IMG/VR virus record: IMGVR_UViG_3300030012_004380
Span: 1 to 39,410 of that record
Strand: one strand, 5' to 3'
DNA length: 39,410 nt
From: a virus
Every line of letters starts with the position of its first letter. Positions within the stretch are counted from its first letter, which is position 1. The notes beneath the pieces are model-generated. The model worked only from the letters and a program-made list of their open reading frames with translations, was not told where the DNA came from and made no database searches. This document shows positions 1-39,410 of this stretch, one piece after another. The position numbers and the translations under genes are program-made.

Positions 1-180
1 TTGTTTCTCTTGAAGATCTTGAAGAAGCTTGCCGACATAATGATCGGTTTTTTGGATGAGCTTGACTTTGGTTGTTACGCGTTTGTTCGAAGAGGGCAAA
101 GCTTCAGCAATGACGTTGGCTATGCCGTCTTCAAGGATCGCCGTTCCTGTGATCCTTATCCCCAATAAGAAGACGTTCAT
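1..180 (-). CDS. Hypothetical protein, 3' end outside the window
   Basis: An open frame of 60 codons starts at ATG 180 directly after an in-frame TAA and runs off the left edge without a stop. The start reads MNVFLLGIRITGTAILEDG and the rest is a lysine-rich, protein-like sequence ending KLLQDLQEKQ. It overlaps the last 50 nt of the HNH gene in another frame, so the true start may be a later codon. No family is recognised. Because the neighbouring HNH gene may be mobile, this frame could be a gene that was next to its insertion site. Confidence 0.5.
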   Translation of the reverse strand, partial: MNVFLLGIRITGTAILEDGIANVIAEALPSSNKRVTTKVKLIQKTDHYVGKLLQDLQEKQ

Positions 181-706
181 TTTTTAAGGCTCTGTAGATC
201 GTTGTGCGATGGACTTTGAGTACCTTGGCAATCTGCGAGACACAAACGCCTTGGCTTCGGAATGCTAGAGCGATTTGTAAGTCGCCGCCACCTAATTTTG
301 AATTTTTAAAATGCAAATAATGATTATGGTATGGATTGATGCACTTGTTGTTACCACATGTGTTTTTTACAATTTGATCTTTTTGTATATCTAAATAACC
401 TAATATCAAAGGTCTCACATAATATCGTTTTCCTAACCCATATACAGACGGCACATTGTTAGTAAAACAACTTTTCCATTCATAACAATTTGCGTGACTA
501 AAATCGTTGTAAGCTAATTTTCTATACAGATCACTGAGGTAATTATTTTTACACTCGCCATAACCCAGCTCAAATTTATCAGCTTCGAGACTTCTAGTAA
601 TATCTAATGCTTGAGCTTGCGCGTGGGCAGCGTCTTGCGCCGTGACTGCAAGCTTTATTTTTTTATTTAAACGAGTAAACGAAACTTGATATTTTTCAGT
701 AAACAT
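131..706 (-). CDS. HNH endonuclease with C-terminal helix-turn-helix
   Basis: A 191-residue protein with the zinc/His-Cys core of phage HNH enzymes: CGNNKCINPYH in the middle, followed by a C-terminal helix-turn-helix (VSQIAKVLKVHRTTIYRAL) like those of resolvases and homing endonucleases. HNH proteins of this type nick or cut DNA and often act as free-standing homing endonucleases in phage genomes. An upstream in-frame ATG at 748 exists, but ATG 706 fits better because it overlaps the preceding small gene by only 11 nt. The gene is AT-rich and lies at the downstream end of the minus-strand block, as expected of a mobile gene. The family call is firm. Homing activity is inferred. Confidence 0.85.
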   Translation of the reverse strand: MFTEKYQVSFTRLNKKIKLAVTAQDAAHAQAQALDITRSLEADKFELGYGECKNNYLSDLYRKLAYNDFSHANCYEWKSCFTNNVPSVYGLGKRYYVRPLILGYLDIQKDQIVKNTCGNNKCINPYHNHYLHFKNSKLGGGDLQIALAFRSQGVCVSQIAKVLKVHRTTIYRALKNERLLIGDKDHRNGDP

Positions 707-812
707 CGTTTGATGAGAAATTAAGGAGATTTGCTCTCTCCTCAACATCCATTTGCTTGACTACACGGTAGAGATTAAACCAAAATTTCAACTCTCTGAA
801 GAAATTTTTCAT
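696..812 (-). CDS. Small hypothetical protein (38 aa)
   Basis: ATG 812 opens a 38-codon frame, MKNFFRELKFWFNLYRVVKQ then MDVEERANLLNFSSNDVY, with a GAGG nine bases upstream. It overlaps the start of the HNH gene by 11 nt, the kind of spacing seen across this operon. The product is an amphipathic helix with aromatic residues. It is too short to place in a family. It may be a real small phage protein or a leader peptide for the HNH gene. Confidence 0.45.
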   Translation of the reverse strand: MKNFFRELKFWFNLYRVVKQMDVEERANLLNFSSNDVY

Positions 813-832
813 GAGTTTTTACCTCATTAATA

Positions 833-2188
833 TCACTTTTTCTTATCCTTATTAGCTTTTTTTTCATCTTTGCGTTTTTGGAGATATGCTTTTGCCTTTT
901 TCTTGCCTTTTTTACGAAGCTCTTTTTTCAAGGCTTTACGCTCATCTGAACCTTTCTCCAATTCTTCCAGCATTTGCCTATCTTCTTTCTTCGAACCTAA
1001 TAAAATTTTTAATTGATTAAGTTGTTTTTTAGCCTTAGCACCCATTTCCGTATCATCTTGTTTGCGCATAGCGTACGCAATGACGTCTTTAGCAACTTGT
1101 TTAGCTCTACCGCCAGCATCCGTACCTGCCTGTGTCATCGTCCGTATGTCTTTCGCACTAAAACGGTCTATATCTTTTTTAGAACCAGCACCCGCTGCCG
1201 TGCGATCAAAGCTCTTCATAAAGCGATTCATCGCTTTTTGATATGGAAGATTACCCCCAGTAGTCGGGGTAGTTCCACCGGTAGTCGGTGTAGTTCCACC
1301 GGTAGTCGGTGTAGTTCCACCGGTAGTCGGTGTAGTTCCACCAGTAGTCGGTGTAGTTCCACCAGTAGTCGGTAAAGTTCCGCCGGTACCCACAGTTACG
1401 TCACTAACGGTGGGTTGTGTCTGATTACCCGGACCTTCTTCAAAATTACCTGTATTAACACCTGAATATAAACTTCCTGGACCACTCTCCGTCGTTACAG
1501 ATCCACCGGTAGTCGGTAAAGTTCCACCACCGGTAGTCGGTAAAGTTCCACCACCGGTAGTCGGTAAAGTTCCACCACCGGGAGTTGTTGTTGTAGTTGT
1601 GTAATTAGTCGAAGGGCTTGCTTCGACATCTAAGTCCCTAGCAGTTGGTTGTGTCTGACTACCCTCACCCTCTTCGAAGTTACCTGTATTAGTGCCCGAA
1701 TATATACTCCCTGCGCCACTTTCTTGAATCGTTGTGGGCGTAGAAGTCTGAGTAACGCTGATATTAGGGCTCGCTTGTTGAGCCATAATCGGGTTGAAAT
1801 TAATTAGTGGACCGCCACCGTATTTAATCTTTTTACCTGATTGCTGTTGAGGTGAATATGTAAGGCCAAAACCTCTACCACGAATGTTTTCAAATACTTC
1901 AGTTGGTAATAAACCCATGAACATTCCGGCCTGACGAGCATTACCGCTGCCGTTTCCGTTTGATTCAGACATCGGTGAGTCGCTTACAGTGTCTTCGTCA
2001 ATTATAGGTTTACTTGGCAATTTGTTAAACTCTTCTCTCAAACGTTTTAATTCATTCGGCATACCCGGTCCGCTTTGATTCCGATCATCAATGTTATCTC
2101 CATCAGAATCGATAAAATCTGCGGTATACCCTACACCCGGTACAAAATTATCGCCGATTCTTGCGCCGTATACATTTTTCTTTTTCAT
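833..2188 (-). CDS. Repeat-rich protein with a DRFSxKDIR domain and basic tail
   Basis: A 451-residue protein of unknown function with four visible parts. The N-terminal ~130 residues contain an acidic DSDGDNIDD stretch. A Thr/Gly/Pro-rich middle (about 135-312) holds tandem GGTLPTTG- and GGTTPTT-type repeats. It also holds two copies of a unit built on SGxGSxYSGxNTGNFEEGxG. A globular domain lies at about 315-395 (FDRTAAGAGS, DRFSAKDIRTM, AKDVIAYA), and the end is a very lysine-rich coiled tail (400-451). The globular domain also occurs in the protein at 19243-19968, which sits beside virion genes, so a structural or appendage role is possible. No family is recognised. Confidence 0.85.
   Translation of the reverse strand: MKKKNVYGARIGDNFVPGVGYTADFIDSDGDNIDDRNQSGPGMPNELKRLREEFNKLPSKPIIDEDTVSDSPMSESNGNGSGNARQAGMFMGLLPTEVFENIRGRGFGLTYSPQQQSGKKIKYGGGPLINFNPIMAQQASPNISVTQTSTPTTIQESGAGSIYSGTNTGNFEEGEGSQTQPTARDLDVEASPSTNYTTTTTTPGGGTLPTTGGGTLPTTGGGTLPTTGGSVTTESGPGSLYSGVNTGNFEEGPGNQTQPTVSDVTVGTGGTLPTTGGTTPTTGGTTPTTGGTTPTTGGTTPTTGGTTPTTGGNLPYQKAMNRFMKSFDRTAAGAGSKKDIDRFSAKDIRTMTQAGTDAGGRAKQVAKDVIAYAMRKQDDTEMGAKAKKQLNQLKILLGSKKEDRQMLEELEKGSDERKALKKELRKKGKKKAKAYLQKRKDEKKANKDKKK
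1261..1386 (-). repeat. Tandem 21-bp repeat, six units, in frame
   Basis: Six consecutive 21-bp units of the form tagtcggtgtagttccaccgg, with a few substitutions in the first and last three, encode seven-residue GGTTPTT repeats at about residues 268-309 of the surrounding gene. The unit length is a multiple of three, so copy-number changes would keep the frame. Such arrays tend to vary between relatives through slippage or recombination. Confidence 0.9.
1506..1577 (-). repeat. Tandem 24-bp repeat, three units, in frame
   Basis: Three identical 24-bp units beginning ccggtagtcggtaaagttcc encode an eight-residue Gly-Gly-Gly-Thr-Leu-Pro-Thr-Thr repeat at about residues 204-228. The sequence is related to the 21-bp array at 1261-1386 but longer by one glycine codon, so both arrays probably share an origin and expanded separately. 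Confidence 0.9.
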
Positions 2189-2226
2189 GACACCGAAGCC
2201 TGAATTTTTAACTTACCTAAGTCAGT

Positions 2227-2745
2227 CTACCTTGGTTCTGTTTTTATATAAAATCGGTTGAGATTAAATCCAGGACCGACTACACCTTTCAAAGTACGCA
2301 TAATTCTACTTGCCTCCTCGTGGTCTTTAAAACGTTTAGCTTTTTCTCTGTCTGGTGTATATGCAACTAATTGTCTCTTTTTTTTATTTAGACAGTCGCG
2401 TACATACCCCTCAGGGTGAGTAATAACCCAAATTTCTTGGAAACTAAGCAAAGGCATAGCTTCTATGTCGTACTGGGTGTACAAACACCCTGTTAACTTT
2501 ACATGTGATTTTAATTTTGTCTTAGATTTTACAGGTTTTACTTTAACTACGGGCGTTAAAGAACCTTTGTCTTTCATTTGTTTTTTAAGTTTTCTTGCAG
2601 CGTTAGCTGCTTCCAACGGTTTGTCGAAAAATTTGTTAGTCATTAGGAAACATTCGTTGGTTTCTACGCAACCGACATAACCGCTGTCAGTTTTAGCGGT
2701 GTAAACTTCTTTGCCTTTAGAGTCAGGCAGCCATACGGTCAACAT
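2227..2745 (-). CDS. Hypothetical protein, possibly two related halves
   Basis: A 172-residue basic protein following polA with a TAATG overlap, so translation is probably coupled. Two similar segments are visible: VWLPDSKGKEVYTAK...DKPLEAANAARKLKKQ near the N-terminus and WVITHPEGYVRDCL...EEASRIMRTLKG near the C-terminus. They are separated by a Lys/Val/Pro linker (about 67-80). This suggests an ancient internal duplication of a small alpha/beta module. Function is unknown. Its position downstream of polA suggests a replication-related role, which is inference only. Confidence 0.8.
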   Translation of the reverse strand: MLTVWLPDSKGKEVYTAKTDSGYVGCVETNECFLMTNKFFDKPLEAANAARKLKKQMKDKGSLTPVVKVKPVKSKTKLKSHVKLTGCLYTQYDIEAMPLLSFQEIWVITHPEGYVRDCLNKKKRQLVAYTPDREKAKRFKDHEEASRIMRTLKGVVGPGFNLNRFYIKTEPR

Positions 2746-4640
2746 TACTTTTCAGCCCAGGATTCAGCAACGTTAGCATCGCATTTTACTGGTACGTGGT
2801 GGAGAACCGTCAAGGCAGCCTCTTTCATTTCTGTCTCTAAAATCAACTTGTACTGATCTGCTTTATCTTCCAGTGCTTCAAAAATTAGTTCATCGTGAAC
2901 TGTAGCTATTGGTTTGAACTTATCATTTATGTGTTTACCAAGATTTGCTATAGCAATTTTTAAAATATCTGCACCAGCTCCTTGTATCAGTGTGTTTGCA
3001 CAGGCACTCATTGTTGCGTCATCGTAACTCAATAGTCTGCGTCGACCAATCGGAGTCCTTACGTATGTCCAACCATCGTTGACCATGGCACTTCTTTCTC
3101 TATGCCACTCTCTCAACCGTGGGTAAGCCCTGTGAAAGCCAGCATGAGCTGTTTTTGCTTCACTTAGTGTAATTATATTACCTGATTGAGCACTATATGT
3201 TTTGTATTTTTTAAAACCCATTCCGTACAGAAGTGCGAAATTTAGGGTTTTTCCCATTTGCCGTTCGTGTTTCTTGACCTTATCGATCTCGACATGATAA
3301 ATAAGACTTGCTGTAAGACTGTGTAGATCTAGTCCTTCGTTGAAGGCTTTAATCATTTGCGGAATATTTACAAGCTCAGCTGCGAGACGTAATTCAATCT
3401 GAGAATAATCGGCGATTATAAATTTATAACCAGGTGTGGGTATGAAACACTCTCTAAATTCTTTATTTCTTGGAACTTGTTGAATGTTTATACCCCACGT
3501 TTCTTTTTTCTTTTTGCCTGTAACTCTTTTAGATCCTGAACTTGTAAATCTACCGCTGTTCGCTCCGTACGTATTATAACCACTATGCATTCTATTTGAT
3601 ATAGGATTTATATTGTCAATAATTTTCTCTACATGAGCAAGTGCTGTTTCAATTTTTGTCCTTTTTCTTAAAAAATTTAGGGTTATATCTTCGCTATCGA
3701 ATTCGGAGAGAGCTACCTGAGACAGCGTTTGTTTTCCTGTTCGATCATCAATTGGTAAAGCAGTGCCGATTTTGTTGAAGTATTTGATGCATTGAATATT
3801 TGATCCAGGATTAAATTCTTTTTTAGCGTTTTTTCCCACGGCGATAGACCCGTCATCTCGTCTAGGTAATTTAAACTCATTAGGAAGTCGATCATCAAGA
3901 GACTCACAAAACAATTTAGTAGCTCTGTCAAGTTCTTGCTGCTTCGTAGCTTTTAATTTTTTTACTTTACTGACATCGACACCGAAACCATAATGACACA
4001 TCAAAGCCACTGGTCTTACTACTTTACTTTCTAGACTGTAAAGCTCAATTAAATTTTCAGAAGCTAACTCAGTCAATTGGACTTTTGCAATTTGCGGAAG
4101 AATATCCACATCTTTTGCTGCATATTCAATTTGTTGGATGTCTAAATCAACCTTGCTCCAGTCTGAAACCTGTTGTTCTTTTGAAATTTCTAAATTCAAT
4201 CTCCTATCAACAACAGCTTTGAGCGAACAACTAATTTCTCCATAAAAAACTTTTTCAGTTTTTGGAGAAACTTTTTTTTCTTTGGAACCAGCAACCAAAC
4301 AACGTTCAGCTATAAATGTATCAAATATTTTGTGTTTAAAATCTATACCCATTTGAAGTAAAAATTGTAAATCAAAATTAAGATTGTGACCAAGAATCAT
4401 TTCGCGTGATTCGATCAATGCTTTCAGACCATCTATGTCTTTGCATTTAAATAAATCAATTACATAAACCATGCGGTCTTGCACATCTGCTTGAGTTGTA
4501 CAAAGCTGAAGGAGACGGACTTCACAAACTCTTGCGTCCAATCCTGTCGTTTCCGTGTCTAAGCACAACTTGGGAATTGTCCATAACTCTGTGAAAGCTT
4601 GTTCAAGTTGATCCCGCGTGGTTATGTAGTTAAGTTGCAT
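2745..4640 (-). CDS. polA: DNA polymerase I family (family A) with 3'-5' exonuclease
   Basis: A 631-residue replicative or repair DNA polymerase that copies phage DNA. The proofreading exonuclease is visible: Exo I D28-E30 (LDTETTG), Exo II D90 (GHNLNFD), Exo III Y173/D177 (YAAKDVD). Polymerase motif A is DYSQIE at 411-416, motif B is R460-K464-F468 (RQMGKTLNFALLYG) and motif C is HDE at 582-584. All catalytic residues are present. There is no 5'-nuclease domain, as in many phage enzymes. Position 468 is Phe, as in E. coli Pol I, not Tyr as in T7. The start MQLNYITTRDQLEQAF is natural, but it lies only a few bases after a terminator-like hairpin and has no Shine-Dalgarno sequence. Confidence 0.97.
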   Translation of the reverse strand: MQLNYITTRDQLEQAFTELWTIPKLCLDTETTGLDARVCEVRLLQLCTTQADVQDRMVYVIDLFKCKDIDGLKALIESREMILGHNLNFDLQFLLQMGIDFKHKIFDTFIAERCLVAGSKEKKVSPKTEKVFYGEISCSLKAVVDRRLNLEISKEQQVSDWSKVDLDIQQIEYAAKDVDILPQIAKVQLTELASENLIELYSLESKVVRPVALMCHYGFGVDVSKVKKLKATKQQELDRATKLFCESLDDRLPNEFKLPRRDDGSIAVGKNAKKEFNPGSNIQCIKYFNKIGTALPIDDRTGKQTLSQVALSEFDSEDITLNFLRKRTKIETALAHVEKIIDNINPISNRMHSGYNTYGANSGRFTSSGSKRVTGKKKKETWGINIQQVPRNKEFRECFIPTPGYKFIIADYSQIELRLAAELVNIPQMIKAFNEGLDLHSLTASLIYHVEIDKVKKHERQMGKTLNFALLYGMGFKKYKTYSAQSGNIITLSEAKTAHAGFHRAYPRLREWHRERSAMVNDGWTYVRTPIGRRRLLSYDDATMSACANTLIQGAGADILKIAIANLGKHINDKFKPIATVHDELIFEALEDKADQYKLILETEMKEAALTVLHHVPVKCDANVAESWAEK

Positions 4641-4644
4641 GGCA

Positions 4645-4675
4645 TTAAAAAAGGGCTGCTTCTGTTGCAGCCCTT
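4645..4675 (-). terminator. Intrinsic terminator-like hairpin just upstream of polA
   Basis: Arms aagggctgc (4651-4659) and gcagccctt (4667-4675) pair perfectly over 9 bp with a 7-nt loop. On the minus strand they are followed by a run of six U (4647-4652). This is a textbook rho-independent terminator for the gene ending at 4695. The polA ATG begins at 4640, immediately after the U tract, so the element may act as an attenuator or processing site rather than as a full stop. Confidence 0.8.
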
Positions 4676-4694
4676 AGATATTAGTGCGTTTTTA

Positions 4695-5483
4695 TCACGC
4701 TACTCGTTCCTCCCAGTAAGAGTAAACAAACTTTTCGATGTCTCCCCATATCTCAAAAAGCTCTGTGCCTTTTTGACTAAGTTTTACTTCGTATACTGTT
4801 CTACAAAGTTGTTTTTCGTTATCCGTAAGTTCTTTGTCATCTGAGCCCCAGGTCGTAATTGCCGTGGCCTCAGCAAGGCCGTTTTGAACAAGATATTTTA
4901 ATCCATCTCTTAAAGCGTTATAGATAGGTGACGCGTGGAAAGTAGTATCACCTTTCTCTGCGCGTGAGATGATCGGACTTAAAGATCTACCGTCATCATG
5001 GAAACCCTTGAAGATCGTCGAGCGCTCAACAATTCCTTTGTTCCACGCTTTATTCACCTGCATGATCGCAATGTTACGAAGAGTCGCCGGACGGCCAAGC
5101 CCAACGGTCTCGATGATCATTGCTGCTCCGATCGATCCCAGTTTTTTATGAGTAAGAAGATAATCAAGGCACTCAATAGCAGGGGCATTGGAGGCTTCAA
5201 TTTCATGAAGACGTCGAATCCCTTTCCTCTGCTGCCTTTTTTTGAGTTTTGATTGTCGTTGTTGTTGTACTGGAGCTTGAATAGCAAGTTTGGCAGCGAG
5301 AGCGGCAAGTTCAGGACGTTGCTTTTGAATACTGAGATCAAACAGTTTCTCAGCGCTTACTTGTCCTTTGCTCAAATACTTGCTGATGTCAAGCTGGATT
5401 GAAGGAGTTCCTGTTGTGGCAAGAAGTGTCTCAGCTTCAGATTGTTTCAAATTGATTCCATTCAGATTGAATTGGACATTCAT
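4695..5483 (-). CDS. Hypothetical protein with probable C-terminal winged helix
   Basis: A 262-residue protein of no recognised family. The middle (about 85-105) is Gln/Lys/Arg-rich. The C-terminal half looks like a winged-helix unit: a helix RNIAIMQVNKAWNKGIVERS, then YNALRDGLKYLVQNGLAEA and a strand pair ending YEVKLSQKGTELFEIWG. Start ATG 5483 was chosen over an upstream in-frame codon at 5564 because the preceding gene ends at 5494. A terminator-like hairpin follows the stop. DNA binding is inferred, perhaps as a regulator or a replication accessory protein upstream of polA. Confidence 0.75.
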   Translation of the reverse strand: MNVQFNLNGINLKQSEAETLLATTGTPSIQLDISKYLSKGQVSAEKLFDLSIQKQRPELAALAAKLAIQAPVQQQRQSKLKKRQQRKGIRRLHEIEASNAPAIECLDYLLTHKKLGSIGAAMIIETVGLGRPATLRNIAIMQVNKAWNKGIVERSTIFKGFHDDGRSLSPIISRAEKGDTTFHASPIYNALRDGLKYLVQNGLAEATAITTWGSDDKELTDNEKQLCRTVYEVKLSQKGTELFEIWGDIEKFVYSYWEERVA

Positions 5484-5493
5484 TGAAAAAAGT

Positions 5494-5928
5494 TCAACTG
5501 CTTGACAGTTTACGTTTGTTGGAATTTCCGTCAACAATAAAACTACCGAGTATGTCACTTCCAATATCGTCTATCAAAGTGTACATATCGCATATAGAGC
5601 ATAGAGTATTCTGACGTAGTTCCTTGAGGTTAGATAGTCCGAAATTTTTAATAATATGTTTATCTATTAGTATTGTCCTCTCTTTGTCCACAGCACTCTG
5701 TGTAGTAAGGTTTATCACATTAAATAGCCCAGATGATGAAATGTATGTAATAATAAAACTCTTAAAAGACATAGTCATCACATCATATTTATCATCTAGT
5801 AAACATATTGCTAACCAATTTTTAAATTCACTATCGCTTGCATAATCTCCGTATTTATTACCAAGTTTTTTTACCCATCGATAATTTTTTCCAAGACTAT
5901 TCACTTTTAAAAGTGACAACTGTTTCAA
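5494..5928 (-). CDS. Hypothetical protein
   Basis: A 144-residue protein between the VWA gene (12 bp upstream) and the winged-helix gene (10 bp downstream), evidently part of the same operon. It is AT-rich and contains many Ser, Ile and Asn residues, including a hydrophobic FKSFIITYISSSGLFNVINL stretch (about 56-75) that looks like a buried strand or helix more than a membrane span. Two cysteines lie close together near the C-terminus (LCSICD). No family is recognised. Confidence 0.7.
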   Translation of the reverse strand: MKQLSLLKVNSLGKNYRWVKKLGNKYGDYASDSEFKNWLAICLLDDKYDVMTMSFKSFIITYISSSGLFNVINLTTQSAVDKERTILIDKHIIKNFGLSNLKELRQNTLCSICDMYTLIDDIGSDILGSFIVDGNSNKRKLSSS

Positions 5929-5940
5929 GCATACATCGTT

Positions 5941-7476
5941 TTATCCGATTGCTTTTTGAAATATCTCAGACATCTCTAAGTCTTTAGAAGTATTTACAAG
6001 AACGACTTCATCACAGAACTTTTCCATCGATTCTGATTTCTTACCGATACAAAAACCTCGAACATCAATTTTCTGGGAAGTTTTGAACTTGTTGAATTCA
6101 CGAACGTGGCGGTCTTCAACCTCGCATTCACCGTCAGTAATAATAAGAATGTCTGCTTTGGACATTTCTGATTTTATATGGCGAGCATCTACCATCACTT
6201 GGTTAAAAGAAGTTCCACCAGATGTCCTCCACTGCATAATAAATTTAATAAGACTATCGCTATCTTTTGTATTTGATTCGATGTCGATTGTGTTTGCAAT
6301 TGTGTTATTAAAAAGACGCACATATATTGGACGATTGTTGTTAGTGCATTCTTCGACAACGCAATAAGTTAAAGCTTTAGACCACAGTTCGTCGTCACCG
6401 TGCATAGATCCACTTATATCCACATACATAACGACAGGACCTTGTTGAATGTTTTTGCTTTGCGCTTCAAAGTCTTTGCATAACATTGTTTTTTGTGCGT
6501 ATTTAAGGGCAAAAAGAGCCTTACCTTCATCCGTAGCCGCTAAAGCAAGCTCAGACGGAAATGTTTTGGTGATGTTATTAGAAAGTTCAGCCCCAACAAT
6601 ATTTGAATAATTAGATTTGACTATTCTTTCCCTTTTGCGTTGAGTCCAAGCAGCTTTTAATGCACCAAGACGATCTATAAATAGCTGCAAAAATTTGCTG
6701 TTCTGAAGTTTTCTAGCAAGGTTTATTTTATCCTCGACATTGTCGAGTTTTTGACCAAAACCATCATTAGTGCCTGCTAATTTTGACATTGCGTTTTGTT
6801 GATTCACAGCATCTTCGTGGGCTTTTTCAATACCCTTTTGGATACTTGCTTGTTTACCTTTATGGAGAGCGCTTGTTATCTCCTCAATTTCCTCACCAAT
6901 TTGTTTGCCTTCGGCTCTTAATTGTGCAGCAGATTTGCTGTCACCTTTTTGCATAGCATCAACAAACTGGGAGCGAATTTGCACTAACTGTTGTTGTTTT
7001 TCGGCCAGCGCATCAGTCAAAGTAGTATCCTCACCCAACATCTGTTCCACAACTTTTCCTAACTCATTAAGTATATTGACCGCATTATTACCTGAGTTAA
7101 AGTGATCACCAAGGCAATGTCGTTGCATGATGTGATACACAGGACTGTTCATTACATCTTCCAGAATCAGATGCCACAATGCATTTTCAGGCTTGTACCC
7201 GCGTGGGTACTCGACGCTCTGTCCATCCTGTTTAGCCCGGAAATATTCTTCTACCGAGTCGAGACTCACAACAGGATCAACGTCTCCACCCATATAAAGG
7301 AACTCGAACAGTTCTTTTCCGAAACGTGAGAGACGTTTGATGTCAAACCGATCAGCCAGATATTGAACGCGAGGTTTCATCTCACGAACAAAAGAAGGCC
7401 AAAGAAAATCAGTCATGGCCCCGACTTTTAGAACAAGAGGGGGCTCGGTGTTGAGGCGAATAGTTTCGTTTTGCAT
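5941..7476 (-). CDS. VWA-domain (MIDAS) protein, ViaA/CobT-like
   Basis: A 511-residue protein whose C-terminal ~170 residues are a von Willebrand A domain with a complete metal-binding site: DISGS at about 353-357, the Thr motif SGGTSFN at about 420, and TDGE at about 450. The N-terminal part is helical, with a coiled coil rich in Gln/Glu/Lys (about 150-230). VWA proteins of this type work with MoxR/RavA AAA+ ATPases as metal-dependent chaperone or remodelling complexes. The partner ATPase gene lies directly upstream and overlaps or abuts this one. ATG 7476 is preferred, while TTG 7482 would overlap the ATPase stop as TTGA. The phage substrate is unknown. Confidence 0.9.
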   Translation of the reverse strand: MQNETIRLNTEPPLVLKVGAMTDFLWPSFVREMKPRVQYLADRFDIKRLSRFGKELFEFLYMGGDVDPVVSLDSVEEYFRAKQDGQSVEYPRGYKPENALWHLILEDVMNSPVYHIMQRHCLGDHFNSGNNAVNILNELGKVVEQMLGEDTTLTDALAEKQQQLVQIRSQFVDAMQKGDSKSAAQLRAEGKQIGEEIEEITSALHKGKQASIQKGIEKAHEDAVNQQNAMSKLAGTNDGFGQKLDNVEDKINLARKLQNSKFLQLFIDRLGALKAAWTQRKRERIVKSNYSNIVGAELSNNITKTFPSELALAATDEGKALFALKYAQKTMLCKDFEAQSKNIQQGPVVMYVDISGSMHGDDELWSKALTYCVVEECTNNNRPIYVRLFNNTIANTIDIESNTKDSDSLIKFIMQWRTSGGTSFNQVMVDARHIKSEMSKADILIITDGECEVEDRHVREFNKFKTSQKIDVRGFCIGKKSESMEKFCDEVVLVNTSKDLEMSEIFQKAIG

Positions 7477-7478
7477 GT

Positions 7479-8684
7479 TCAATCGTTTTTAAAACGTGAG
7501 ATGGTGGTGGTGATTGTGCTGATGTTTACGTCAAGTTCACGAATAATTTTGGTGAATTTGAGTCTTGAAGCTGCTGTGAATTTAAGATTACCGTTATCTA
7601 ATTCTTCTTCTGCTTTTTGATTCAAAATTTTCAACTCACGAAGCATGTCCCCAAACTCAGTAATGGCTTGGTTTAGATCACCGATAGTGGCGATATTGTT
7701 ATTGATTGATTGTTTAGTCGATTCGAATCTACGCATGGTGTTCTGAGCTGCTCTTTTAACACCAGCCATGAATTCTTCCGCAGTTGGAACAACTTGTTTA
7801 ACGACCTCATTGATGTCTTCAATTTCGTCAGGGTTGGTGTAAATAATATGTTTCAAGGTCTGGTGAAGCATGGCAGCGTGGACTTCTGTCTCACCTTGAA
7901 CAACAGCCCAACCTTTCATAAAAGAAAGAATTTGAACTCGTCGACGATCAGACACTGAGATACCTCGTGACTCCAACATGTCGAGGATTTCTGCAAACTG
8001 ATCGATGAAAGCATCAGGCACAGTTGTTTTCGCAGCTTGTTCCTGAAGTTCAACAAGATCTTTGTAAGTGAGAGTTGACTGAACTTCAGGGCGACTGTTT
8101 TCGTTATCCTGAGCCACCGCCCAACGCATGAGCGTTCGTTTATGTGTAGGTGATTTCAACCCAGTAATTGTTGGACGAAACAAGAAGCGATCACAAAATG
8201 CTTGGAGTGCCTCTTCAGTTGGGAACGAGTTAGTGGCAGCGACGATCGACTGAATCTCAGTGTCGATAGCTTGCTTGCCGTTATTGAATGTTCTCTCGTT
8301 CAGTATCTGCAGCAGAGAATTTAAGACAGCCGAAGAACCTCTGAATAACTCATCAAGAAAAGCAACGTTGCAATCTGGCAGATAACCAGACACATCGCGG
8401 GTGTACTCGTCTTTAAGAAGTTTGCTGACAGCGACAGGACCATACAGTTCTGAAGGATCTGTGGTTGGGCTCAGCAAATACCCGAAATACTTTGAGCCAT
8501 CGAAGCCACCAGTAATTGCACGAACCAGTTCAGACTTACCTGTTCCTGGCGGACCAAACAAAAATGCATTCTGTTTAGTTATTAGGCTCGTCAATAAACC
8601 ATCGATAACATCTGATCTGTCAAGGAACGATCCGTTCAACGAGGCACGAAAGCTCTGGAAGCTGGTAAACAAAGTGTTGTTCAT
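7479..8684 (-). CDS. MoxR/RavA-type AAA+ ATPase
   Basis: A 401-residue AAA+ ATPase. Walker A is GPPGTGKS (44-51) and Walker B is FLDE (109-112). This is followed by the MoxR-family signature LFRGSSAVLNSLLQILNERTF (helix 2 insert region), and sensor 1 lies in AATNSFP (about 149-155). The C-terminal ~100 residues are predicted helical or coiled. MoxR ATPases pair with VWA proteins to remodel or metallate protein targets, and the VWA partner is the next gene. The upstream coiled-coil gene is 57 bp away and separated by a perfect palindrome. Similar ATPase/VWA pairs are known in other phages, including N4-like phages as I recall. Their role there is unsettled. Confidence 0.93.
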   Translation of the reverse strand: MNNTLFTSFQSFRASLNGSFLDRSDVIDGLLTSLITKQNAFLFGPPGTGKSELVRAITGGFDGSKYFGYLLSPTTDPSELYGPVAVSKLLKDEYTRDVSGYLPDCNVAFLDELFRGSSAVLNSLLQILNERTFNNGKQAIDTEIQSIVAATNSFPTEEALQAFCDRFLFRPTITGLKSPTHKRTLMRWAVAQDNENSRPEVQSTLTYKDLVELQEQAAKTTVPDAFIDQFAEILDMLESRGISVSDRRRVQILSFMKGWAVVQGETEVHAAMLHQTLKHIIYTNPDEIEDINEVVKQVVPTAEEFMAGVKRAAQNTMRRFESTKQSINNNIATIGDLNQAITEFGDMLRELKILNQKAEEELDNGNLKFTAASRLKFTKIIRELDVNISTITTTISRFKND

Positions 8685-8720
8685 TTGATTAATAAAGGAT
8701 GATTAATTTCAGGTGAGCTT

Positions 8721-8742
8721 AGTCGACTTAGCTAAGTCGACT
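8721..8742. repeat. Perfect 22-bp palindrome between operon genes
   Basis: The 11-base half agtcgacttag is followed exactly by its reverse complement. It lies just after the stop codon of the 402-residue gene (its first stop base is the last base of the palindrome) and 37 bp before the ATPase start. It contains two GTCGAC sites. As RNA it would form a tight stem, but no U tract follows on the minus strand, so a classical terminator is unlikely. A protein-binding operator or an RNA-processing site is possible. Confidence 0.85.
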
Positions 8743-9950
8743 CAGAAATCTACCTCAAACGATTTGTTTTCGTCGATAGCCTCTTGGAGAGAAACAGTAG
8801 CGTCGGCGATAGCGTCAGATAAAGCCATTCGTTCCTCAACCTTCTGAAGAAGCCTTGAAAGATGTTTTGCACGGTGTTTGTAGATAGATGTTTCTGTGTC
8901 AATCTTATCTTTCAGAAAAATTAACTCTTCTTCTGTCTGACAACCAGCAAGGTCTCCGATCAGTGAATGGTAAGTTCCAGTCAAAGCAACAGATTTTTGA
9001 AGTTGTTCAAGACCTTTAGATGACGAAGCCTTGAGCATAAGGTTCTTAGCTTCATCTGCGATGTCTTGCCTGACATCTGTATAACGTTGAAACGCAGCAG
9101 CTCTGACTGAACCAGACGACGGATCGCGCATAAGTTCTCCAACTTTGAGAAGGTCTTCACAAAGCTTCGCCATGTCTACGAGCATTGGATTGTGTTTAGC
9201 AGCAAGAGATATCTCTTGTGCGATTATTTGCCACGTACCCCGCTTCTTGGGGTTATCGCTAAGCACTCGCTCTCCTACTTTGTTTGCAGGGCGTGCATCC
9301 AAATCGTCCAGAAGCTCTGCGATTTTACCCAGACTCGAATCAACTGCTCCCTCTCGGGCGGCCTTGAGAACCTGCTCAGTATTTATTGAAGCTTCATTGG
9401 CGATAATCTGTTGAACATCTTGTGGGTCATCACAACGTTCAATAACAGCTGGGTAAGGACCAACGACGTTTACAGAAATGGGATTACTGTATTCTTTCTG
9501 TGTTGGGAAGATGCGTAGATACGCTTCTCTTACCAACGCCAACTGTTCTTCGTCTGAAAATAAAGGAGAAAAGAAGTTGTCAACTGTTTGTTTCCACTTC
9601 TCTAGTTCTTCGGCCCACGCTTCACGAAGTTTGGCATTAGAAGTTGATGCATGCTCCTTGATTTCTTCGATGCGTTGCTTTGCTTCGTCGAAATAGTCAG
9701 CGTGGAGAAAGTGAACATCACCATGGTGAATGGTGCATCGGTCGTAAAGATATCTTTGCATGAGCCGAAGCTCATCAAGTGATTTCTTGAGTGCTTGAGA
9801 AAGGTTGGGACGAATCGAGATTGAGTTAGCTTCCCGAAGTGTCTCTACAACATCCTGAGGAAGTTTGTAGTCTTCGAAAGCAATCTGTACACTCTGCCGA
9901 ACACTTGCGCTGATCGAGCAGTGAAGAATGAAAACTTGATCTTGGTTCAT
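8742..9950 (-). CDS. Helical coiled-coil protein of the AAA+/VWA operon
   Basis: A 402-residue, largely helical acidic protein with long heptad-like stretches (about 85-130, 215-260, 330-390) and no catalytic motif that I can see. It overlaps the preceding gene by ATGA and precedes the MoxR ATPase. Proteins labelled DUF3150 commonly sit next to CobS/MoxR ATPase and VWA genes in mobile elements and phages. This protein resembles them in size, composition and position, but I cannot confirm the family. A role as substrate adaptor or scaffold for the ATPase/VWA pair is inferred. Confidence 0.85.
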   Translation of the reverse strand: MNQDQVFILHCSISASVRQSVQIAFEDYKLPQDVVETLREANSISIRPNLSQALKKSLDELRLMQRYLYDRCTIHHGDVHFLHADYFDEAKQRIEEIKEHASTSNAKLREAWAEELEKWKQTVDNFFSPLFSDEEQLALVREAYLRIFPTQKEYSNPISVNVVGPYPAVIERCDDPQDVQQIIANEASINTEQVLKAAREGAVDSSLGKIAELLDDLDARPANKVGERVLSDNPKKRGTWQIIAQEISLAAKHNPMLVDMAKLCEDLLKVGELMRDPSSGSVRAAAFQRYTDVRQDIADEAKNLMLKASSSKGLEQLQKSVALTGTYHSLIGDLAGCQTEEELIFLKDKIDTETSIYKHRAKHLSRLLQKVEERMALSDAIADATVSLQEAIDENKSFEVDF

Positions 9951-10360
9951 TTGATGTGGCGGAATTGTGTGCTGATTTGACTGATAACAAACTCATGATT
10001 TTTGATCTTGAGCTTATCGATTATCGACGAACGATCAGCTCTAGCGAGCTTTAACTCTCGTTCAAGTCTTTCGATTCTTGCATCAACGTCTTCAAGTTTT
10101 TTGTGTGGTGCTGGTATCAGACTTGGTTTAACAACCACTAATACCTTCAAGTCTTCAAAGCGAAGCGGATTGTTCTTGCCTTTGAAAGTATCTAAAGGAA
10201 CCTCACGCGACGTGGCAACCAGAAGATCGTTGTGAAGAGCTTTGCGAGCTGAGTCGTAAGGTTCACCGAAGGTTTCGTTTACGGCCACCAGTGCTTCGTC
10301 ACACTCGCTCCATTTGAGAGCAGTGTCGTGACCTCGTTTGATTAGTTCAGAAAGTTTCAT
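9947..10360 (-). CDS. Small coiled-coil protein, first gene of the AAA+/VWA operon
   Basis: A 137-residue protein with a globular N-terminal part (about 1-85) and a C-terminal coiled coil (DVDARIERLERELKLARADR). It overlaps the next gene by 4 nt (ATGA). It is the first gene after a good minus-strand promoter at 10411-10439, giving a leader of roughly 40 nt. No family is recognised. Position and coiled coil suggest a partner of the 402-residue protein. Confidence 0.8.
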   Translation of the reverse strand: MKLSELIKRGHDTALKWSECDEALVAVNETFGEPYDSARKALHNDLLVATSREVPLDTFKGKNNPLRFEDLKVLVVVKPSLIPAPHKKLEDVDARIERLERELKLARADRSSIIDKLKIKNHEFVISQISTQFRHIK

Positions 10361-10385
10361 GTAAAAAACTGTTGATGTACATTTG

Positions 10386-10404
10386 AGTGACTTGGTTTGT
10401 CACT
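10386..10404. promoter_or_regulatory. Inverted repeat at the promoter start region
   Basis: Arms agtgac (10386-10391) and gtcact (10399-10404) pair perfectly around a 7-nt spacer. The element lies at about +1 to +19 of the transcript expected from the adjacent promoter, a classic operator position. It could also form a 5' hairpin in the mRNA. No regulator is identified, but several helix-turn-helix proteins are encoded in this window. Confidence 0.55.
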
Positions 10405-10410
10405 AAGAGC

Positions 10411-10439
10411 AATGTATGTCAGAAGTTAGCTAGTGTCAA
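10411..10439 (-). promoter_or_regulatory. Sigma70-like promoter for the AAA+/VWA operon
   Basis: On the minus strand the -35 box is TTGACA (10434-10439, perfect) and the -10 box is TACATT (10411-10416, four of six), with a 17-bp spacer. Transcription would begin near 10404 and run into the gene starting at 10360. This would be read by the host RNA polymerase, which fits early or middle expression. Confidence 0.65.
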
Positions 10440-10616
10440 GCATTTTACAGGATGTAACTGTGAATTCCATGGTAAGGTACCAAACTCAAAAGTGTTTAAT
10501 TAAAAACTTTTTTATACAAGAGATTGTTTACCCTTGATTGACGTTTGTTTACATTAGTTAAATAAGTTGAGATTTATCGAATAATTCAAGACCGTTCGTC
10601 GTTCGCACGAGAGTCC

Positions 10617-11135
10617 CTAAAAGACCCCCTTAGATGCCGTAACTGACCTATCACCGTTATATCTGCCTGATTCCCGGTAACTCGTCGTTGGAGTTGCTGC
10701 CATACGTTGCCAGATAATTTGACCGATTCGCATTCCAGGCCATAAAAAAACCGGATGACTTCTTCTGGCGTTCTTTAATTCAAGCGTAAGAACAGAATTG
10801 TTAAAACCAGGATCTATATAACCAGCCATAAGATGTTCGATTCCGCTCCTTGCTACTGAACTTTTAAGTGCAAACTGACCTGCTACATCATCAGGAACAT
10901 CAAAGGTTTCAAGAGTGTGAGCCAAAATAAACTCTCCTGGGTCAAGTAAAAATGGTGCATCTCGGTCGTAAATAGATATATCAAATGCTCTTAATCTTCG
11001 TTGTTCTTCGACCTCAAGTAAAATTTTATCGCCCAAACGAACATCAATAGATGCTGGATTGATCAGTGTCGAATCGAAAGGAGTAACTAATCCGTTCAAA
11101 CACATACGAGCAATTTCAAAATCAGGCAGAATCAT
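10617..11135 (-). CDS. dcd: dCTP deaminase (dCTP deaminase/dUTPase superfamily)
   Basis: A 172-residue nucleotide enzyme that converts dCTP to dUTP, and in bifunctional forms on to dUMP, feeding thymidine synthesis. Visible motifs are the substrate loop KSSVARSG (91-98), the conserved AGYIDPGF (104-111), the catalytic Glu in LELKN (E119), PGMRIGQ (133-139) and the C-terminal SGRYNGD...TASKG tail typical of Dcd. Length matches the family (about 170-190). The gene ends 256 bp before the promoter of the AAA+/VWA operon. That gap holds the promoter and AT-rich sequence, and no gene. Whether it is monofunctional cannot be decided by eye. Confidence 0.93.
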   Translation of the reverse strand: MILPDFEIARMCLNGLVTPFDSTLINPASIDVRLGDKILLEVEEQRRLRAFDISIYDRDAPFLLDPGEFILAHTLETFDVPDDVAGQFALKSSVARSGIEHLMAGYIDPGFNNSVLTLELKNARRSHPVFLWPGMRIGQIIWQRMAATPTTSYRESGRYNGDRSVTASKGVF

Positions 11136-11170
11136 TTATGTGAGCGTGGGCTTTTTCAAGGACACTATAG

Positions 11171-11449
11171 CTATACAAATTGACGCCACAGAGTCAAACC
11201 TCGGTGAGTTAATTCAATTTGAAATGATTTCTTATCTACATGAGATCGCTTGAGCCAACCAAGTTTTTCTAGTTTGCGAATGTGACGTCCCACTGAAGTT
11301 GCAGCCATACCGAGCGTGGCAGGGTAATTTGCTACTTGAGATTGATCAACAGCCACAGGATATTCTTCACAGACAAGAAAGAATAAACACATCGCAGACG
11401 GTGTAAGTTTATGTTCGTCAACGATTCGCATTAACTTAGATAATTTCAT
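11171..11449 (-). CDS. Winged-helix (MarR-like) DNA-binding protein
   Basis: A 92-residue protein with one winged helix. Helices are LTPSAMCLFFLVCEEYP and QSQVANYPATLGMAATSVGRHIRKLEKLGWL (recognition helix), and the wing is KRSHVDKKSFQIELTHRGLTLW. The pattern fits MarR-type or phage replication-initiator-type wHTH proteins. Start ATG 11449 overlaps the stop of the upstream gene as TAATG, which decides it over a longer in-frame start at 11545. It probably regulates phage transcription, and its target is unknown. Confidence 0.8.
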   Translation of the reverse strand: MKLSKLMRIVDEHKLTPSAMCLFFLVCEEYPVAVDQSQVANYPATLGMAATSVGRHIRKLEKLGWLKRSHVDKKSFQIELTHRGLTLWRQFV

Positions 11450-11667
11450 TATTTCTGATGGAAGAAGTGAGCAGGCACACAGTGCCAGGTATCGCCAACC
11501 ACAGTTTTCATGTAAATGAATTTGCGATGGTGGTTTACTTGACATTCTTGCCTGGCTTTTGAATTCTCCAATTCAACCATGAACCTTGTGACTGCCATGC
11601 TAAGCACAAATCCCGTTAGTCCCGCGAGACCAAGTGTGAACAGTGGTGATACGTTTGTTTTGTACAT
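11449..11667 (-). CDS. Small membrane protein
   Basis: A 72-residue protein with one likely N-terminal transmembrane helix (PLFTLGLAGLTGFVLSMAVT, about 8-27), then a charged segment and a C-terminal part with two cysteines and several histidines. Translation of the wHTH gene is coupled to it by TAATG. It could be an inner-membrane protein acting on host metabolism or lysis timing. No family is recognised. Confidence 0.6.
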   Translation of the reverse strand: MYKTNVSPLFTLGLAGLTGFVLSMAVTRFMVELENSKARQECQVNHHRKFIYMKTVVGDTWHCVPAHFFHQK

Positions 11668-11739
11668 TTGTGTTACAGGGTGAACTACAAAGAAGAATGT
11701 GCGGTGTTAAAGTAGCAATCAATACAGTTTGTAAAAGTC

Positions 11740-11907
11740 ATGAAAGCTGCTTTTCTGCTCCACCTCAACCGCAATAAGGCTCGTGCTCATCGCACTGAAG
11801 TGAAGAATCAACTCGACCGCATGATGATGAAGAACGCTGTAGTTAAAGAACAGATTCTCGTATATCGAGGTGTTCCTTATACGAAACTAATCAACGAGAT
11901 GACGTGA
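11740..11907 (+). CDS. Small basic protein with YRGVPY motif (DUF4278-like)
   Basis: A 55-residue protein starting MKAAFLLHLNRNKARAHRTE and ending ILVYRGVPYTKLINEMT. The YRGVxY core is typical of short cyanobacterial proteins called DUF4278, whose function is unknown. It is the only convincing plus-strand gene in the left arm and its 3' end overlaps the convergent gene by 21 nt. The motif is the best single hint that the host is a cyanobacterium. No clear promoter or Shine-Dalgarno sequence is seen. Confidence 0.6.
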   Translation: MKAAFLLHLNRNKARAHRTEVKNQLDRMMMKNAVVKEQILVYRGVPYTKLINEMT

Positions 11908-12090
11908 TAAATCTGATGCCAACATGATACGTTCTAAAGCCTTCAGTCCAGCAAGGGTTGAAGGCTGTAGTTCGTATGCTCGTTGAAACTTGAGTTTCAA
12001 ATCGTTTTTGATGTTGAGGCGTTCGGTTGGTGTGATGCTATCGAGCATGAATAGAATCGCTTCTGTGTAAATTTCGTCAGTCGTTGACAT
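11887..12090 (-). CDS. Hypothetical small helical protein
   Basis: A 67-residue acidic helical protein starting MSTTDEIYTEAILFMLDSI. ATG 12090 is chosen because it overlaps the upstream gene by 14 nt, whereas the longer start at 12144 would overlap by 68. No family is recognised. It is part of the tightly packed small-gene series. Confidence 0.65.
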   Translation of the reverse strand: MSTTDEIYTEAILFMLDSITPTERLNIKNDLKLKFQRAYELQPSTLAGLKALERIMLASDLSRHLVD

Positions 12091-12487
12091 TTGACTTCTT
12101 GTGTGAAGGACGTCTGATTGTGACCCACTTTGGACCTTGCTCAAGTAAATAGAAGTTGGTTTGAATACCTTCTACATCACTTGGTGTTCTTACATAAATC
12201 CTCCCGTTTTGATATTGGATGTCGTGGAGGTTATTACAAACTGTTTTGAACATGTATCGCAAGCGAGTTGCGAAAGCTTTAGTGATAAACCCTTGATGAT
12301 TTATCCTGATGTGTTCGTTAGTGATTTCAACGATGCGTTTGTCTTGGTAGTAAATGTCAATGCGAGACTCTATCTCAGTTTCAGAGAGCCAAGGAAATTT
12401 AAAATGATTTACTTGAAACTTACTGGCTTTGAGATCACACCCTGTGAGAATTGCGTTTGAGATTTTTTCATCAAGTTTAGTTTTCAT
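12077..12487 (-). CDS. Hypothetical protein
   Basis: A 136-residue protein with an apparent alpha/beta composition and a basic C-terminus (WVTIRRPSHKKSNVND). Its start overlaps the stop of the upstream 58-residue gene as ATGA. Cysteines and histidines are scattered and form no obvious metal site. Function is unknown. Confidence 0.75.
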   Translation of the reverse strand: MKTKLDEKISNAILTGCDLKASKFQVNHFKFPWLSETEIESRIDIYYQDKRIVEITNEHIRINHQGFITKAFATRLRYMFKTVCNNLHDIQYQNGRIYVRTPSDVEGIQTNFYLLEQGPKWVTIRRPSHKKSNVND

Positions 12488-12660
12488 TCACCAGGATCCT
12501 CCTCTAAAACTTGTACAAGTTGGTTGTACAACTTGCTTTGAATCTCAATGACCTTTGCTTGATCAACAGCAACAGCCCACCAATCACCTCTCTTAAGTTC
12601 CTCAATTTCATCATCAAGTTTTTGAATGAGGAAGTTGATGTCATGCTTAGTTAGATTCAT
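12484..12660 (-). CDS. Small hypothetical protein (58 aa)
   Basis: A 58-residue acidic helical protein, MNLTKHDINFLIQKLDDEIE..., with a Trp pair (GDWWAVAVDQAK) in the middle. It shares ATGA with the next gene and overlaps the stop of the upstream gene by 14 nt, so it fills an otherwise empty slot in the operon exactly. A GAGGAA-like sequence is not seen before the start. Function is unknown. Confidence 0.7.
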   Translation of the reverse strand: MNLTKHDINFLIQKLDDEIEELKRGDWWAVAVDQAKVIEIQSKLYNQLVQVLEEDPGE

Positions 12661-13096
12661 TTGTTTCTTTGAAGTGTTGGTCAGAAAGTTTACCGTGAAG
12701 TTTTAGAATTTGAATATCAAGTTCTTCAGCTTCAATTTTTGCTTGATCAATTTCACGAATCATTTCATATGCTTCTTTACCTTTATGCGCTGCTAGATGC
12801 TCAAGATGATGTACAACTTCTTGCATATATTCCACATGTAGTTGCATTTCAATGCCTGTCCAGTCTCTGATTGCATTGACATCGTCATTGGGCGCATCAT
12901 ATTCCCATCGACGAACCACAGTATTTTCGAGCATCCGAGCTGCGTTCAAATAAGTTGCTGATCTATGAAGCATACTGTCTGCTTTACCTCTGTTTTCAGC
13001 CTTTGCTCTAAGTTTGTTTCGTCGATCACATAATTTGTTCCATTGTTTATCTTTCATGAGAAGTTCTGCGAAGTTAGTGTTGGTGGTAGTGGACAT
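12647..13096 (-). CDS. Hypothetical coiled-coil protein
   Basis: A 149-residue, strongly helical protein rich in Glu, Lys, His and Arg, with likely coiled coils at about 15-60 and 105-140 (KIEAEELDIQILKLHGKL). It is the first gene after the promoter at 13247-13276 and its start lies in the recurring TTTAATCATG sequence. No family is recognised. Confidence 0.75.
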   Translation of the reverse strand: MSTTTNTNFAELLMKDKQWNKLCDRRNKLRAKAENRGKADSMLHRSATYLNAARMLENTVVRRWEYDAPNDDVNAIRDWTGIEMQLHVEYMQEVVHHLEHLAAHKGKEAYEMIREIDQAKIEAEELDIQILKLHGKLSDQHFKETNESN

Positions 13097-13148
13097 GATT
13101 AAATACGAAATAGACGTGCAATAAAACGAGCGAGAGTGTGGCGCAAGC

Positions 13149-13176
13149 GTGACGACTTATAAATGTCAGTCGTCAC
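13149..13176. promoter_or_regulatory. Perfect 9-bp inverted repeat in the leader
   Basis: Arms gtgacgact (13149-13157) and agtcgtcac (13168-13176) flank a 10-nt loop. The element lies about 65 nt downstream of the predicted promoter, between it and the gene starting at 13096. No U tract follows on the minus strand, so it is more likely an operator or RNA hairpin than a terminator. Its GTGAC/GTCAC ends match those of the repeat at 10386-10404. Confidence 0.6.
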
Positions 13177-13246
13177 AAAATTGTTTTGCTTGATACGCCA
13201 GGAACATAAGGTCATGTTGTTTAGGTGAGATTGTACCAACATTGGC

Positions 13247-13276
13247 AATCTAAGGGCAAAGGGCAGATTGTGTCAA
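13247..13276 (-). promoter_or_regulatory. Sigma70-like promoter
   Basis: On the minus strand the -35 is TTGACA (13271-13276) and the -10 is TAGATT (13247-13252, four of six) with an 18-bp spacer. It would drive the gene at 13096 and those beyond it. The 181-bp gap 13097-13277 holds this promoter and the inverted repeat but no gene. Confidence 0.55.
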
Positions 13277-13277
13277 G

Positions 13278-13559
13278 TCATCGACAAGATACGCCACCAA
13301 TAAATACAGGCATCTTGAACACACCAGCAACGTGATCGTAAATGTCGCTGTAGTGTTGAGCGAAAGCTATCGCTGTTTGTCTGTTAGTGAAGTAGTGACA
13401 ATTGTTGCTGAAACTGTCACAGAAATTGCCATCGTATCCATTCCGCGTAGTAACTACGCAGTACTTACCTTTTGCCTTGGTGACTTGCTTATCAGCAAGT
13501 TCGTTGTAACGAGTGTTGCGTTGATCGTAATTGCGATCGAAGTTGTAAGAAGGGATCAT
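13278..13559 (-). CDS. Hypothetical protein
   Basis: A 93-residue protein rich in Tyr, Asn and Asp (MIPSYNFDRNYDQRNTRYNE). The segment CVVTTRNGYDGNFCDSFSNNCHYFTNRQTAIAFA has a strand-strand-helix look shared by other small proteins here (compare YTTNRPCDAY in the gene at 13806). It starts in TTTAATCATG two bases after the stop of the upstream gene. No family is recognised. Confidence 0.65.
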   Translation of the reverse strand: MIPSYNFDRNYDQRNTRYNELADKQVTKAKGKYCVVTTRNGYDGNFCDSFSNNCHYFTNRQTAIAFAQHYSDIYDHVAGVFKMPVFIGGVSCR

Positions 13560-13561
13560 GA

Positions 13562-13852
13562 TTAAACAAAACCAACTGAATACCTGTCGACGTCAGGTTG
13601 ATCTTTGAAGTGTGCATTAACCACAGCGACAGCGACGTGGTCACACTCTGTGTCTCGCAGACCAAACTCTATAAATTCATTTAAAACCATGTAGACGCGA
13701 CGTAAACCTGTGTGCGGATCTTTTGATTCATTAAGCACTCTCTGACAAATGTGGTTGATTCGATCAACAACTTCCTGCGGTGTGTCTAAATAACATTCCC
13801 AGTCCTCAAGAGAAAGTGGGAGTTGATACGTTTTCGGGTTGGATCGTGTCAT
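13562..13852 (-). CDS. Hypothetical protein
   Basis: A 96-residue acidic protein, MTRSNPKTYQLPLSLEDWEC..., ending DRYSVGFV. It overlaps the upstream gene by 47 nt and is followed at a 2-nt distance by the next start. The N-terminal part may be slightly shorter than given, because no Shine-Dalgarno sequence decides the start. No family is recognised. Confidence 0.65.
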   Translation of the reverse strand: MTRSNPKTYQLPLSLEDWECYLDTPQEVVDRINHICQRVLNESKDPHTGLRRVYMVLNEFIEFGLRDTECDHVAVAVVNAHFKDQPDVDRYSVGFV

Positions 13853-14060
13853 TGTTGTTGTTGTTAGTTTTGTTTGCTACATATGCGTCACAAGGACGAT
13901 TAGTTGTGTAGAACTTTGCGTTCGGATTTTCAGAAGAAAATTTGTCGATAAGTTTGATGGCCTGTCTGTTAGTTTTACATTCAGCGACAGTTTCGATTTG
14001 AACTCTACCTGATGAGTTGTAACTGCGTTTCTGAATGTAAATTGTTCCGCATGCGTTCAT
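13806..14060 (-). CDS. Hypothetical protein
   Basis: An 84-residue protein with a compact N-terminal part (GTIYIQKRSYNSSGRVQIET and TNRQAIKLIDKFSSENPNAK) followed by an Asn-rich tail (NKTNNNNNDT). TAATG coupling to the upstream gene fixes the start at 14060. The TNRQAI segment is also found in the 93-residue protein at 13278-13559, so the two may be diverged copies. Confidence 0.65.
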   Translation of the reverse strand: MNACGTIYIQKRSYNSSGRVQIETVAECKTNRQAIKLIDKFSSENPNAKFYTTNRPCDAYVANKTNNNNNDTIQPENVSTPTFS

Positions 14061-14254
14061 TAAGCACAGCTCCTAAAGTCGAGTCGTTTGTAAAGGGCAT
14101 GGATCTCGTCACTTGTGAGCAAGATCCTCTCTTCCTTTACGTCGATGTATGTTAGCTTACCGTCCTTCTCTCCTGGCTGTACACCCGACCAAACTTCAAC
14201 AGCATGCGCAAGAAAGTTAGCTTCTGTTGTTGAAAGATCCATGATCATTCTCAT
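14060..14254 (-). CDS. Hypothetical small protein
   Basis: A 64-residue acidic helical protein. Three in-frame ATGs lie at 14254, 14248 and 14242. The last one (MDLSTTEANFLAHAVEVW) sits in the TGATCATG sequence seen at other starts nearby and is a good alternative. The stop overlaps the next start as TAATG. Function is unknown. Confidence 0.6.
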   Translation of the reverse strand: MRMIMDLSTTEANFLAHAVEVWSGVQPGEKDGKLTYIDVKEERILLTSDEIHALYKRLDFRSCA

Positions 14255-14302
14255 AATTGAACCAAGTTAATACTAGAGAAAAGAGATAAACGAGATTTAC
14301 GG

Positions 14303-14995
14303 TTAGACGTACTTAGCGCCGATCCCGTGAGCTTCTACGAAAATGTCAGACTTGGCACCATCGCAGAGCCTACATGTTGCACACGTTGCTTGACTATTAT
14401 CAGCCGTGGCAGGGCAGAGCTTACCACTGTATGCCTCACTGCCTTGCGGAATCACAGCAAATGTTTTCCAACCGTGAGCACTGGCGTCGAGATATTGTGC
14501 GAACGAATCGCACGAGGCTTGAAACACTCCTTTGCACCACTGCGCCCATGGTTGTGTCCATTGATGGGTGTAGCCAGTGTGACCAGCAGCATGTTTGTTA
14601 AGTGTTTCAACTAAGTAGCGATCGATAATAGATGGATCGCCATAAGCTCCCCACCTAATACGTTTACCTTTAATGTGAGCCAGATCAAGATCAGATAAGT
14701 TGCCATAACTTCCACGCTTGTAAGCTTTCCAGACACTGTTTGGAGCCTGACCCACATTTACATAACAAGAACGTGAACCGTCAGATTGCTTGCGGTGTGG
14801 GCAATCTCCGCAAATTGTATAATCTGCTCCTGTTGCAACAGCCTCCACAGGATTCACATTCTCGTTAAGAATCCAGACTTGAAGCATCTTCCCAGTCTTA
14901 CGATTGTTGCTGTTCATGGTCATGATTACCACGAAAGGTTCTCCGTCAATAGGAGAGAAACCACGTTGAAGAACGTAGCCGTTTGGTTTAGTCAT
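14303..14995 (-). CDS. Conserved phage protein with CxxC clusters (DUF7227-like)
   Basis: A 230-residue protein with cysteine pairs CGDCPHR and SCYVNVGQAP in the N-terminal half and CPATADNSQATCATCRLCDG near the C-terminus. Between these lie conserved-looking KRGSYG, IRWGAYGDPS and GYTHQW segments. I recognise the pattern from many unrelated phages, where it is annotated as a protein of unknown function (I recall the label DUF7227, unverified). The cysteine groups suggest a zinc or Fe-S site. ATG 14995 overlaps the upstream gene by 8 nt and is preferred over 15052. Confidence 0.8.
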   Translation of the reverse strand: MTKPNGYVLQRGFSPIDGEPFVVIMTMNSNNRKTGKMLQVWILNENVNPVEAVATGADYTICGDCPHRKQSDGSRSCYVNVGQAPNSVWKAYKRGSYGNLSDLDLAHIKGKRIRWGAYGDPSIIDRYLVETLNKHAAGHTGYTHQWTQPWAQWCKGVFQASCDSFAQYLDASAHGWKTFAVIPQGSEAYSGKLCPATADNSQATCATCRLCDGAKSDIFVEAHGIGAKYV

Positions 14996-15170
14996 GTTGA
15001 AATGAATAATCTGTTGTGAAGTTGACTGGGTACTTGAAATCGTTATCGACAATATCTTCTACATAATTTGTGAACTGTTCATCGTCGTTTATACCATTTA
15101 CTTGTTCAAACATTTGACGGTCGTAGATGATCGTACGGGTGACGATGATGCGTTTGATTTTCTTAGTCAT
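14988..15170 (-). CDS. Hypothetical small protein
   Basis: A 60-residue protein with a basic N-terminus (MTKKIKRIIVTRTIIYDRQ) and an acidic C-terminal half (INDDEQFTNYVEDIVDNDF). It lies 5 bp from its upstream neighbour and overlaps the downstream one by 8 nt. Function is unknown. Confidence 0.6.
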   Translation of the reverse strand: MTKKIKRIIVTRTIIYDRQMFEQVNGINDDEQFTNYVEDIVDNDFKYPVNFTTDYSFQHD

Positions 15171-15175
15171 GGTGA

Positions 15176-15445
15176 TCAGTACAGGTGTGAATTTAGACGC
15201 CTTTCAATCAAAGAATCTAACGTCAACGACTGACGAGGTTTACGTTCTGCCCATTCTTTCCACGCAGTAACTTTATCCTCATTCGTTGCATCTTTACCCC
15301 AGAACGTGTGACTTGTGATTGCTGGCCCCCAAAACTTGCTCGAAGGTTCAAAGGAATAAGCAAACACAGTCCTTGATGTAATGCCATCAACTGTACCGAT
15401 TGATTCTTTGAAATACATAGTCAGTGGAGCGTTCTTGTCAGTCAT
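15176..15445 (-). CDS. Hypothetical protein
   Basis: An 89-residue protein, MTDKNAPLTMYFKESIGTVD..., ending with a basic helix LTLDSLIERRLNSHLY. ATG 15445 overlaps the upstream gene by 8 nt and is preferred to 15478. It contains several Trp and Phe residues in a WGPAITSHTFWGKD segment. No family is recognised. Confidence 0.6.
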   Translation of the reverse strand: MTDKNAPLTMYFKESIGTVDGITSRTVFAYSFEPSSKFWGPAITSHTFWGKDATNEDKVTAWKEWAERKPRQSLTLDSLIERRLNSHLY

Positions 15446-15695
15446 AGTCGTTGTCAGTGATAAACTCCAGGTAAGCATAGAAATACCTGCACCACATGGG
15501 AGTGTGTGCGTCTGTAACTAACGTCTGATAATGTGCATCATTCAGTTGCGAATAAGTCAACTGTGTGAGCATATCTGGGTGATTTTCTTCGACCCATTCT
15601 TCATACTCAAGCGGCGAATAAGGTTCGTCATAGAGATACTGAGGCGTGGGATCAAAGTCACTCAAATACTCTTGATAACGTTGTTGTAAGTTCAT
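15438..15695 (-). CDS. Hypothetical acidic protein
   Basis: An 85-residue very acidic protein rich in Tyr, Asp and Glu (YLYDEPYSPLEYEEWVEENH). Such small acidic phage proteins sometimes mimic DNA or block host enzymes, but nothing specific supports that here. It lies 2 bp after the upstream stop. Confidence 0.6.
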   Translation of the reverse strand: MNLQQRYQEYLSDFDPTPQYLYDEPYSPLEYEEWVEENHPDMLTQLTYSQLNDAHYQTLVTDAHTPMWCRYFYAYLEFITDNDYD

Positions 15696-15697
15696 AA

Positions 15698-15910
15698 TTA
15701 ACGCAAGTTAGTGTTACGTTCAGCAGCAGATAAAGATGAATCAGGATCATCATCCTGCCACTCTGCAAAGCTCAATGATTCATAGCAATCACCATGCGGA
15801 TTGTTGACATAAATGTCAGTTTCTGCACGGGATCGAGCGTCAATCTCAACAGTCTGACCATCAGGAAGAGTGACAGTCAGAATCTGATCGTAATTCAGTT
15901 GGATGTTCAT
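15698..15910 (-). CDS. Hypothetical small acidic protein
   Basis: A 70-residue acidic protein with a short beta segment (LTVTLPDGQTVEID) and an acidic C-terminus. The start ATG 15910 lies in TTTGATCATG, in which the upstream gene's TGA stop is two bases before the ATG. Function is unknown. Confidence 0.6.
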   Translation of the reverse strand: MNIQLNYDQILTVTLPDGQTVEIDARSRAETDIYVNNPHGDCYESLSFAEWQDDDPDSSLSAAERNTNLR

Positions 15911-15912
15911 GA

Positions 15913-16116
15913 TCAAATACCAGTGTTGATGGTAAATTCTTGTACAGTTACCTCATATCCGTTCACATAACCTTGATCTTCGGGATCAACTTCAGATAAC
16001 AACTCATTCTGTTTGTCCTCAGCATTATTTATACAGGAGTAAACACCCAGAATTGTTGAGTCAGGCGGACCATAACTCTCTGGATACCAGTGTTCTGTCA
16101 AGACGTAGACTTTCAT
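15913..16116 (-). CDS. Hypothetical small acidic protein
   Basis: A 67-residue protein, MKVYVLTEHWYPESYGPPDS..., whose pattern of a strand, GVYSCINNAEDKQNELL helix and YEVTVQEFTI strand suggests a small alpha/beta fold. The start is in TTTAATCATG, two bases after the upstream TAA. No family is recognised. Confidence 0.6.
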   Translation of the reverse strand: MKVYVLTEHWYPESYGPPDSTILGVYSCINNAEDKQNELLSEVDPEDQGYVNGYEVTVQEFTINTGI

Positions 16117-16118
16117 GA

Positions 16119-16313
16119 TTAAATACCAAGTGATTTACGGACAGCAGACATAAACAATCTCACGGAAATTTTTATGGCTTCTTGTTCTGTCCACTCTGTA
16201 GGATCATCAACAAGATCAATCCATTTGTAGTTGTTCTTATCTAAGAACAGTTCAATCTCAGGTTGAAGAAGTTCATAAACCTGAACAGATTGTGTGGAAG
16301 TTAATTCAGTCAT
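16119..16313 (-). CDS. Hypothetical small helical protein
   Basis: A 64-residue acidic helical protein, MTELTSTQSVQVYELLQPEI.... ATG 16313 is preceded by TGATC, matching neighbouring starts. A TTG at 16319 in the same frame is less likely. Function is unknown. Confidence 0.55.
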   Translation of the reverse strand: MTELTSTQSVQVYELLQPEIELFLDKNNYKWIDLVDDPTEWTEQEAIKISVRLFMSAVRKSLGI

Positions 16314-16315
16314 GA

Positions 16316-16582
16316 TCAATAATCGTGAGGGAAGTAAGTTTGTAAGTAAGTAATATCTTCGTGAGTCAAATTCTTAGATGCTGAATGATATACAGTTGTC
16401 TCCAAAGAACAGTGTGACAACGTGTCACTATAAACCGCAGGCCATTGTTTACTATTTGACTGCACATGAATTTTGACAGTGTTGTCATTAACTCTGGCAT
16501 AGTGAACATTTACACAACGCCCAGAAGGTAGTTCTATAAAATGTTTAGAACCACGTGGAAGATCAAAGACAGAAAGTTTCAT
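16316..16582 (-). CDS. Hypothetical protein
   Basis: An 88-residue protein with beta-rich N-terminus (MKLSVFDLPRGSKHFIELPS) and several His residues. ATG 16582 overlaps the upstream stop as ATGA, which decides it over the longer start at 16621. No family is recognised. Confidence 0.6.
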   Translation of the reverse strand: MKLSVFDLPRGSKHFIELPSGRCVNVHYARVNDNTVKIHVQSNSKQWPAVYSDTLSHCSLETTVYHSASKNLTHEDITYLQTYFPHDY

Positions 16583-16851
16583 GATGCAGAAGAGGAAACT
16601 AGAAAGTAATAAGTAAGGCACTCAGAAGCAAGCACACCATAATTATGTGCGTCATGATATTTAATAAACCCTGATTCTTCTGAGGTATGTGTAGGATCTC
16701 CCCAGCCAAGATCTTCGATGATCTTATCAATTAGGGCTATTTCTTCTACACCTCCGTCATCATTTAGTGAGAACGAAGACGCATCGCCGTTGATCAGATA
16801 ACTCGCCCAATGAGAAGGCAAGTCAACACTTTCTGTGGTGAATTTAGACAT
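16579..16851 (-). CDS. Hypothetical acidic protein
   Basis: A 90-residue acidic protein with many Ser and Asp residues (MSKFTTESVDLPSHWASYLI then SSFSLNDDGG). Its start at 16851 again sits in TGATCATG. It ends with VSSSAS and is coupled to the next gene by ATGA. Function is unknown. Confidence 0.6.
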   Translation of the reverse strand: MSKFTTESVDLPSHWASYLINGDASSFSLNDDGGVEEIALIDKIIEDLGWGDPTHTSEESGFIKYHDAHNYGVLASECLTYYFLVSSSAS

Positions 16852-16853
16852 GA

Positions 16854-17270
16854 TCACTTGAAGGTGAAAGAACCGAGGAAGGGAATGTGTGTGACTCGGT
16901 TATCTTTACCCAGACAAACTGTGACAAACCATTCGCCACGTTTCTGATATACAGACTCACCATCCATGCAATGCTCGCGGAGGATTGCATTTAGTCGGGA
17001 CTTTGTAGTCCTTGATTGATACCCACCGTCTGTGATCGTGACGAAGTTGTCACCAATGGTGGCGATATGGTTGCCGTGAAGATAAACACGAGAGTGACCA
17101 GATTCACGGTCGAAAGTAACCTCAGTGTTCGCAAGTTTCCAGTTCTTGGAATCACTGATGGCGTTATTCATTTGGATTTCGATGTTACGCATGTTTGAAA
17201 TGAACGTAGAACAAAGTGGTGAAGGATTAGAATCCTTCAATGAACCGAAAAGGCTCATGGGAGGATTCAT
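16854..17270 (-). CDS. Hypothetical protein, first gene of the small-gene series
   Basis: A 138-residue protein. The conserved-looking body begins around residue 27 (MRNIEIQMNNAISDSKNWKL) and has strands (VTFDRESGHSRVYLHG, HIATIGDNFVTITDG) and a basic SRTTKSRLNAILREH helix. The start is uncertain: ATG 17270 is given, but ATG 17192 is possible. A 19-codon frame beginning at a TGATCATG-type ATG at 17289 overlaps the 5' end and could be a leader peptide. Function is unknown. Confidence 0.65.
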   Translation of the reverse strand: MNPPMSLFGSLKDSNPSPLCSTFISNMRNIEIQMNNAISDSKNWKLANTEVTFDRESGHSRVYLHGNHIATIGDNFVTITDGGYQSRTTKSRLNAILREHCMDGESVYQKRGEWFVTVCLGKDNRVTHIPFLGSFTFK

Positions 17271-17755
17271 AAACTCCAGAAAAGGTCATGATCACGGATG
17301 ATCACAACATAAACTGAGGTAGAGCTGCTGTATCCACGGGTACTACAAGACTGCAAACCCTCGGACATAAGTCAACCCTACCCAGTAAAAACAAAAAAGA
17401 GCGCACACAGCGCACAAAATGATGTCAAAAGTATTAAATTGTATGGTCTGAAGCAAAATGATGATAGGAGCAATCCCCTGGGGACCTGATGTTCAGAAAC
17501 ACCACGTCTGCATGGGGAAGGTAACTAAATTTAGAAGACGCTTCAAACGCAAGGCCAGCCACACTGCTTACCTTTACCCGATCGTGATTCCGATTAGAGA
17601 CACTGAGTCTGCCTACTTGATTCGGCTGGATTGTCCGACAAGGTTACTTCTTAGTTATTGACCGGTCTCGTCAGAACTTAACTAGGGGAACCACTGGCCC
17701 GCATAACGCTGACGGCGGATGGCTCAGCCTGATAAGAGGCAACCGATGCTAATTG
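17271..17755. other. Divergent switch region, probably noncoding, with RNA-like structure
   Basis: The 485 bp between the leftward small genes and the next possible gene have no convincing gene. A plus-strand frame at 17458-17661 is open but not protein-like. Seen by eye: two TGATCA sites close together (17289-17305); a long-range pairing of actgaggtag (17313-17322) with ctacccagt (17378-17386) with one bulge; and a GCGC-acaca-GCGC hairpin next to an A-rich run (about 17390-17415). Further along are GC-rich short palindromes around 17700-17745. This could hold the leader of the leftward operon, an origin of replication, or both. Confidence 0.45.
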
Positions 17756-18142
17756 TCAAGGTTCTGCCTTAGTTACATATCCCGAAGGACTTAACAAGGC
17801 TTGGTTTGGTTTGAAGCCAGAGCCGAGTGGGCTTTGACTTGTGAACCAAGTTACAGGATTCTGCCAAGTTTGGCAAGATCTTGTGACGGTTTGGCGATTG
17901 GCACAGTGCGTGTGATCGTTCAGCTCCCAGTTAAGTGGGTTTGCTTGATCGGCGCTTTGCCTCTCGACACCATCAAGTAGATCATGAATCCGGAGCCAAT
18001 GGGGAGAATGGTGTGCGGAGATGTAATTGGCACACTGTGTGAGCTCTGTGTCTGTAGAGATATGAAACGCGCGTGATTGTATCACACCACCCACCCGTGG
18101 TTTACAAATTGTAATAATGATAGGAAGGGACTCCCTCACCAA
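17756..18142 (-). CDS. Possible hypothetical protein
   Basis: An open frame of 128 residues starting MVRESLPIIITICKPRVGGV. Composition is protein-like in the middle (ISAHHSPHWLRIHDLLDGVE) but the C-terminal part is rich in Ser, Gln and Thr. It is isolated, with no coupling to a neighbour and no visible ribosome binding site. It may be a real leftward gene or an open stretch inside the switch region. Confidence 0.4.
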   Translation of the reverse strand: MVRESLPIIITICKPRVGGVIQSRAFHISTDTELTQCANYISAHHSPHWLRIHDLLDGVERQSADQANPLNWELNDHTHCANRQTVTRSCQTWQNPVTWFTSQSPLGSGFKPNQALLSPSGYVTKAEP

Positions 18143-18300
18143 GTCACACTACCCCTTACCACATTTATCCATAAGGTATACTTATCCCCCCTCCCCGGCA
18201 CCCCGCAATGTTGCCTTTTTTTACTTATTTGACATATGCGACGGCGTGGGCGAGAAGGGTCTGGGTATCTTCTAGGTATTTTGGGGGTAAAAGTTCTGGG

Positions 18301-18315
18301 GTAGCAGCATAATAA
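18301..18315 (-). repeat. Copy C of a 15-bp intergenic motif
   Basis: The reverse complement reads ttattatgctgctac. It matches the copy at 21938-21952 in 14 of 15 positions. It lies 50 bp upstream of the small plus-strand gene at 18366, in the opposite orientation to the other two copies. The rest of the gap 18143-18365 shows no gene. It contains an isolated TTGACA (18228-18233) without a matching -10 box and a TATACT at 18177. Confidence 0.5.
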
Positions 18316-18365
18316 CAGCGGCCTGAAAAAAAATTCGGCGCGTCAAATACAGGTAAAATGTATTT

Positions 18366-18545
18366 ATGGACGACAGATCACGCGTTGAGTTCTCAGCTGA
18401 CGTGGCATCACTGCGTTTACTGCGGAAGTCTGTCGCGTATTTCTTAGAAAGGTGGCCTGGCGGTGATCCGCAGGAGCAAGTTTCGCTTGTTGCGATGCGA
18501 ACTGAGTTAGATAAAGCTCTTTTAGAGTTGCTTCTAGACGAATAA
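18366..18545 (+). CDS. Small helical protein (59 aa)
   Basis: A 59-residue amphipathic helical protein, MDDRSRVEFSADVASLRLLR..., ending ELDKALLELLLDE. The composition is clearly protein-like (leucine and arginine heptads). It is the first gene of the rightward block. There is no good Shine-Dalgarno sequence. An AGG lies 12 bases upstream. No family is recognised, and a small regulator or virion chaperone is conceivable. Confidence 0.6.
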   Translation: MDDRSRVEFSADVASLRLLRKSVAYFLERWPGGDPQEQVSLVAMRTELDKALLELLLDE

Positions 18546-18619
18546 AAGTTCTTATTTGTGGGTACGTATGATGACCTTTGTCTCGGTTAAAATAAATTTA
18601 TTAGTTTGGTTTTAGAGCT

Positions 18620-19201
18620 GTGAGCCTTCAAGATACTAAAGAACGTATTTTTATAAACGGACAAATTTACAGCCGCCCTCGTTTTGGGGGTCCGGTCGGC
18701 GCACCAGATAATCGTCGTTTTACTCCTGACCCAAACCCTTACAATATTGAACCAGAACCTAGAGGTTATGGACAAGGTTCTGTTGTAGTACCTGATTTAC
18801 GTGATCTTTTATTTCGCCCCACAGATACATTTGATATAAGTAACCCTGTTTACCGTCCTGAAGATAAGGTTGAACTTCAGCCTTTAGAGGTTGCTCCAAA
18901 CCCCGAGACTGGTAAGCGCGATTTCTTGTATCAGTACCTTGAGCAGAACCAAGAAGTGATGGGTCCAAAGACTCAGATGTTTAATCGTTTTGCAAATCCT
19001 GATGATGGCACTTTGAATAACGAAGAAACAGAACAATTCATGGCTGGTGCGCCTCGACGTATTCGCGGTAAATTTGCTCCTCCTGGCGCAATTATTAAAG
19101 ATCCTCATGTAGATTCGTCTTATTATGTAGAGCCTCGTTTCTTCCCTACGACACCACCTCCAGGTCGTGGTGCGGGACCGCAGTTACCAGGATTTGTTTA
19201 G
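18620..19201 (+). CDS. Proline-rich hypothetical, probable virion-associated protein
   Basis: A 193-residue protein from GTG 18620, rich in Pro, Arg, Gly and Asp and largely without hydrophobic core (PRFGGPVGAPDNRRFTPDPN; PTTPPPGRGAGPQLPGFV at the end). One short helical stretch, FLYQYLEQNQEVMGPKTQMF, is followed by NPDDGTLNNEE, which faintly resembles an EF-hand loop but lacks its first Asp ligands. It looks like an extended structural linker protein. Function is unknown. Confidence 0.75.
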   Translation: MSLQDTKERIFINGQIYSRPRFGGPVGAPDNRRFTPDPNPYNIEPEPRGYGQGSVVVPDLRDLLFRPTDTFDISNPVYRPEDKVELQPLEVAPNPETGKRDFLYQYLEQNQEVMGPKTQMFNRFANPDDGTLNNEETEQFMAGAPRRIRGKFAPPGAIIKDPHVDSSYYVEPRFFPTTPPPGRGAGPQLPGFV

Positions 19202-19242
19202 TGTAATTAAGCTAAAGTAGAAGATATCTGCTTCGTAGAAAT

Positions 19243-19968
19243 ATGGCACGTCAAGCTGGTGAGAAGTTTGATGCCCGCGAGTTTGAAAAGTATATGCGGA
19301 ATTTTGACCGCACAGCTTTTGGCATGGGGTCTGATCGGGATCCTCCTACAGATCGTTTTAGTGGTAAAGATATTCGCATAATGTTTGATGAAGGAAGAAA
19401 AATGGGTGGCTCGAAAGCTGAGATTGCTCAAGATGTTTTGGATTATGCAGCCGACTATAAAGACGTGACAAAGATGGGCGGAACGGCGGAATCTGTTCTT
19501 GACAGATTGCGTGGTTATTTGCCAGAGGAATCTGTAGTTGTTGATCCGGTTGTTGATCCGGTTGTTGACAACGAAGTTATTCCGGTTCCTTTCCCGGTTC
19601 GACAAGAGCAAGCAACTTATGCTCCTTTCCGAGGATCTTATTTTGATTTCGTTGGCGGTGATCCCAGTAATCCTGCCGATTACTACATGGGTGATCCGGA
19701 CAGGGGAGGCACCATGCAGTACTTCGGGGATGAAAAATTCTTGATTACCGATGGTAGTCCTGCTGCTGTTGTTCCTGAAGGGAAACCGAGTTTTATTCGT
19801 GCTATACAAAATCCTTCGTATATCTCGACGTTCGGTCTGCAACCAGATGAGGACGAAGACAAAGGGTATGAGACTGAAGAAGATCGTGTGTCTAGAGAGA
19901 TGAGTGATGGTCTTGATACTGTAGCAAGAGCGTTTAGATACTTAGATACGTCCATACCATCTATTTAA
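19243..19968 (+). CDS. Hypothetical protein sharing the DRFSxKDIR domain
   Basis: A 241-residue protein. Residues about 9-88 form a helical domain (FDRTAFGMGS, TDRFSGKDIRIM, AQDVLDYAADYKDVTKMGG) clearly homologous to residues 315-395 of the protein at 833-2188. It is followed by a Val/Pro repeat (VVDPVVDPVVDNEVIPVPFP), a Gly/Pro/Asp-rich region, and a C-terminal amphipathic helix SREMSDGLDTVARAFRYLDT. Position beside virion genes suggests a structural or appendage role. No known family is recognised. Confidence 0.8.
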   Translation: MARQAGEKFDAREFEKYMRNFDRTAFGMGSDRDPPTDRFSGKDIRIMFDEGRKMGGSKAEIAQDVLDYAADYKDVTKMGGTAESVLDRLRGYLPEESVVVDPVVDPVVDNEVIPVPFPVRQEQATYAPFRGSYFDFVGGDPSNPADYYMGDPDRGGTMQYFGDEKFLITDGSPAAVVPEGKPSFIRAIQNPSYISTFGLQPDEDEDKGYETEEDRVSREMSDGLDTVARAFRYLDTSIPSI

Positions 19969-20317
19969 ATAGGCGCAAAAATATAAGTAGGTACTGGTGG
20001 TTAAGTGTGTCCGGAGGTTACAGGCCGGATGAATAGTTTATTCACCGTGGCAACAATAACTATATTGTCTTTATTGCAGGTAGATAAATCGAAGTAAAAA
20101 ACGGGGGAAGCGCAGGCGGCAAGAGATAAAGGGGTGTGCAAGGGGTTTTAAAAAAAAAACGACGTGCCTGGCTGGCTAGTGCAAATTATTCTGTGGGCAC
20201 AGCCTTGCGTCATAAATATTCAGCGGTATGATCTGTTTGAAACTGAATCCCCCACGCTGTGAAAGCAGTGTCAGTTTCCGTGAATAGGCCGCTTTGTCAG
20301 TCAGCGGCCTTGAAGCG
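19969..20317. other. Hairpin-rich convergent intergenic region
   Basis: These 349 bp lie between a rightward gene end and a leftward gene end. Visible structures include ctgtg-gg-cacag (20191-20202) and a composite hairpin with outer arms gaaactg (20239-20245)/cagtttc (20272-20278) and inner arms acgctg/cagtgt. A GC-rich 8-bp hairpin aggccgct (20286-20293)/agcggcct (20303-20310) follows. A run of ten A follows GGGGTTTT near 20143-20159. None has a proper U tract. A 22-codon frame at 20029-20097 (MNSLFTVATITILSLLQVDK) is hydrophobic but weakly supported. It may be a structured RNA or a complex terminator. Confidence 0.5.
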
Positions 20318-21034
20318 TTATCCGTGTGATTTTTTGTAGTCAGCTACTTTTCCTACAAGCTGCCATCCAGTGAAGATGGCTAAATCAAAAGAAGCAAAAG
20401 CGTTTAAAGTCATATCAACTGCTCTTTTAACGTCAGGGTGTGCGTAATCGTCAAAAAAGACCACCCCGCCAGGCTTAACCATTGGCACATACAAAGTAAT
20501 GTCACGAGCAACTGAAGTCGAATCATGTGCTCCATCGATATAAAGGATATCGATCCATGGTTCTGACCCATAACGGTGGTAAAGATGAGGATAAATTAAG
20601 TGTGAATAACCTTTAATAATTTCAACTTTGCCTGCATTATCAGATTTGGCGATATTATCTCGTGCAGTCACCTCAAGTTGAGATAATCCGGGGTATTTTT
20701 CAGGCTCTCGTAGATGTTCTTCGCTTCCTGTAAACGGGTCAATAGAAATAAGACGTGAATTAGGGTTATTCAGATAAAAATCTGACCAAAAACAGCTAGA
20801 AGCACCTTCGTACACTCCGATTTCAACGATTTGTAGTTTTTTTGTAGCGTCTAATTCAATTTTTTTGTCAGTATTGTTGTTCTGTATTAGATGTTCGCTG
20901 TTGAGAAGAGCGTCATACCATCCTTCTGTAAATGTATAGCGGTCACTCAATTGTTTTTTGCATTTGGTTTCGATTTTAACGTTAGTATTATCTTTAAGTT
21001 GACCCATAAGGTCTTGGAAAGAGGATGCAGTCAC
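20318..21034 (-). CDS. Class I SAM-dependent methyltransferase (Methyltransf_24-like)
   Basis: A 238-residue protein with a Rossmann methyltransferase fold: motif I VEIGVYEGASS, acidic loop ISIDPFTG, DILYIDGAHDSTSVARDI (motif IV region) and PGGVVFFDDYAHPDVKRAV. This arrangement is typical of Methyltransf_24/CmcI-like enzymes, which often methylate sugars in surface polysaccharide clusters. GTG 21034 is the only usable start because an in-frame stop lies just upstream. The gene is a minus-strand island in the rightward block, consistent with separate acquisition. A second enzyme of this class lies at 22738-23418. Confidence 0.85.
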   Translation of the reverse strand: MTASSFQDLMGQLKDNTNVKIETKCKKQLSDRYTFTEGWYDALLNSEHLIQNNNTDKKIELDATKKLQIVEIGVYEGASSCFWSDFYLNNPNSRLISIDPFTGSEEHLREPEKYPGLSQLEVTARDNIAKSDNAGKVEIIKGYSHLIYPHLYHRYGSEPWIDILYIDGAHDSTSVARDITLYVPMVKPGGVVFFDDYAHPDVKRAVDMTLNAFASFDLAIFTGWQLVGKVADYKKSHG

Positions 21035-21076
21035 TTGTACTCATGTAAACATCAGCATGGTAACAGTCATAAACAG

Positions 21077-21104
21077 TTGAGCAACGGATTTTTTAGGGTA
21101 TATT
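21077..21104 (+). promoter_or_regulatory. Probable promoter for tRNA-Leu and following genes
   Basis: The -35 box is TTGAGC (21077-21082, four of six), the -10 box is TATATT (21099-21104, five of six), and the spacer is 16 bp. The tRNA begins 11 bp downstream, so the transcript would start almost at its 5' end. Confidence 0.5.
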
Positions 21105-21114
21105 TCTCACGTCA

Positions 21115-21200
21115 GCCTGAGTGGTGGAATTGGTAGACACAAGGGACTTAAAATCCCTCGACTTGGAAAAGTCATGCGAGTTCAAGTCTCGCCTCAGGTA
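21115..21200 (+). tRNA. tRNA-Leu (anticodon UAA)
   Basis: An 86-nt class II tRNA. The acceptor is GCCTGAG/CTCAGGT (one G-U pair) with discriminator A, and the D arm contains GGTAGACAC. The anticodon stem is AGGGA/TCCCT with loop cttaaaa, which places UAA at 21149-21151. A long variable arm (CGACTTGGAAAAGTCATG) and T arm GCGAG-TTCAAGT-CTCGC complete it. CCA is not encoded. It would read UUA leucine codons, which are frequent in the AT-rich genes of this phage. A protein gene starts only 12 nt downstream. Confidence 0.95.
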
Positions 21201-21212
21201 TTTAATTTTTTT

Positions 21213-21707
21213 ATGGCACTTAAATCTTCTTCTTCATGGGTTGAACTGACTTGTGATCGTTGTGGAGTTTACTTCAAGCGCAGAGCTTCTGAACACCGTT
21301 CGAATCAAAAAAGAGGTAGGACTAAATGTTATTGTTCTTTTAAATGTGCTGGTAAGACTCCTCCCAGGGTTTACGAATCTAAAACAGAATCACAACGTAT
21401 AAAAGCAGCTCGTGATTCTTTTAGAGAACAATGTCCTAGTTGCGGAGAAAGATTTTTAGCTGTTGTTGCTTCCAGACTTAATAAACAAGGGCATCGTCGT
21501 CGTAAAAAACACTGTCTTCACTGTAATTATCGTTTTACTACGATTGAATTACCTGAGGCAGAAGCCCACGGGGTAATGAGCATACATCCACTTGTTTGTC
21601 AAACATGTTCGCACAATAATTTAGAAAAAATGTGCTGTGATTTTGAGACTCCTGAGTACATGACTCCTGACTCAAATGATTGCAACTTGTTTAAAAAACG
21701 GTCTTGA
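21213..21707 (+). CDS. Zinc-ribbon protein with NrdR-like ribbon, no ATP-cone
   Basis: A 164-residue protein with three cysteine clusters. Finger 1 is C14-C17 with C39/C41/C45. A central ribbon CPSCGE...VVASRLNKQGHRRRKKHCLHCNYRFTTIE (C74/C77/C101/C104) closely matches the zinc ribbon of NrdR, the ribonucleotide reductase repressor. A third cluster is C129-C132, C141-C142 and C157. The NrdR ATP-cone domain is absent. DNA or RNA binding is likely, and a true NrdR role is doubtful. ATG 21213 is chosen because an upstream in-frame start (21174) would lie inside the tRNA. Confidence 0.8.
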   Translation: MALKSSSSWVELTCDRCGVYFKRRASEHRSNQKRGRTKCYCSFKCAGKTPPRVYESKTESQRIKAARDSFREQCPSCGERFLAVVASRLNKQGHRRRKKHCLHCNYRFTTIELPEAEAHGVMSIHPLVCQTCSHNNLEKMCCDFETPEYMTPDSNDCNLFKKRS

Positions 21708-21752
21708 CTTATCCTCACTCACGTTATTATTCATCAAGTTGTTTATTTTTAC

Positions 21753-21941
21753 GTGCAAGACAAAAAATGGATAAAAGGACCTAGAGGTGCTAGTTATTAC
21801 ATTAATGAACAAGGTGACAAAGTATACCGCAGATACCAAGAAAAAAAATATCCACGTGGTTACAAGCCGAAGCAAGGTGCTTTTTATAGGCATCTTCAAA
21901 ATCAACGTGGTAAGAATGGCGATAATCTAAATTTGTGTTAG
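21753..21941 (+). CDS. Small basic hypothetical protein
   Basis: A 62-residue Lys/Arg/Tyr-rich protein from GTG 21753, MQDKKWIKGPRGASYYINEQ.... The sequence KGPRGASYYINEQGDKVYRRY looks like a small beta unit with a nucleic-acid-binding composition. No family is recognised and the GTG start is the only one available. Confidence 0.55.
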   Translation: MQDKKWIKGPRGASYYINEQGDKVYRRYQEKKYPRGYKPKQGAFYRHLQNQRGKNGDNLNLC

Positions 21942-21952
21942 TATGCTGCTAC
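21938..21952 (+). repeat. Copy A of a 15-bp intergenic motif
   Basis: The sequence ttagtatgctgctac lies 13 bp before the glycosyltransferase gene at 21965. A near copy (12 of 15) lies at 32601-32615 before the GT17 gene, and another (14 of 15, inverted) at 18301-18315. The shared location just upstream of genes suggests a promoter or operator. Confidence 0.5.
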
Positions 21953-21964
21953 TGCTAAGGCTAA

Positions 21965-22735
21965 ATGAAAAGCATCCCTGTTCTGGGCACTGCGATTGTT
22001 AATACTCCTTACTGGCTACATCGGCTTTACATGAGTATCGATTACCCAGTAGAAAATTTTGTTGTCTTTAATAACAACGGTCGCGGTCAGATTACTCACG
22101 AAGTTGATCTGCTAAAAGAGATACCAAACAACAACGTAAAAAACGTTCAAATTTGTCACTTACCTGCGAATATCGGATGCAGTGGCGCTTGGAATTTAAT
22201 TATTAAAAGTTTTTTGAAAGCTCCTTATTGGGTTATTTCAAACCACGACGTTAAGTTTGAGCCTGGTTTTTTACAGGAAATGAACGAGAAAGCTCAAGAC
22301 CAGGAAGTAGGTATTGTTCACGGGTCAGGCGGTGGTTGGGATATCTTTCTGCTTAAAGACTGGATGGTTCAAAAATACGGTCTTTTTGACGAAAATTTAT
22401 ACCCCGGCTACTGCGAAGACATGGACTACGGGATGAGGTTTATACATGACGACGTCAAGCGAGTGCTTGATCTAGAAACAGAGTACTACCACGGTTCTAA
22501 GAAAAATGATTATTCCGACGGTTCACAAACTTGGCGCTCCGAACCAGCAATTGCTCAAGGTATTCACATAGCTCACGAACTGAATAAGCAGTATTTGCAT
22601 TTGAAGTGGAATGAGTCTTGGCAGTCTCATGTTGAAGGAGAAACTTATAAAACTCCTTTCAATCTTCAGGAAATGCCACTAAGTTTCACGACATTCGATC
22701 TAGGCTTCGTCCGCCGCAAACATCTCGGTTTTTAA
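21965..22735 (+). CDS. Glycosyltransferase, GT-A fold (GT2-like)
   Basis: A 256-residue GT-A type enzyme expected to transfer a sugar from a nucleotide-sugar donor. The family pattern is seen in FVVFNNNGRG near the N-terminus, NIGCSGAWNLIIKSF (the conserved N-x-G-x-x-x-x-x-N segment), and NHDVKFEPGF (DxD-like metal/donor site). YPGYCEDMDYGMRF follows with the acidic catalytic region. No membrane segments are visible. It is followed 2 bp later by a methyltransferase gene, so the pair may build a methylated sugar. Acceptor (virion protein or host glycan) is unknown. Confidence 0.85.
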   Translation: MKSIPVLGTAIVNTPYWLHRLYMSIDYPVENFVVFNNNGRGQITHEVDLLKEIPNNNVKNVQICHLPANIGCSGAWNLIIKSFLKAPYWVISNHDVKFEPGFLQEMNEKAQDQEVGIVHGSGGGWDIFLLKDWMVQKYGLFDENLYPGYCEDMDYGMRFIHDDVKRVLDLETEYYHGSKKNDYSDGSQTWRSEPAIAQGIHIAHELNKQYLHLKWNESWQSHVEGETYKTPFNLQEMPLSFTTFDLGFVRRKHLGF

Positions 22736-22737
22736 CC

Positions 22738-23418
22738 ATGAAAAATGTGCGTCACCGTATTCCGAGTGAATGTTGGTCTGTTGATGACGATCAAGCTGCT
22801 CAAGCTTTTGAAGGTTGGGACTACGTTCTTAAAAGCATCGAAACAGCTACTAAATGCCGCATCGATTGTGATGGAACTTTTGTCAATTGTTTTCCTGGTG
22901 ATCATTATAAGCTTTTGGCTGGTCTTATCTTTAATCTAGATCGTTCTAATGGACCTGTTAGTATGGTCGATATTGGGACACACTATGGAACTTCTGCACG
23001 GGTGATGCTAGATTTTTCCGATCAAAAAGATCGGGTCACTACATTCGATGTAGTACCATACACTTCACCTACTCAAACTTACCTTACAGAAGAGGACTTT
23101 TCTTCCAAACTTACACAACGAGTAGAAGATCTTAAAGAACATAATGTTTTTGCTAAACGAGCAAAACTACTTACAGAAGCTGACTTTATTATGTGTGATG
23201 GACCTAAAGACGGTATTTTTGAGAGAACTTTTTTAAGTAAACTTTCAACGTTAAAGTTCACTACTAAACCACGTTGGTTGCTTCTAGACGATATCAAGTG
23301 GATCACTGAACAACCGTTGTGGAGACTTATAGCCTCACCAAAGGTTGATCTCACTTCATTCGGTCATTTCAGCGGCACAGGTTTGGTTGACATTTCTGAA
23401 GGTCTTAAGTTGAGGTGA
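22738..23418 (+). CDS. SAM-dependent methyltransferase-like protein
   Basis: A 226-residue protein with a Rossmann methyltransferase pattern: VSMVDIGTHYGTSARVML (motif I), VTTFDVVPY (acidic loop), ADFIMCDGPKDG and PRWLLLDDIKW. It is related in type to the enzyme at 20318-21034 but divergent. It sits between a glycosyltransferase and a Cro-like regulator and overlaps the latter as TGATG. A role in methylating a sugar is inferred from context. Confidence 0.75.
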   Translation: MKNVRHRIPSECWSVDDDQAAQAFEGWDYVLKSIETATKCRIDCDGTFVNCFPGDHYKLLAGLIFNLDRSNGPVSMVDIGTHYGTSARVMLDFSDQKDRVTTFDVVPYTSPTQTYLTEEDFSSKLTQRVEDLKEHNVFAKRAKLLTEADFIMCDGPKDGIFERTFLSKLSTLKFTTKPRWLLLDDIKWITEQPLWRLIASPKVDLTSFGHFSGTGLVDISEGLKLR

Positions 23419-23690
23419 TGCCTTTTTACTCCGCACACACAGCTAGTGGTTATTTAATAAATAACCTTAAAGATTTACTCACGCAAAAAGATATTTCTTC
23501 TTTTGCGTTGAGTAAACAAGCTTCTCTTTCACCTACAACAACTAGAAAAATATGTAACGATGAACGTTATATTCCATCTCCGGATGTACTTGAAAAGATC
23601 TGTCTGACGTTAGATGTTTCTCCCGGCGACGTTTTGGGAATACAGAGTACAATAGGGTTATCTGTTGCTGTAGGTTCCGGTGTTTTCTAG
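23418..23690 (+). CDS. Cro/CI-type (XRE) helix-turn-helix regulator
   Basis: A 90-residue protein with an XRE-type HTH: LKDLLTQKDISSFALSKQAS, then LSPTTTRKICNDERYIPSPD and VLEKICLTLDVSPGDVLGI, the familiar five-helix pattern. The C-terminal ~18 residues are short and hydrophobic with no extra domain. ATG 23418 overlaps the upstream TGA. It overlaps the next gene by 11 nt. It probably regulates phage transcription, and its location inside a virion-type operon is unusual. Confidence 0.85.
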   Translation: MPFYSAHTASGYLINNLKDLLTQKDISSFALSKQASLSPTTTRKICNDERYIPSPDVLEKICLTLDVSPGDVLGIQSTIGLSVAVGSGVF

Positions 23691-24183
23691 GGAAGATTAC
23701 GCTTTCGCAGCTCGTCTACTCGGTCTCCCAACGCCGATTACTCCGGACGAGCAAGCTGCTGCAGCCCCAGTTGTTGCTGACGTTCTTCGAAAGTTTGCAC
23801 AAGGACGAGCCCCTACTTTAGAGGGCGAGCCTGGTGGTATTTATACCGGTGCCACACGGTCAATTAACTCTTATCCAGATATCGACGACCCTATGGGTCG
23901 CAATCAGTTAGCAGCGCGTCTGCGTGTCGAACAGGTTGAACCTCCTTCAATGGATCCGGTTCTTGTTGAGCTTATCGATCGAGTTTGTCAACGTCCCGAT
24001 TTAATGGACGAAATGCTGGTGTTCCTGGACATGTTGGAACAACAGAGCAATATGCACATGGAAGAACTGTCTGCTCAACGTCCTGCCGAATATGACACAC
24101 CCAATATGGGTGCTAACTATTCGATGTTGAATGCACCGTCAAGTAACAATATACCTCCGTCTATTCAGTATCAAGCATTGTGA
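23680..24183 (+). CDS. Hypothetical virion-module protein
   Basis: A 167-residue protein from GTG 23680, acidic and Pro/Met-rich, with helices YAFAARLLGL and DEQAAAAPVVADVLRKFAQG near the N-terminus and a helix DLMDEMLVFLDMLEQQSNMH. The segment GEPGGIYTGATRSIN faintly recalls the GAGSIYSGTNTGN units of the protein at 833-2188. It is coupled to both neighbours. No family is recognised. Confidence 0.75.
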   Translation: MFSREDYAFAARLLGLPTPITPDEQAAAAPVVADVLRKFAQGRAPTLEGEPGGIYTGATRSINSYPDIDDPMGRNQLAARLRVEQVEPPSMDPVLVELIDRVCQRPDLMDEMLVFLDMLEQQSNMHMEELSAQRPAEYDTPNMGANYSMLNAPSSNNIPPSIQYQAL

Positions 24184-24419
24184 TGATGAACTATCGCGAA
24201 CAACAATTACGCGAACGGGACATACGGAACAATGTTCCAGGTGTTGACGCTAATGATTTTTTGCGTCGTTATCTGGCTTCTAATTTTCCTCAGACAGCTG
24301 CTATGCCCTCAAGAGAACAAAAAGGTTCAGTTATGCCAATGTTTCCTGGTGAAAATGACTTAAAATCGATAAAGAAACCGCTTAGCGGGACACAGTACGA
24401 CAAACCCGGAGTTAACTAA
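24183..24419 (+). CDS. Hypothetical small protein of the virion module
   Basis: A 78-residue basic protein, MMNYREQQLRERDIRNNVPG..., with a helical N-terminus and a Pro/Met-rich unstructured end. It overlaps the previous stop as TGATG and the next start as TAATG, so it is translated as part of the operon. Function is unknown. Confidence 0.65.
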   Translation: MMNYREQQLRERDIRNNVPGVDANDFLRRYLASNFPQTAAMPSREQKGSVMPMFPGENDLKSIKKPLSGTQYDKPGVN

Positions 24420-24886
24420 TGGCTGATCCTATTACATCTTCAGTTGTAGGAAGCACGATTGCGTCATTAATCCCTTCTTTAATACAAGGGCTTTTGGGTT
24501 CGGGCGGCGCTTTACGTTCTCCGACACCTCCTGGTGGTACAGCAAGTAAGTTTACGATCCCAGCGAGTGATGTACAGGGTCTTTATCAATGGGTGCAAAA
24601 AGAGAACTTCCGTAGAGGTATGCTCGGGATGCCCAAGTTAGATCCTGAAAAAATTCTCGACGATACTATCCGTCGAAATAACGAAGCTCTTGAAGAGTCC
24701 GCACGCCGTGAAGCTTATTTAGCTCGTGTGAAAGGCGAGCAGCTGAATATCGGTCAAGGCATTTCTTCTCTCGGTAGCTTGGGCCAAGAAGGAGAAAGAA
24801 CTCTTCAAACAGCAATTGATAAAGTTTTAGCTCAGGATCCAGTAGGATCTAATCAAGCACTTGCAAACTTAAGCAGAGGTTTCTGA
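24419..24886 (+). CDS. Probable internal virion protein (small)
   Basis: A 155-residue protein with a hydrophobic/Ser N-terminus (SSVVGSTIASLIPSLIQGLL, about 7-26) that could insert in a membrane. A Gly/Pro hinge and a long charged helix (ILDDTIRRNNEALEESARRE, about 80-110) follow. Together with the next two genes it resembles the sets of ejection or internal virion proteins of short-tailed phages in size, composition and position. That assignment is inference. No family is recognised. Confidence 0.7.
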   Translation: MADPITSSVVGSTIASLIPSLIQGLLGSGGALRSPTPPGGTASKFTIPASDVQGLYQWVQKENFRRGMLGMPKLDPEKILDDTIRRNNEALEESARREAYLARVKGEQLNIGQGISSLGSLGQEGERTLQTAIDKVLAQDPVGSNQALANLSRGF

Positions 24887-24891
24887 ATATT

Positions 24892-25584
24892 ATGGCAAGT
24901 TACGAAGGACTACCCGAAATTTTTGCTCCTTCTGTGGCTGAGGCTACGGGAGATATTAGGTTTGACCCTTCGTTTGGAGGAAAAGTCAAGCCTACTCAGG
25001 AAACTTTAGACCGAATTGAAAGCAGTCGATCCATCGACCCAAATGTGCTGGGTAAAGATTTACCGGCTCCCATTCGTAATTTAATGAATGAGCGTTTAAG
25101 ACTCGAAGGCAAATATAATCTTCCTTCTACAGATACTTCTGAGACTTATTATCAAAGACGACCCATCTCTGATACACCGACTCGTCTTCCTGGTGATCAG
25201 CCACAACGCACAACCAATGCGTTGGGTGATTTAGTTGATGTTCTTCGGACTGAAATAAAAGAACGAGGTAGCAGACAAGATCGAATCATTTCTGATGAGT
25301 ACCTAGACGCCCAAATGCGTCGTAGGCAACAGGAATTAGCGTACGCCACCGATCTTCTCTCAAAGGCCCAGATGGGTCAGATGAAAGAGAAGACTCGTCG
25401 GGACGTGATCGACGGGTGGCGCAAGATCCAGCAAGAAAAGATTCGTGCCAATACCATTATGGCAACAGCCATGATGAACACCGCTTATCTCGCTGCGACT
25501 CCTAACGCCAACGTTTTAAGTGCATTAAACGTCGCATCTGATTCTGCGATGCGTGCTTTCCAACCCGGTCAAGCGGTTAACTAA
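24892..25584 (+). CDS. Probable internal virion protein
   Basis: A 230-residue protein: a mostly disordered N-terminal half with Pro/Ser/Arg residues and a helical C-terminal half (SRQDRIISDEYLDAQMRRRQ ... WRKIQQEKIRANTIMATAMM). The last part is Ala/Asn/Met-rich. It starts 5 bp after the previous stop. The composition suits a protein packaged in the virion. Function is unknown. Confidence 0.7.
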   Translation: MASYEGLPEIFAPSVAEATGDIRFDPSFGGKVKPTQETLDRIESSRSIDPNVLGKDLPAPIRNLMNERLRLEGKYNLPSTDTSETYYQRRPISDTPTRLPGDQPQRTTNALGDLVDVLRTEIKERGSRQDRIISDEYLDAQMRRRQQELAYATDLLSKAQMGQMKEKTRRDVIDGWRKIQQEKIRANTIMATAMMNTAYLAATPNANVLSALNVASDSAMRAFQPGQAVN

Positions 25585-25586
25585 TC

Positions 25587-26435
25587 ATGATGCCACTTTT
25601 TGAGCTTTCCTCCACGCTCCTCCCCCATCTTCATTTTGGAATTTTTCCTGCCGCTTTAGTAGCTGCTGCTCCCACGATTGGCGCTATTGGTACTGGCCTA
25701 GCCGGTGCAGGTACTTTAATTGGTGCTCTTAGAGGTGGCGGCGGCGGAGGTGGCGGAGCTGCTGCTGCAGGAGGTATGGGAGATTATTTTAAACTTTACG
25801 GTGCTCAAGCTGCAGCAGCTAATGTACCCCTTACTATTGCAGCTCAACGTTTTGGACAACAAGGAGGCGCAAACGTCGGTGCTTTAGCTACATTTACAGA
25901 AGGTTTGAGTAGTGGTCAAAAGACTATTCTTAAAGACGCTGCCACGGATTCACAAGCTGCTCGTACAGGACAGATAAGAGAAGTGACTGGTATGTTAGAT
26001 GCTGGTCGATCACTGGCGCAAGAAGTCGGCCAGATGAAGACGGCAACTGAGATGCTCAATCCTATGTATGCCCAAAAAGCTGCGTCGGATTCTCTAAAAG
26101 CCGATAATGAACTTGGTTTAAATTTCGGTAGAACTAATTTAGGGATCAAGGCTGCACAGGAAGGAGCTAAAATTAACATCGCTCAAAAGTACAGTGATAC
26201 TCTGTCTAATATGCTGAGCAACAGGGCAATTACGGAAGGTAATCTGGCGACAGGCGCACAACGTATTGCAGGTGCTCTTGCTCTTAATGATGCTCAAACC
26301 ATCAGTGATTTAACGCGTAATCAGGCAAAGGTCAAAGGTAACATTGCTCTAATTGGAGCTAACATGAACGCTACCAAAGAGCTTCGTCGCAATGCCATGG
26401 GTATTGCAATGACGGGTAACCAATACTTTGCATGA
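25587..26435 (+). CDS. Probable internal/ejection protein with Gly-Ala segment
   Basis: A 282-residue protein. The N-terminus is hydrophobic and Ala/Gly-rich (FGIFPAALVAAAPTIGAIGT), followed by eight consecutive Gly and then AAAAGG (about 50-63). The remaining ~215 residues form a long polar helical region with repeated Ala/Gln/Asn, as in phage proteins that are ejected with DNA. The start lies in TAATCATG, the same start-site sequence seen in the leftward small genes. Function is inferred from composition and context. Confidence 0.7.
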   Translation: MMPLFELSSTLLPHLHFGIFPAALVAAAPTIGAIGTGLAGAGTLIGALRGGGGGGGGAAAAGGMGDYFKLYGAQAAAANVPLTIAAQRFGQQGGANVGALATFTEGLSSGQKTILKDAATDSQAARTGQIREVTGMLDAGRSLAQEVGQMKTATEMLNPMYAQKAASDSLKADNELGLNFGRTNLGIKAAQEGAKINIAQKYSDTLSNMLSNRAITEGNLATGAQRIAGALALNDAQTISDLTRNQAKVKGNIALIGANMNATKELRRNAMGIAMTGNQYFA

Positions 26436-26956
26436 TTGATACTGAAGTTCGAGCTACTGTCGCCGATTGGTTACAGTCGCTAGATAAAACTCAGAAAGAC
26501 TCATTTCTTCACTACGCAAAAAACGCTACGAGTGATATCGAGTCTTATTTATATGCACGTTTTATGCGCCCTTCGTATGAGGGTTCAATTGCAGACATTA
26601 CTGCTTGGATTCAAGAAAAGTATCCCAAGCAAGATTTACGCAAGGTCTTATTGATCGAAATTGACTCTTTAAAAATCGACATTGATAACGTAAGGCAAAT
26701 GACCCTTACGGGGATGCTAGATCATGCAACAGCAGCGACGAAAATTAGCGTACTGCAAAAAGAACTCCGATCGCATATCCAAGCCGTACGACAGCTCACT
26801 GATGGTCTCGACCGCCGTGGTCTTTTACTTGCTGGTGCGGATCGTTGTTTACGTGAGCTTCTGAATAGTTTTGAGGATGCTCCAACCATGGCTTCTCTGT
26901 TAGAGGACGCCTCATTGGTTGTTTGGTCAACTATTGAAAGGGAAGAAAAGTCTTGA
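26432..26956 (+). CDS. Hypothetical helical protein of the virion module
   Basis: A 174-residue almost entirely helical protein, MIDTEVRATVADWLQSLDKT..., overlapping the previous gene by ATGA. Size and helical content would allow a terminase small subunit, and the large subunit lies 2.4 kb downstream past a minus-strand island, but no motif proves it. Other options are a head-completion or internal protein. Confidence 0.7.
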   Translation: MIDTEVRATVADWLQSLDKTQKDSFLHYAKNATSDIESYLYARFMRPSYEGSIADITAWIQEKYPKQDLRKVLLIEIDSLKIDIDNVRQMTLTGMLDHATAATKISVLQKELRSHIQAVRQLTDGLDRRGLLLAGADRCLRELLNSFEDAPTMASLLEDASLVVWSTIEREEKS

Positions 26957-27168
26957 GCAGTCGTAAAAAAATTATCGATTATATAGAAGACACAGAATGG
27001 GATAGAGAGTGTCTACCCCATTATGGACTTATACCCGACTGGTATATACGTTATAACGAACTAAGAGATCTTATCTGTGCCTACTTCAATGGGCTCCAGG
27101 AGAGCGAGGATGTTAACGAGGGGGCACTTGAAGATGCCCATAAAGGAGTCGTTGACACCCAAAGCTAA
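26953..27168 (+). CDS. Hypothetical small acidic protein
   Basis: A 71-residue acidic protein with a TTG start overlapping the previous stop as TTGA. The N-terminal two thirds (KKIIDYIEDTEWDRECLPHY, WYIRYNELRDLICAYFNGLQ) is protein-like. The last ~35 codons overlap the 3' end of the convergent GH130-like gene by 108 nt, an unusually long antisense overlap. Function is unknown. Confidence 0.6.
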   Translation: MSSRKKIIDYIEDTEWDRECLPHYGLIPDWYIRYNELRDLICAYFNGLQESEDVNEGALEDAHKGVVDTQS

Positions 27169-28173
27169 TTCAATCTCGTCATTTTCTTCGTTGTAGATAC
27201 CGCCAAAAGGCAACACACAAGCAGGTTGTTTTGAGATCGGACGACCCGTGACGTCTGTCCACCAGATCAAACGATCATTTGTAGAGCCACTAAATAAAGC
27301 TTCAGTACACTGACGAGTAATTTTTGTAAAATTTTCGTCAAGTGTATAAGCCCCTAAATGATACAGAAGGTATGAAATTTGATGCTTGCTGTCGTAGGCC
27401 ATATATTTCCAGTGAAAAAATACTAGCCATTCGTTGCCAATTTTAATCGGTGATGTAGAATTAAAAGTTGGATACTCTCCAGTAACCTTTTTCAAGCTAC
27501 TCGAATCGATAGTTTTATCAGGCTGTCCAGGAGTTTTGATCGTAAGAGGAATTGTTGAGTACAACAAACGAAGACTTTTATCTTCGCTGAAGAAACACCA
27601 GTTCTTCTCAGGTTTACCTTCAGCAAGATTATCGCCAGCTGGTGGATAAACACAGTCCACAACTTTTCCAAAGTCGTCTACACGACCCACACACACTTTT
27701 GGTTGATTAACCATCTTGTGTTTGGATGAGTCGTACTTACTTGCGTAAGAACTCGTGATGAACTGTAGGTAAAGATTGTCATCTGGAGCGACAAAAAGAC
27801 GTGGATCTTCGTAACTCAATCGATGAGGTTTTTCACGAATTTTTTTCGCACCAATGATGGTTTCGTCTCCGATCAACTCACCGACATAAACCTCCGTAGG
27901 AGTGTTGTTGTAGTAAAAGTATTTGGAGTCGTGCCTGAATGTAAAAGCTTCTGGTTGATTCCTCCAAGTAATTAAGCGATGTCCCTGGTGCGAAATTAAA
28001 CAGGGGCTAAAGTTAGCGACTGTCTGATCAGGAAGACCGTATTTAATACGTGTAAATGTGCCGCCAATATCAGAGGCTTGTTGATAAACCGTGGGGTATC
28101 CAGTTGCAGAACGAATGTCGACTGGATGCTCTACGTAACTGAGGGTAGTATCGTAACGAGTTTGCTGGGTCAC
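27061..28173 (-). CDS. GH130-like beta-propeller glycosidase/phosphorylase
   Basis: A 370-residue protein with the feel of the five-bladed beta-propeller of GH130 mannoside phosphorylases and related glycosidases. It has YEDPRLF (EDPR at 122-125, the conserved active-site segment), a central FNSTSPIKIGNEWLVFFHW, and CVLPFGGIYNEENDEIELALGVNDSFMGIFK near the C-terminus, which matches the usual final blade pattern. It overlaps the upstream GT4 gene by 4 nt (GTGA), so they form a two-gene sugar operon. GH130 is the best guess, and the substrate and whether it is active are unknown. Confidence 0.65.
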   Translation of the reverse strand: MTQQTRYDTTLSYVEHPVDIRSATGYPTVYQQASDIGGTFTRIKYGLPDQTVANFSPCLISHQGHRLITWRNQPEAFTFRHDSKYFYYNNTPTEVYVGELIGDETIIGAKKIREKPHRLSYEDPRLFVAPDDNLYLQFITSSYASKYDSSKHKMVNQPKVCVGRVDDFGKVVDCVYPPAGDNLAEGKPEKNWCFFSEDKSLRLLYSTIPLTIKTPGQPDKTIDSSSLKKVTGEYPTFNSTSPIKIGNEWLVFFHWKYMAYDSKHQISYLLYHLGAYTLDENFTKITRQCTEALFSGSTNDRLIWWTDVTGRPISKQPACVLPFGGIYNEENDEIELALGVNDSFMGIFKCPLVNILALLEPIEVGTDKIS

Positions 28174-29336
28174 TTGAGCACCTCCATGGCTTTTGCAAAA
28201 CCTTCAGCGACCGCTTCCCATCGGTACTGAGGGTTTTGAGTAACGTTGTAGCAATCGTCTGCAACTTTTTTGCGGAAAGTTTCGTCCTCGTATAGTCGGG
28301 TCAAAAGTTCTGCAGCGTGCTTGTAATCGATAATGCCACGCTCAACGTTAAGATCTTTGTCGTTTACCCAAGCTCCGATATTAATTAACAAACCACTTCC
28401 GTCCCAAATATCTTTACAAGAAGTGTGATTAGGCACAACTTGAGCCTTACGACACATAGCGTGCTCAAAAGGAACTAAGCCCCAACCCTCACCGTTTGCA
28501 GTGTTGAGGCCAACATCGCAAGCGTTATAAATAAGATTAAGCTGTTCGTCAGGAGGCGCAGCATGATAATTCATGTTTGGTGTCATCGCTACTTTTTGAG
28601 TCGGATCTATACCACGTCTACGCAGCTCAGTTTCCAAGAGCTCTTTGACGTGCCAACCTAGATCTTTTTCAGCCATATTCAGATAAAGAAGAACGTCTTC
28701 TTTACCTACGCAGAACTCAGCGAACGTCTTAATCGTCTGATCAATGCATTTACGTGGTTGGTTTCGATTTCCGTTAAAGACAATAAATTTGTCTTTAGGA
28801 AGACCAAGTCGTTTACGAGCTTCATTTTGATCAATTTCGTAGAACTTATCTCGATCTAAACCGTGAGGCACGACGCCCATTTTTTTAGCTTGAACCCCGT
28901 GAGCCATTAAGCGTTGGGCTTGTTCTATTGTGAAAGTAATCGCAAAATCCCAGTCTTTAATGTACCGAAGCATGGGTAACGGATACCACTCAGAATCAGT
29001 AGGAAAATATGCAATAAATTTGAAATCAAACTGAGCTTTAAGAAAATGAATTCGTTCCCAGATTTGGTTGCAAATCCAAATGTCATTTAGACAGATAAAA
29101 AAGTCAGGTTTTTCTTTTTCAACAATCTGTTGAATACGTCCCACCCCAAAACGATCTCCTTGGTTGTGAGCTGAGGCTGGATAAATTTTGAAGGGGTAGT
29201 CGTGAGGATCTCCTTGATAATTAATTCCGTAGACTACAACTTCATGATCTTTTTTTAAGTAGTCTAGAACACTGTGTGTTACACGAGCAAAGCCGGTATT
29301 TGAAACAGCATCGCCGTACCAAAGTATCTTCGCCAT
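28170..29336 (-). CDS. Glycosyltransferase family 4 (GT-B)
   Basis: A 388-residue GT-B glycosyltransferase. The N-terminal domain starts ILWYGDAVSNTGFARV. The C-terminal domain carries FNGNRNQPRKCIDQ (phosphate-binding R191 and K196) and the donor-binding EX7E motif EGWGLVPFE (E283/E291), both diagnostic of GT4. It lacks membrane segments and would act in the cytoplasm. It starts 45 bp from the divergent terminase gene. Together with the GH130-like gene it makes a leftward island within the rightward virion block, consistent with insertion as a unit. Confidence 0.93.
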   Translation of the reverse strand: MAKILWYGDAVSNTGFARVTHSVLDYLKKDHEVVVYGINYQGDPHDYPFKIYPASAHNQGDRFGVGRIQQIVEKEKPDFFICLNDIWICNQIWERIHFLKAQFDFKFIAYFPTDSEWYPLPMLRYIKDWDFAITFTIEQAQRLMAHGVQAKKMGVVPHGLDRDKFYEIDQNEARKRLGLPKDKFIVFNGNRNQPRKCIDQTIKTFAEFCVGKEDVLLYLNMAEKDLGWHVKELLETELRRRGIDPTQKVAMTPNMNYHAAPPDEQLNLIYNACDVGLNTANGEGWGLVPFEHAMCRKAQVVPNHTSCKDIWDGSGLLINIGAWVNDKDLNVERGIIDYKHAAELLTRLYEDETFRKKVADDCYNVTQNPQYRWEAVAEGFAKAMEVLK

Positions 29337-29381
29337 GCAGAGTTAGAATTTCGCTAACAGTATACGAGCAGTTTTAAGAAA

Positions 29382-30902
29382 ATGCCTAGTAGAGAAACTT
29401 ACGCATATCGACGTGCTCTTAAGGCAAGAGCGCAAAAAGCTATCGATAGTAATGATTCTGTAATAGATAGTGTCTTTCACCGCGCTCAAAATGATTTCTT
29501 GACATTCTGTACGCTTCTTGATAAACCTCCAGCTAAACATATGCTGGAATGGCACCAAGAATTAATTACGGGAGAAAGCAATAAATACCTTATTGATATA
29601 GCTGGGCCAAACCTTGATATTTTGAGCCCGCGTGGTTCTGCAAAGTCAACCGTTCTCAACTTGTTTACAGCCTGGGTTATTGGAAAGCACACAACTGCAC
29701 AACGTCCACTCCAGATTATCTATTGTTCATATAACATCGCTACTGCCATACCCAAAAGTCGAATTATCAAACAAATTATTGACTCATCTACTTTCAAGAA
29801 AATATTTCCAAAAGTAAAGCTCAAGGCAGGTATGCAGAGCGATATTGGTTGGTCTATTGATTTTGACTATGCAGGTATTGACAGAATCGGTGATGAAGAA
29901 TTTACGCTCCGTGCGGCGGGTCTTCGGGGTTCTATTACATCGAAAAGGGCACACCTCGTCATCGTGGATGACCCCATCAAATCAAGCTCCGACATTAAAA
30001 ACCCAGCTGTGCGGGAAGAAATGAATAACAACTGGTCGTCAGTTATCGCTCCGATTGTCTTCGAGGGTGGACGTTCGATCTGTCTAGGCACCAGATTCCA
30101 CCCTTTGGATATCCACAAAACCATGTTCACTCCAAAAAAAGGCTGGAAACAGGTGTCTCAAGAAGCACTTACTTATGACAAACAAGGCGAACCAATCAGT
30201 TATTGGCCTGAGCAGTGGTCTGTTAGTTACCTAATGAGTCAAAAAGAGCTTGATCCTGTTGCATTTGCTTACCAGTACCAGCAGCAGCCGGTAATGACAT
30301 CTGATTTAGTGCTTTCACCTGATCTTCTGGTTAAAGGTGAAGTTGAAACTGAATTTGATTCACTTGCAGTCGGTATCGACTTATCAGCTAGTAAGAATGA
30401 GACTTCTGACTACACAGCTTTTGTACTAGGAGGACGGTTAAAAGATAAGTATTTTATAATCGATTCTCATCAAGTCAGGTCAATTGGAAACTTAGAAAAA
30501 ATTGACTTATTGTGCGACATGCTTGTCGAATGGGGAATACTAGAGTTACAAGATGATCAGTATTTTCCGACTTATTCAACAGTCACACTTGTTGTAGAAG
30601 CAGTCGCATATCAAGCTTCCTTAGCGGCAGATTTAAAGCGTGTGCTTCTTGTCGAGCGAGGGCTGAGCAATCTTAATATTCACGAGGTAAAAGGCTTTAG
30701 GGGCGACAAAATTGCCAGATTTCGAGGCACTCTTGGAATTTTAGAAAACAAAAAAGTCACCTTTAATAAATATCGTAAATTCGATGCTTTAATGGATCAG
30801 ATCATAAACGTGGGTGCAACGTCGCATGATGACTTGCTTGATGCTTACACACACTTGATCAACTACCTACAACGAAGAGGCAACTACAACGTCGAGTTCT
30901 GA
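29382..30902 (+). CDS. terL: Terminase large subunit
   Basis: A 506-residue DNA-packaging motor protein that translocates and cuts phage DNA at the portal. ATPase: Walker A SPRGSAKST (82-90), Walker B LVIVDD (192-197). Nuclease (RNase H-like): D333 in GIDLSASKNETSDYTA, E406 in VVEAVAY, and D483/D484 in SHDDLLDA. All catalytic positions are present. It has a weak or no Shine-Dalgarno sequence and diverges from the GT4 gene. The following glycosyltransferase-like gene overlaps by TGATG. Confidence 0.95.
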   Translation: MPSRETYAYRRALKARAQKAIDSNDSVIDSVFHRAQNDFLTFCTLLDKPPAKHMLEWHQELITGESNKYLIDIAGPNLDILSPRGSAKSTVLNLFTAWVIGKHTTAQRPLQIIYCSYNIATAIPKSRIIKQIIDSSTFKKIFPKVKLKAGMQSDIGWSIDFDYAGIDRIGDEEFTLRAAGLRGSITSKRAHLVIVDDPIKSSSDIKNPAVREEMNNNWSSVIAPIVFEGGRSICLGTRFHPLDIHKTMFTPKKGWKQVSQEALTYDKQGEPISYWPEQWSVSYLMSQKELDPVAFAYQYQQQPVMTSDLVLSPDLLVKGEVETEFDSLAVGIDLSASKNETSDYTAFVLGGRLKDKYFIIDSHQVRSIGNLEKIDLLCDMLVEWGILELQDDQYFPTYSTVTLVVEAVAYQASLAADLKRVLLVERGLSNLNIHEVKGFRGDKIARFRGTLGILENKKVTFNKYRKFDALMDQIINVGATSHDDLLDAYTHLINYLQRRGNYNVEF

Positions 30903-31774
30903 TGCAATCTATTTATATAGCGATCACAGCGCACAACCCTCTTTCTCGTATAGAGAAAATTCTTGCAGTTTTAAGAGCTTACGAAACTCTCCCTCTAAAG
31001 GTTTACGTAGAGTTCTTTATTGACCATGAACATGCCTACGACCTAGATGAATTTTCACTCATTGTTGGAGGACATGTTCATTTAAATCAAGTCAGTTTTA
31101 GTGTCGCGGATGAGTCTTATGTTGGTTTTGCGCTTTGTTGGGCTCATAAAGCAAGTTTTGCAAAAGCTGTAAGAGATAAAAAATATGACTTTTATATGTA
31201 TACAGAAAATGATATGTTTTTTGGGTCTAAGCAGTTTATTTATTGGCGCGATTATAAAGATTTACTCAAACCATTAAATCTTGAACCTGGTTTTTGCCGA
31301 TACGAGGAATATGAAAATCTTGATATACCTTTTGATAATTACAAAAAGTGGAATTTAAATAAACTTACCCCTGACGTTTGGGGAAAAACACCTTACAAAT
31401 GTCAAACAATTTTGACGCCGAACGACAAAAATTTTCTTGGTTTTACGTCCCTTGGTAACCCTTACGCAGGTTTAATGATTCTTGATCAAGAAGACGCCGA
31501 AAAATATATTACAAGTGAGAGCTGTCATCCCCAACTGAGTCACCGTGTCGTTGGCAAACGTAACTGGCCGATTGCTGATCGAAGTTCTATGGGTTTAGCT
31601 TTTGAGGGACTAAAGCCAAATCAAGAACATCGTCGAGTTGTGCCTTTAGTTAAGTTCGGTAACTCAGTCAAAATCCACACATGTGGTTTAGTGAGACATC
31701 TTGATGTTAAATATTCGCCTGATTTATACGAAGAATCAGATACGATTCATACCGAAAACATGTTTTTGACTTAA
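30902..31774 (+). CDS. Glycosyltransferase-like protein (GT-A)
   Basis: A 290-residue protein with a GT-A type N-terminal half (IYIAITAHNPLSRIEKIL; FYMYTENDMFFG as a DxD-like acidic site). A second half contains WPIADRSSMGLAFEGLKP and IHTCGLVRHLDVKYSPD. It is translated together with terminase (TGATG) and DUF3310 (TAATG). The nearest analogy is to capsular or LPS glycosyltransferases, but the specific family is not certain. Acceptor unknown. Confidence 0.65.
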   Translation: MQSIYIAITAHNPLSRIEKILAVLRAYETLPLKVYVEFFIDHEHAYDLDEFSLIVGGHVHLNQVSFSVADESYVGFALCWAHKASFAKAVRDKKYDFYMYTENDMFFGSKQFIYWRDYKDLLKPLNLEPGFCRYEEYENLDIPFDNYKKWNLNKLTPDVWGKTPYKCQTILTPNDKNFLGFTSLGNPYAGLMILDQEDAEKYITSESCHPQLSHRVVGKRNWPIADRSSMGLAFEGLKPNQEHRRVVPLVKFGNSVKIHTCGLVRHLDVKYSPDLYEESDTIHTENMFLT

Positions 31775-31989
31775 TGGAAGCAGTAAACCACCCCGCACAT
31801 TACTCACAGGGTGAGATTGAGTGTATCGACGCGATGATGTCTGCTGCAGGCATTGAAGGCGTAAAATCTTTTTGCCATCTTTCTTGTTTTAAGTACCTCT
31901 GGCGATTCCAACACAAAAACGGAGTAGAGGACCTGAAAAAAGCCCAGTGGTACTTGAATAAACTTATTGAAATAAGCACGTTAGACTGA
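31774..31989 (+). CDS. DUF3310 protein
   Basis: A 71-residue protein matching DUF3310: NHPAHYSQGEIECIDAMMSA, then SFCHLSCFKYLWRFQHKNG and EDLKKAQWYLNKLIE. The family is common in phages and sometimes called a nucleotide kinase-like protein, though its activity is not established. TAATG coupling to the upstream gene fixes the start. Confidence 0.9.
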   Translation: MEAVNHPAHYSQGEIECIDAMMSAAGIEGVKSFCHLSCFKYLWRFQHKNGVEDLKKAQWYLNKLIEISTLD

Positions 31990-32006
31990 AAAAAAAATAA
32001 TCGTTC

Positions 32007-32294
32007 ATGGACATCCGCGCTTTTGGGTCGGTATACGGACAAACTTCTAAGCTTCCGATGTGCAGTGGGTTTGTCTGGACGCCTTCTGATGGAGAGACAA
32101 CCTTTGGTACCTGTAGGGCTTTGTTTGTCGAATCAAAAAACTCATCCGCAAAAGATGATTTTTACGTCCGTCTAAATGACATGGCTGTAAACGAATTTAT
32201 CCATGTGGAAAATATTGCTGGTGATATGCAACTGGACTGGGGTGCCGTAACATTAAGTGGAGGATCTGTTAACGGCGTAGTCGTATTGTACTAA
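32007..32294 (+). CDS. Small beta-rich virion-type protein
   Basis: A 95-residue protein with a beta-sandwich look: TFGTCRALFVESKNSSAKDD, FYVRLNDMAVNEFIHVENIA, LDWGAVTLSGGSVNGVVVLY. The layout resembles short phage proteins that decorate heads or spikes (a strand-rich domain ending in a hydrophobic I/V-V-L-Y). It lies between DUF3310 and the next gene (TAATG overlap). The exact family is not certain. Confidence 0.6.
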   Translation: MDIRAFGSVYGQTSKLPMCSGFVWTPSDGETTFGTCRALFVESKNSSAKDDFYVRLNDMAVNEFIHVENIAGDMQLDWGAVTLSGGSVNGVVVLY

Positions 32295-32593
32295 TGAGTG
32301 ATTTTCAAGAATTTGGTAATATCCTTGCCAAAAGGTACGCCCAGGCGGTTGGTGCTGCGAATAAACAAAGAGCACAAGATCAGCCCGTCACTCAAGATTT
32401 TGAATTTACCGAACAAAGCAGTTTCAATCAGGAACCAGGCGGTCCTACCCCACCAGAAATGCCTTCAACTAATGACGGGGCTGCTCAGTTCGAAACGATA
32501 TCTACTCCCCCAGAAGACCAAGACACAGAAGATATGAAAAACTTTCTTCTTAAACAGAGTAAAAAACGTTTTCAGGCGGATGCTATGAATTGA
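32294..32593 (+). CDS. Hypothetical disordered protein
   Basis: A 99-residue protein rich in Gln, Glu, Pro and Thr, with a short N-terminal helix (FQEFGNILAKRYAQAVGAAN) and a basic C-terminal helix (MKNFLLKQSKKRFQADAMN) joined by a disordered linker. It is coupled by TAATG to the upstream gene. Function unknown. It may be a small assembly protein. Confidence 0.6.
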   Translation: MSDFQEFGNILAKRYAQAVGAANKQRAQDQPVTQDFEFTEQSSFNQEPGGPTPPEMPSTNDGAAQFETISTPPEDQDTEDMKNFLLKQSKKRFQADAMN

Positions 32594-32600
32594 GATTAAG

Positions 32601-32615
32601 GTAGCATACTGCTAC
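32601..32615 (+). repeat. Copy B of a 15-bp intergenic motif
   Basis: The sequence gtagcatactgctac forms a 6-bp inverted repeat (gtagca-tac-tgctac) and matches the copy at 21938-21952 in 12 of 15 positions. It lies 14 bp before the GT17 gene. Both positions are directly upstream of glycosyltransferase genes. Confidence 0.45.
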
Positions 32616-32629
32616 TTAGCTTAAATACA

Positions 32630-33451
32630 GTGCTGATCGATTGCTTTCCTTATTTTAACGAGAAAGAGATTCTTGAGCTTCGTGTAGAAACTCTGAAAGA
32701 TTATGTAGATGGATTTTTAATTACAGACGCAAATCGCACTCACAGGGGCGATCCTAAAGAGTTTTCATGCGTTGAAACTATTAAGGAACTAGGGCTGCCT
32801 GAGGACAAGATTCAAGTTCTGCACGTAGAACTACCTCCATACGAAGAAGCTCCTGATCCATGGGTAAGAGAACGAGGTCAGCGTGACGCTTTGAGTGTCG
32901 GTCTTTTTATGATGCCAGACGACACTTATTTTATTTGCAGCGACTGCGACGAAATTGCAAACCCGTCCAAGCTTACAGAAATTAAAGAAGCAGTAGATAC
33001 TCACTGTGATAAAACTGTAAGGTTATCAATGTCAATGCACTATGGAAGAGCTGATCGTCAGCTTATTTCACCTGAAGAAATAAAGTTCGATTGGCGATGT
33101 GGCGTTGTTTCGACAGTCGGTCAGCTCAAAGATTTTGGGACGCTTTCGTCATTGAGGGCGACCACAAATAACTGGTATGTGGGTAATAGGGACGCTGGTT
33201 GGCACTTTAGCTGGATGGGTGACAGTAAGCGTCGTAAGACAAAACTACGAAATATAGCTGAGTATTATATTTGGGATAAACCAGAAGTACAAAAACTATG
33301 TGATGACTTTGTACCAGAAGAAGGTAATACAGACATGCTAGGACGTAAAGATCACTTAATTACGTCTTACCCAGTTTCAAAACTTCCAGAAGCAGCCCTT
33401 AGAATAGAGCGAGTACGGAACTACCTCTTGCCTGATGGTTCTGAGGTCTAA
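32630..33451 (+). CDS. Glycosyltransferase family 17-like
   Basis: A 273-residue protein with the GT17 pattern known from beta-1,4-N-acetylglucosaminyltransferase-like proteins: IDCFPYFNEKEILELRVETL, then VDGFLITDANRTHRGDPKEF, WVRERGQRDAL, and FICSDCDEI (DxDE at 105-108, metal/donor site). GTG 32630 is the start. No membrane segment is visible. It directly precedes the portal gene, so it is expressed late with the head genes, which fits modification of virion proteins. Acceptor unknown. Confidence 0.85.
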   Translation: MLIDCFPYFNEKEILELRVETLKDYVDGFLITDANRTHRGDPKEFSCVETIKELGLPEDKIQVLHVELPPYEEAPDPWVRERGQRDALSVGLFMMPDDTYFICSDCDEIANPSKLTEIKEAVDTHCDKTVRLSMSMHYGRADRQLISPEEIKFDWRCGVVSTVGQLKDFGTLSSLRATTNNWYVGNRDAGWHFSWMGDSKRRKTKLRNIAEYYIWDKPEVQKLCDDFVPEEGNTDMLGRKDHLITSYPVSKLPEAALRIERVRNYLLPDGSEV

Positions 33452-33457
33452 TAAGTA

Positions 33458-35677
33458 ATGACAGCTTCTGTTGACATCCGTAATCAGTTTGAAGAGATCC
33501 TTGAGGCTGCTCGGTCTCAAGATCGTTCAAATCAAGCTGCGACGATGGTGGTTTTAAGCCACCTACAACAAATGACCCTCTTAATGATTAAGAAAGGTCT
33601 GTCTTTTTATTGTGATCAGGATACTTTTAAAAGTAGAACTAAGTTTATTCATGACGTAATTGAACTTAATCGTCTTGATATAAGATTTCCTGCGATTATT
33701 AGAAATTTTTTAATTGATGGTTCTGGACTTTTTTACTTTCGTCCGGACCCGAAATTAAAATATCAAATTTATTTTTTCAATAAAAAACAATATCGTGTTT
33801 ATCACGATGCAAACGGACAAATTGATGAAGTCGTTATTCTTTACGATTACAAGGTAAAGAACAATAATCTTGGTTTACCGAGTGATGTTTACGGCCAAAA
33901 CAAACGTTATGTACGTTTAAGCATTACTGCTGATGAAATTACTGAAAACGAGTCAGACACTGAGCTTAGTTTTGAGCTTGAGCCTGGCGGGATACTTACT
34001 GCAGATCGAAAAAGACCTAATCAGCTTGGATTTGTCCCTGCTGTTGAGGTTTTAAATAAACCAAACGCCAGTGGTACAGAAGGAGAGGGTGATTTTGACC
34101 CCTTTATGGAGCAAATTGTGCTTCATGATCAGATGCTCCGAAATATTTCCAAAAATATTGAGTTTTTTGGTAACCCAACACTTATTTCCAGTCGTCCGCG
34201 CTCGGATTTAGTCGAAGCGTCGGATTCTGGAAGCACTTTTAGACCCACAATCAGCTCACAGTCTGGTTTTGCGGGTCAAAATACACCTTCAACGCGCGTT
34301 AGCGAACCTTTTGGCTCTGCAATGGGTGGTGGTTTGCGTGTTCCACGCATAATTGCCAATGTCGAACCCTCTGATCGAGTCGGTTACATGACTCCAGACC
34401 CGATTAGCGGTGACATGAACCGTTATTCGCTTCTTTTACGTGAAGAAATTCGCACAGCGCTTGGCGGAGTTGATGAAATCTCTATTTCGGCAGGTGCGAC
34501 TGCTACAGAAATTAAAGGCTTGATGGGTCGTGCTCAAGCGACTGCAACAAGGAAAAATAAGAGCTTTTTGACTTACGGATTCTGTGCGCTCTTGGAAATG
34601 ATGATTTATCACCAAGAACAAGTTTTCCGTGAGTCATTTATCGCAGCTCTTAACTTAAAAGAACCTAAAGAACCTGAAAACGTAACTGAAGAATCGTATG
34701 AAAAGTTCCGCAAGGCTTTGATTCGGTTCGAAACCAAGGTTAAACAAGAAATGCAGAAGGCACTTGTTGAAAATAAAGTGCCTCGTGGTGTTATCGGTCT
34801 ACCAGAAGATGGTGACCGTAATGTCAGCTACAGATACCAGGGTGATGTCTACGAAGACACTGCTTATGACGTCCTACAAAAATCAATGGTCGTCCGCAAT
34901 ATGCAGGAATTAGGTGTTGAGAGCGTAGAAGCTCTTAAATATCTTTTTCCTGATAAAAATGAGTCTGAACGTGCCGAAATGTTGAAAGGATTTCCTTTCA
35001 GAATGGTTGGACAAGTTCAGTCGTCAATGCAGCAGTTCCTGGTATTATTAAACCAGATGTTGCAGTCTCCGCATCCTCTTGCGCCTGATCAACCTTTAGC
35101 GGCTGATCCTAGACTGAATATCACTCCGCTCCTTTACAGGACATTCGATCACCTTGCGGAAGAACTAACTTACTCGGGTAGCTATGAGCCAGCAGATCCA
35201 AGCTTCGACCCCGAGCCCGGTCTCCCCGGCGGCAGCCCCGGCGGTAATCAGCGACCAGGGCTCAACGACCGCCTCTCCGCAGCAGTGGGTGGTCCAAGGC
35301 GCTACCCCAGCGGTAGCTTCGGTTCCTACAGCCCAACCGCCGTCCCAGGTGGCACCGGCTTCGGATCCTTCTATCAATCCCCAGTACAACCCGTCAACGT
35401 ACAACTCCTCCCCGAGCAACCCTTGGGAAGCAGCGATGGGTTCCCTGGAGCGGGTGCTAGCCTCCCAGGCACCATCCCTCAACCAGGCAGCACCGTATCA
35501 GACCCAGGTACCACAGCAGGCTACAACACAGATCAGTCAGCCTTCTCAGGTCCAGCCTTGGGCTTACCAACAGCCGGTTCAGCAGACCTCGCCTACCAAC
35601 GTCTCACAGACCCAGACTTCTTATCAGGGTTCTACGGACAAGAGCCTAAGCGAGGCAAGCGCCGAGGTCGTTCGTAA
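33458..35677 (+). CDS. Portal protein with long Gly/Pro-rich C-terminal tail
   Basis: A 739-residue protein placed between terminase and capsid genes with the usual portal features. These are an N-terminal helix and wing (QQMTLLMIKKGLSFYCDQDT), a beta-rich segment (KYQIYFFNKKQYRVYH ... VVILYDYKV), a long central helix set (LLREEIRTALGGVDEISISA ... TEIKGLMGRAQATATRKNKS), and further helical stem region to about 570. The portal forms the 12-fold ring through which DNA is packaged. The last ~165 residues are Gly/Pro/Ser-rich and are encoded by the same DNA as the scaffold-like protein in another frame (35184-35677). The tail could be overprinted, and its end KRGKRRGRS is basic. Confidence 0.85.
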   Translation: MTASVDIRNQFEEILEAARSQDRSNQAATMVVLSHLQQMTLLMIKKGLSFYCDQDTFKSRTKFIHDVIELNRLDIRFPAIIRNFLIDGSGLFYFRPDPKLKYQIYFFNKKQYRVYHDANGQIDEVVILYDYKVKNNNLGLPSDVYGQNKRYVRLSITADEITENESDTELSFELEPGGILTADRKRPNQLGFVPAVEVLNKPNASGTEGEGDFDPFMEQIVLHDQMLRNISKNIEFFGNPTLISSRPRSDLVEASDSGSTFRPTISSQSGFAGQNTPSTRVSEPFGSAMGGGLRVPRIIANVEPSDRVGYMTPDPISGDMNRYSLLLREEIRTALGGVDEISISAGATATEIKGLMGRAQATATRKNKSFLTYGFCALLEMMIYHQEQVFRESFIAALNLKEPKEPENVTEESYEKFRKALIRFETKVKQEMQKALVENKVPRGVIGLPEDGDRNVSYRYQGDVYEDTAYDVLQKSMVVRNMQELGVESVEALKYLFPDKNESERAEMLKGFPFRMVGQVQSSMQQFLVLLNQMLQSPHPLAPDQPLAADPRLNITPLLYRTFDHLAEELTYSGSYEPADPSFDPEPGLPGGSPGGNQRPGLNDRLSAAVGGPRRYPSGSFGSYSPTAVPGGTGFGSFYQSPVQPVNVQLLPEQPLGSSDGFPGAGASLPGTIPQPGSTVSDPGTTAGYNTDQSAFSGPALGLPTAGSADLAYQRLTDPDFLSGFYGQEPKRGKRRGRS

Positions 35678-36101
35678 CTTTGGTATTGAGGCTCCTGGCA
35701 TTTTAAACGCTTACGCGTGTGCTCTGGAAGACATGCTTGTCGAGCAAGCTCAAAAAACTGACCAAATGGTCGAGCTTGCTTCCAGCATGGAACATATCCT
35801 GACGGATCCTGACCATCTGGCTGACTACACCGATCGGTACTTTACCGAAGTGGTTCCTGTCGATATCGGAGATGCTTTCGATTACGACACCCAGTACGAT
35901 CCCAACGCTGTTTATCAACAACAGTACGACATGCCTGCTCCTCCCGTAGGATCAGCTGGTCAAGCTGGTGTTCCTAACGGTCAAACCTGGGAGCAGTTTG
36001 GTGAAGTGATGAGCCGTTCCCCAGAGAATGCTTGGCGCGTCCTTAGTTCCATGCAACCTGAAGCTTTACGGAGCAAATTGTTGTTTATGGAGCCTTCCTG
36101 A
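35184..36101 (+). CDS. Scaffold-like protein; N-terminal half overlaps the portal gene
   Basis: A 305-residue protein between portal and capsid genes, the usual place for a scaffold. The N-terminal ~160 residues are Pro/Gln/Ser/Ala-rich and disordered. The C-terminal part is helical and acidic (LSEASAEVVRNFGIEAPGIL; YACALEDMLVEQAQKTDQMV), and it ends RVLSSMQPEALRSKLLFMEP. The first 494 nt lie within the portal gene in the +1 frame. Start ATG 35184 is the upstream option with no Shine-Dalgarno sequence. ATG 35439, preceded by GGAAG, is an alternative and would still leave 239 nt of overlap. Function inferred. Confidence 0.75.
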   Translation: MSQQIQASTPSPVSPAAAPAVISDQGSTTASPQQWVVQGATPAVASVPTAQPPSQVAPASDPSINPQYNPSTYNSSPSNPWEAAMGSLERVLASQAPSLNQAAPYQTQVPQQATTQISQPSQVQPWAYQQPVQQTSPTNVSQTQTSYQGSTDKSLSEASAEVVRNFGIEAPGILNAYACALEDMLVEQAQKTDQMVELASSMEHILTDPDHLADYTDRYFTEVVPVDIGDAFDYDTQYDPNAVYQQQYDMPAPPVGSAGQAGVPNGQTWEQFGEVMSRSPENAWRVLSSMQPEALRSKLLFMEPS

Positions 36102-36126
36102 TTATATTCAGAAAGGAAGAGAGCCT

Positions 36127-36164
36127 ACCCTGTCAGTCTCCTCACGCTGGCAGGGTCTTTTTTT
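36127..36164 (+). terminator. Intrinsic terminator after the scaffold-like gene
   Basis: Arms accctgtcag (36127-36136) and ctggcagggt (36147-36156) pair over 10 bp with one G-U pair around a 10-nt loop, followed by C and a run of seven T (36158-36164). A standard rho-independent terminator on the plus strand. Confidence 0.88.
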
Positions 36165-36191
36165 GTTTAAACTTGGGAAAAGATTTTAATT

Positions 36192-36356
36192 ATGAATCGC
36201 CGTAAGGAACCTCGTCGTCATGAACCTCGTCGTAAAGACGGTCGACGCAGGTCTTCTCATATCAGGCAATCAGCCTGGGCAACCGTCCGCGAACCAATTG
36301 AAGAACAGCAACCTGCAGCGACACAAAAGACCTTTGATGAAAATATTAATCTTTAG
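36192..36356 (+). CDS. Small Arg-rich protein (54 aa)
   Basis: A 54-residue protein with a strongly basic N-terminus containing a tandem copy of an Arg-Arg-x-Glu-Pro motif (MNRRKEPRRHEPRRKDGRRR) and an acidic C-terminal half. It could bind nucleic acid inside the head. Its 3' end overlaps the convergent membrane-protein gene by 11 nt. It follows a terminator, so it needs read-through or its own promoter, and none is clear. Confidence 0.55.
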   Translation: MNRRKEPRRHEPRRKDGRRRSSHIRQSAWATVREPIEEQQPAATQKTFDENINL

Positions 36357-36654
36357 ACTGTGCGGCGATCTTTTTTTCAATAACTTTTTCAGCAGTACTT
36401 AAAATTTTTATCCCGCAATAACCTCCTATAAACGCAAAAGCTACTGACTCAGACTTACTGAGTTGAAATTTTTCTGATACTGCAGGGGATACAAAAACAG
36501 CAAGGGACCAACCTACAAGAAGTGCTCTTGTAAAGTGAAAAAAAATATTTTTACCTTTTTTGGGGTGAACTATGGACTCACTAACAGAACCTGCCACAGA
36601 TCCTCCGGCAATGTCGCAATCTATTATTACTACATCGAGGATCTTATCGAGCAT
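36346..36654 (-). CDS. Small membrane protein, possible holin
   Basis: A 102-residue protein with a polar N-terminus, two candidate membrane segments (ALLVGWSLAVFVSPAV at about 44-59 and SVAFAFIGGYCGIKIL at about 70-85) and a charged tail (STAEKVIEKKIAAQSKD). That layout fits class II-like phage holins, but no family is certain and no endolysin gene is seen nearby. It is encoded opposite to the head genes. GAGG sits five bases before the ATG, a better Shine-Dalgarno sequence than most genes here have. Confidence 0.6.
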   Translation of the reverse strand: MLDKILDVVIIDCDIAGGSVAGSVSESIVHPKKGKNIFFHFTRALLVGWSLAVFVSPAVSEKFQLSKSESVAFAFIGGYCGIKILSTAEKVIEKKIAAQSKD

Positions 36655-36659
36655 AAATC

Positions 36660-36694
36660 CTCTAAATCTTTTTTAATAATAAATCGATTTAGAG
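36660..36694. promoter_or_regulatory. Inverted repeat in divergent intergenic region
   Basis: Arms ctctaaatc (36660-36668) and gatttagag (36686-36694) are perfectly complementary around a 17-nt AT-rich loop. The element sits between the minus-strand membrane protein start (36654) and the plus-strand gene at 36716, so it may be an operator controlling both. Confidence 0.5.
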
Positions 36695-36715
36695 TAAAAG
36701 AAACAGGTAAAAAGT

Positions 36716-37552
36716 ATGACTTACGCTGCTTTAACAAATTGGCGTTATGACAAAAATATTTATCATCAGATTCAATCTGGTCCTCAGAGGACCTCTAATG
36801 ATTTAGATCTTACAGATACTTATATTTTAACATCGAGTGGATATGTTTATGCTTCAGGGCAACAACAGACTTACGTAGCACTTACTCAACCTGGTGCAAA
36901 TTTTGGGGTGGTAACACCTGGACCTGCTCAAGCTTTTCCATTTGATTTTGGGATTGAAACTACTTCTTATCAAAACACTGATTGGCGGGCTGTACCTCCA
37001 ACAATTAGCGGTTATTGGACTAACTATGACAACTATGAACAACATGCATCTGGTGTACTAACTGTTTACAACGGTTATCGTCGTCAGGCAATGATTAGTA
37101 CTGCAAACGCAACAGTTCAGACTGCGTTTGGTCCTATTCCTGGTGTGAAAAGTATCGGAGCTTATACGTACTGGAATGGAGCACACCCTTCTACACAGCT
37201 TTACAGCCCGTTCAACACGCCCTTTGGTAATGACGATAGTAAAGGTTCGACAGGAGGTGCAGGTACTTACCCTCGTGGAGGTTATCCGATACTTTATAAC
37301 ACGGCTGTTTCGGGAGAAAGTAGAGCTAACTGGGAGTATGCACCACCGGTATATTGTCAAACTTTTGCGTCTGCCGAAAGATCGGACGTTCCTGGAACAA
37401 TGGATGGTGTAATCAGGGGAATGTACCGAGGAAGAGCTTCTACATATGTTCCTAATTACGCTGCTGCATATGGTGTACTTGGAGAGGGCGTACGAGGCAT
37501 GATTCGAACATTTAGCTCAAGCGTTAACAGCTCGAATCAAAAAAATATTTAA
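36716..37552 (+). CDS. Hypothetical virion-type protein
   Basis: A 278-residue protein rich in Tyr, Thr, Gly, Asn and Ser with few charged residues (YWTNYDNYEQHASGVLTVYN; TYPRGGYPILYNTAVSGESR). It is typical of extracellular or virion beta-rich proteins. AACAGG precedes the ATG at suitable distance. It lies directly before the major capsid gene. No family is recognised. A head decoration or minor capsid role is plausible. Confidence 0.75.
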   Translation: MTYAALTNWRYDKNIYHQIQSGPQRTSNDLDLTDTYILTSSGYVYASGQQQTYVALTQPGANFGVVTPGPAQAFPFDFGIETTSYQNTDWRAVPPTISGYWTNYDNYEQHASGVLTVYNGYRRQAMISTANATVQTAFGPIPGVKSIGAYTYWNGAHPSTQLYSPFNTPFGNDDSKGSTGGAGTYPRGGYPILYNTAVSGESRANWEYAPPVYCQTFASAERSDVPGTMDGVIRGMYRGRASTYVPNYAAAYGVLGEGVRGMIRTFSSSVNSSNQKNI

Positions 37553-37625
37553 CGCTAAAAACGCAACATTTACATACTGACTTTTATAAATTTCCTTTAT
37601 GATTACAAAGTAGTTTCTACGGAAC

Positions 37626-37645
37626 TTATCGATGTTCATCGATAA
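37626..37645. repeat. 20-bp inverted repeat spanning the capsid start codon
   Basis: Arms ttatcgatg (37626-37634) and catcgataa (37637-37645) are perfectly complementary with a 2-nt centre. The major capsid ATG (37632-37634) is part of the left arm. In the mRNA it could form an 8-bp stem with a 4-nt loop that hides the start codon. Confidence 0.75.
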
Positions 37646-38747
37646 TGATTTTCCGAAGATTCTCGGTGCCGAGTTATATCGGCCTCACCCGGCTTACATC
37701 GTGGAAATGGCGGCTGAGCCCGTCGTTGTTCATGACTTTTCTAAACAGCCTGGTCAGACGGTTCAGCTTGACCGTTACCGGTTCTTCGGAAACCCTGGCT
37801 CCAAAGAGTCCCGCGAGCGGACTGCTGAGCAGACGATCGGTACGGCCAACAGCCGGAACATCGTTAAAGACAAGGTCTTGGTGACACTCCGTGAATATAC
37901 GGGACCTGCAGATCCGAATGATCCGACTCAGCCTTCCACCTTCAAGATTGCTCGGGAAACCCTGATTACTGCGCAGCGTCTGCTGCTAGATACAGGCAAC
38001 CTGACAACCTTCCACCAGTCCATCGGCAGTTTGACTCTGCTCGATGACTATCGTCGTTGGCGTGACCGGGTGTTCATCAACGAACTCCTGAAATCTGTTT
38101 CCAAGGGTCAGTCTTCTGACTCACAGGGTGGTTACTACTTCCCTGGAGACCTGGCTACCGGTGCTCTGACTTACACCAACGCCGAGCAGGCCAAGTTTGA
38201 CGTTAAGGATGACCTCCTCCGTGTGGTTAAATCCTTGCGTAAGCGCAACACTCCGACCTACCAGGACGGTTTCTATCGTTGTGTCTGTGACCCCACTTTC
38301 TTGATGCACTTGCGTCAGAACAGTGACTTCCGTGAGGTGGCCCGCTACCCCGGTAACGGTCAAATCAATCCCCTCATGTCAGCTATGCAGCCTAACGCTG
38401 CTATCTACATGGGTCAGGGATTCGGTCAAGCCAGCTTCGTTGCTGGTGAGCCGATTATGCCTACGGGATTTGTCTTCGAGGGCGTGCGATTCTTCGAATC
38501 CACTAATATGCCTTCTCAGACACAAAACGCTACCATCGCTGGTACTACGCAGGATTACAATGCTGCGATCGGTATCTTCTTCGGCCCACAATCTGTCGGC
38601 GTCGGCATCGGTGGCAACAACGCTCAGGTGCTCCTGAACAACAACGACGATTTCAGTCGTTTCATTCAGATGATCTGGTCGTTGTATGCAGGATTCGAAC
38701 TGCTTAATGCAGACTTCGTTTCCGTTGGTTACTCTTTCGACGCTTGA
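37632..38747 (+). CDS. Major capsid protein
   Basis: A 371-residue protein downstream of portal and scaffold genes. Expected features are present: N-terminal arm (MFIDNDFPKILGAELYRPHP), a long helix region with Arg/Asp residues (IARETLITAQRLLLDTGNLT; LTLLDDYRRWRDRVFINELL), and a beta-rich second half. PIMPTGFVFEGVRFFESTNMP is like the segment before the C-terminal part of N4-gp56-type capsid proteins. The fold is presumed HK97-like. The codon choice is visibly more G/C-rich than in neighbouring genes, as expected for a highly expressed protein. The family within capsid proteins is not certain. Confidence 0.85.
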   Translation: MFIDNDFPKILGAELYRPHPAYIVEMAAEPVVVHDFSKQPGQTVQLDRYRFFGNPGSKESRERTAEQTIGTANSRNIVKDKVLVTLREYTGPADPNDPTQPSTFKIARETLITAQRLLLDTGNLTTFHQSIGSLTLLDDYRRWRDRVFINELLKSVSKGQSSDSQGGYYFPGDLATGALTYTNAEQAKFDVKDDLLRVVKSLRKRNTPTYQDGFYRCVCDPTFLMHLRQNSDFREVARYPGNGQINPLMSAMQPNAAIYMGQGFGQASFVAGEPIMPTGFVFEGVRFFESTNMPSQTQNATIAGTTQDYNAAIGIFFGPQSVGVGIGGNNAQVLLNNNDDFSRFIQMIWSLYAGFELLNADFVSVGYSFDA

Positions 38748-38761
38748 GGAGGTAACTAACA

Positions 38762-39410
38762 ATGGCAATCAACTCTAACCAGCTCCACGTCGCCAAGATC
38801 TATCCTGGCAACTACACCAACGTTCTTCGTTTCTGGCACGAAGAAAAAACGATTCAGTATCAGAACGCCAACGGCGTCGATACTAATCTGACCAACCAGC
38901 CCGTCGGCGGCCCTGTCGGTGTGATTTTCCAGCCTGGCTGGATTGCACAACAGGCCGTTGGTTACGTGGACATGAGCTATCAAGCTCTAGGCACGTCTAA
39001 CCAGATGAGCTACTACACCAGACCTTATGGCTCTGGTCAAAACAGTGCTGAGCAGCCGTTCCTGAACGCTGACGTTATTGTTCCTTCTCCTGACTTCCAC
39101 AAGGATGTCCGGGCTGACATTACCGATGGCATCAAAGTTCCGGCTTCTGCTTACGTCTATCGCGCATCTCTGCGTCTCAGCGGTGGTGACCTTGTTAGCT
39201 CTGGCGTTACCAATGCTGACACTACCCCTGAATTGACCCTTGTTCCCGCTGTGGGCGAAGGTCTGTTAGATAACGGCACTGTCGTTTCTGGTCAATTCGG
39301 TGTTTCTCTCACCGGCTCCAATAGCGCTATCGCTAATGGCAGCACTGCTTCCACCAACATCATCGACTCCAGCAGTCTGGCTGCTCTGAGTTCGGAGACT
39401 CAGTGGAAAC
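38762..39410 (+). CDS. Hypothetical structural protein, 5' part (runs off the window)
   Basis: Starts at ATG 38762 preceded by the only perfect AGGAGG Shine-Dalgarno sequence I found in the window, 14 bp after the capsid stop, so it is probably made in large amounts. The visible 216 residues (MAINSNQLHVAKIYPGNYTN...) are beta-rich and Ser/Thr/Gly-rich (PASAYVYRASLRLSGGDLVS; GQFGVSLTGSNSAIANGSTA). Position after the major capsid gene suggests a head decoration, minor capsid or connector protein. No stop is reached. Confidence 0.85.
   Translation, partial: MAINSNQLHVAKIYPGNYTNVLRFWHEEKTIQYQNANGVDTNLTNQPVGGPVGVIFQPGWIAQQAVGYVDMSYQALGTSNQMSYYTRPYGSGQNSAEQPFLNADVIVPSPDFHKDVRADITDGIKVPASAYVYRASLRLSGGDLVSSGVTNADTTPELTLVPAVGEGLLDNGTVVSGQFGVSLTGSNSAIANGSTASTNIIDSSSLAALSSETQWK

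Follow-up and report, generated by a model that had tools for sequence, protein, structure and literature searches.

To our knowledge, glycosylation of the virion has been proven directly in only a few phages, namely mycobacteriophages. It is described for mycobacteriophages Che8, Corndog and Myrna, in which phage-encoded glycosyltransferases act on the capsid and the tail tube (Freeman et al. 2023, through PMC12363180 and PMC12619734). The chloroviruses PBCV-1 and NY-2A glycosylate and O-methylate their capsid with their own glycosyltransferases and sugar O-methyltransferases, and the glycans of the NY-2A head protein contain no mannose (PMC9614988). Virion glycosylation as a kind is thus already known from mycobacteriophages and chloroviruses.

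The locus described here lies in a stretch of 39,410 nucleotides (the window; IMG/VR record IMGVR_UViG_3300030012_004380), which represents part of the genome of a relative of cyanophage S-EIV1. It carries the terminase large subunit (29382..30902, plus strand; PHROG 38, 1e-73), a portal-like virion structural protein (33458..35677, plus; PHROG 20475, 2e-163; PHROG 64, portal, 3e-7) and the major head protein (37632..38747, plus; PHROG 1357, 5.6e-22; 68% identity to its S-EIV1 counterpart). A sequence-only reading had picked out seven genes for sugar or methyl transfer spread among the virion genes, and all seven open reading frames exist at the coordinates and on the strands given below. We consider it fairly probable that they constitute a virion-glycosylation kit. 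The mycobacteriophage system, with its own glycosyltransferases acting on capsid and tail tube, is our proposed model for this set; tblastn with five of the set proteins (GT4, GT2, GT17, GT-A and GH130-like) returned no mycobacteriophage record, a result compatible with remote homology. Unlike the mycobacteriophages, this phage has at least five sugar enzymes plus a methyltransferase, fixed and interleaved with the packaging genes. Like the chloroviruses, it combines several glycosyltransferases with a sugar methyltransferase, and its GT4 is related to NY-2A B736L, whose acceptor is uncertain because of the mannose-free head protein glycans. However, chloroviruses are eukaryotic algal viruses with N-glycans, whereas the present set, as read from its coding sequences, belongs to a tailed phage with a GT17, a GH130-like enzyme and an unnamed GT-A.

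Two of the seven genes lie on the minus strand before the terminase. The GT4 glycosyltransferase (GT-B; 28170..29336) was matched by Glycos_transf_1 at the cut-off (5.8e-6) and by PHROG 2170, glycosyltransferase (4e-46), and its E-x7-E motif is invariant. When its profile was compared with PDB sequences, the best solved relative was chlorovirus B736L (3oy2, E 9.8e-34). Its neighbor (27061..28173) gave no direct Pfam match, PF04041 included, and the earlier GH130-like call was upheld through homologues and predicted fold: Glyco_hydro_130 (PF04041) was matched by 12 of 28 aligned homologues (best 1.2e-8), EDPR is invariant, and the AlphaFold2 model (pLDDT 82.9) has the five-bladed propeller fold of GH130, its best match to mannoside phosphorylases of that family having E 1.7e-11. 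The model also matches MPT-2, a GDP-mannose-dependent mannosyltransferase, and therefore sugar transfer is possible for this mannoside phosphorylase- or transferase-like enzyme.

Two further genes are located on the plus strand between terminase and portal. The direct Pfam search with 30902..31774 was empty, and its identification as a GT-A-fold glycosyltransferase without a named family, in agreement with the previous call, comes from the predicted fold: the AlphaFold2 model (pLDDT 94.9) matched GT-A glycosyltransferases (best E 6.6e-7, TM about 0.4), with such matches both in the PDB and in a viral library. This gene had been described as fused by overlap to the terminase, but its start overlaps the terminase stop by a single nucleotide (TGATG) with no fusion, which is the commonest arrangement among relatives (62 loci). 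Genome scanning found a single cellular relative, beside MotA/MotB and Maf-domain glycosyltransferases, a setting that in this one case seems like flagellin glycosylation. The GT17 glycosyltransferase (32630..33451; Glyco_transf_17, PF04724, 1.7e-13, above the cut-off) carries an invariant SDxDE motif and ends 6 nt before the portal start. In Gordonia phage GMA2, a GT17 homologue also sits between terminase and portal. No trustworthy match among PDB sequences came from the profiles of 27061, 30902, GT17, GT2 or 20318.

The remaining three genes (20318-23418) lie at the upstream edge, adjoining a tRNA-Leu. A near-DNA search against a phage collection gave a tRNA as its sole match. The first is a Methyltransf_24 class I methyltransferase (20318..21034, minus; PF13578, 5e-21, above the cut-off; weak TylF), whose SAM motif and further columns are invariant across 15 homologues; we predict that it is likely a sugar O-methyltransferase. 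The GT2-type glycosyltransferase (21965..22735, plus) was supported by PHROG 29879, 'galactosyl transferase' (7e-21), while Pfam Glycos_transf_2 (PF00535, 2e-4) fell just below the cut-off. Its HD and ED motifs are invariant, S-CBS4 and phiPsal1 homologues included, and in 68 loci of the clade it is kept together with its downstream neighbors, among them a small HTH regulator-like gene (23415..23690, plus; PHROG 2967, 1.3e-5; 68/68 loci). The second Methyltransf_24-like gene (22738..23418, plus) reached only 3e-4 in Pfam, below the cut-off; the family calls made by profile stood for 20318, GT4 and GT17, and the one here is weak. It is present in 19 of the 68 loci, has a divergent allele in one locus (L086) and in three others (L271, L294 and L320) has moved to a new place, flanked by the 35184 ORF and the head protein gene. 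Consequently, this gene is optional and exchangeable, and not a core member of the set. The PHROG scan assigned none of the genes at 23680-26956, to a structural family or any other, and we therefore do not place 20318-23418 inside a proven virion block, as had been suggested for the whole set. Promoter and terminator scans gave chance-level results only.

Next to these family assignments, gene order proved highly conserved. Counting over loci long enough to show the genes, the GH130-like and GT4 genes lie on the minus strand before the terminase in 112/112 distinct loci of the window's clade, and GT-A and GT17 lie between terminase and portal in 98/98, which bears out the co-occurrence by which the sequence-only reading was to be judged. 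The sister S-EIV1 clade has neither pair at these places (0/59 and 0/51 loci, respectively). Two rows of the portal tree labelled 'noset' inside the clade (L010 and L076) were a labelling artefact, the contigs being cut inside the terminase and carrying 30902 and GT17. The term insertion, applied before to the minus-strand genes, is apt for the 27061/28170 pair, missing there from the sister clade. Omega values of 0.01-0.07 for the core genes indicate strong purifying selection, near the terminase level.

Part of the set recurs elsewhere. S-CBS4 and 19 IMG/VR loci of it carry GT4 and GT2 homologues and a methyltransferase between portal and protease, and phiPsal1 carries them between head and neck protein; in both, the structural genes are unrelated to the window's by search. 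There, however, the group is a compact one of three genes, the methyltransferase comes from another family, and searches found no GT17, GH130-like or 30902 homologue. The S-EIV1 clade shares with the window the order terminase, portal, 35184-type ORF, head protein, and S-EIV1 has one GT4 homologue (43%) outside the head block, which weighs against the reading proposed below. None of ten proteins from the S-EIV1 head block is matched by a Pfam family, and so the search brought up no substitute glycosyltransferase among them. Together, the clade-wide synteny, the absence at these places in the sister clade, the purifying selection and the recurrence of the GT4, GT2 and methyltransferase group make it well supported that the enzymes would form a working set, with 22738 left out of the seven first proposed. 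The phage encodes conserved, apparently active glycosyltransferases alongside its virion genes.

We hypothesize that the gene block of terminase, portal and head protein also yields soluble glycosyltransferases, which would draw on host sugar nucleotides and, in the cytoplasm of the host, assemble a short oligosaccharide on at least one virion protein. In whole-genome family scans of two relatives, no sugar-nucleotide synthesis genes were among the top 25 families listed, which is suggestive of their absence there. The part of the GH130-like enzyme would be to add, trim or recycle a sugar of the mannose type, while O-methylation by one Methyltransf_24 enzyme, or by two, would cap the glycan. 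The proposal builds on computed families and folds, catalytic-type motifs, clade synteny, terminase overlap, purifying selection and lack of membrane segments; from these we infer late co-expression, a virion-protein acceptor, sugar identity, the order of steps and a benefit, which may be particle stability, shielding or adsorption control. Since 20318, 27061 and 28170 lie on the opposite strand, the gene arrangement does not imply that they are expressed along with the head genes.

Among the possible targets, the virion, as originally suggested, probably remains the best, and host-surface glycans and DNA are weaker rivals. Instead, the enzymes could act late in infection to remodel the surface polysaccharide of the host, or the cytoplasmic precursors of it, and so keep released particles from re-adsorbing to debris or infected cells. 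GT2, GT4, GH130 and O-methyltransferases are frequent in surface polysaccharide pathways, and the methylation layer is exchangeable, as with antigens. We nevertheless regard this as unlikely, as the genes are interleaved with packaging and portal genes and none of the seven proteins has a membrane-like segment (highest 19-residue hydropathy, 1.59); there is thus no Gtr-type membrane machinery among them, nor the membrane-bound glycosyltransferase of Gtr-type serotype conversion.

Decoration of hypermodified bases in phage DNA against host nucleases seems to us quite improbable, even though phage glycosyltransferases are published as often acting on DNA, the genes adjoin the terminase, and a PHROG with the label 'DNA methyltransferase' is among the matches of 20318. 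That protein lacks the DNA-methyltransferase motif (N/D/S)PP(Y/F/W), and the GT4 profile, while matching B736L, gave no match to T4-type DNA glucosyltransferases at E 0.001. Moreover, thymidylate synthase/hydroxymethylase (PF00303) was found in 0/13 long relatives with positive controls, the long relatives carrying ThyX as seen in the whole-genome family scans of two; Tet_JBP dioxygenase was also found in 0/13, in a search without a positive control. We give still less credence to unrelated passengers or metabolic genes that merely lie in the block, such as a GH130-like enzyme for host storage or cell-wall mannosides. GH130 enzymes are catabolic elsewhere, the genes are dispersed over both strands and different families, and 22738 has been lost and moved; yet the core genes occur together in every long-enough locus, at these places in no sister-clade locus, and under selection close to that on the terminase.

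Returning to the virion as target, a bolder version is possible, although we hold it more doubtful: the clade as a whole may encode all the steps by which a glycan that contains mannose and is O-methylated is made for the virion, with a propeller enzyme of the GH130/MPT-2 type and a GT-A family that has no name. The genes, interspersed among those for packaging and portal and in part coupled to them in translation, would amount to a chlorovirus-like capsid glycosylation kit in a phage. What appears to be new is how the enzymes are combined, how their genes are laid out and that they are fixed throughout the clade. The group carrying the kit is a widespread, environmentally common clade of aquatic phages which, if our proposal is true, would be able to make their own complex surface glycans. 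The window's clade with the kit and the S-EIV1 clade without it offer a natural comparison, and it would become possible to test what phage glycans are for outside animals.

The 39.4-kb virus fragment carries a terminase large subunit gene (29382, +), a portal-like gene (33458, +) and a major head protein gene (37632, +), whose product shares 68% identity with its counterpart in Synechococcus phage S-EIV1, the sole phage record matching at the limit applied. We compared the surroundings of relatives of the head protein, the terminase and the GH130-like gene, counting loci as distinct terminase sequences. Throughout the window's clade, the GH130-like gene (27061) and GT4 (28170) lie on the minus strand between gene 26432 and the terminase (112/112 loci), while gene 30902 and GT17 (32630) occupy the terminase-portal interval on the plus strand (98/98); all four are present in each of the 70 loci covering the whole region. 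In contrast, the corresponding intervals of the sister S-EIV1 clade contained set genes in 0/59 loci (before the terminase) and 0/51 (terminase-portal), and the portal tree splits the two clades with 100/100 support. A single gain or loss of the set on the window's branch, followed by retention, is therefore the simplest reading. The conserved co-occurrence that the sequence-only reading had proposed as a check is thus found. GT2 (21965, +) follows the methyltransferase gene 20318 (-) in 38/38 loci and the small HTH gene 23415 (+) follows GT2 in 68/68, counts conditional on finding 20318 and GT2, respectively, because an upstream anchor common to all loci is absent.

Other features of the region were also recorded. 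A ~417-aa ORF without a Pfam match (L148:12501-13754, +) is an insertion; four loci carry it between the homologues of 30902 and 31774, and three carry it between GT17 and the portal gene. A tRNA-Leu (TAA) gene (21115-21200, +) has the minus-strand methyltransferase on one side and, on the other, an ORF of zinc-ribbon type at 21174; in one relative, an ORF in this interval matches an NrdR-type zinc ribbon. Two ORFs at 5941-8684 (-) resemble a MoxR ATPase and vWA-domain pair (bpMoxR and VWA_CoxE in family scans of long relatives).

Most of the families originally proposed held up. Pfam cut-offs were reached or exceeded by 20318 (Methyltransf_24), GT4 and GT17; GT2 fell slightly under its cut-off and has a strong PHROG match, and the second methyltransferase, 22738 (+), is a weak Methyltransf_24 match. 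PF04041 was matched by 12 of 28 homologues of 27061, and the best solved matches of its AlphaFold2 model (pLDDT 82.9) were GH130 mannoside phosphorylases, with the GDP-mannose-dependent mannosyltransferase MPT-2 also among them; these matches identify the predicted protein as GH130-like. The 30902 model is confident (pLDDT 94.9) and of GT-A type, and its TM-scores of ~0.4 mark a new or very distant family. Homologue comparison revealed invariant catalytic-type motifs in GT4 (E-x7-E), GT17 (SDxDE), GT2 (HD and ED), 27061 (EDPR) and 20318 (SAM motif). Omega against the closest relatives was 0.01-0.04 for GT2, GH130-like and GT4, 0.04-0.07 for 30902 and GT17, 0.04-0.06 for 20318 and 0.015-0.017 for the terminase; synonymous sites are saturated against more distant ones.

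Gene 30902 had been described as fused by overlap to the terminase; the overlap is real (its start lies within the terminase stop codon, TGATG), but there is no fusion. This 1-nt overlap is the commonest arrangement among relatives (62 loci), and 6 nt separate GT17 from the portal start. This spacing supports probable co-expression of 30902 and GT17 with the packaging and portal genes, an argument covering the plus-strand pair and not the three minus-strand genes. The 27061 start likewise lies within the GT4 stop (GTGA). Separately, the portal ORF (33458-35677) and an ORF at 35184-36101, both on the plus strand, share 494 nt that are read in different frames; relatives keep both, mostly with ~460-500 nt of overlap, which, with low portal synonymous divergence, fits dual coding.

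Similar genes occupy head blocks in several lineages. In S-CBS4, adjacent GT4 and GT2 homologues are accompanied by a methyltransferase in the stretch from portal to head protease, a group found in 19 IMG/VR loci of S-CBS4 type (one being S-CBS4 itself; some contigs end before an anchor). Pontimonas phage phiPsal1 carries GT4 and GT2 homologues and an opposite-strand methyltransferase between head and neck protein. These two methyltransferases share 53% identity and belong to a different family from those of the window. In Tetrasphaera phage TJE1, GT4 is found upstream of the terminase alongside genes for a nucleotide-sugar epimerase and a methyltransferase, and Gordonia phage GMA2 has a GT17 homologue between terminase and portal. 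S-EIV1 is a counter-example, as its own GT4 homologue sits elsewhere in the genome. Its terminase (L002:24081-26621) has 846 aa, versus 506 aa in the window; the ~340-aa insertion, possibly an intein, occurs in S-EIV1 and most of the loci L167-L177, and is absent from other relatives. In one relative, a LAGLIDADG endonuclease ORF (L344:12105-12932, +) immediately precedes the region of the head protein gene.

Three acceptors were considered: a virion protein, a host surface glycan and phage DNA. We somewhat favor a virion protein. Only one cellular relative of 30902 was found; its neighbors encode MotA/MotB and a glycosyltransferase with a Maf domain, so that this one case resembles a flagellin-glycosylation setting. 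Remodeling of host surface glycans is less likely, since the enzymes appear soluble, with no membrane-like segment in any of the seven gene products, and are located with packaging genes. DNA as the acceptor is less plausible still: the hydroxymethylase family is absent from 13 long relatives, and GT4 is far nearer chlorovirus B736L (E 9.8e-34) than any DNA glucosyltransferase. That the genes are unrelated passengers seems to us the least probable explanation. One might speculate that the Thr-rich repeat of the 833-2188 (-) product could accept a glycan. This protein carries a Thr/Pro/Gly tandem repeat (GGTTPTT-like), and its C-terminal part shares a domain with the 19243-19968 (+) product (43% over 82 aa).

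PMC12363180 and PMC12619734 cite reports of virion glycosylation in phages Che8, Corndog and Myrna, and chloroviruses use enzymes of their own to make methylated capsid glycans (PMC9614988). Judging by its make-up, the window's set may work like these systems. We found no description of it in the open-licence literature; its combination of GT2, GT4, GT17, an unnamed GT-A, GH130-like and Methyltransf_24 proteins, the way it is interleaved with packaging genes, and its fixation throughout a widespread phage clade all appear to be new.

The exception to this fixation is 22738, present in 19/68 loci. L086, otherwise near-identical to the window, carries a divergent allele; in L271, L294 and L320, a homologue sits in the interval from the 35184 ORF to the head protein gene, and some relatives have minus-strand FkbM-type methyltransferases between 20318 and GT2. 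The methylation layer is exchangeable around a fixed core, a pattern that, we infer, would be expected if a surface glycan were under diversifying pressure.
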